Origin: Zygnema cylindricum
Taxonomy: Eukaryota > Streptophyta > Zygnematophyceae > Zygnematales > Zygnemataceae
Assembly: GCA_037447655.1 (NCBI GenBank)
Contig: JBBHKE010003147.1
Location: forward strand, 1 to 38,174
Reading direction: 5' to 3'
Length of the DNA: 38,174 nucleotides
Part shown: positions 1-38,174 of the stretch, one piece after another
Numbering within the stretch: position 1 is the stretch's first letter
Layout of the letters: every line of letters starts with the position of its first letter
The notes under the pieces: model-generated
Seen by the model: only the letters and a program-made list of their open reading frames with translations
The model's database searches: none
Told to the model about the DNA's origin: nothing
Made by a program: the position numbers and the translations under genes

Positions 1-654
1 AAAATCGCATCGTCCCATGATCATCAACGATTTTATAGTAGAAACAGTAAATCATGTATTGCTCAGTAGTACAGATGTTCCCATGATGCATTATTGATTG
101 GAGGCTTGTGCACGTGGCATTTGGTCTTTCGACCGCCAGTTAGTTCCGTTTGTTTATATTACAGATAAATAGCGTAGGACAAGAAGATAAAAATTATCAT
201 TCACCGACAAATTAGTCTTAGAAGCTTTGGCATTCAAGATTTGTTTTATTGCTGGACATAATTTACTTTGTAAATAGCCCAGCTTTGGCATTCAAGATTA
301 GTTTTATTGCTGGATATAATCTACTTTGTAAATAGCCCACTATTTTATGGATTGCTACATGTTAATGGGAATTCCCTCCCTAACTAAACTTCTCTCCCAT
401 CTTACTTCGTGATTTATTAAGTTCGTCGATTCTGCAAATCCGTCATCTAGAGGCATGCGGTGGTCTAAAATCTTCTTAGTTACGAAATTTCTGAACAAGT
501 CAACCACGTTATGGGCGCGGGGATGATAGGAAGAGGAATATCAATTGTGGAGGTGTCGGCGTGGCGGCCTTTAAAAAACTGCCCAGAGTTACCGAGGGAC
601 GCGTCGATTCCTGCGGATCAAAAGTGTGAAAACGGATGAGACGAAGGCAATAAA
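1..654. other. No gene recognised; left flank
   Basis: I find no coding domain in this stretch. It holds the 58-base tandem duplication described separately. It may include the 5' end (LTR and leader) of the decayed copia element whose gag remnant follows, but I could not match it to any LTR elsewhere in the window. Confidence 0.4.
223..338. repeat. 58-bp tandem duplication
   Basis: Two adjacent copies (223-280 and 281-338) both begin AGCTTTGGCATTCAAGATT and end GTAAATAGCCC. They differ at only a few positions, for example GGACATAATTT against GGATATAATCT. This is a simple local duplication with no coding content. Confidence 0.9.
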
Positions 655-1124
655 AGATTGGGACATGAAGGAGATTTGAGCCAAAAAATGGTTAATTCGT
701 GGCTTGGCGGACAACCAACTAAAAAACGTGATGATACTCAAATTTTTTATATCAAATTGGGAAACTTTGGAAACACCTCACAAACTCGGAATCCTTGGAA
801 ACAACACACAAACTCTTAGGCATGAATGCACTAATCAAACTTGGAAAGACACTCATGACGATTAACTACCAAGACCGACCATTTATGGTGACTTATACCT
901 CCCACTATGCTAACTTTTTGCCTAAAGCCGACGTTGTCGGCTTCACACTTTTTTCAGATACCAAAATCACCCTCTTTATGCATTGTTTTCCAATCGAGTA
1001 CAAATCTATACTAACGTGTCTGGATCAAAAAGATCTCTCTACGTGGAAGTCGAATGAAGTCGTCGAATCACTCCTAATCGGTAAGTTTAACACCAAAATG
1101 ATGATGAATCGGGAAACCCACTGA
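655..1124 (+). pseudogene. Ty1/copia gag remnant (UBN2-type)
   Basis: This is a decayed capsid-domain fragment of a copia element. In two frames it reads through a UBN2-like pattern: first KWLIRGLADNQLKNVM followed by WETLETPHKL, then, in the open frame 795-1124, LFMHCFPIEYKSILTCLDQK and DLSTWKSNEVVESLL. The order and spacing match plant copia Gag, where a helix-rich block is followed by a LP.EY...L...D..T..EV...L signature. An upstream stop and a frame change near 795 show that it is not functional. The likely protease of the same element lies about 650 bases downstream on the same strand. I did not find a clear zinc knuckle between them. The family call rests on motif resemblance only. Confidence 0.55.
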
Positions 1125-1770
1125 AAAAGCTCCGTATTTGTAGCTCGAAACAAAATCATTTTAACGGTGTAGTTGACAAGAGGAAAAATCAAATAAATAC
1201 GAGAGAGACGAATCAATGCAGGAAGTGAATAGATGACGGATAATACTTACCGTCTCAATTACAACCCAAGAATTAATTCACTTGTCCTCGTCGCGGTACT
1301 AAGCTTTAACACAAAAACAAATCAAACATCAAACATCAAACATCGATATCCCAACAGCATCGAAGATTTCACTCTTATTCTCATCTTTATCGAGAAAGCT
1401 TTCAGCTACCTTTACCTGGATGAAGAATAATGAGTCATTCGAGTGAAGGTGGGAAGAAAACGTGGAGGATTTTTTGCGGCAACCAGACTTCACCGAATTG
1501 ATGATGCCCCCAGAGGTCTGCGAATTTGAACTTGGCATCAAACAAGAAGACTGTCGACAGTCAGGACGACAACAGAGTGACTGGTCACAAAAGTACAAGA
1601 AATTATTATAATATCGTAGAAAAATCCATTTAATCGCTGGTTACGGAAAACGCCAGCGAGACATGAGGCACTAGTATAGAAAGACAACCAAATTGACGAA
1701 TGTTGAGAAGTAAAAGAAAACGGTTTTATTGGCTGCAACAAGATCGATTCCTAAAAAAACAGATCTTCAT

Positions 1771-2139
1771 AACATAGATTGGACCATACACTCTAGGACT
1801 TCGACTCACATAACATTCAATCAAGATTGACAAACATATTACGAATCAATTTTGGACAATAACATCCAAGTCGCTGACACATTCCCCCCCAAAACATTAG
1901 AGAAACAAAACTTTGAGATCGAAGTAACAATCCATGGTCGAATAGCAGATAAACCCATCATTGACGTGCTTTACGTCTTTGATCTAAAAAAAACCTCTAC
2001 TCACTTGCAAAATCGGAGGTAAAAAAAATTGTGTCAACGTGGTACAAAAGTGGAATTATTGAATTTTCCTAAAAAATTGAGCTAGTTATTTTTTGAAAGC
2101 GCAGAAGAGATCGCACGTACCACCTTATATCGTCTCTAA
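1771..2139 (+). pseudogene. Ty1/copia protease and pre-integrase remnant
   Basis: One reading frame runs through this stretch with only three stops. It shows a copia retropepsin pattern: DWTIHSRTSTHITFNQD in place of the usual W-I-x-D-S-G-A-S-x-H-M-T, then YYESILDNNIQVAD, then IIDVLYVFDLKK, the conserved block at the end of the copia protease. It continues as KKLCQRGTKVEL and ARTTLYRL, which resemble the segment before the integrase zinc finger. The catalytic DSGA is replaced by HSRT, so the enzyme is dead. Position and strand fit the gag remnant at 655-1124 as parts of one old copia element. Neither LTR of that element was recognised. Confidence 0.6.
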
Positions 2140-5100
2140 AGACTCATCACCATGAGTGCTAAGTGAACACCAACTCTGAAAGCGAGAACGACAACAAGAG
2201 TGTTATAACAAATGTGTACACAAGTTTAGAAATACGTGTCAAAAATTGCAGGATCATCGGCGTCAAAAACACGATGATCAATATTAATAGTTCGGCGACC
2301 TTAAAAACTCGCAACGACTGAGATCCCAATCAGAGTCACGATAGCCAACAAACAGACGCAGGGTGCAACGATACCAACGTCAACGTAACAACACTAGTCG
2401 ACACTGATGAGCTATAAAAAAAAAACATTAAGCAATGTATGGAAAAACACTTCAAAACAAACGATCATTGCCAAAAACAAAAACAAGGAGATAGGTCTTA
2501 TACCAACAGAGTTAGAAATAGAGTCTTACGATATCAAGGCCGCCCAAGTGCTTCGTGTCTGTTGTTTTTAGAAGATCTCGGCCATTGTTGTGTACGAAGC
2601 GTCGATATTGTACATACGGCAAAATTAAATCGTACGAAATCTTGAGACGATTCCATGATACACGCTTCACAGTGAATTTGACAATTTGGGACGCGGCCAC
2701 CGACGACTGACACTGCATATTTTAGCGTGTAGTTATTCGACCACACGAGTGGACATTCATCATTGGATAAAAGTGCACAGACATATAAATAGAAATCATT
2801 GCACAAAAAGAGTTTCTCTCTCACATATCACAGGATTACAATTTGTTTAGGCAATGGTGTGTTAGATTATTCATAAAAACACATTTTACAGACAGAGCAC
2901 AAAGATCACAAATCATAGAGATTAGACATTCAGTCATACGAAGAAAATCTAGCTTTATTTGATAGAGAAATGTCTTCGGGACACTTATACTTCCTACTTT
3001 TATAAATCCTATTCAAAACTGTTTAAACCTGCCTCATCTATTGTCTACATTTATTACTTCTCCTAACTCTTAACCCTTGTAAGGCATATAACTACACCGT
3101 TTCCCAGTTTATATTTTAGGTTTACCTACCCTAACCCTTGTCCAAAGCTAAGGTGAGCGCCAAAAACTAGTAGGTTATTGCCCATTGAAATAATGGTGCC
3201 CCGTGTGTTTTCAGAGTCCTTGGAGTAAAAGAATCGAGTGCAAGCAAATCGAAGTAGTGAGTCTAAGTCAACAAACAGAAAGCGATCAGACTAGTTATAT
3301 TAAAAACGAAATCCTAAGCAAAAGACTAAACACTCTAGCTGGGGAGAGATTATGGTAGACTATGTAAAACAAGTGGTTGGGTCAAAAAAAATGAGAGAGA
3401 TATAAAAAAAGGCAACAGACTCATCAAGTGTAGAGAAAGTGAAAAGAAACAAAAACAGTTTAGACACAAACCATGTAGAAGATACTATCAAACCCAACTT
3501 GTCTCTTGTTAGGAAGATTGAACTACTCAAAACAATTCTCCAAACATTCTAAAAAGATAGAACATCCATAAAAAAATTCATCACTCATTTTTTCCACTCT
3601 ATGAGACACAGCAAAAAAAATACGCCTAAAATTCTAAGTGGCCACACAAATCTGCTGGCTAATCTTTTCACTACCGTCAAAATTATTAGACGTCCTCACC
3701 TAGTTCGGGGAGCAAAACTTGAAACATTGGGAGTGGAGCGAAGAAGTGGAAGTTTTGCTAAAAATCGAATCCAAGAGCACAAACGTGTCCGAAGTCGACA
3801 GAATCTTTAACAGTTCAACAACAAGTGGAACAAAATGAGAAGGCAACGTCAAACAATCACAAAAATAAAAAGGCTTGCACAAGCACAATATAGAGCCTAA
3901 CTTCCAATAGGTACAAAGCAACCTGCACTTAAAGAGTGGAGACAGTCAAGAAGACGAAACAGTCGACCGAAGCGAATCCAAACCCCAATAGAAATCTGCA
4001 ACTTATTAAGGTTTTGGCAACCTAATATCCATAAAATAGATTACGACAGATCATAGAAGAATAACTTACTAAGCAATGAGTGTAAGAATACGTCAAAATG
4101 ATGCAAAAAATGAAACCGCGTCCGTGGCAGCGATGCCACAACGAAAAACAACTCCAACCGAGTCAAGCAGATTTAGTTGAAGAATCTGCGAGAAAGTGGC
4201 AGAAAAATCAGCACCGATAAAAAAACGATGCACAAAGACCCAAGGCATTACACAAAAAAAACTGGACCGAAAAGCAATAAGTCATCAAAAAACGAACAGG
4301 AAAACATATTGTATGCATAGATCCAACCAACTACAAGTACATCAAAACATTGTAGGAGATCGAAAAAAGTGGGAGAGAAAAAAAAAAGAAAGTGAGGGAC
4401 ATTGACATGGGAACGACGAAACGATTACCTATGTGCTGATCCACCAATTCTAAAAATTGTAGAACGATTTGGTCCCTCAAGCTTCATCTCTATATTCAGA
4501 TTTCAACACGAAATCGAGTCTCAAGCTGATCGAAATTCAATGACCTGTTACAAGATATGCCAAAGCGAAGTAAAAAGATGTCCAAAAGCATATAAAAAGT
4601 GTTTGAAATGAAAATCAAACAGATCAAAACAAGAGGCAAAAAAAATAGTTGCAAGTACAAATTCGATTCGCAGACAAAAAACACCTAAAGAGCTCCCACA
4701 AACAAACGCGAGGAAATTTATGATTTGATAGTAACGTTGTCTGCGGGGGCATGATGAGCACTTCGAAAAGATGTGACAAAAAAACCACAAAAAAACTGAT
4801 TAGGCAATCATCCACGGGAATCGCATCGACCAAGACAGAATTGTGAATCTGCAAATCATAAATTGACAAAGGGGTAAAAAAACAGATCTTTCCAAAAAGA
4901 TAACGCATGAGAACACACAGAGTGGCAAAAAACAAACAACAAGAGATAGGGTGCAATCACCAAATAGAAATTTTAACAAATCCAGAGGTGAGATAGATAT
5001 AAAAGATGGTAAGAGGCTCGCAAAGTCTATTTAAAGTGGGAGCATTGAGAACATCATCATAGAAAACATTGAAAACAAAAAAAACAAAAAATCAAACTTT

Positions 5101-6108
5101 ACCAAAAATAAGGTTAACAAACAAAGGTTCATGAGTCCGGCAACAACTTCAGAGAACCGAAGTTCTAACGTCACCTCATCACTCGCATCATGCATGCGAA
5201 CGATGGAAAAGACCTAAGAGTCGTAGAGGACAAAAGTCTAGCAAACCATGGGGAGTGTTGTTAGAATTTCCAAATATTGAAACTAACATACTATAAAGAC
5301 AAGTGTTAGAGCTTAAAAAAAGTTAAACTAATACAAAAAAAATCAAATTAAAGGTTGACATTTAGAGATACAAATCTAAGATTGTGCAAAAAAAAAGTTT
5401 AGATTAAATTAAAATGGCGACAGCTCCAAGACTAACGAACTAAAACAGCTGCGCATGGTAAAAAAGATGACAGATAAGAACTCATCATCAAAAAACTCGA
5501 GTGAAAAAGAGCCAAAAAAAGAACAAAATGTCGAAGCATTCAAATCCTCCGTTAAGACCTCTAGCAAGTAAGACATTACGTGACTTCAAGTCAACAAAAA
5601 TGATGGAAAATCAGCAAACGAAAAAAAAAAGAGTTTAAAATTGTCATCACAAAAACCATTAGGGTTAAAATAATTTTAGGAAAAGAAAAAACTACATCAA
5701 ACCTCCAAAGTATGACACTAACTCTCGAGAACGGACAAATGCCAGCAACAAACGGACAATTTCACCTGAACTTACCAAAATAGAGTCGAGAATTCGGCAA
5801 TAGTGAGAGTACACATCGAGTCAAACCCCAAATCATGTTCTATTCATCAAAAATTGAGGCCAAATCTTCACAGAGAAACAAATTGTCAAAAATTCAAGCT
5901 AACGAGATTATAAAGACCTACAAAGAGGTATTTCTAACTTTAAACAACAATATATCAAGTAGTGGAAAGTGACAAAGAGGAGAGATGAGAGACCTATCGA
6001 AATTTGGAAAGACATTTAACCTTGCTAAATCTTTATTCTAAAAAATTTGGGCAACGACCGAAGTTCAACCTGTCATGCAACTCATGAAAAAAAACTTCCA
6101 AAGACAGA
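2140..6108. other. A-rich decayed sequence, no domain recognised
   Basis: The + strand is strongly A-rich with many poly-A runs, which is usual for the coding strand of copia elements. It therefore probably continues the copia whose gag and protease lie upstream. Open frames are short and show no integrase, reverse transcriptase or RNase H motif that I can defend. Near 5248-5285 a GGGGAGTGTTGTTAG stretch resembles the polypurine tract and LTR start common at copia 3' ends, but I could not find a matching 5' LTR. The right end abuts the truncated methyltransferase of the gypsy copy on the other strand. Confidence 0.4.
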
Positions 6109-6119
6109 TCACTTTAGAA

Positions 6120-7142
6120 AACGTAGATAGATTAAAAAAAATCCGAAAAAATATACTAACGTATATTTTTCGAAACATGCTAAGACCGTATTAGAAAATG
6201 CGTGTGAATGTGGGTAAGAGACTAATGTAGGAAGAACCTTGAGAAGATCACCCGGGACATTGATATTAAAATTGAGAGACAATCTTTTGAATGCAAATCT
6301 GTACCTTGTGGAAAAAAAAAAAGCAGCATGAATGTCTGACGAAGGAAGACGAACTGACAAGTTGGCCTCACGGAGTCGACCAATATTGATCAAGTGTGTC
6401 CAGTTGGAGCGAACCCGGTGTGCTAGTAAACCATAGCGAACAACGTGAATAATAAAAGACGACCCATTAATTGTTCGATCCGTTGATAATCAGCCAAGAC
6501 AGTAGGTCTTTGATCATTATAGGCTGCGAGATTTTTCAAAATATACCTCATAGGATGATCTAAAGTTTGTAAAAAATGCAAGATACGAACCAATTCAAAA
6601 AAAAATTTGTTGCGGGGATCGGCTAATCCGAGACCTTTCCCGACCCGAGACATTTTATAGCAATCCCATCCTCCAAAAACAAGATCGATTGGACCAATCT
6701 CCAGTAAGTGATGTTTGCACACAATTCGAATGTCTTGTGGGAGGAGAGTATGCATATGCTCGTATGCAGATTTTGGTAACAAATCTGGGTATAGGGAATG
6801 CAACAGATTACAATGATGTAATTGTGCTTTCCGTGCTAACGGATCAATCTCAACCGAATAATAATATCGGGTTAATAATCCATTCTGCAAACATGAAAAG
6901 AGGGAAGTGCCCATTCCAGTGAAGATGTCCATAATCACCAATCCATACAGATGAGGTTTAAATTGGACTGGATTCCAAATAATGGGAAAAAACCCAGAAT
7001 AGTCTGTAGGAATTGGGATTTGAAAAGAGACCAGAGAGAGTGGAATTGACAAGGTTTGGTTATAGATTCGATTAAATTCACTCGTATCTATAAAGAGACA
7101 CGAGTCACCGAAAATTTCCGGTAAGTAAAAATTAACGAGCAA
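6120..7142 (-). pseudogene. Retrotransposon-borne C5 DNA methyltransferase, decayed (gypsy copy 1)
   Basis: This is a cytosine-5 methyltransferase domain resembling the DNMT3/DRM group. The open frame 6423-7142 (239 residues) has motif I DIFTGMGTS at residues 72-80, a motif II-like SVEIDP at 96-101, and motif IV region GPIDLVFGGWDCYKMSRVGKG near 150-170. A frameshift near 6420 leads into RVRSNWTHL (motif VIII, matching RLRSYWTNL in copy 2) and LPTLVSYPHSHAF. The frame is lost below about 6180, so motifs IX and X are missing. The catalytic Pro-Cys-Gln reads Asp-Cys-Tyr: the cysteine is kept and both neighbours are changed. The ENV motif reads KNL, losing the glutamate. It is therefore very likely inactive. 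It lies directly after the element's protease on the same strand. No RT follows; the element is broken here. Confidence 0.8.
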
Positions 7143-7289
7143 AATTTCTTATACTGACAATGAATGAAATAGTTCGGCCCGAACCAAATTCCTTGAAAAT
7201 GCAGGCATGGATGTGGCCGGATATGCCATAACAAGCATGGGTTTCCTAGCGAAAATTAACGGAATGCAGATTTGCGTTCGGGCAAGTTA

Positions 7290-7768
7290 GTTGGCCTATA
7301 AAAAAATGTTTGATCATGTTTGTCAACTCCACGCCTTACAGGAAATATAACGTTTTGTCCCATTAGGCATTCATAGGCACTGCATTTAGTGACCAGAGCG
7401 TGAACCGAGATCTCAATAAAATATGTGGCTGTTCCGTTCTAAAAACTGAAATTGAGCGGTTCTTTAGTGATTTATAGAACTGGCTCGGCTAATGTTAATA
7501 AGCGAGTAAAAGTTGACTGAAGCTTGTCCGGAGTTAGACCGAGCTTGTGTGCAAAGCTAGAGCCGGATATCGCCGACTTTGCACCCGTAACCATGAGGGG
7601 TAGGGATAGAGCAATACCATTGATCAACAATGATCCTTTCCCGTTATTCAAAAAACTAATGTGAGGGTCGAGAGAATTTCGCTCCTCCACGAAAATAGGT
7701 TGAATAACAACAATATTTTTGTGTAGAAGTGCTTGTAAAGCGGCAGCTGCAGCTGATTGTAGTTTCAA
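7290..7768 (-). pseudogene. Gypsy retropepsin remnant (copy 1)
   Basis: This is a degenerate aspartic protease of the methyltransferase-bearing gypsy element. The first part reads VEERNSLDPHISF and then LPLMVTGAKSAISGSSFAHKLGL, the usual place of V-D-S-G-A/T-x-x-x-x-I-S-x-x-x-A-x-x-L-G-L. The catalytic Asp is Val here, which a single base change explains. After a frame change, SVHALVTKCSAYECLMGQNVIF resembles the C-terminal half of retropepsins (the L-G-x-x-W/F region). It stands between gag (10.2-11.3 kb) and the methyltransferase (6.1-7.1 kb), all on the minus strand, giving the order Gag-PR-DNMT. A truncated copia on the opposite strand is inserted just before it. Confidence 0.6.
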
Positions 7769-7770
7769 GG

Positions 7771-9258
7771 GAGATTAAAGATGGGGGAGATATCTCAGAA
7801 CCCCCTCTTATTTCTACACACTCTGAAAAGAGAGAAGAAAAGAAGCTACAACCAGCTTTTATGGATAAGAGAGCTGAAGAAACAATGCGAAGGAATCCAA
7901 GACTTCCCTCTATTCCAGCTTCGGACTTTGAGAGAGGACGGAGGAGCTGCAAAAGACCACAAGAAAAATAAACTTCTCACAAGGGAACAAAACTATCTCA
8001 CCCAGATATGCCTTAGTCATACTCGGAGGCAGTGGACAGTGCGAGAGAGATAGATATATCAAAGCCATAAATGATGAGATGAGTTCAATTATGGAAGCAA
8101 ATACTTGGGAGGTGGTGGACTATCCTCCACACAAAAAACCTATCGGGTGCACATGGGTATGTAAATTGAAACTAAACTCAAATAATACCATTGAGAGATA
8201 TAAGGCTCGGTAGGTAGCAAAGCTGTTCACCCAAAAAAAAAAGATAGATTATGAGGAGACTTTTGTTTGGTGGTTGCGTTCCCATATGTAAGAATTATAC
8301 TTAGGTAAGCAGCAGCGGAAGACATGGAAATTCACTAGATAGATATCAAGACCGCTTTTCTCAACGGTGAACTAGATGAAGCTATCTTTATGAGACAACC
8401 AGAGAGACTTATAGAGGAAAGAGAAGAAATTAAAGTCTACACGTTCATAAATTCTTTATATGGACTGAAACATGCTCCCAGACAATGAAACAAGAAATTA
8501 GATGAGTTTCTCACCGGTTAGGGATATATTTGGTTTAGTTCTGACCATTGTATTTATATGTTTGAGGATGAGAATGGTGTGATTTTTATTGCAATTTATG
8601 TGGATTATTTGCTGGTGTTTAGTAAATCCATGGAAAAAAATCAATAAGTTAAAAAAAGATCTTAGAAGCAGATTTGACATGAAGTATTTAGTGGAGGCTA
8701 AAAATATTTTGGGGATTCAAATGGAAAGAGATAGAGGAAAGAGAATAATCATACTTACTCAGAAGAAAACTATCGGAAATATGCAAGAAAAATTTCAGAT
8801 GGAAAAGACAAACAATTTTACCACTCATATGGACTTCAAGAAAGTAAGTGATGGGAGTGTAGAAAAAAGAGTGATAATACTAGATAATCAGATGAGTCCA
8901 AAAGAGAGAGTTTATGAAGTCTATTCTATATAGACAGGTTGTAGAAAGTTTGATTGACTATATGAATTGTACTAGGTTTGACATAGCAGCAACATTTCGA
9001 GTCCTCAGTAGGAGTCTTAATGACTCTAGGAAAAAAGACTGAGAGGCAGCTAAGAGAGTCATGATATACCTGGTGAGAACTAGGGATTTATGGTTCCATT
9101 TGGGAAAAGAGCACACTGACATCACTACTTGGAGTGATGCCAGTTATAAGGATGCACCTATGAAAAGATGCACTTTTGGGTAAGTGTTGTATGTGGGGGA
9201 AAGTGCTTGTTGTTGGAGAGCGGTGGAGATATGGCTGCCTCAGCTCTTTAGAGAGGGC
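7771..9258 (+). pseudogene. Truncated Ty1/copia RT-RNase H (copia 1)
   Basis: This fragment of copia pol belongs to the same family as the copia at 21.7-24.8 kb. It opens with the linker LPSIPASDFERGRRS, shared with SIPASDFEGGKRS at 23.27 kb. It then has INDEMSSIMEANTWE, ERYKAR, DYEETF, IDIKTAFLNGELDEAIFMRQP, SLYGLKHAPR and the catalytic box YVDYLLVFSKS at 8597-8608, where the second Asp of YVDD is Tyr. The connection domain follows, then the start of RNase H (DLWFHLGKEHTDITTWSDAS). It ends after ESACCW with a small internal deletion near 9215. Stops and frameshifts are frequent. No gag, integrase or LTR is present at either end. It interrupts the minus-strand gypsy copy 1 between zinc knuckle and protease. 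Confidence 0.85.
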
Positions 9259-9295
9259 TAAACAGGGACCTAAGTCACTGTGAACCAAAAAAGTT

Positions 9296-9370
9296 GAGTC
9301 CGGTAGAACTCGAACCTCCTACAGGCAAGGCGAGGCGTAGCCGTCAACCCTTACCAGTCTGTTGTAATAG
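9296..9370 (-). repeat. Possible tRNA-derived (SINE-like) fragment
   Basis: On the minus strand, GGTTCGAGTTC (9306-9316) matches the RNA polymerase III B-box almost perfectly. It sits in what could be a T-arm (GGAGG-TTCGAGT-TCTAC, imperfect) and is followed within about 20 bases by a run of six T. A convincing A-box or cloverleaf was not found. This may be a SINE remnant or chance. Confidence 0.2.
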
Positions 9371-9401
9371 TCCGTTAGGAAACATAAGGTGTGATTGCTA
9401 T

Positions 9402-9740
9402 TTAAACAATAAGTAGAGCATTAATCCGATTAACGGAATTCTTATTGGAAGACATAGAAATCAATTGGATTTTATAGTGCGCACGAAACAAATGTACCGG
9501 ACATTTATTTTGAACGGTTAGCATTAAAAGCCGATTTTGGTCAGATGGCGCGCACCATCGTCGAGATCCCAATATAGCCACCTTGGTCATTTTCGATCGT
9601 GACATGACTTGGCGACACGTGTCTATATGTAATTGGGAAGCGAGAATCCCGAGAGCATAAGAACGAGTTTGAAAGAAACAGGCGTCCACTCCACAGCCTT
9701 GTCGTACACAAGCCGTACAAAAAGTACATCGGCCTTAGTA
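9402..9740 (-). pseudogene. Gag C-terminal region with altered zinc knuckle (gypsy copy 1)
   Basis: Reading minus, CTACVRQGCGVDAC (9719 down to 9678) has the spacing of a retroviral CCHC knuckle, C-x2-C-x4-[H]-x4-C, with the histidine position occupied by Cys. It lies between the capsid part of gag (10.2-11.3 kb) and the protease (7.3-7.8 kb) of the same strand, exactly where a nucleocapsid knuckle belongs. The rest of this stretch gives no recognisable domain. Between here and 10217 the minus strand has short open pieces but nothing I can name. Confidence is limited by the His-to-Cys change. Confidence 0.4.
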
Positions 9741-10217
9741 CCTTTCTGTACTATACAGTCTTTTGACTGGTTGGTTTTTCAGTGGATAAGGGTTGTAAGT
9801 GGGGTTTAAGATTTAGAGGATTGAGGAGGTGGCCGTGTTTTTCCCAACAAGCTTATATAAATATTAGCATCTTTGCCACTTCATTATTAATCGTCTGGTT
9901 GGGCGTTTTTAGTGATTTTTTTTTGCGGTGGACTTAGGGGAGTCCAAACTACACAAAGTTGCAATCAAATTGTCAAGCTGCTTGCTAGGGTGGCAGTTGT
10001 TTTAGTTCAAAGTGGGTTAGTGAAAAACTACCTAAAGGCTTACTCAATTCTGCTCATATGGGGGACACAGAATTGCACATTGTTTGATGGTGGAACAATC
10101 GGTTCTTTCGAGACCATTTTAGGAGGTCATGGGATTCCCACCAACATTTTTGCATTTCGTTTTTCACGGCATGTTAGGCAGCTTTGTCGAAAGTGAAATT
10201 CAAGCTATAGGTTAGAG

Positions 10218-11278
10218 TCAGGTGACTCTGGATAAATTTGTTAAAGAGATTGGAAACTGTCGTACAAATTTCTGGACAGCTTCAGCATTCGACTTTAAGT
10301 CCGGCAATGTTTCACGAAAAGCTTCCATACAAGCACGCATGGCATGGGCGGTCTCTCTTGACTTCTGTTCGAAGTTCATTAACTCAGGAACTTTGTCAAG
10401 GTTTTGCATACGGAAGTCCGTTTGCAACATTTCAAACATGATAGAGAGCGGAACCAATATAGGAATCGTCATCGTTGGTCGTGCTAGGATTCTAGCACAC
10501 GCGGATATAGCGAATCGCTGTGGTATTTCCGCAATTGCTGATGTAATAACATCACTTTGAGATAAAAGACTTCTGAAATAACGGGTTGGTAGGGAATTTC
10601 TGGTTGTCCTATAATAGCATGACTCCCAACGAAAGTTGGAGAAAACTCTGTCATCACAAGTACGGAATCATACTTGCGGGAATAAAAAGTAAGGAATGAA
10701 CCGCGAATGTAACGGCCTAAAAAAGAGAAATCGATTGTAGGTCAAATCAATCTTGGTACCGAAATGCAAGATTACGCATTTCGATATTGAATAACATTCG
10801 AAAATAAGATAAAGTCATGATGTCCTTCATTCTTGAAAAACAGAAATGAAGCCGACCCCTTCCCTCAAATGTGGAAGCCATTTCCAATAATGGAATGATT
10901 GGGGCTAAAAATGAATTTGTAATTTGTAGAAACCAAAAAGATAATGAATTGGAATCCGACCCGTGAAAGGAATCATGGTCAGATTCTTCCTCGAAAAATA
11001 AGGAAGAGACTGATGATAAAAAAGATACTAAGGTGAGAGAATATTGAACCGAAAGGGAAATTTGACCCGAGATGTTTAAAGAAAAGATGGTCCAAAAGAC
11101 TAGGTAAATCTGTTGGTCCAGATTCTGTGGGCCGAAAAAAGGCCGACGATCGGGTGGTTCCGAAAAGATAATCGAGATTAACCCAATCAGAAGGCATAAA
11201 AATGATAAAACCAAATGACGACCAGATGGCAAAATCAATCTTTACGAGATGTGTCAAATTCCAGACCACACCACTCAC
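10218..11278 (-). pseudogene. Gypsy gag, broken (methyltransferase family, copy 1)
   Basis: This is the capsid-region gag of the methyltransferase-bearing gypsy family, in several frames. The piece 10747-11238 contains SFLSSVSSLFFEEES, LHFCFSRMKDIMTLSYFRML and EMRNLAFRYQD. After a frame change it continues as RYIRGSFLTFYSRKYDSVLVMTE. The piece 10218-10472 reads PLSIMFEMLQTDFRMQNLDK and ELMNFEQKSRET. The gag at 28.7-29.6 kb has the same blocks in the same order (LSSVSSSSYLEGTEE, MQLCFSGLKDTMSLSHFRML, EMRDLAFRYQD, RYLRGTVLTLYTRKYEDVLAMTE, EFMNFERKQGET). This pairing shows it is a real gene family rather than a chance frame. LTR-like sequence lies upstream at 12.1-13.4 kb. Gag normally forms the virus-like particle. 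Confidence 0.75.
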
Positions 11279-12099
11279 TTGTCCAATCAGTTAATCAATC
11301 TTTAACAGGGCCTCGATGGCCAAATCTTTTTTGAAGCAGTATTACCAAAACCTATTACCTTGAAAACAAGGGGAGAAAGCCGAAGGGCTAGATCTATAAT
11401 GGTAAATAACTTACTATCCAAGCACTCCCAAGTGTAGATCTCAAGTGGCACAATCCACAAAAGAGCTAACCAATGCCTCCAACAGTAAGATCTATGGAAG
11501 AAATCCCACACGGGGCAAAGCAAACTCAGCCTAGGCTACTCGAGCTAAATAGCAAGCATGGAAAGTTGGACAAATGCAATGCTGAATACAAGTGGATTAA
11601 CACTAATCCACTCTTAACCGACTACCTCAACACGCGCTTGTACCCGTAAAACATCGTGATAGTTACATAACACTCTTAGCAATCTGGTGATTGCCAAAGT
11701 TGTACCGCGGTTGTTCGCTACAACTGAAGTTTTGCAGAGCTCCCAAAAAAAGATCCGCTCCACTAACTCCACTCTTTAGTGAAGTATGTCTCGATGTGTG
11801 CAAACAATGCTTCTTATAAATAACCAAAAAAATGGAAGAAACAAAAACCAAATACTTAAGTTAATGTAGTATATCGTTGGCTGAAAATTGGCCAATAAGA
11901 TAAAAACGTAAACCAACAAGCAAATGGTAATTATAAATGTAAAGCTAGTTATAGATTTTTGTAGAAATGTATCTATAAATATATATTTTTAATATTTGAA
12001 TATTTTTTTTTCTTTTTATTTTAACCAAAGAAAATTGAAATTGAAATAAAACAAAATGAATTGAAAATAACAATGGAGAATGAAACCACAATTTTCAAG
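11279..12099 (-). other. Probable untranslated leader of gypsy copy 1
   Basis: This stretch lies between the LTR (12.1-13.4 kb) and gag on the minus strand and shows no recognisable gene. The part near 11940-12060 is very AT-rich. Unlike the leader of the related copy at 27.6 kb, I see no array of TTAGGGTT motifs here. Confidence 0.4.
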
Positions 12100-13430
12100 T
12101 GTAGGAATACTAAGCCGATAGATGGCCACTAGGCCCCACAGACTATATATATTCCTTGCAGGAGTTATATTATCGAGAATAATCTGAATTTATAATTTAT
12201 AAATCAAATCAGAACATAAACAACCGAGAAAGACAACTAACATCTGAAAATGACAATATGTCCGACACTTATGAGGTTTGAGATAGCTAAACTCAAAAGA
12301 TGCGCATAAGCCAAATATGAATAAATACAAAATCACAAGAAATGGAAATAACTAAAAAATTAATCTCAACGTGCAATTTCCACAATAATTAAATTTTAGC
12401 CACAACCGGGAAAAAAAGTTTGCGTCGTGAAAACGCGGTCGAAATCCATTCAAAAAGAAGAAAAAAGTGAAAGGAAACTGTGAGGTCTTGGCCGAAGCCG
12501 TATAGATTAATATGTAAGGCTTTACAAAAGATTGATAATGTAATAAAAACTAGACGCTTCACCCAAAGGCAGAAAATCGCCTCTAGGCTGTCCAAACAAT
12601 TTTACAAATAAAAAGATGTTGCAGAAAATCCTCAATACTGAAAATAAATAATTCTTGCACTGGAAAATTTTGTGTAGGAAATTATCTAAATTGAACTAAG
12701 TAACAAAAACTACGCCTAGCGAAAACAGACCAATCTGAGTACAACGTTCTATCTAAGTATTTACGTCTAGTTTCGATTCAGCCAATAGGAGGCCGAAATC
12801 CTATGCCATACGTTACAAAATCTATAATCTACGGATTAAAACCCTTCCTATCTACATGTGAACGCGTGAACCTCCTAATGGTTCACGACTTTAAATGGTC
12901 CAATCACGTCGCTTCGTCAAAATTGACAACAGTTTCTCTGTCATTTGCGTCGACGGTCCAGATGCGAAGCTATAAAAATTGCATAATCTGTGTCGATGGC
13001 CGAGATACTACTCCACGCGAAATGATTAAAATTTGTTGTTGGCCGGGATTCAAAGGAAAAATAGTTTATACGATAAGACCGCAGGTACGGTCCATTTTAT
13101 GATCGCGGAATTTCCGAAAAATGTAAGTCGTACGGTTTACCTAAAAAAACCAAGTATTCGCCAGCGAAAATCGCAGACGATAGATGTGGTACAGCCGACG
13201 TAAAATATCAAAATTCACCATCGGCCATTATCAATGAAAATATATATCGTACGGTCGAATTCGCCGTCGACGAGAATTACGGGATTTTGAGTTGTACGGT
13301 GAATATTATCGTCGGCGTATATTATGACCAAAAATAAATATATACGGCCGACGCGTACGTTGATATAAATATGTACGATCTACGCGAACGTGAAATGTAA
13401 GTATGTACAGTCATAGATAACGCAAATAAC
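12100..13430 (-). repeat. LTR of the methyltransferase-gypsy family, diverged
   Basis: Three separate blocks match the LTR copies at 25.6-27.5 kb in the same order. Near 12110-12180, GAATACTAAGCC and GGCCACTAGG match the U5 end (GAATACTAAGCCACGAGG in reverse complement at 27.5 kb). Near 12780-12900, AGCCAATAGGAGG, AAAACCCTTCC and ACATGTGAACGCGTGAACCT match the middle. 13000-13420 is a CpG-rich repeat region at the U3 position. It stands directly after RNase H of copy 2 and directly before the leader and gag of copy 1, so it can serve both. Exact ends are uncertain; on the minus strand a GGACGGGCAG stretch at 13461-13470 could be the polypurine tract. Confidence 0.65.
13000..13420. repeat. CpG-rich degenerate repeats in U3
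   Basis: Motifs of the type CGTACGGT, GCCGACG/CGTCGGC and ATATATAC recur roughly every 40-60 bases, for example GTCGTACGGTTTACC, ATCGTACGGTCGAATTCG, GTTGTACGGTGAATATT and ACGGCCGACGCGTACG. Several are self-complementary (CGTACG, GTCGAC, CGGCCG). The position corresponds to the GCACGC repeat block in the related LTR at 26.4 kb. Confidence 0.55.
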
Positions 13431-13565
13431 ACAAATACAAATTAGTGTGGCAACTGCCCGTCCTAATATCTAAATATATTTGTTGAATGGATTTGAAGGT
13501 GTCTAAATCATCAAAAATGTCGACCTTGCCAGCTGACAATAAGGCCTCCCCTTCCACCTCTGCCC

Positions 13566-13979
13566 CTAATGCAAAAGTTCCCCCACTTTTCTAGAAAGCA
13601 AAGAGAAGGCTGTGGCTCCCCTAACCATTCCAACCCCCAAAATAAGATCCTCATCGTACCTTGCTCCTGTTGCATCAACAGAAGATGGATCGGGGTTTCT
13701 GCTAAGACCATCTGCATTACCATGGGTCTCACCGGCTCGGTGAATTATCTCAAAATCATACTCTTGCAATATCAAAGCCCATTGAGCAAGTTTCCCTGTA
13801 AGCTTACTATTCTCCATTATCCATTTCAAAGGTTGATGATTGGTGATGAGGGTGAAAGGAACGCTATAAAGATATGGTCGGAGGTGTTGGATGGCCCAAA
13901 CAGCTACGAAAAGTTCCTCATGATAGCTACTATAAAAGGTCTCCGCCTTATTGTTGCTTTGGCTTGCATAGGTCACCAT
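13566..13979 (-). pseudogene. Gypsy RNase H (methyltransferase family, copy 2)
   Basis: This open frame of 137 residues is the C-terminal part of a Ty3/gypsy RNase H, which removes RNA from the reverse-transcription hybrid. It begins VTYASQSNNKAE and continues YSSYHEELFVAVWAIQHLRPYL (with the conserved Glu), FTLITNHQPLKWIM, QWALILQEYDFEIIHRAG and NADGLSRNPDP (the last catalytic Asp). In the TDHQPL block the Asp is Asn here, which should hurt activity. RT lies immediately upstream on the same strand. Downstream there is no integrase: within about 100 bases the sequence passes into the LTR. Confidence 0.85.
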
Positions 13980-14867
13980 GTATTCGACTTATGAATCATC
14001 AAACTCAGCTAATACGACCCTTAATCCGAATCTACTCCAATCATTGTAAAGAATAAATGGTCGAAAATGGTGTGGCATACGAAGAATCAGACTTTCTCTA
14101 AGCGCATTCTTCAAAAATTAGAATGTCTTTTCTTGTTCTTCCTTCCATTGCCACTATTGATCTTTCCTTAAGAGTAAATTGAGATAGGTTGCTAAACTCT
14201 GGAACAAATTGTCTATAATAGTTAGCTAACCCCAAAAATGTGCGGGGTGAAGAAACATCTGTAGGAGTTAGCAACGCATCCTAGGCGGTGACTTTGACCA
14301 TATGTGGACCCACAGTCCCAAGGGTAACCACATGTCCCAAATACAAAATTTTGTCTACCCTGAATATACCTTTACCAGGATGACACATTAAGCCTGTCGC
14401 CCTCAGAGCATCAAATAACATTTATAAATGAAGGAGATGATCCTCCAAGTTGTTAGAAAAAATAATCACGTCGTCAATATAACACCAAGAACATTCAATC
14501 CCTCGTAAAGCTTCATCCATTTCTCGTTAGAACTTTGCGGGTGTGTTTTTCAATCCAAAAGGCATATAAAGCAACTCGTATAATCTGTTACCTGCCCAGA
14601 ATGCTATCCTCTTTCGATGCCAAGGTTCCATAGGCACTTGGTGAAATTCCTGTTTCAAATCCAAGGTAGAATATATAGTTGCTCCAACAAAGCATCAAAT
14701 ATTTCTTCAGGAGTGGGCATAGGATACTTGTCTGATATAGTGGCTGCATTTAACATTCAAAAGTCTCCACACATTCGGAAGTCTACTGTCTTCCTTGTAG
14801 AATCTTTCTTCGGAGGTAGTACAGTTGGGGAGGCAAACCCATGAAGACCAGTGCTTTCCTGTACTAA
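13980..14867 (-). pseudogene. Gypsy reverse transcriptase, main part (copy 2)
   Basis: Read across frameshifts on the minus strand, this is a gypsy RT. It shows PTVLPPKKDSTRKTVDFRMCGD, ISDKYPMPTPEEIFDALLEQ, YELLYMPFGLKNTP, and the intact catalytic box CYIDDVIIFSN with YIDD at 14470-14481. It continues with CHPGKGIFRVDKILYLGHVV, the thumb block RTFLGLANYYRQFVPEFSNL and the tether towards RNase H. At least two stops and several frame changes break it. Its N-terminal part is encoded in the preceding open frame, fused to the methyltransferase. Confidence 0.85.
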
Positions 14868-16166
14868 TCATGAATCAACCAAACATTGGACTTTCTCTTT
14901 AACAAATTCTTTCTCCGAGTGGCTCAAAGGATACTGCTTTTGGCACACTGTCGTTGATTCGTCAACAAAGTCAATCCTAAATGGTGTGCCCTTGTAAATC
15001 CCAACATCTGAATCAGCCCACGAAAACACATCCCTATTCCTTTGCAATAGATCCACAACTCTAGACTTTTGGCTCTCCTTTAACCGTTCTCTAATAATCC
15101 AATCCATTTTTCCCGGTTCTACAGCTGCAAAACTCTCCAGTGGCTTCGTCCACTGGGAAGGATCAAACTCGTCACCTCCCAACCTCTTTGCTCTATCTCC
15201 TTCTTGTAACACCCTACTAGAGACCCACAAATCATCCTCTACCTTATGCACTTGCTTCTCTTGTTCTTTTGGTCCACTCTCCTTGGTTTTTTGTTGTTGG
15301 ATTTTTTGATGAATTTTTCTATCTCTCCCCCCCCCAAGCGCTAGTGTGACCTGCATAGTCAGGTGAGCTGGAGCTTGTAAAAATGAAGTGCGATGCTGGT
15401 GAGAATAGAAAAAACCATGAGATAGTGTAAAACCAACTAACCACTGTAGAGCGTGTAAATCCATAGTTTGACCAATCGAACGGCAACGGGTGTCAACGGA
15501 GAGATTAAAAGCGGTAGTAGTATTGGTGCGAAAACCCATGACTCGTTCTCGTTCATTGATATTGGGCACATCCCATTTTTTTGTATTAGTGTCAAAGATC
15601 ATGCCAAGAGAACCTAAATGATAAGCATGGCTCCGAGGAAATGAAACCAAAGTGGGGAGTGCGTTTCTTGGTTGATCAGATTTGTTGCAGTCAAAAAATA
15701 GTTGTCGAGATGTATATGTGACAAAAGTAGTTTTATAACCTTTGTCAAAAATCTGATCGACGGTGTGGTTTGGCGGACGCTTTTGTAATCCCACGGCGGT
15801 GTTTAATAGTGGAAAAAGAGCAAGATTAGTCCAATATGAGCGAAGACGGAAAGCACGAGACCCCATCTGAGCTGCATCAAATACTAAAGGTTCCCCCAAA
15901 TAGTGAATTGTCTTTTCCCAAGCAGTAACTACCTTACTACGTTGACCCGCACCAAGGAAGACATTTTCCAACAAATATCCCAACGGCTTATGCTGATGTA
16001 ATTGCAAAAGGTTGAGGATAAAAACCATCTGATAGAATAAACGACTCCGAGTGTCACTATTTCCCTTTCCTTTCCCTGCCTGAGAATATCCTTGACAAGG
16101 CCAACCAGCTATCACCAAATCTACCCCCCAAATCTCGGATATCTTCGGAAGTAATTTAGTTAACAT
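14868..16166 (-). CDS. Cytosine-5 DNA methyltransferase fused to gypsy RT N-terminus (copy 2)
   Basis: One open frame of 432 residues joins two domains. Residues 1-252 are a C5 methyltransferase. Motif IV is GWPCQGYSQAGKGKG with the catalytic Cys at 24. Motif VI is LLENVF (67-69). Motif VIII is FRLRSYWTNL (106-115), whose form resembles DNMT3/DRM enzymes more than DNMT1. LPTLVSFPRSHAY follows, then motif IX ERERVMGF (205-212) and motif X RSIGQTMDLHALQWLVG (229-245). A lysine- and glutamine-rich linker follows. From about 370 comes the RT entry: VVDLLQRNRDVFSW, GTPFRIDF and QKQYPLSHSEKEFVKEKV. All expected catalytic residues of this half are present. Motifs I-II lie in the overlapping upstream frame 16156-16488, so one frameshift separates the enzyme into two parts. 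The annotated start is only where the open frame begins. As part of a gag-pol polyprotein it would be cleaved by the element's protease. Confidence 0.88.
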   Translation of the reverse strand: MLTKLLPKISEIWGVDLVIAGWPCQGYSQAGKGKGNSDTRSRLFYQMVFILNLLQLHQHKPLGYLLENVFLGAGQRSKVVTAWEKTIHYLGEPLVFDAAQMGSRAFRLRSYWTNLALFPLLNTAVGLQKRPPNHTVDQIFDKGYKTTFVTYTSRQLFFDCNKSDQPRNALPTLVSFPRSHAYHLGSLGMIFDTNTKKWDVPNINERERVMGFRTNTTTAFNLSVDTRCRSIGQTMDLHALQWLVGFTLSHGFFYSHQHRTSFLQAPAHLTMQVTLALGGGRDRKIHQKIQQQKTKESGPKEQEKQVHKVEDDLWVSSRVLQEGDRAKRLGGDEFDPSQWTKPLESFAAVEPGKMDWIIRERLKESQKSRVVDLLQRNRDVFSWADSDVGIYKGTPFRIDFVDESTTVCQKQYPLSHSEKEFVKEKVQCLVDS

Positions 16167-16488
16167 TTTGCGAGAGTCGATGATGAGATTGTGAAATAGT
16201 AGATACAGGTAATCGAAGAGGGTACAATCGATGAAGCTCTAATGGTTGAAATTCACTCACTTCCCGAGCTGAAGATGAAATTTCCACGGCCCAATAACTG
16301 CCAATTTGGTGGTTGTTCATCAATATAGCTCCTAAATCCGTACTAATGCTAGAAAAAAAAAAGAGACTACCGTTAACCCTGCCGGCCCTAGTGTCAAATG
16401 AACCACCTCTCAAAGAAGAGGCGTCAAAATATGCCCTTGAACAAAATGTCGAAATTTGATTCTTCTTTTGGATACATTTGTCGAACAA
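16156..16488 (-). pseudogene. N-terminal part of the copy 2 methyltransferase
   Basis: This frame of 110 residues overlaps the next by 11 bases and carries the cofactor-binding half. SLFFFSSISTDLGAIL, with a poly-T expansion inside it, sits where copy 1 has DIFTGMGTSLF and corresponds to motif I. WAVEISSSAREV matches YSVEIDPLARKA (motif II), and LELHRLYPLRLP matches NLLHSLYPDLLP. The motif I glycines are degraded. The shift into the next frame occurs near 16160. If read together, the two parts give one methyltransferase of about 330 residues. No protease was recognised between this and the gag-like frame at 16.6-17.3 kb. Confidence 0.75.
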
Positions 16489-16558
16489 GGTAATGTCTTC
16501 TCATCTATCAAAAAATTGAACACTTTTTCGTGACCTCGTCTCAAAGAAGCCGCGACCT

Positions 16559-17341
16559 CTAATCTCTGTTTGTGGGATTCCTCCCACTCAGCGGAGATGG
16601 GGAATTGCTATATAAGGGGGGCAATGTCGGTGGATTCATCCTCCGATTCAATAGAAATATTAGAAGAATGAATTGAGGAAGCATAGCTAGTGTAAACCGG
16701 GTAGCAGCTTGCCGCTGCTCCTTAGGAATCATGACGTTTCCACAAAATGAGAGAGACAAAAACGCGGCGAGCGAGTGAAGTTGACAAATCTCGAATGCAG
16801 ATTTGCTCGCTCCACGTAAATGTTGCCCATACAAAGCCCTAAGCTCGTTCCTCCCAACAGTGTCATGTAAATCTGGTGGTGGAACTGGGAACTCAAGGTG
16901 AGGTTGCCTAGAGCGGGTAGCTGGTCCATTTATAGGATAGTGAGTAGAAACAGCCGAATAAAAAGAAAGAGAATTTGAAGCCCTTCTAGTTGGTGGAAAT
17001 GGCCGAGATGCTCGTCTTCGCTCGAAAGATTCGGCTAGAGTGGGGAAATATTCAGTGGAGATCCTAATAAAAAAGGTGGACGGAAGTGGAGAAATTGGGG
17101 GAGGACTTCGGAGATTTGGAATGTCTTGTCCTCCACCTGAAAAGGAAATCGATGGCACCGATGGCATCCCCGAATCTGCAAAAATTTGGCCAGCCCTCGA
17201 GGAGGAAGAACTAGTTTCACCTATTTCCGAGGTTCCAAACATATGTCTACGAGGTGCCCTCCCACCTCCCCTTCTATTCCAACATCCATTCATATTTTTT
17301 TTTGACATTTTTAAATTCAAATAAACTAAAATATAAAACAC
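16559..17341 (-). CDS. Gag-like open frame upstream of copy 2 methyltransferase
   Basis: This is an open frame of 260 residues that I do not firmly recognise. The N-terminal half is rich in Pro, Ser and Arg (for example GGGQDIPNLRSPPPISPLPS), typical of disordered gag N-termini. The middle reads PPDLHDTVGRNELRALYGQH and then AFEICQLHSLAAFLSLSFCG. It does not align by eye with the gag of copy 1 or of the copy at 28.7 kb, so it may be a different gag, a rearranged one, or unrelated sequence. Its only support for gag identity is its place directly upstream of the methyltransferase-RT frame on the same strand. The proposed Met is not verified. Confidence 0.35.
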   Translation of the reverse strand: MFYILVYLNLKMSKKNMNGCWNRRGGGRAPRRHMFGTSEIGETSSSSSRAGQIFADSGMPSVPSISFSGGGQDIPNLRSPPPISPLPSTFFIRISTEYFPTLAESFERRRASRPFPPTRRASNSLSFYSAVSTHYPINGPATRSRQPHLEFPVPPPDLHDTVGRNELRALYGQHLRGASKSAFEICQLHSLAAFLSLSFCGNVMIPKEQRQAATRFTLAMLPQFILLIFLLNRRMNPPTLPPLYSNSPSPLSGRNPTNRD

Positions 17342-18719
17342 AAGTGCACCTTATAAAACACAACAATGCCCGATCTCTCATTTCTTTCTAACCGCGAGCT
17401 TTAATATCATCAAACTCGGTGGGTTATGCCAACAACTTTAAACAAAAAAAAGTCAACCATAACCCTAATCTTGGGTATTAACAAATTAAATCAAAATGGA
17501 AATATTTTAGACTGCAATAACATTTATAATAGTGATCTCTACAGACTTAACAATATTGCCTCCTACCCAACTCAAATAGAAACTATTCACCACAATACAT
17601 AAACATATTGCAAAAAATTAAGCAAAAAGAATAAGTAACATTCAAGCGTATTTGAATGCTAACTTAATAAGGGTTTTGACCCACCCAGAGGAGAAAACTG
17701 AGGCTACGGAAAATTTCCCGTGATCAGACTCCAAAGGTCCCAAAACCTCACAGATCTCTCCCAATAAAGGATTCGTCCAACTCCCTCTTTTAGAATCCCA
17801 ATGACTATTGCAATTAGAAAGCCCCAAGTATCCTTGTTGCCAAACAAGACACAAATTGACTAATTGGAAGGCAACTCCGTCATGATCCAAAGATGGCAAA
17901 AAAAAGGTTGGCAAAATAGCTCTTTTTTGGTAAGTTCAAGTTTTTTTGGAAGTCGACAGAACTGAGAGACAGTTCTGAGCCTTCATTTTGTAAGACAATA
18001 TTGAATTCCAACAACCTAAAGTACTTAGAACTAATACTTAACATCAAAATCTGACACTACGGTACTCATTCTATGTTTATTTCCCGAAAACGTTAGAAAT
18101 TCTAACTTATGAAAAGTCGGTTGGACAGCTTGTACTAATTTCCAACCGGCAAAAGTAATTATTACTTCAAAAAGTCAATAATTGACCTAGAATATGCAGT
18201 TTACAAAAACTTCCATATCTCTAATAATTACTATTTGATCAATCCAAATAAACATTCATTAGAAAGGTATTAAAAAGTTCTATCTACCTATAAAAAATAC
18301 AGCATGTTTAACTTAGCCGTTGAAAAGATATTGAACGTCAAAGTTTCTACAATCTGCACCAAAACACTACTTTGACCTCACATATCTTGTAGCCTAATTA
18401 TCCAAATTAAGTGAATTAAAGTTTTCTAGCTATGCTATATAGACTTTAATAGGGCCTTCTATTACAGGACAAAACAAAAATCTTTGTGATAATAACAGTC
18501 TCTCAAAAATGGCTTTTGGTGCTTTGCCGGCTCAATATTGACCAACTCCAAAATTTGTCCGAAACCACATGCAGTGAAGTAGTAATAGGGTCAAAAATCC
18601 TCCATAGGCAATAAATATAATCGCGCATGACATGGCGAGACGGGGATTCGGAATAGAGGCTAGACAGTAAGTAAGATAAAAACTCGCTGACATGGCAAGA
18701 ACCTCGTCATCGTCGAAAT
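17342..18719 (-). other. No gene recognised; 3' side of gypsy C
   Basis: This stretch follows the RNase H of the gypsy copy at 18.7-20.4 kb, where integrase and 3' LTR would be expected on the minus strand. An open piece of 90 residues at 17642-17914 has no integrase motif. I find no H-H-C-C finger or D,D-35-E pattern. The boundary with the gag-like frame below 17341 was not resolved. Confidence 0.4.
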
Positions 18720-19485
18720 CCTATCGAACTCCGTTATCCGTTATTCGAGGCAAAGGATTTCGGGAAATCCCGTCCGCAGTTTGACTAAGTAGACAAGGTC
18801 GGTGAATGATTTCAACGTCATATTCTTGTAAAATTAAAGCCCATCGACCTAGTTTCCAGGAAAACTTATCATTAGTCATCAGCCAATGCAAGGGCTGATG
18901 GTTAGTTAAGAGTGTAAATGGTTTTCATTACAAATAATGGCGGAAGTGAACGACTCCCCAAACCGCGGCTAGACACTCTCCTTCGTAGCTACTATAATTT
19001 GATTCAGCCCGGTTATTGCTTCTACTCGCGTAAGCAACTACGTATTCCTCTTCGCTCAACTCTCTTTGTGTCAAGATGGCAGCGATTTTGGGTTTTCTGA
19101 AATCTGTTAAGAGACAAAAAAAAAGTTTCTGATTAGGAGGACGGAGAATTAGAGCACTCAATAAAGCGGTTTTTAATTTTTGAAATGCGGAAATATAATC
19201 AGGACCCCATATAAACGCCACTTCTTTCTTAAGAGGGTGGTTTAACGGAGATGCGATGCTGCTGAAATTAGATAGAAACTCGCGATAATATTTAGCAAGT
19301 TTTAAAAAAGCTCGCAAAATTGTGAGGTCTTTCAGAGAAAGCAATTTACTAATTGCCTCTATCTTTGCTTCGAGAGGAGTCATCATCTCAGCCGAGATAA
19401 AATAGACGAGGTCAGGCATTCCCTCGCCTTCAAAGGTGCATTTCGTTGGATGACATTTTAATCCGATCTTTTTTAATTTAGTCAA
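18720..19485 (-). pseudogene. Gypsy RT thumb and RNase H (gypsy C)
   Basis: The open frame 18928-19485 (185 residues) covers the end of RT and start of RNase H. It reads GLKCHPTKCTFEG, ISAEMMTPLEAKIEAI, LRAFLKLAKYYREFLSNFSS, KEVAFIWGPDYISAFQKLKT, ILTQRELSEEEYVVAYASRS and NYSSYEGECLAAVWGVVHFRHYL. After a frameshift near 18925 it continues with LMTNDKFSWKLGRWALILQE, the block VEIIHR and ADGISRNPLP to about 18725. The RNase H is related to, but clearly diverged from, that of copy 2. The element is on the minus strand. No methyltransferase is present in this copy. Confidence 0.85.
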
Positions 19486-20121
19486 TGCCCATTCGATGTG
19501 AGATGCGTGCTCTTCAATAGTAGCAGAGGGAATGATGAGGTCATTTATGTAACATCTAGCAAATTTGCAATCTCCAAGGACTTAGTCAATGACTTTTTGA
19601 AATACCGCTAGGGTATTTTTCAGTCTGAATAGCATTACGGTCTATTCCCATCGGTTATCACTACCCCAAAAAGCTGTTTTATGTCGGTATTATTCCTTTA
19701 TCCCAATTTGATTGAATCCTGGACGGAGGTCAAGGATACTAAAACACTTTGCTCCGCCTACGTGATCAAATATTTCTATGGCAAAAGGTATTTGATGTTG
19801 ATCTTGAACCGTTCTAGCATTTAGTTCATGATAATCACCACACATTCGACGTGCAGTATTTTTACCATCGAAATCCTTTTTGCCAAACGTGACAATTAGA
19901 GCTACAAATGTAGAGTCTAACCGATAGATTAGGCCAGCTTCCTCTAGTTCAAAACATCGTTTATCTACCATTTCCCATTCAGTTTTTGACAGGCGTTGTT
20001 TCGGTTTAAGTATTAGGCGATCATCTTCAAGATCTATTGACATCTTATAAGCGGTTTGACAACCGAAATCGTTCATAGAAAAAAGAAAAACATCAATATT
20101 TCGTAAAACTATGTCATTCAA
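19486..20121 (-). pseudogene. Gypsy reverse transcriptase (gypsy C)
   Basis: The open frame 19690-20121 (143 residues) gives the fingers and motif A: YKMSIDLEDDRLILKPKQRL, VDKRCFELEEAGLIYRLDS, ARRMCGDYHELNARTVQDQH and CFSILDLRPGFNQIGIKE. The downstream piece, in another frame, reads FRLKNTLAVFQKVID and the catalytic box CYINDLIIPSA (19540-19551), where the first Asp of YIDD is Asn. That change and the frame breaks mean it is inactive. The RT begins only about 40 codons after the upstream piece at 20161-20397, so there is no room for a methyltransferase domain between protease region and RT here. Confidence 0.85.
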
Positions 20122-20160
20122 TAATTCTTGTTCGACCTGTATCGGATTGGTGTTGAATTT

Positions 20161-20623
20161 CTATTTAGGAGCATCGAGATTTTTGATTGTCATAGCTTCA
20201 ATGGTTTGTGCAAAGGCCAACTGCTCATTTGCGATAAGCGTTTGACCTAACTCGTAAGCTACATGTGTCTGTTTAAGGCAATTAACCGAATATATCCAGC
20301 TGCGTGTTGGAAAGGTTGCACTCCAATTATGAGTGGGTGAAATATGCAGGGAACTTGTGGACTGGACAGTTGTGTATGCTGGAATATACCAGGACATATA
20401 GGATTAAAGAAATCGTAGATAGAGATTTCGGAACTAGTAGAATTAGAGAAGGAAAAAATAAAAATTGAAATGTGGTCTCTTTGAGAGTGTGACGGAAAGA
20501 ATTACTTAGTGATGCATTCTCCCCCTCTGCTGGTTGAGACGAATGTGTTTGAGAGTGGCAACCAGCTACAAACTCAAGACATAAAACAAATGACAAAGAT
20601 TGAGGGTCCATGACACGACGCAA
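20161..20623 (-). pseudogene. Pre-RT polyprotein segment of gypsy C
   Basis: Two overlapping open pieces (20327-20623 and 20161-20397) precede RT on the minus strand. The second ends QTIEAMTIKNLDAPK and a stop, then runs in frame into NPIQVEQELLNDIVLRNID at the RT entry, so it is part of the same polyprotein. I cannot recognise a protease active site. The part beyond 20400 may not be coding. Confidence 0.4.
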
Positions 20624-20857
20624 TAAAATGCATCTTTGACGTTATGTAATGTTGAGATTTGAAATCTTTAGTTTGTAAATAGAGTAGACTTAAAATAGTT
20701 TCTAAGAAGTTGTATATAAAACTTACCTTTATTAGTGTTACAGTAGGCAAAGTACAATAGAGTGTATCATACCTCTGCAGGTTTTACGGAGTGATGTCGA
20801 GAAGTGTCACGCAGCAGATAATTAGAATCGCCAGATCAGATGGATAAAATCTGATCC

Positions 20858-20980
20858 GGATATCTCGGAAAATATATGGTACGGCTATTTTTGTAATGAT
20901 ACAGATATTTTGGAATTATATGGTACGGAATATTTTTATGATCATTAAAAAGAAACGTCGGGATATTTCGAAAGTGAATT
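20858..20980. repeat. Imperfect tandem repeat, GATATTT...ATGGTACGG type
   Basis: Roughly 50-base units share GATATCTCGGAAAATATATGG / GATATTTTGGAATTATATGG / GATATTTCGAAAGTGAATTATG. The first two also share GTACGG and ATTTTT-TGAT. There are about two and a half diverged copies. Confidence 0.6.
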
Positions 20981-21012
20981 ATGATCATTGATTTTGAGAC
21001 ACGTCGACGGAC

Positions 21013-21130
21013 GCGATTCACCTAGGACCACAATTATGATTCACGTGGGATCGTAAACGACAAGGTGTGATTTACGTGGGACCACAAAGTAACGAGGCGT
21101 GATTCACGTGGGACCACAAGTGACAAAGCA
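21013..21130. repeat. Four ~30-bp repeats each with ACGTG(G) core
   Basis: Units start at 21013, 21038, 21068 and 21100. They read GATTCACCTAGGACCACAA, GATTCACGTGGGATCG, GATTTACGTGGGACCACAA and GATTCACGTGGGACCACAAG. Copies 2 and 4 contain the perfect G-box CACGTG and copy 3 contains ACGTGG. In plants these are bZIP/bHLH binding sites, so the array could be an LTR enhancer; that role is inferred. Confidence 0.7.
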
Positions 21131-21682
21131 CTTAGGTGTTTCGTACTACACTACGAGAGTTGGTTGGACTTTAGCGATCACTGTGACTAAGCACCTGGAA
21201 CATTTTTGTACAGCTCGTTAACTGAAATATTTGAATAACAGAGTTTTGTAGTTTAGTGTATTAAAATTTAGTGTTTCATTAACTAGTTTTTTGGAAAATG
21301 TTAATTAGGTTTTTGGAGGAACTCTAGGTACAGTAAACTACAAGCTGGATACTTTGTCGTTAGTCAAGATAGTTCCATAGCACGGTCACCCGAATAAGTG
21401 TAACTAGTAGATACTCACTGTGAGTATATATTCTAGGACTTAGCCAATTTTGTGTCATCCAGTTTTGGGAGTATGATTTTCTAAGGGTAGTTTTTGGGAA
21501 ACTTCCAGACATCATATCTTATGGTTTACTGGGTCATTTTGGCTGCAATTTTAGGAATTGTCAGTTTACTGTATTGTGTATCACTCTGGCAAATTTGAAG
21601 CATATTGGCTCTCTGAGTCATATTTCGTGTCAGTTCTTACTTGGCGGTTGAGTAGTTACTTTGATAGTTTCTGCTATTTTTC

Positions 21683-22396
21683 ATGTCTACTTCTACTACT
21701 ACTGCTAGTTCTCCGCTTGCAATGGTGGTTGTAGAACAAGAGGTTATGGGCCTTTCGTCAAAAATTCCTATATTCAATTGCCAAAAATATGCGTATTGGG
21801 CGGCGATGGTTGAATCGTCATTTGAAACTGCTGACTTATTGGGGGTCTTGGATGGCCCTTTTGATGAAACATATCCAACTTGGGAGAAAAAGAATTTAAT
21901 GGCAAGGAAAAAATCTAATTTTTTGTATTTTAGAAAATTTGGTCATGTCCCGATTGAAAATGAAAAAGGCGAGGGAGATTTGGACATCCATCAAATCCGC
22001 TTTTGAGAATGCGAATATTCGAAGGAGCTCTTTGTGGCTGGAAAAAATTGGAGATATAAATACGCGGAGGAAACTATGGTTGAGTATTGTGACAATTTTC
22101 ACATGCTCATTGATGCTCACTCTTCTGCTGAGGGGTCATTTACTGAGTTACAACAGGTAGCTTTGCTTATTAGAGGTCTCCCTAGTAGCATCAAGGGTGT
22201 GTCTATTCAATTAAAGAGTTGTGATAAAGCTAGCTGGTCATTTCAGTTAGCGTATAATCTTAAATTGGAGGAAGAAACAAATATTAAACTCCTTGAGAGA
22301 GAAAGAAAGGTTAAAGCATTTGCAACAAGTTTTGACAAAAAAAATCAATTTAATCAGAATAAGAATCAGTTTAAACTAGAATCAGAATCAGTTTAA
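21683..22396 (+). pseudogene. Ty1/copia gag (copia 2)
   Basis: Gag of a plant copia element, in three frames. The ATG at 21683 opens MSTSTTTASSPLA, then PIFNCQKYAYWAAMVESSF and LLGVLDG, the usual start of the UBN2 gag domain. A frame change near 21960 gives AREIWTSIKSAFENA. Another near 22030 gives EETMVEYCDNFHMLIDA, LLIRGLPSSIKGV and LAYNLKLEEETNIKLLERER, and the frame ends in an asparagine- and glutamine-rich tract before the zinc knuckle. The protein would form the particle shell. The ATG choice is supported by the conserved block starting about 30 residues later. Confidence 0.85.
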
Positions 22397-22721
22397 TCAG
22401 GAGCAGAATAGGCCATCTACTACTTCTTGTTTCTATTGTTCTGAGAAGGGTCATGGATATAGGTACTGTCCTAAATTGAAAAAGGCCAATAGGACAAGTT
22501 TATACAAGCGAAGTTGGCAACAAAGCCAGTATCACAGAGGTTTTTTTGGAAATCTTTCCCGTGGAAATGCTCTTTTTTTAGCTTTTGCAACTGATGCAGA
22601 TGAGTCTCTCAGCTTCAATGAGCAAGAAAAAGCGTATTTATTTGCTATGGCGGCTGCCACAGAAGGTCTAAAAAATGCAGGATGGATCATGGACATAGGA
22701 GCGTGTGCCCCACATGTGTAG
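22397..22721 (+). pseudogene. Copia 2 zinc knuckle and protease
   Basis: The sequence reads CFYCSEKGHGYRYCP, an intact C-x2-C-x4-H-x4-C nucleocapsid knuckle, then a frame of 81 residues (22476-22721) ending WIMDIGACAPHV. This is the copia retropepsin active site with Ser of D-S-G-A changed to Ile. A stop follows at 22720. In the stretch to about 22900, short frames continue the protease (NKAAFTNLEQTSPKS) and then lose it. Confidence 0.8.
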
Positions 22722-22906
22722 GAACAAAGCGGCTTTTACGAATCTGGAGCAAACATCTCCAAAGAGTATACTTGCGGCATGAGTGTTCAAACCTCAGCTC
22801 AGGGTGATGTATCATTGATGGTAGATGTAGGGGGAAAGTCGGTAAAGAGGCACCGTTCACAATATTTTGTATTTTCCAGATTTTAAGATTTTTTTTTTCT
22901 ACATTA

Positions 22907-23216
22907 TTAGTGGAGAGCAAAGGCTTTGAGGTTGTTCAGAAAAGAGGGAGACTGATTGTTAGCAAGAAAGGGAAAGTCGCAGTAACAAGAACTAAAGATG
23001 TTAGCAAAATATACTGGATGGACATGGCTAAATATAAAGAAAATGATGTTCTTTACACTGGTGTCAAATCTGATAATAAGTTGTGGCATAAGACATTATG
23101 ACAGATGAATTATGACGGTCTAAAGAAAATGGTGAATTCAGGAAAAGTTGATGGAGTTTCTCTCAGATCTCATCCTATAAAAACATGTGATGGTTGTTCA
23201 CTTGGTAAGATCTATA
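22907..23216 (+). pseudogene. Copia 2 pre-integrase and integrase zinc finger; core lost
   Basis: RGRLIVSKKGKVAVTRTKD and KIYWMD are followed by LWHKTL, a stop, then MNYDGLKKMVNSGKVDGV and CDGCSLGKIYKR. This is the H-H-C-C finger at the start of copia integrase (LWHxRL...M...CxxCxxGK). Directly after GKIYKR the sequence jumps to the linker that precedes RT (SIPASDFEGGKRS at 23270). The whole catalytic core of integrase, normally over 150 residues with D,D-35-E, is therefore deleted. Confidence 0.8.
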
Positions 23217-24290
23217 AAAGATAGAGGAGAAGCCGAGTTTTTTCGAAAGAATCTACGAGAACCATCTATTCCGGCCTCAGATTTTGAAGGGGGAAAGAGA
23301 AGTAGCAAAAGACTGCAAGAAATACAGCTTAATAACAAGGTAACTAAAGAATTTCATCAAGATGAATCCCAAACTTATGGAGAGGCGATGACTTGTCGAG
23401 AAAGAAACAGGTGGAAAACAGTCATCAATGAGGAGATGGCCTCAATTATGGCAGCCGATACTTGGGAGCTGGTGCATTGTCCACCTAATTGAAAACTAAT
23501 CGGTTGTAAGTGGGTTTTCAAATTAAAACTCAACCCAGATAACACAATCGAGCGCTACAAGGCTCGATTAGTGGCAAAGGGGTTTACACAAAAGCAGGGA
23601 ATTGACTACGAAGAAACCTTTGCCCCGGTGGTCAGATTTCCCTCCGTCCGCATACTTATCAACCTAGCAACAGGGGAAGACATAGAAGTACACCAGATAG
23701 ACATTAAGACAGCCATTTGCATGGAAAATTGGAACAGGAGATCTTCATGCGACAACCCGTGATGTTTGAGGAGGAAGAAAAGGAGAGTAAGGTATGCCGG
23801 CTGATTAAATCTCTTTATGGTTTGAAACAGGCACCTCGACCGTGGAATAAGAAGCTTGATGAGTTTCTTATCGGTCTGGGATATATTCGGATCAGCTCAG
23901 ATCACTCAATCTATGTTTTTCGAAGATGAAGAAGGTTTTATATTTATTGCAATTTATGTTGATGATTTGCTTGTTTTAAGTAAATCAATGGAAAAAATTT
24001 ATAAACTGAAAGTCGATCTTAAGGGGAGATTTGAAATGAAAGATATAGGGGAAGCAAAATATGGAGTTCAAGTAGAGAGAGACCGAAAAAGAAAGATTAT
24101 AAAATTGACTCAAAAAAAAACAACATGGAACATGCTTGAAAAATTTCAGATGGATAAAGCTAATAGTTGTACAACTCCAATGGAGTTGAAGAAGGGAAGT
24201 GAGGGGAGTGAGGAAGAAAGAGTCATAGTCTTAGACGGGGAATTATCTCATGAAGAACAGAAGTTCATGCAGACTATCTTTACAGGCAAG
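23217..24290 (+). pseudogene. Copia 2 reverse transcriptase
   Basis: A well-recognisable copia RT. It reads WKTVINEEMASIMAADTWEL, GCKWVFKLKLNPDNTIERYK, ARLVAKGFTQKQGIDYEETF, APVVRF and IEVHQIDIKTA. A frameshift at about 23720 removes the usual FLNG. It resumes EQEIFMRQPVMFEEEE, LIKSLYGLKQAPRPWNKKLD and FIAIYVDDLLVLSKS, with catalytic YVDD intact at 23955-23966. The connection domain follows with MKDIGEAKYGVQVERDRKRK and CTTPMELKKGSEG. Frame changes occur near 23720, 23920 and 24290. The best-preserved copia pol in the window; it is closely related to the fragment at 7.77-9.26 kb. Confidence 0.9.
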
Positions 24291-24797
24291 TAGTGGGAAG
24301 TCTAATCTATTTTATGAATTGTACACGGCTGGATTTAGCTGCAGCTGTAGGAGTGCTGAGTAGAAGTCTAATTGCTCCCACTAAGAGAGATTGGGAGGCA
24401 GCTAAGAGAGTCCTTAGATATACTTGATAGGAACTGGGGATTTATGGTTGCATTTGGGTGGGGAGAATACTGACATCACTATTTGGAGAGATGCCAGTTA
24501 TGGTGATGCTCCGATTAGGAGATGCACTACTGGATATGTATTATATATGGGTGATGGAGCTTGCTGTTGGAGTAGCAAACAACAAAAAATTATTGCTCAG
24601 TCCACCATGGAGGCTGAGTATATGGCCTCTTGCTCTGCTGTAAAAGAATTGATGTGGGTCAAGTCTTTGCTTGGTGAGCTTGGTCACCTTAATAGTGGTG
24701 TGCAAAAAAATATTTTGTGATAATCACGCAGCAATCGCTATTTCTGCCAATCATAAACATCATTTTAAAGCCAAACACATGGACATCAGACTCAATC
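24291..24797 (+). pseudogene. Copia 2 RNase H, 3' truncated
   Basis: The sequence reads RQVVGSLIYFMNCTRLDLAA, AAKRVLRYT, a stop, then IGTGDLWLHLGGENTDITIW, RRCTTGYVLYMGDGACCWSS, STMEAEYMASCSAVKELMW and CDNHAAIAISANHKHH. It ends HMDIRLNR at 24800, where the typical HF-IRE continuation is missing. At that point the sequence changes abruptly into the middle of an LTR of the gypsy family on the other strand, so the copia 3' end and LTR have been lost. The Asp/Glu/Asp set of RNase H appears partly kept (DAS reads RDAS; TMEAEY; CDN). Confidence 0.9.
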
Positions 24798-25065
24798 GGT
24801 GAGAGAGAGCAAGAGAAAAGCTCAGCCGTCAAGATAAAATTCTTGTCCGAAATATATAATTCTTTAAGTTTAAGAATTAGCCTAAGTATGAGCTACGCTA
24901 AGCCTAAGCGAAACTATCCTACCTCTAGCCTACTTTACATGTATGAAACTAATTAAGATGTTTGCCAATAGGCGGACAACATCGTCTACGATACGCTGAA
25001 TTAAATTTACCGTCCGAGGGTAAAAACCCTCCAAAACTACATGTGCGCGCGAACCTACAAGGAAA
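24798..25065 (-). repeat. Partial LTR of the methyltransferase-gypsy family
   Basis: It matches 26047-26300 base for base in many blocks: GGTGAGAGAGAGCAAGA, AAGCTCAGCCG, GAGCTACGCTA, GCCAATAGGC, ACATCGTCTAC, CGTCCGAGGGTAAAAACCCT and ACATGTGCGCGCGAACCTAC. Orientation is the same as the left arm at 25.6-26.4 kb. It starts abruptly where copia 2 ends. Confidence 0.8.
25016..25031. repeat. Conserved LTR palindrome, GAGGGT-4-ACCCTC
   Basis: A perfect 6-bp inverted repeat with a 4-base A loop. It recurs unchanged at 26269-26284 and, in reverse orientation with a T loop, at 26885-26900, inside otherwise diverged LTR copies. Confidence 0.85.
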
Positions 25066-25619
25066 TGTTTGATATTTTTTTCCAACGTCTTAGCTCTTCC
25101 TACTTGGTTTTTAATATCGAGGGAAAATAGAGGGTCAAACTATGTGTACATCCGTCATGTCTAACCTAACGACTAACGATTTACGTGGATTGTTTGGGAA
25201 GGTTATGGTTTTTTTATTGATATGCCGAAATTGCTTCGACATAACCATCCTTCAGACCTTCGATTATTTATCGTCCTCCGGAAAGCTCGTTCAACTCCCA
25301 AATTAAAAGAGTTGACAAAGACACGCGATAAAATTTTGCACAAATTTCGCAATGTTGTAGTAAATTACGTTTTTTCATAGAAAATGACAATAGTGATGTT
25401 GGTCTACCTCGGTCGTGCATGAGAGACAAGCAAGCGAACATGGATCAAAACCAGCAAAGTCATGCTCACAAACATATACAACAATAAAAATAAATATAAA
25501 AAGTCAAAAAATATATACACCATGAGAAAGAATAAAAGTGAAAATGACCCAAAAAGAAATGAGGAAGAATACTCTCCTAAAGTGAAGTGGAAAAAGAGAA
25601 GGGGGAGAATACTCTCCTA
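25066..25619. other. No gene recognised between LTR fragments
   Basis: No recognisable coding sequence. It may hold the rest of the first LTR fragment (U3 side) and leader sequence of the next. It ends with a 40-bp direct repeat. Confidence 0.4.
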
Positions 25620-25630
25620 GAGTGAGTGGA
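25561..25630. repeat. 40-bp direct repeat
   Basis: GAAGAATACTCTCCTAAAGTGA at 25564 recurs as GGAGAATACTCTCCTAGAGTGA at 25604. Both are followed by GTGG, and 40 bases separate the two. They lie at the U5 end of the left LTR arm. Confidence 0.7.
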
Positions 25631-26425
25631 CCCAATGATTCATACTCAGCCACGAGGTAGCCACTGGGCTCTCGGCTTTTTATCGTATTCTTTACAAAAG
25701 TTATGTCGAAGAGGAAGCAAAGCAAATAAATAATTTCAACCAAAACAAGTAAAAATCCCAAAATCTAGTAAAAATTCACTTCCCCACTCCCAACCGAAAT
25801 TCAAACAAAGCAAACACAAACACTCCAAACCCTTCCGCTGCCTGTAGAAGACGCAGCCGGATCTGAATGCCTCTCCACACGAACTTCACTCCACCGCTTC
25901 CCAAAAATAACACAAGTTGGAGGGAAACCTTTCGGACTTGGCTTTGAGCCGTGTGAATTAAAGAGCGTGGGCAAAAATACAAGGTAAATGTTCTTAACCT
26001 ATCTAGCCTCTATAGCTAGCTAGCAAAGAAAAAAGAGAAACGTGAGCAATCGGTGAGAGAGAGCAAGAAAGAAGCTCAGCCGCCAAGAGAAAATTCTTGT
26101 CCCAAAGTTAAATTCTCTAAGTCTGAGAATTAGGCTAAGTAAGAGCTACGCTAGGCCTAAGCAAATTTAGCCTACGTCTAGTCTACTTTACATGCATGAG
26201 ACAACTTAAGATGTTGGCCAATAGGCATCCAACATCGTCTACCGTACGCTTGAAAAAATCCATCGTCCGAGGGTAAAAACCCTCCCTTCCTACATGTGCA
26301 CGTGAACCTACATGGGTTCGCGACTTAAATAAATAAAAAAATAGTGTATCGAAGCGTCGCCCAAAAATCGCGATTCGCCTCCAAACGATACTCCATGTCC
26401 ATACTTCGATATCGTGGTACGTGAG
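25620..26425 (-). repeat. LTR, left arm of a large inverted repeat
   Basis: The reverse complement of this segment matches 26740-27550 over about 800 bases. Shared blocks, reading plus here, include GCCACGAGGTAGCCACT, TTATCGTATTCT, GGATCTGAATGCCTCTCCAC, CACAAGTTGGAGGGAAAC, TTCTTAACCTATCTAGCCTC and CAACATCGTCTACCGTACGC. The U3 end (minus orientation) continues into the GCACGC array. The other end lies near 25620, where GAGTGAGTGGACC replaces GGGCTCAC of the right arm. Confidence 0.85.
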
Positions 26426-26429
26426 AAAA

Positions 26430-26600
26430 ACCGCGCGTGCATGATTTCTCTTGCACGCGCGATATTTTGCACGCACGCGCAGTATTTCTCACGCTCGCGC
26501 CGTACTTCGCATGCACGCACGTTTTAAGGCACGCGCGCGCGGTTTATGCATGCACATGCGATTTCATGCATGCACGTACGATTTAATGCACGCACGTCTA
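26430..26600. repeat. ~20-bp tandem array rich in GCACGC/GCATGC
   Basis: About eight units of a GCACGCRCGYGATTT-like sequence. Examples are TTGCACGCGCGATATTTTGC, ACGCACGCGCAGTATTTC, CACGCTCGCGCCGTACTTC, GCATGCACGCACGTTTTAAG, GCACGCGCGCGCGGTTTAT and GCATGCACGTACGATTTAAT. Alternating purine-pyrimidine runs dominate. The array lies between the two head-to-head LTR arms. Matching units near 26690-26735 suggest it is part of the LTR's U3. Confidence 0.85.
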
Positions 26601-26653
26601 GCTTTTTTGTTCGCACGTGGAAAATTTCGCGTTAGTTCATTTATTTATATGTT

Positions 26654-27552
26654 TGTTGAACCGTACTAATTTCGTGGTAGATGTTTTGTTTCGTGCGCAG
26701 ATACAACTATTCGAGTATTTCGTGCGATACTTTTTATTTCGTACGTAGGTACTACGATTTCAAAGTATGGACGTGGGGTATCGTCAAAAGGCGAATCGTG
26801 ATTTTCAGGCGACGCTTCGATACACCATTTATTAATTTATTTAAGTCTCGAACCCATGAAGGTTCGCGCGCACATGTAGTTAGAGAGGGTTTTTACCCTC
26901 GGACAGTGGATTTTGTCAAGCATACAGCAGACGATGTTGGCCGCCTGTTGGCCAACATCTTAAGTAGTTTCATGCATGTAAAGTTGACTCGACGTAGGCT
27001 AAATTTGCTTAGGCCTAGCGTAGCTGTTACTTAGCCTAATTCTCAGACTTAGAGAATTTAGCTTTTGGACAAAGATTTTCTCTTGGCGGCTGAGCTTCTT
27101 TCTTGCTCTCTCTCATCGATTGCTCACGTTTCTCTTTTTCTTTTGCTAGCTAGCTATAGAGGCTAGATAGGTTAAGAACATTTACCTTGTATTTCTGCCC
27201 ACGCTTTCTAATTCACACTGCTTAAAGCCAAGTCCGAAAAGTTTCCCTCCAACTTGTGTTGTTTTTGTGAAGCGGTGGAGTGAAGTTCGTGTGGAGAGGC
27301 ATCCAGATCCGGCTGCCGTTTCTACAAGCAGCGAAAAGGTTTGGAGTGTTTGTGATTGTTTTGTTTGAATTTCGGTTGGGAGTGGGGAAGAGAATTTTGA
27401 CCAGATTTTGGGATTTTTCTTTGTTTTGTTGAAAATATTTATTTGCTTTGCTGCCTCTTCGAGATAACTCTTGTAGAGAATACGATAAAGAACCGAGATC
27501 CTAGTGGCTACCTCGTGGCTTAGTATTCTTGTCCAAAAGGGCTCACTTTTTA
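26654..27552 (+). repeat. LTR, right arm of inverted repeat; probable 5' LTR of gypsy B
   Basis: It is the mirror of the left arm and is followed by a leader and gag in the same orientation, as expected for a 5' LTR. The start is uncertain: TTGTTGAACCGTACTAATTT near 26654 resembles TTGCCACACTAATTTG at the start of the minus-strand LTR near 13.46 kb. The U5 end is near 27552 (TTGTCCAAAAGGGCTCAC). I see no clear primer-binding site directly after it. Confidence 0.75.
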
Positions 27553-28741
27553 AAAAAATATTTTATTTGAATTAAACTAGTGACAAAAAAAAAAAAAACA
27601 TTTTGTTTTTGTTTCTGCTATTTCTTTCTTTCAATCTTTGTCTCTTATTTTGGTGCCACTATATTTCTTGGCTTTAGGGTTAAACCTAAATTTTGTATCA
27701 AATTTAGGGTTAATCTGCAAAATTAGGGTTTGGTGGCAGAATTAGGGTTTTGGGCTGCAAAATTAGGGTTGCAGTAGATTTAGGGTTTATTCCTTTTTAT
27801 TCTAGTCCTTAGGTCGGTATCCTTCTATTCTTTGGCTGCAAATTTGGAGTCTTGACCATCTAGAATTAGGGTTTGGCTTTGAAATTAGGGTTTTGCAAGT
27901 GGAATTAGGGTTGGCTGCGGGCTTTGGATTATTCTGGTCAGAAGTTTGGCTATATATCTGGAGTTTGAGCGGCCTCCGACTTTATTCTAACACACTTTTC
28001 CTATTTATCGCATTTGTGTGTCTTATTGGTTATTTTTCTTACACCAAACGCTTTCGTCTTTTCCTTCCATTGGTTCCCAAACATTCCACGGCGAACATCT
28101 TCACGATACGGAGGGTCTCGCGGAGGGTTATTTTGGAGACGTTGCTCGGAGCGAATTTGGTGGAGCGAATTTTATCCCAGGGAGCTCTGGAAAACCCGAC
28201 TTGCTTTGAACAGTTCGGTTCACCCTTAGTGCTCACCAAAGTACTAAAGGTGCCTGTAAGTAGCCGATGCCTTGCGGGTGCAGGAGCGTTCCGATTTAGT
28301 GTGGACACTCGTATATGGGATCGGTGTGGAGTGGTTCCATTGTGAACCTTTCTTATTGAGCATTTGCATTTCCCTTCTTTCCCTGCATGCTATCTGGCCC
28401 TAAGTGGCATTGGATTTTCGTGTGACTATCTGGAGTGGGATTTCTTGCTAGATCTTGCCGTGGGTGGCACCGTGTAGACCTTTTCTCGGCTGTGTTGCTG
28501 TAGATCTGCACCAAAGGGTGGCTGGATAGACATTTTCTTGTCTTTATAGATCTCGCCCTTTGGCCTTGCCAACTGTTTGCAGGGTAGAGGTTTTGGTAAA
28601 CCGACTTCTTGCTAGATATGACTAGCGAGTCTTGATAGTGACTGAGTGTGCTGACTAGACGAGTGGATTGGTCTAACACGTGTTGCATCTCGGTTAGGTC
28701 GTGCGAAACATTTCAGTATTGTAGTCAGGTTTTTCCCCTTT
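27553..28741 (+). other. Untranslated leader of gypsy B
   Basis: It lies between the LTR and gag, which fits a long leader. It has the TTAGGGTT array in its first third. The second half has scattered repeated words such as TTCTTGCTAGAT (28443 and 28607). An open frame of 150 codons (27893-28345) has no recognisable domain, lacks an ATG at its start and is probably not a gene. Confidence 0.5.
27674..27912 (+). repeat. Array of nine telomere-box motifs
   Basis: TTAGGGTT occurs at 27674, 27704, 27723, 27742, 27763, 27780, 27866, 27885 and 27905. The middle ones are spaced about 20 bases apart in a GCAAAATTAGGGTTTGG-like unit. The plant telomere repeat is TTTAGGG, and AAACCCTA is the telo-box of plant promoters. 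The copies are interspersed, not a contiguous telomeric tract. Confidence 0.9.
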
Positions 28742-29636
28742 GTTTATGCCCATAATTTATCCGGGTCCACCCGAGGTGGTACATTGTATCGTCCTCCGCA
28801 GTTAAATCCTTCGGATTTTCTTGAATTGTTGACCACATCCGATCCAATTGCGGATCGTAGATCGCCGTCAGTGCGGTCTGGTCTCACATCTACGTCATCA
28901 CTGTCCTCGGTTTCATCTAGTTCATACCTAGAGGGGACCGAAGAAGACTTTCCAGAGGAAACCTTTCCATCTCCTCACCCTCGTAGATTCCCTACCAGCC
29001 CAGCTTTGGCACAACCGTCTTATCCTCCTCCTTACGACATGGCTTTCTCTTTAGAGAGATCCATGGGTAGGATGCAATTATGCTTTTCCGGATTGAAGGA
29101 CACCATGTCCTTATCGCATTTCCGGATGTTATACGGCATAGAAATGAGGGATCTCGCATTTAGATATCAAGATAGGTTTGACCTCCGTGTCGCTTTTTCC
29201 CTTCTTGGCCGATACCTCCGTGGTACGGTCCTCACTCTCTACACTCGCAAGTACGAGGATGTTCTTGCGATGACAGAGTACATGGCTCCCTATGCGGGGT
29301 TACCACAAGTCCCCACAAGTCCTCGGCCAGGTGGATATCGCATATCAGGGTGCAAGACCGGCGGTATTATATGCTAATAGAGACGAGTTATATCCAGCTA
29401 TTTCCGAGGTTCCTCGTCAGTATGTAGTGGCTGCTCGAGCGGTCCCACCTAGAGCGGGGGGGAATCATTCCTTTACGGGATCCTCTCTCCGTCATGTTTG
29501 ACATTCTCTAAGAGGAGTACCGAATGCAAAATCCGGATCAGATCAAAGAGTTCATGAACTTCGAGCGTAAGCAAGGTGAAACTACCCCTGACTTGCGAGC
29601 TCGGATAGAAACTCTGCGGGAGGCTTGAGGTGTGAC
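28742..29636 (+). pseudogene. Gypsy gag (methyltransferase family, gypsy B), truncated
   Basis: This is the best copy of the gag shared with the minus-strand copy 1. The open part (to 29377) reads YRPPQLNPSDFLELL, SGLTSTSSLSSVSSSSYLEG, MQLCFSGLKDTMSLSHFRML, EMRDLAFRYQDRFDLRVAFS and RYLRGTVLTLYTRKYEDVLA. After a frame change near 29300 it continues VDIAYQGARPAVLYANRDEL, then near 29465 RDPLSVMFDIL and YRMQNPDQIKEFMNFERKQG. It stops matching at LREA (about 29627), where the element is cut off. No ATG begins the conserved frame; the upstream frame is open back past the leader boundary. No zinc knuckle, protease or methyltransferase remains. It follows its own LTR and leader. Confidence 0.8.
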
Positions 29637-30280
29637 ATCTTCTGTCAAGCTGCGCTGTTCTCCGGACAGCTGGACGGTTTCTTTGCGTGTATTATATCGT
29701 GCTCGCTCGACAAATATCGCGCGTGCGGGCATGATATCCTGAACACGAGCAGTCGACACGATGCGGCATGACACCCATTAGACCCCCTTACCAGAGATAG
29801 AGGATCTTTCACGTCTAATTGCAAAGCTTAGTTTGCAAGATGTGGAACAACAAGATCAATTGAAAGTAGTTCGGCGAATGTTGGCAACTCTCACACGAGA
29901 AATGTAAAAAAAGATAAAAAAATTGTACAAGTGATGATTATAGCGGGTGAGTTGGTGAAAAAGTTGACCTGCTGGTAAGCTTTTCTTTATGCCTAAACTT
30001 CCAAACCATTATTGGGATATTTTTTGTAGGATTGCTCGTTCATAATAATCGTTCATTATAATATTTTTGCTAGCTGAAAATTATAAAGAATTAAACAACA
30101 GACGTTGAACCAACGACGACGGTGTTGGATTGATGGTTCAGTTACAACAGAATATCATCGCTGAATTAACAAAGACATACTGTTGAAGCTGAACTACGTC
30201 GACAAATTGTCGTAGCTAGCCGACATAAACATTCTGGAGTCATGTAATACTGATTGCTTTAATTTTTTTTCTTCATGTTA
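29637..30280 (+). other. Coding-like flank with possible intron, origin unknown
   Basis: At 29794-29907 an open piece reads EIEDLSRLIAKLSLQDVEQQ followed by DQLKVVRRMLATLTREM, charged and helix-forming. Further on are LLAENYKELNNRR, LMVQLQQNIIAEL and VEAELRRQIVVASRHKHSG up to a TAA near 30246. Between them, CTG|GTAAGC (near 29976) and TTTTTTTGTAG|G (near 30029) would make a short intron of roughly 55 bases. I do not recognise the family. It could be a host gene fragment, the tail of another element, or chance. The complete gypsy element D is inserted just after it. Confidence 0.35.
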
Positions 30281-30285
30281 ATTAC
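30281..30285. repeat. Target-site duplication, left (ATTAC)
   Basis: ATTAC directly before the TGTAACAG start of the 5' LTR; the same five bases follow the 3' LTR at 38052-38056. Five bases is the usual size for Ty3/gypsy insertions. Confidence 0.85.
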
Positions 30286-31255
30286 TGTAACAGTAATAGT
30301 GGATTGAACTTGTTTATAAAAGAGTATTTAGGTGTTATGATTATAGAGTACTAAATTTGTCAGACATATGCAAAAGAATCATGCTATTTAGAGTTATATT
30401 TTAAAAGCAATAGCGATCGGTGTATTTAGGTGACAACGCGGGATCTAAATAACAAGTGGGTATCATTGAAACGGGTTAAGGGTCAAATTAGTACCGAAAT
30501 TTCGCGTGTACGTTTCATAAAGTTCTAATGAAACGTTTAGTATGCACGGTGGTTCGTTTCGTACAAATTTTAGTACGAAACGTCACTTTCACTTAAGGGA
30601 ATTTCCTCGGAAGTTTCGCGTGCGAAATTTGTTACGAACGATCGTGCGAAGTCGCGTTTCGTTTGCCGCGCACTTTTGACCGTAAATGTTACGTAGTGAA
30701 ACGTAACATTTGATTGGTTAGTAAAATGCTAAGAAGTTAATAAAAGATTTTGCAAGTTTTTGCATTGGTCTGTTTGAGTCTTTGCTGATCAATGATTGGC
30801 CCAACTAAAAGCATGTTAAAACAGAACGTTTGACTCTGGTTTGACTAGTCGAAGGCGATGATAGATAAATAGTGAAGTGTAAGAGGAGGGTAGACATCTT
30901 TTCATTTGGAAAACTTTGTGGAAATTCCGGCTGATCTTGGTCTTGAGCGATTAACACCAAATTGGAGAAAAGGCATTTTTGCATTGAAATCATTTACTAA
31001 CTAACTAATGTTATAGTAATTAAGAGATAGAATTATTAAGAGTGGAGAGTAGTGGAAAAAAATTTAATAAGAAGGGTTGAGCCACGAGGGCAAGAGACCA
31101 AGCTATTGTTATCTAGACAAAAGCTTCTTCTAATTTAAAGTTTATCCTTATGTGAGTGTTTTCCAATGTGGATGTGTATTTTCCAATATGTGGAATGAGT
31201 GGTTGGGATTGTTTGTAGTAATGGGATTTTGTGAGAGGTAAAAGATCCTGTTACG
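30286..31255 (+). repeat. 5' LTR of element D
   Basis: It begins TGTAACAG and ends CTGTTACG, an 8-base inverted end with one change (CG instead of CA). It aligns throughout with 37085-38051. U3 contains CpG-rich palindromes and repeated GAAACG/CGTTTC words. A TATA-like GATAAATA lies near 30862. Confidence 0.93.
30555..30582. repeat. U3 palindrome CGTTTCGTAC
   Basis: CGTTTCGTAC and GTACGAAACG flank an 8-base AT loop, a perfect 10-bp inverted repeat. A second one, TTTCGC-GT-GCGAAA, is at 30614-30627. In the 3' LTR the first has two changed bases, while the second is kept. Confidence 0.85.
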
Positions 31256-31257
31256 TA

Positions 31258-31269
31258 TGGTATAAAAGT
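31258..31269 (+). other. Primer-binding site, tRNA-iMet-like
   Basis: TGGTATAAAAG starts two bases after the 5' LTR. It resembles TGGTATCAGAG, the sequence complementary to the 3' end of plant initiator tRNA-Met, with two mismatches in the first eleven bases. Confidence 0.7.
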
Positions 31270-32066
31270 TTGGTTAGAAACCAAAGAGAAGTTTGCTCAC
31301 CCGAAAATCGATTGTCGTGACCAGTGAGGGTGCTCTAACCTGTGTCGGTAGAACCACAATATGAAGTGGTAAAGGATGGGAGGGAAACTGAGTGATCTCA
31401 CATCCAGCGGACGCTGGTTAGAAGTGGGGCGTACTCAAGTCCTAAGGACTAAGGCGGGGTAAGCAGTAGAGATACCGCTGAAGCTCACTCCAATTACCTA
31501 GAGGCCAAACAAACTTGCCTTCTCCTATTAATGATTCATGTGAGGAGAGAGGGCTTGAAGCCATGAAGGGTGAGGATGTGAGGATTATAGAGTAAAAAAT
31601 CCTAATAAAGTGGGAAGTGGGAAGTTTTGTAATAGAGGAGAAGTAAAGTGGAGTACTTTACTTCTTCAAGAGCAAAGGAGTCCAAAAATGACTCAAAACT
31701 TTTCAAACCCTAAATTGTTACCTTTGATTGCTTTCAATTTTGCTGTTGTAAAATTTGTGGTTAAATCTTACCTTTGAGAGCTTTCAATTTTGCTGTTGCA
31801 CAATTCGTGGGGAAATTTTTACCTTTTGTATCTATGTTAGGAAATTGAAATTTGAATTTGCACTAACTTAGTGTCAATGTTTTTTTTTGTTTTTTATTTC
31901 TCAGATTTTGACATTTTCAAATGATTCGTTAAGGAGAAAAAGTCTTGAATTGGAACAATCTTAGGACCTCAAATCTGCAGCAAATTTCTTTGGGAAATTA
32001 TATTCATTGTTTCCTTTTGCTTGATTTCATTGTGTGATAATGGCAAATTTTGCATAGAAATGTGAA
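31270..32066 (+). other. Untranslated leader of element D
   Basis: About 800 bases between primer-binding site and gag with no gene. A duplicated sentence-like repeat occurs near 31705-31810: GCTTTCAATTTTGCTGTTG appears twice, about 60 bases apart (31729 and 31780). Confidence 0.6.
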
Positions 32067-33370
32067 ATGGAGAATGCTTTGAATGTGTTGAACAACCGCA
32101 CTGTGAAATTGGTCAAAAGATTTAATAATCATGTTGCCGCTGTGGATGAAACCATTTGCGAATTGAAAAGTGAATTGAAAGTTGTTAAAGAAAATGGAAA
32201 TTTGTCAAATGAGAAATTAGATTAACTTATTAACTTAATTCAGACCAAGAATGATATTAATGACCAAAAGGGTGAAAGTAGTAAAAATAATGCCAGTTTG
32301 AGGGAGGATGATCATGATAGACCTAAAAAGATAAGAGATCTGAAATTGTCTATTAGTGAGGCACCACTGTTTGATGGTAAGAAGATTGATGAGTTTGAGG
32401 CTTTGATTTTTCATAGGGAGTATTATTTGGAATATAGAAATTGATATCGTAATGATTACACTTCTTTTTCTGTTAGCTGTCTGAAAGGCGATGCTCAGAT
32501 TTGGTATTACACTCAGAGAAGGTCTAAATTGATTCCTGATAAATTGATTGGGAAACTTTTGAAATCGCGATCAAATCACGATTTTTGTCTGTCACTTTGA
32601 AATCTAGGATGGAAGAAAAGTCGGTGAACTGTAAGCAGACTAGATCTGTGAAGAATTACGTTGTGGAATTTGACTCATCTAGCAATCACGTCATAGGTTT
32701 GACTGATAAAATGGCTAAGTTGCATTTCTTAAATTATCTAAACCCTATACTGAAATCAAAATTGAAACATCAAAAATTTAATAATTTGAAAGAATTATAA
32801 GACAAAGCATTGGAATTAGAGGATTTGTTGGGGTATAATCGGGAAACTAGATCACTTAGGGGTAATTTGAATGAAGTATCAGAGTGGGATGAGGGGGAAT
32901 TTGTGGATGAGGGTCTGAATGCTGGTCTGGTGAATAGGCATAAAATTTTCAGGGGAAATCAGAAGGGTGGACAGAGTGTTAATGCAAGAAAACAAATTTA
33001 ATAATAGAGGGGGATACATTAAGAGTCCTAAACCAAGCATTAATACTCAGAAGCCTAACCTTACCATCTCCACTTGCATTATTTGTCAAAAAAAGGGTCA
33101 TAGAGCATTTGAGTGTGCACAACTGAAAAATATTAACTGTTATAACTGTGGAGAGGAGAGACATTTAAGTAGAGAGTAAACAAAACCCAAAAAGAAAGTC
33201 ACTAGTTTCAAATGCGAAGGATAAAATCATTACGCTAAAGACTGTACAGATAAAGGTTCTCTCAAAACAGTTGATGTAAATGAAAGTTTCTAAGAGGATA
33301 TTTTATTATACCTAGCTGAGCATGAAGCCCATGAGGTGGGAAACGGAAATGACGATCTGAAAGTCCTCAG
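32067..33370 (+). pseudogene. Element D gag with zinc knuckles
   Basis: The ATG at 32067 opens MENALNVLNNRTVKLVKRFN and a coiled-coil-like N-terminus (CELKSELKVVKENGNLSNEK). After a stop the frame continues with KLSISEAPLFDGKKIDEFEA and SVSCLKGDAQIWYYTQRRSK, a retrotransposon gag capsid pattern. A shifted frame has SRMEEKSVNCKQTRSVKNYV and MAKLHFLNYLNPILKSKLKH. Knuckle 1, CIICQKKGHRAFEC (33075-33116), is intact C-x2-C-x4-H-x4-C. Knuckle 2, CYNCGEERHLSRE, has a stop where the last Cys belongs. A third, CEG-stop-NHYAKDC, is degraded. Stops and at least two frame changes make it non-functional. Two earlier ATGs (32040, 32062) are followed at once by stops. Confidence 0.85.
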
Positions 33371-34147
33371 TTGAGTCAACCGGATCCTGAAGTTAAGGAG
33401 CTAACTTTTGAGGGCAAATTAATGAATGGAAAAGTTAAGATAGTTGAGTTTATTATAATTTTCACTTTACTGCATAGTTTAAGTTATCCGTCTGATGAAA
33501 TTCTCAACAACAGACCTATGTTAGGACAGTTAAGTAATGATGACACCAGACATAGTTTGATTAGATTCGAGTCATTAGTGGAAGGAAAACCGTTGAAAGT
33601 AATGGTTGATTCAGGTGCCACACATAATTTTATTTCACATAGATTTGTAGAGGAAAATAAAATTCCTACTGTCACAAGGGAAAAGCCTTTACATGCTCAA
33701 GTGGTAAATGGTAATAAGTCCACATTAGACTTAGAAATTGACACGATAGAAGTTGATATCCAGGGTGATAAAATGAAATTTGTGTGTGAAATAATAAACT
33801 TGGGAAGTGAATAACTAATTATAGGAAAACCTTGGTTTATTGAACACAATCCTCAAATTAATTGGGAAATTAACACCTTGAAAGTGAAGTCTAAAAACGG
33901 ATGGAAGGTTTTGTAAGCATTATCTCCTAAGAAATTGCATAGGAATCATATAAATAACATAACCACATTGGGAGTGGAAGGTTTGATATTTGCTAAACAA
34001 TTTAAAAAACACTTAAATGATAAAACAAATCATGCTTTCTTGTTATTAGTAACTGAAGCAGTTACTGATGAAAGGGGGGAGAAAACACTAACATTGATGT
34101 CATCTCTAAATCAAACACCACTAAACTTTCGAAAAACTAAAATCTGA
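33371..34147 (+). pseudogene. Element D retropepsin region
   Basis: The frame shows SLIRFESLVEGKPLKVMVDS followed by GATHNFISHRFVEENKI, with the catalytic DSGA at 33608-33619 intact. It then reads ARVVNGNKS-like LHAQVVNGNKSTLDLEI and, after a stop, LIIGKPWFIEHNPQINWE, the L-G-x-x-W-L block that closes retropepsins. The domain would cleave the polyprotein. Stops at 33812 and 33913 interrupt. The tail to 34147 is the spacer before RT. Confidence 0.88.
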
Positions 34148-34190
34148 TTGTGTACATGACATTAATACATTTGATGTTGCTGTTTAAGAT

Positions 34191-35083
34191 TTGATTTTTG
34201 AAATTCAAGATGTTTTTCCAAGTGATTTTCCCTCAAGAAAGCCACCTTCCCGAGATGTGGAACATGTTATTAAACTTGAACTTGGATACAACCCTCCTGC
34301 CACAAGAATTTATAAGCACAGTTTCTTTGAACAAGAGGAGTTAAAGAACCAGATCAAGGAACTCCTAGAGAAAGAACATATTCAGCCCAGCAAATCGCCG
34401 TATGGAGCACCATATCTCTTCGTCAAAAAAATGACGGAACGTTGAGAATGTGTGTCGATTATCGTAGGCTGAACAAGATTATGGTGAAAGGTAAATTTTC
34501 GTTACTTTTAATTTCTGATTTGATAGATCGTTTAAAAGGTGCTAAAGTGTTTTCCTTGATTGACCTGCGTAGTGGCTTTAATGAGGTGCCAATTAGAATT
34601 GAAGATGTTGATAAAACTGCTTTCGAGCTAGGGTAGGTCATTTCGAATGGATAGTGATGCCATTCGGCTTAACGAATGCACGGCCTACTTACCAAAGATT
34701 AATGAACCAAACCTTTTCAAATTAAATAGATGAGTTTGTCCAAGTGTTTATTGATGATATTTTAGTCTACAGTGAATCTAAAGAACAACATGTAATTCAT
34801 TTAAGAAGAGTGTTAGAAAGGTTAAGAGAAAAAAAAACATATGGAAAATTGTCAAAATCAAGCTTTCTTAAAAGTGAACAATTATTTTTGGGACACAAAG
34901 TTAGTGGGGAAGGTGTTAAAACATATCCATCCAAGATTTTAGCAATCCAAAATTAGAAACTACCTACTAATGTCACAGAAGTTAGATCATTTTTGGGATT
35001 GGCCACTTATTACAAAAAAATTATCGCAACTTTAGTATGATCGTCGCACCTTTGACTGATTTACTTCGAAGAACGAGACGTTT
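34191..35083 (+). pseudogene. Element D reverse transcriptase
   Basis: Gypsy RT in several frames. It reads FEIQDVFPSDFPSRKPPSRD, VEHVIKLELGYNPPATRIYK, KELLEKEHIQPSKSPYGAPY, MRMCVDYRRLNKIM, KVFSLIDLRSGFNEVPI (motif A), [20 protein letters not shown] and VQVFIDDILVYS (catalytic FIDD at 34747-34758). It continues with GKLSKSSFLKSEQLFLGHKV and EVRSFLGLATYYKKI. Breaks include a frameshift at about 34437 in KKNDG, a stop at 34634, a stop after LMNQTFSN and one near 34955. The catalytic aspartates are present. Confidence 0.92.
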
Positions 35084-35577
35084 GTGTGGGGAGCTGATCA
35101 AGAGGGAGCATTCGAGGAACTAAAAGGAAAGTTGACCTTTGCCCCTACATTGGTGTATCTTGACCCTACTGGGGAATTTGAAGTTCTGATCACTACAGAT
35201 GCATGTGATAATGGTCTAGGTGCAATCATAAGTCAAAAAGTCGGCAAACACATTCATCTTATTGCTTTTGAGTCTAGAAAAATCAATGATGTTGAAAAAA
35301 ACTATACAGCACAGAAAAAAGAATTAATTGCAATTGTACATGCATTGGTGAAATGGCGTTGTTATTTGAATAATAAAGAATTCACATTTCACTGTGATAA
35401 TAAAGCAATCTCTTATTTACAAAGATTAAGTGATGCACAAATTATGACTGGCAAACACGTTAGGTGGATGCAGAAATTCGCATATTTCAAATTTAATGTC
35501 AAACATATTCTTGGGAAGACAAATGTAGTCGCAGATCTTTTAAGTAGATGTTTTGAAATAAGTGTTATTGTTCAAGA
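35084..35577 (+). pseudogene. Element D RNase H
   Basis: This is the first part of an uninterrupted frame of 227 residues. It reads ADQEGAFEELKGKLTFAPTL, FEVLITTDACDNGLGAII (first Asp), AFESRKINDVEKNYTAQKKE followed by LIAIVHALVKWRCYL (Glu), FTFHCDNKAISYLQ (second Asp) and VKHILGKTNVVADLLSRC (last Asp). All four catalytic positions appear kept, the only domain of element D without an internal stop. The same frame runs on into the start of integrase. Confidence 0.9.
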
Positions 35578-36883
35578 TGAATTGTTTTTAGATACAATTA
35601 GAAATGGTTATGATAAGGATCCTAATCTTGCTATGATTTGCAAAAATATTTCGGGAGGGAATCCTAACCCATTGAATGAGAGGCATGTCAAAAACTTTAG
35701 ATTAAAAGATGGTTACAGTATTTGCAAATTGGGGATAGATTATGCATTCTTGAAGTGGGAGACTTAAAAATACAAATTTTACCGGAAGCTCATGAGCAAT
35801 TAGGATATCTAGGTTGAGATAAAACTCTTAGTTGATAGCAAAGTAGATTGTTTTGGCTTGGGATCGCAAAGAAGGCGTCAAAACACCTGGAAAGTTGTGT
35901 CCCTTGCCAAAAGAGTAAACCTAGTACCCAAAAACCTAAAGGTCTCTTAAAACCTTTGGATATCCTCGAAAGACCGTGGGAATCTGTTAGTAAGGATTTT
36001 ATTGTCAGGTTGCCAACTACATCTAAAAGAAATGACGGTATCATGGTCGTAGTCGATAGGTTCAGTTAAATGACAATCTTTATCCCTTGCAAAACCACTC
36101 ATTCAGTTGTAGATATTGCAAAGTTATATTTTCACACATCATGGAGTCCCTCTATCTATAGTCAGTGATAGAGATTCTAAATTTACGTCTGCTTTTTGAA
36201 AAAAATTACAGCAAAATTTAGGCTCTGAATTGAAAATGAGTACCGCTTATCATCCTCAAACAGATGGACAGACAGAAAAGATGAACCGTACACTAGAGGA
36301 AATGCTTAGGACTATTTGTAGTGGAGTTCAAGACACATGGGAATCTAAACTGCCATTAATGGAATTTGCATACAATTCATGTAAACATGCTAGTACAAGA
36401 TTCTCACCATTTAAAGTTGCATACAAATACCAACCTAGAGAAGCATTAGACTTAATAACAGGGGTCACTCAAGAGAATAGGGGTTTTGGAACACAGTTTT
36501 GGGAATACATTCAAACAGTTTGGAAAACTGTCCGGGATGCATTAGTGGAGGCATAAAGGAGGCAAGAATTAAATGCTAGCCGTAAACGGGGTGATTAGGT
36601 GTTACTCACAGGTGACAAGGTTTGGCTTTCTACAACTCATTACAGGTGCAAGATCGGGGAACAATCGGATCCTACGGGGAAATTTGCTCCTAAGTATATC
36701 GGACCATTTATTGTAACCGAAATGATATCGTCAGTTGCTGCCAAATTGGATTTTCCACCTTTAACAAAAATTTATCCAGTGATACACATCAGCCAATTCA
36801 AACTAGCGAATCTTCGACCAACTGAACGAGAATTGGAATTGGATCCCTCAATAATTATAGATATGAAGTCCACAAATGGGTAA
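35578..36883 (+). pseudogene. Element D integrase
   Basis: The N-terminal finger is broken: EAHEQLGYLG, stops, then FWLGIAKKASKHLESCVPCQ (H-C-C part). The catalytic core keeps D,D-35-E. Asp is in SKDFIV (35995-35997), Asp in SIVSDRDSKF (36167-36169) and Glu in HPQTDGQTEKMNRTLEEMLR (36275-36277), with exactly 35 residues between the last two. KLPLMEFAYNSCKHASTRFS follows, then the C-terminal block KFAPKYIGPFIVTEMISSVA and YPVIHISQFKLA. A chromodomain is not evident; DELTLEDNFLSFYKG at about 36960 might be its worn end. One frameshift and several stops interrupt. Confidence 0.9.
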
Positions 36884-37071
36884 TATATTGGGTTGGTCAA
36901 CGGTTCAACGTCGACAATACTATATTCTAGCAAGTGCATTATCTATGAAGACTTGAGGATGAGTTAACTTTAGAGGATAATTTTTTGAGTTTTTACAAAG
37001 GTATTGGAGGGATAATAATAAAAAAGTCCCGTCTTGGGAATTAAAGGTGTTTTAACTGAGTTGTTAAAAAT

Positions 37072-37084
37072 AAGGAGGGGATGA
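37072..37084 (+). other. Polypurine tract of element D
   Basis: AAGGAGGGGATGA stands directly before the TGTAACAG start of the 3' LTR, the expected primer for plus-strand DNA synthesis. Confidence 0.85.
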
Positions 37085-38051
37085 TGTAACAGTAATAGCG
37101 GATTGAACTTGTTTACAAAGGGGTATTTTTGTGTTATGATTACAGAGTACTAAATTTGGTAGACGTATGCGAAAGAATCACGCTATTTGGAGTTATATTT
37201 TAAAAGTTATATCGATGGGTGTATTTAGGTGACAGTGTGGGGTCTCAATAAGAAGTGGGTGTCATTGAAACGGGTTAAGGGTCAAATTAGTACCGAAATT
37301 TCGCGTGTACGTTTTATAAAGTTCTAATGAAACGTTTAGAATGCACGGTGGTTCGATTCGTACAAATTTTAATACGAAACGTCACTTTCACTTAAAAGAA
37401 TTTCCTAGGAAGTTTCGCGTGCGAAATTTGTTACGCACGATTGTGCGAAGTTGCGTTTTTGGCGCGCACTTTTGCGCTTAAATGTTGCGTAGTCAAACGT
37501 AATGTTTGATTGGTTAGTAAAATGCTAAGTAATTAGTAAGAGGTTTCACACGTTTTTGCATTGGTCAGTTTGAGTCATTGCTGATCAATGATTGGCTCAG
37601 GTAAAAGCCTGTTAAAACGAAAGGGTTTTACTCTGGCTTGGCTAGTCCAAGGCGATGATAGATAAATAGTGAAGTGTAAGAGGAGAGTAGACATCTTTTC
37701 GTTTGGAAAAGTTTGTGGAAATTCCGGTTGATCTTGGTTCGAGCGATTAATACAAAATTGGAGAAAAAGCATTTTTGCATTGAAATCTCTTACTAACTAA
37801 ATAGTGTTTTAGTAGTTAAGAGATAGAATTATTAAGAGTGGAGAGTAGTGGAAAACACTTTAATAAGAGGGGTTGAGCCTCGAGGGCAAGAGACCAAGCT
37901 AATGTTATGTGGACAAAAGTTTATTGTAATTTAAAGTTTATCCTTATCTGAGTGTTATCCAATGTGGGTGTGTATTTTCCAATGTGTGGAATAAGTGGTT
38001 GGGATTGTTTGTAGTAATGGGATATTTTGAGAGGTACGAGATCCAATTACA
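37085..38051 (+). repeat. 3' LTR of element D
   Basis: It aligns with 30286-31255 over its whole length. It begins TGTAACAG and ends with the canonical CA (AATTACA) at 38051. Confidence 0.93.
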
Positions 38052-38056
38052 ATTAC
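38052..38056. repeat. Target-site duplication, right (ATTAC)
   Basis: Identical to 30281-30285. It marks the end of element D and the resumption of the pre-insertion sequence. Confidence 0.85.
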
Positions 38057-38130
38057 TAACCCCATCATCTTTCATATGATTTTTTTTACTTCTTCTCCTC
38101 ATCTACAAACGATCAAAAAGCAAAAAGAAG

Positions 38131-38174
38131 ATGGGTCGAAAGGGTGGTCATAGTAAGAGATATAAAAGATACGA
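38131..38174 (+). CDS. Start of an open frame cut by the window end
   Basis: An ATG opens MGRKGGHSKRYKRY and runs off the window. It is very basic and follows a purine-rich leader (AGCAAAAAGAAG). It is too short to identify and may be chance. It lies in the sequence into which element D inserted. Confidence 0.25.
   Translation, partial: MGRKGGHSKRYKRY

Follow-up and report, generated by a model that had tools for sequence, protein, structure and literature searches.

The DNA methyltransferase (DNMT) found in the window, that is, the whole 38,174-nucleotide stretch of Zygnema cylindricum DNA analysed here (contig C2362), belongs to a decayed copy of a Ty3/gypsy retrotransposon carrying a DNMT3-type enzyme, and a probability of about 0.97 is assigned to this reading. 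The copy (element 1) is real but dead and broken, and it represents a real methyltransferase-carrying retrotransposon with numerous related copies in the genome, a few of which look young. Elements of this kind have already been described in a green alga: KnitGypsy-Dnmt3 of Klebsormidium nitens, with DIRS-like repeats and purifying selection, is reported in the accessible text of de Mendoza et al. (2018, PMC5890265). The precedent named in the preliminary description of this DNA is real, and the present families are a further member.

That a parasite should carry the very type of enzyme by which it is silenced is puzzling, and the role of this enzyme was left open in the accessible text of the 2018 report (PMC5890265). 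The present genome holds a numerous, partly young set in two diverged families, one (family A) with an unusual catalytic motif and the other (family B) with the enzyme behind a conserved stop; packaging of the DNMT with the polymerase, marking of the cDNA and catalysis by the Glu-Cys-Gln (ECQ) form are now testable.

Element 1 and its surroundings in the window

The window is a nest of broken elements, with the following features (window positions; L-numbers denote stretches fetched from the same genome).

17958 to 18632, minus strand: 5' terminal repeat (A1) of element 1, family B (90.7% to L036 1-677, and boundary sequence)
16608 to 16610, minus strand: UAG stop between the protease end and the DNMT, in frame with the 456-codon frame (sequence reading)
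13480 to 16812, minus strand: body of element 1, a family B DNMT-gypsy element truncated before the integrase (93.5% DNA identity to L036 over 3393 bp)
16126 to 16365, minus strand: front of the DNMT with the motif I region, out of the 456-codon frame and with a damaged motif I (49% to family B DNMT by tblastn; sequence reading)
14868 to 16238, minus strand: 456-codon frame with DNMT rear part, linker and reverse transcriptase (RT) entry (ORF list, Pfam, alignment to database protein P0001)
15435 to 16124, minus strand: DNMT motifs IV (GWPCQG), VI (ENV), VIII (RLR) and IX-X (ERVMGF ... GQTMD) (PF00145; 52% to family B DNMT)
14230 to 14993, minus strand: Ty3/gypsy RT (YIDD) with stops and a frame change near 14690 (alignment to P0001, domain matches)
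13743 to 14162, minus strand: RNase H of element 1 (PF17917, 1e-20 for 13566-13988; 71% to family B RNase H)
6165 to 13149, minus strand: family A copy with 5' repeat region, gag, protease and DNMT, interrupted by a Copia element (83-85% to L031/L032/L034/L040; domain matches)
10887 to 10111, minus strand: gag of that copy (domain match)
7723 to 7271, minus strand: protease of that copy (domain match)
6968 to 6190, minus strand: DNMT of that copy, motif IV decayed to WDCYK (domain match and reading)
18633 to 20653, minus strand: family A fragment with DNMT end, RT and RNase H, the site of element 1 (85-86% to L031/L032/L034/L040; domain matches)
20022 to 19243, minus strand: RT of that fragment (domain match)
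19209 to 18796, minus strand: RNase H of that fragment (domain match)
24793 to 29624, plus strand: third family A piece, terminal-repeat sequence and gag (29036-29625) (mostly 80-88% to L042/L027/L033; gag matches)

The preliminary description had proposed that the motifs of a cytosine DNMT share one 432-residue frame with an RT entry, and this was borne out. The frame extends from stop to stop over 456 codons (432 residues when counted from the first Met) and comprises the rear two thirds of a C5 methyltransferase, a linker and the start of a Ty3/gypsy RT. It matches the Pfam DNA_methylase family (PF00145) at 4e-12 over residues 35-135, the motifs GWPCQG, ENV, FRLRSYW and ERVMGF can be read in it directly, and the RT entry VVDLLQRNRDVFSW stands in the same frame as these motifs. 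The continuation on the same strand into gypsy RT (YIDD) and RNase H, which had also been claimed, is present but broken, the RT containing in-frame stops and a frame shift near 14690. Accordingly, the fusion protein P0001 aligns with 16124-14688 at 49% and then, one frame over, with 14694-14449 (including YIDD) at 73%. The DNMT front lies in a frame other than the 456-codon one, with its motif I damaged, and the integrase is missing; given these defects, the window copy cannot make a working enzyme. The DNMT-RT frame does lie where it had first been placed, but element 1 reaches wider, from 18632 in its 5' repeat down to 13480, and its 3' end has been lost. The 5' repeat starts TGTCATGCGCG and abuts the family A fragment at 18632/18633. 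A host DNMT gene is ruled out for this copy because the protein runs on into RT.

No matches in the window were obtained with Rfam (gathering threshold) or in a tRNA scan. The family A pieces ending at 6165 and 20649 are cut at almost identical element positions (L031 4300 and 4213) with their order swapped, possibly owing to a rearrangement or an assembly join. A 779-bp inverted repeat (25642-26420 and 27526-26749, 90% identical) matches, in either orientation, the outer portions of family A stretches. Two Copia-like elements of about 69% DNA identity are present at 7708-9318 and 23181-24640 (both plus strand), the first inside the family A copy. The gypsy element at 30286-38050 (plus strand) is without a DNMT and has plain 970-bp repeats (89.4% identical) with no B repeat of the type described below, a single case.

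Related copies, the two families and their ends

The genome (352,776,454 bases in 2689 contigs) contains at least 123 loci past the Pfam cut-off for PF00145, all of the best 123 of 782 first-look candidates that were scored having passed. Twenty of the 123 stretches were fetched around their matches, a choice biased towards long open frames, and in 19 of them an RT lies downstream of the DNMT on the same strand; only protease and DNMT were found on the DNMT strand of L043. Element 1 has a sister, L036, which is 93.5% identical over 3393 bp, begins with the same residues as the 456-codon frame and is open without a stop through the DNMT rear part, RT and RNase H. A genome search with the 901-residue DNMT-RT-RNase H frame of L036, in which 50 of 5262 candidates were scored, gave 56 rows; as the best-scoring ones, these too are a choice that favours complete copies. 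Forty-seven of these run from DNMT into RT (start at or before residue 275 and end at or after 500 of the query), including two that start only at residue 270, the DNMT edge. The same join occurs in P0001, an independent database protein of 685 residues labelled RT/C5 methylase by its JGI source. In a window so full of broken, nested elements a DNMT pseudogene and a gypsy element might have come to lie side by side by chance, and whether the two are ever joined elsewhere had been proposed as the test; such a chance is negligible, because the join recurs in P0001, L036, 19 of the 20 stretches and 47 of the 56 rows, and a DNMT within a Ty3/gypsy polyprotein, in frame with RT, is a recurrent arrangement in this genome. 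One family B DNMT-RT match (C961, 71092-73410, minus strand) lies in an open frame of 5743 codons, far beyond the length expected of one element. Clusters of PPR repeat genes were also observed on C185, C717 and C2152, with one frame of 2240 codons on C185.

Two families were distinguished, with 15 of the 20 fetched stretches in family A (L025 type) and five in family B (L028, L029, L036, L038 and L039), to which element 1 also belongs. The fullest copy, L025, encodes Gag, protease, DNMT, RT, RNase H, integrase and a PHD finger in a single frame of 2,395 codons with identical 931-bp repeats on both sides. DNMT (2e-11), RT, RNase H, integrase (H2C2 and rve) and PHD (1.5e-9) were recognized by Pfam, and the Gag (zinc knuckles) and protease were assigned by eye and by position. 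L028 and L029 run DNMT-RT-RNase H-integrase over 1,525 and 1,520 codons; the PHD match of L028 (2.4e-4) is below the Pfam cut-off, and none was found by Pfam in L029. The order RT-RNase H-integrase with an rve integrase (PF00665) was found in L025, L028 and L029, the window copy itself having RT and RNase H only. Pfam detected neither a PWWP nor any other regulatory domain fused to the DNMT.

In family B, protease and DNMT lie in one frame with a TAG between them in all ten distinct places where the border is readable (C633, C1042, C412, C1374, C507, C544, C2216, C1662, C1100 and window 16610-16608); the border was not found in L023. As some of the UAG-bearing copies have near-identical DNMTs (L017/L018 and L024/L038), the independent cases are fewer than ten. 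The UAG is nevertheless common to the L028 and L036 subfamilies, the DNMT proteins of which are only about half identical. In L019, of element 1's subfamily (92% DNA identity to the window), a protease frame of 351 codons, the TAG and a DNMT frame of 326 codons all stand in one frame; its motif I (SLFSGIST) is normal and the frame holds from motif I to VIII, the DNMT breaking later. The protease of L028 contains a further stop and that of L029 none. Leaky stops of the TMV type have CAR-YYA behind the UAG. The sequence following the family B TAG is CAATTC in eight places, CAATTG in L036 and TAATTC in L038, and would thus fit this context in part.

The ends were analysed in three family A copies together with the flanking DNA. 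Read as two simple long terminal repeats, these ends showed no target duplication, so this reading was replaced by one of split repeats, A1 on one side and B1-A2-B2 on the other. The A1/A2 repeats have 0 mismatches in 931, 5 in 1388 and 6 in 1475 aligned bases (the last with one gap in addition). A2 is framed by a shorter repeat B1/B2, which self-comparison of two copies showed to be 242-243 bp (99.6%) and 190 bp (99.5%) long, and cross-matching found the same framing in the third copy. The outer ends, TGTCATGCCG at A1 and GCACGACA after B2, are of the TG..CA type, and all three copies are flanked by 4-bp target duplications (TTGG, AAGG and CCCT). The family A arrangement is therefore A-coding-B-A-B with a 4-bp target duplication, and the near-identical repeats (0, 5 and 6 mismatches) together with these duplications point to recent movement. 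At the inner B1-A2 border C1344 and C829 have GACA-GC-TGTC, which may be read as resembling joined element ends. Family B shares the TGTCATGC start of family A, in L036 behind GACAGCT, and its ends appear in part to follow the same DIRS-like arrangement; in C1374, taken with 2.5-kb flanks, no matching pair of outer repeats was obtained.

Enzyme type, relatives and selection

A profile built from element 1 and 11 relatives was compared with PDB chains. The best match was DNMT3A (1.8e-22), followed by DNMT3C and DNMT3B. Weaker matches were 4onj (2.4e-12) and 4onq (8e-11), which we take to be plant-type chains (DRM), HaeIII (1.9e-10), chains named DRM2 (2.2e-10) and HhaI, and DNMT2 chains scored far weaker than DNMT3A and DNMT3B. 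Motifs I, IV, VI, VIII and X stand in linear order in P0081 and P0082, not in the rearranged order of the DRM type. The enzyme is thus predicted to be an unrearranged DNMT3-type one. With regard to the DNMT3/DRM-type origin first suggested, the DNMT3 half holds and the DRM half is not favoured, given the weaker profile scores and the motif order. Like DNMT3A and DNMT3B, its best solved relatives with the same linear order, the element enzyme is of the DNMT3 kind, but it has no PWWP or regulatory domain by Pfam and carries PCQ or ECQ where DNMT3A has PCN. When viral contigs were scanned for a possible phage or prokaryotic origin, 16 loci matched, at 25-51% identity and over short stretches.

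To our knowledge, the proline of motif IV is nearly universal in C5 methyltransferases. Family B has the ordinary GWPCQ, whereas ECQ was found in all 15 fetched family A places, 13 with GWECQ, one with GSECQ (C82, L021/L037) and one with ECQ behind a stop (C2678, L020/L044). The family A stretches showing it are L021, L025-L027, L030-L035, L037 and L040-L044, in a family that is partly young and under selection. Among 83 proteins (P0001-P0083, which take in P0081-P0083 of this genome) there were 55 GWPCQ (including two family B frames from this genome), six GWECQ, one each of GFECQ, GWECS, GWSCQ and GWPCY, and 18 unreadable. With the P and E states of 38 and 11 tree rows, respectively, at least three changes are needed on the tree. 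It was also observed that P0058, P0061, P0066, P0069 and P0070 have EHV instead of ENV in motif VI.

Among the best 8000 candidates scored in a profile search of databases, 66 proteins were recovered, none of them named Klebsormidium. Gag zinc knuckle, protease and DNMT occur in P0041 and P0043 of Marchantia polymorpha, and a protease remnant and DNMT in P0039 of Calypogeia fissa. Closterium sp. NIES-53 has DNMT-RT in P0074 and Gag, protease and DNMT in P0077 (Gag and protease in these liverwort and Closterium proteins being assigned by motif reading). A second polyprotein position of the same DNMT clade, between RNase H and integrase, is suggested by P0064 and P0079 (RNase H-DNMT) and by P0051 and P0053-P0056 (integrase domains behind the DNMT, the start of P0053 being read as an RNase H tail and a PHD match lying on the integrase protein in P0054-P0056). 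This order was pieced together from different proteins, no single one showing RNase H, DNMT and integrase by Pfam. These gypsy proteins thus resemble the present families in their DNMT clade and, in P0054-P0056, in the PHD on the integrase, and differ in that the DNMT here lies between protease and RT.

A quick tree was built from 53 rows, most of those shorter than 285 residues being left out; it was rooted on a single DNMT3A, gives SH-aLRT values only and contains several long branches. These seven proteins fall in one group (97), which also takes in two unlabelled rows, and element 1 groups with P0001 and family B (97). The seven alone as a group were not rejected (p-AU 0.365). The tree fits one move of the DNMT domain within the polyprotein; as it is without plant host DNMT3 genes, a single capture is not shown by it.

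Selection was estimated from copies open in the DNMT only (6 of 14 in family A and 6 of 8 in family B, L026 being left out as near-identical to L025). In family A, dS was saturated in 11 of 15 pairs, with dN of 0.12-0.18, and the other four gave dN/dS of 0.18-0.42; in family B, 13 of 15 pairs gave 0.12-0.39 and two were identical. For RT, dN/dS was 0.02-0.04 in three usable family A pairs and 0.11 in one family B pair. These per-family figures replace those obtained with other cut-offs and mixed families (DNMT 0.13-0.42, RT 0.02-0.19). The DNMT has therefore been under purifying selection and been kept through element replication, though less strictly than RT.

Possible roles of the methyltransferase

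The observed position of the DNMT in family B, first behind a conserved UAG, means that DNMT-RT-RNase H-integrase-PHD would need occasional readthrough; made only in this way, the enzyme might be packed with the polymerase. It could then methylate the element's own double-stranded cDNA before or at integration, targeting CG if it acts as DNMT3A and SymbioDIRS-Dnmt3 do, the latter an enzyme with de novo CG activity in yeast according to the accessible text of PMC5890265. The incoming DNA would come to resemble methylated host DNA, and the PHD finger on the integrase might read the target chromatin and guide integration; PHD fingers are described on Ginger1 transposases in the accessible text of PMC2836005. 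Such self-methylation with chromatin reading at the target is put forward tentatively, at slightly less than even odds, and the element's identity together with the mechanism (readthrough, cDNA methylation, PHD targeting) is rated somewhat more probable than not as a whole. It would accord with the DNMT and RT in one frame, the DNMT3 type, purifying selection, recent movement, the conserved UAG and the SymbioDIRS activity. Against it stand the dead window copy and its sister L036, which has the same frame break and a likewise damaged motif I; either a sub-lineage lacking an intact DNMT seems to have multiplied, or both copies stem from one segmental duplication. Also against it are the Glu in place of the motif IV Pro in family A, the DNMT being less constrained than RT, and the yeast assay of the KnitGypsy-Dnmt3 domain, which showed no methylation and is called inconclusive by its authors (PMC5890265, accessible text). 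A further point against it concerns C-T differences, which were commoner at CG and CHG than at CHH in all 16 copy pairs listed (identity 0.75-0.985 only), e.g., 0.053, 0.034 and 0.025 at CG, CHG and CHH for L028/L029 and 0.036, 0.064 and 0.030 for L036/window. An excess at CHG as well as CG is unexpected from a CG enzyme alone, and plant-type methylation beyond CG is likely to be acting on the copies.

The same excess suggests that copies are methylated plant-style anyway, as might be expected if the DNMT acted instead on the host, by binding or methylating host DNA or competing with the host's own methyltransferases, and so enabled the element to evade silencing. The altered motif IV, ECQ in all 15 family A places, may even make the family A enzyme a binding competitor, and the low dN across subfamilies indicates that a function has been kept, which may be other than ordinary catalysis. 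The ordinary GWPCQ of family B and of 55 of the 83 proteins, and the motifs I, VI, VIII and X of P0081 and P0082, favour catalysis, and a host-directed role is considered unlikely, at perhaps one chance in four.

Slightly less probable still is that the DNMT of element 1's lineage is a lost passenger, its copies multiplying with enzymes from other elements. The window copy and L036 share a break within the frame and a stop, motif I is damaged in both, and stops lie inside most rows of the L036-frame search. Such a loss is argued against by L019, a member of that subfamily with a normal motif I and a frame intact to motif VIII, as well as by the dN/dS of 0.12-0.39 in open family B copies and the two frames of 1,520-1,525 codons running from DNMT to integrase. 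Modification of RNA or of an RNA-DNA hybrid during reverse transcription would suit the position beside RT, and RNA methylation was raised by de Mendoza and colleagues for a LINE type (PMC5890265, accessible text); it is improbable, the closest solved relatives, DNMT3A and DNMT3B, being DNA enzymes and the DNMT2 chains scoring far weaker.

Self-methylation of new cDNA would be the likeliest role. The two nearest known retrotransposon systems are compared below as given in the accessible text of PMC5890265. The present elements share with KnitGypsy-Dnmt3 an intronless, unrearranged DNMT3-type enzyme in Ty3/gypsy Pol, purifying selection and the DIRS-type repeat arrangement, A-coding-B-A-B, which that paper also gives for SymbioDIRS. 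They differ in their host, and are characterised here by the order Gag-protease-DNMT-RT-RNase H-integrase-PHD, the UAG before the DNMT (family B), ECQ (family A) and TG..CA ends with 4-bp duplications; the main text of PMC5890265 mentions neither PHD nor protease, and KnitGypsy-Dnmt3 may still share these features. SymbioDIRS-Dnmt3 of Symbiodinium likewise has a DNMT3 in retrotransposon Pol, A-coding-B-A-B repeats and two coexisting domain orders, but is a tyrosine recombinase element, whereas an rve integrase (PF00665) and 4-bp target duplications are found here. DNMT3s in retrotransposons of streptophytes and dinoflagellates, the LTR type being called Copia, are also mentioned in the accessible text of PMC12344493. 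It is conceivable, if rather doubtful, that one gypsy-carried DNMT3 lineage extends across charophyte algae and liverworts (Closterium, Marchantia, Calypogeia), part of it with the Glu-Cys-Gln motif. It would have moved once in the polyprotein (protease-DNMT-RT against RNase H-DNMT-integrase) and be tied to split-repeat (A-coding-B-A-B) replication, not to integrase class, with methylation serving a step special to that replication.

In the literature searched, most subscription journals lying outside it, no description of liverwort DNMT-gypsy elements, their PHD or their UAG was recognised. The liverwort Gag-protease-DNMT proteins extend DNMT-carrying gypsy elements to land plants, in contrast to a 2019 paper (PMC6338049), according to whose accessible text land plants such as tracheophytes lack methylases borne by transposons.
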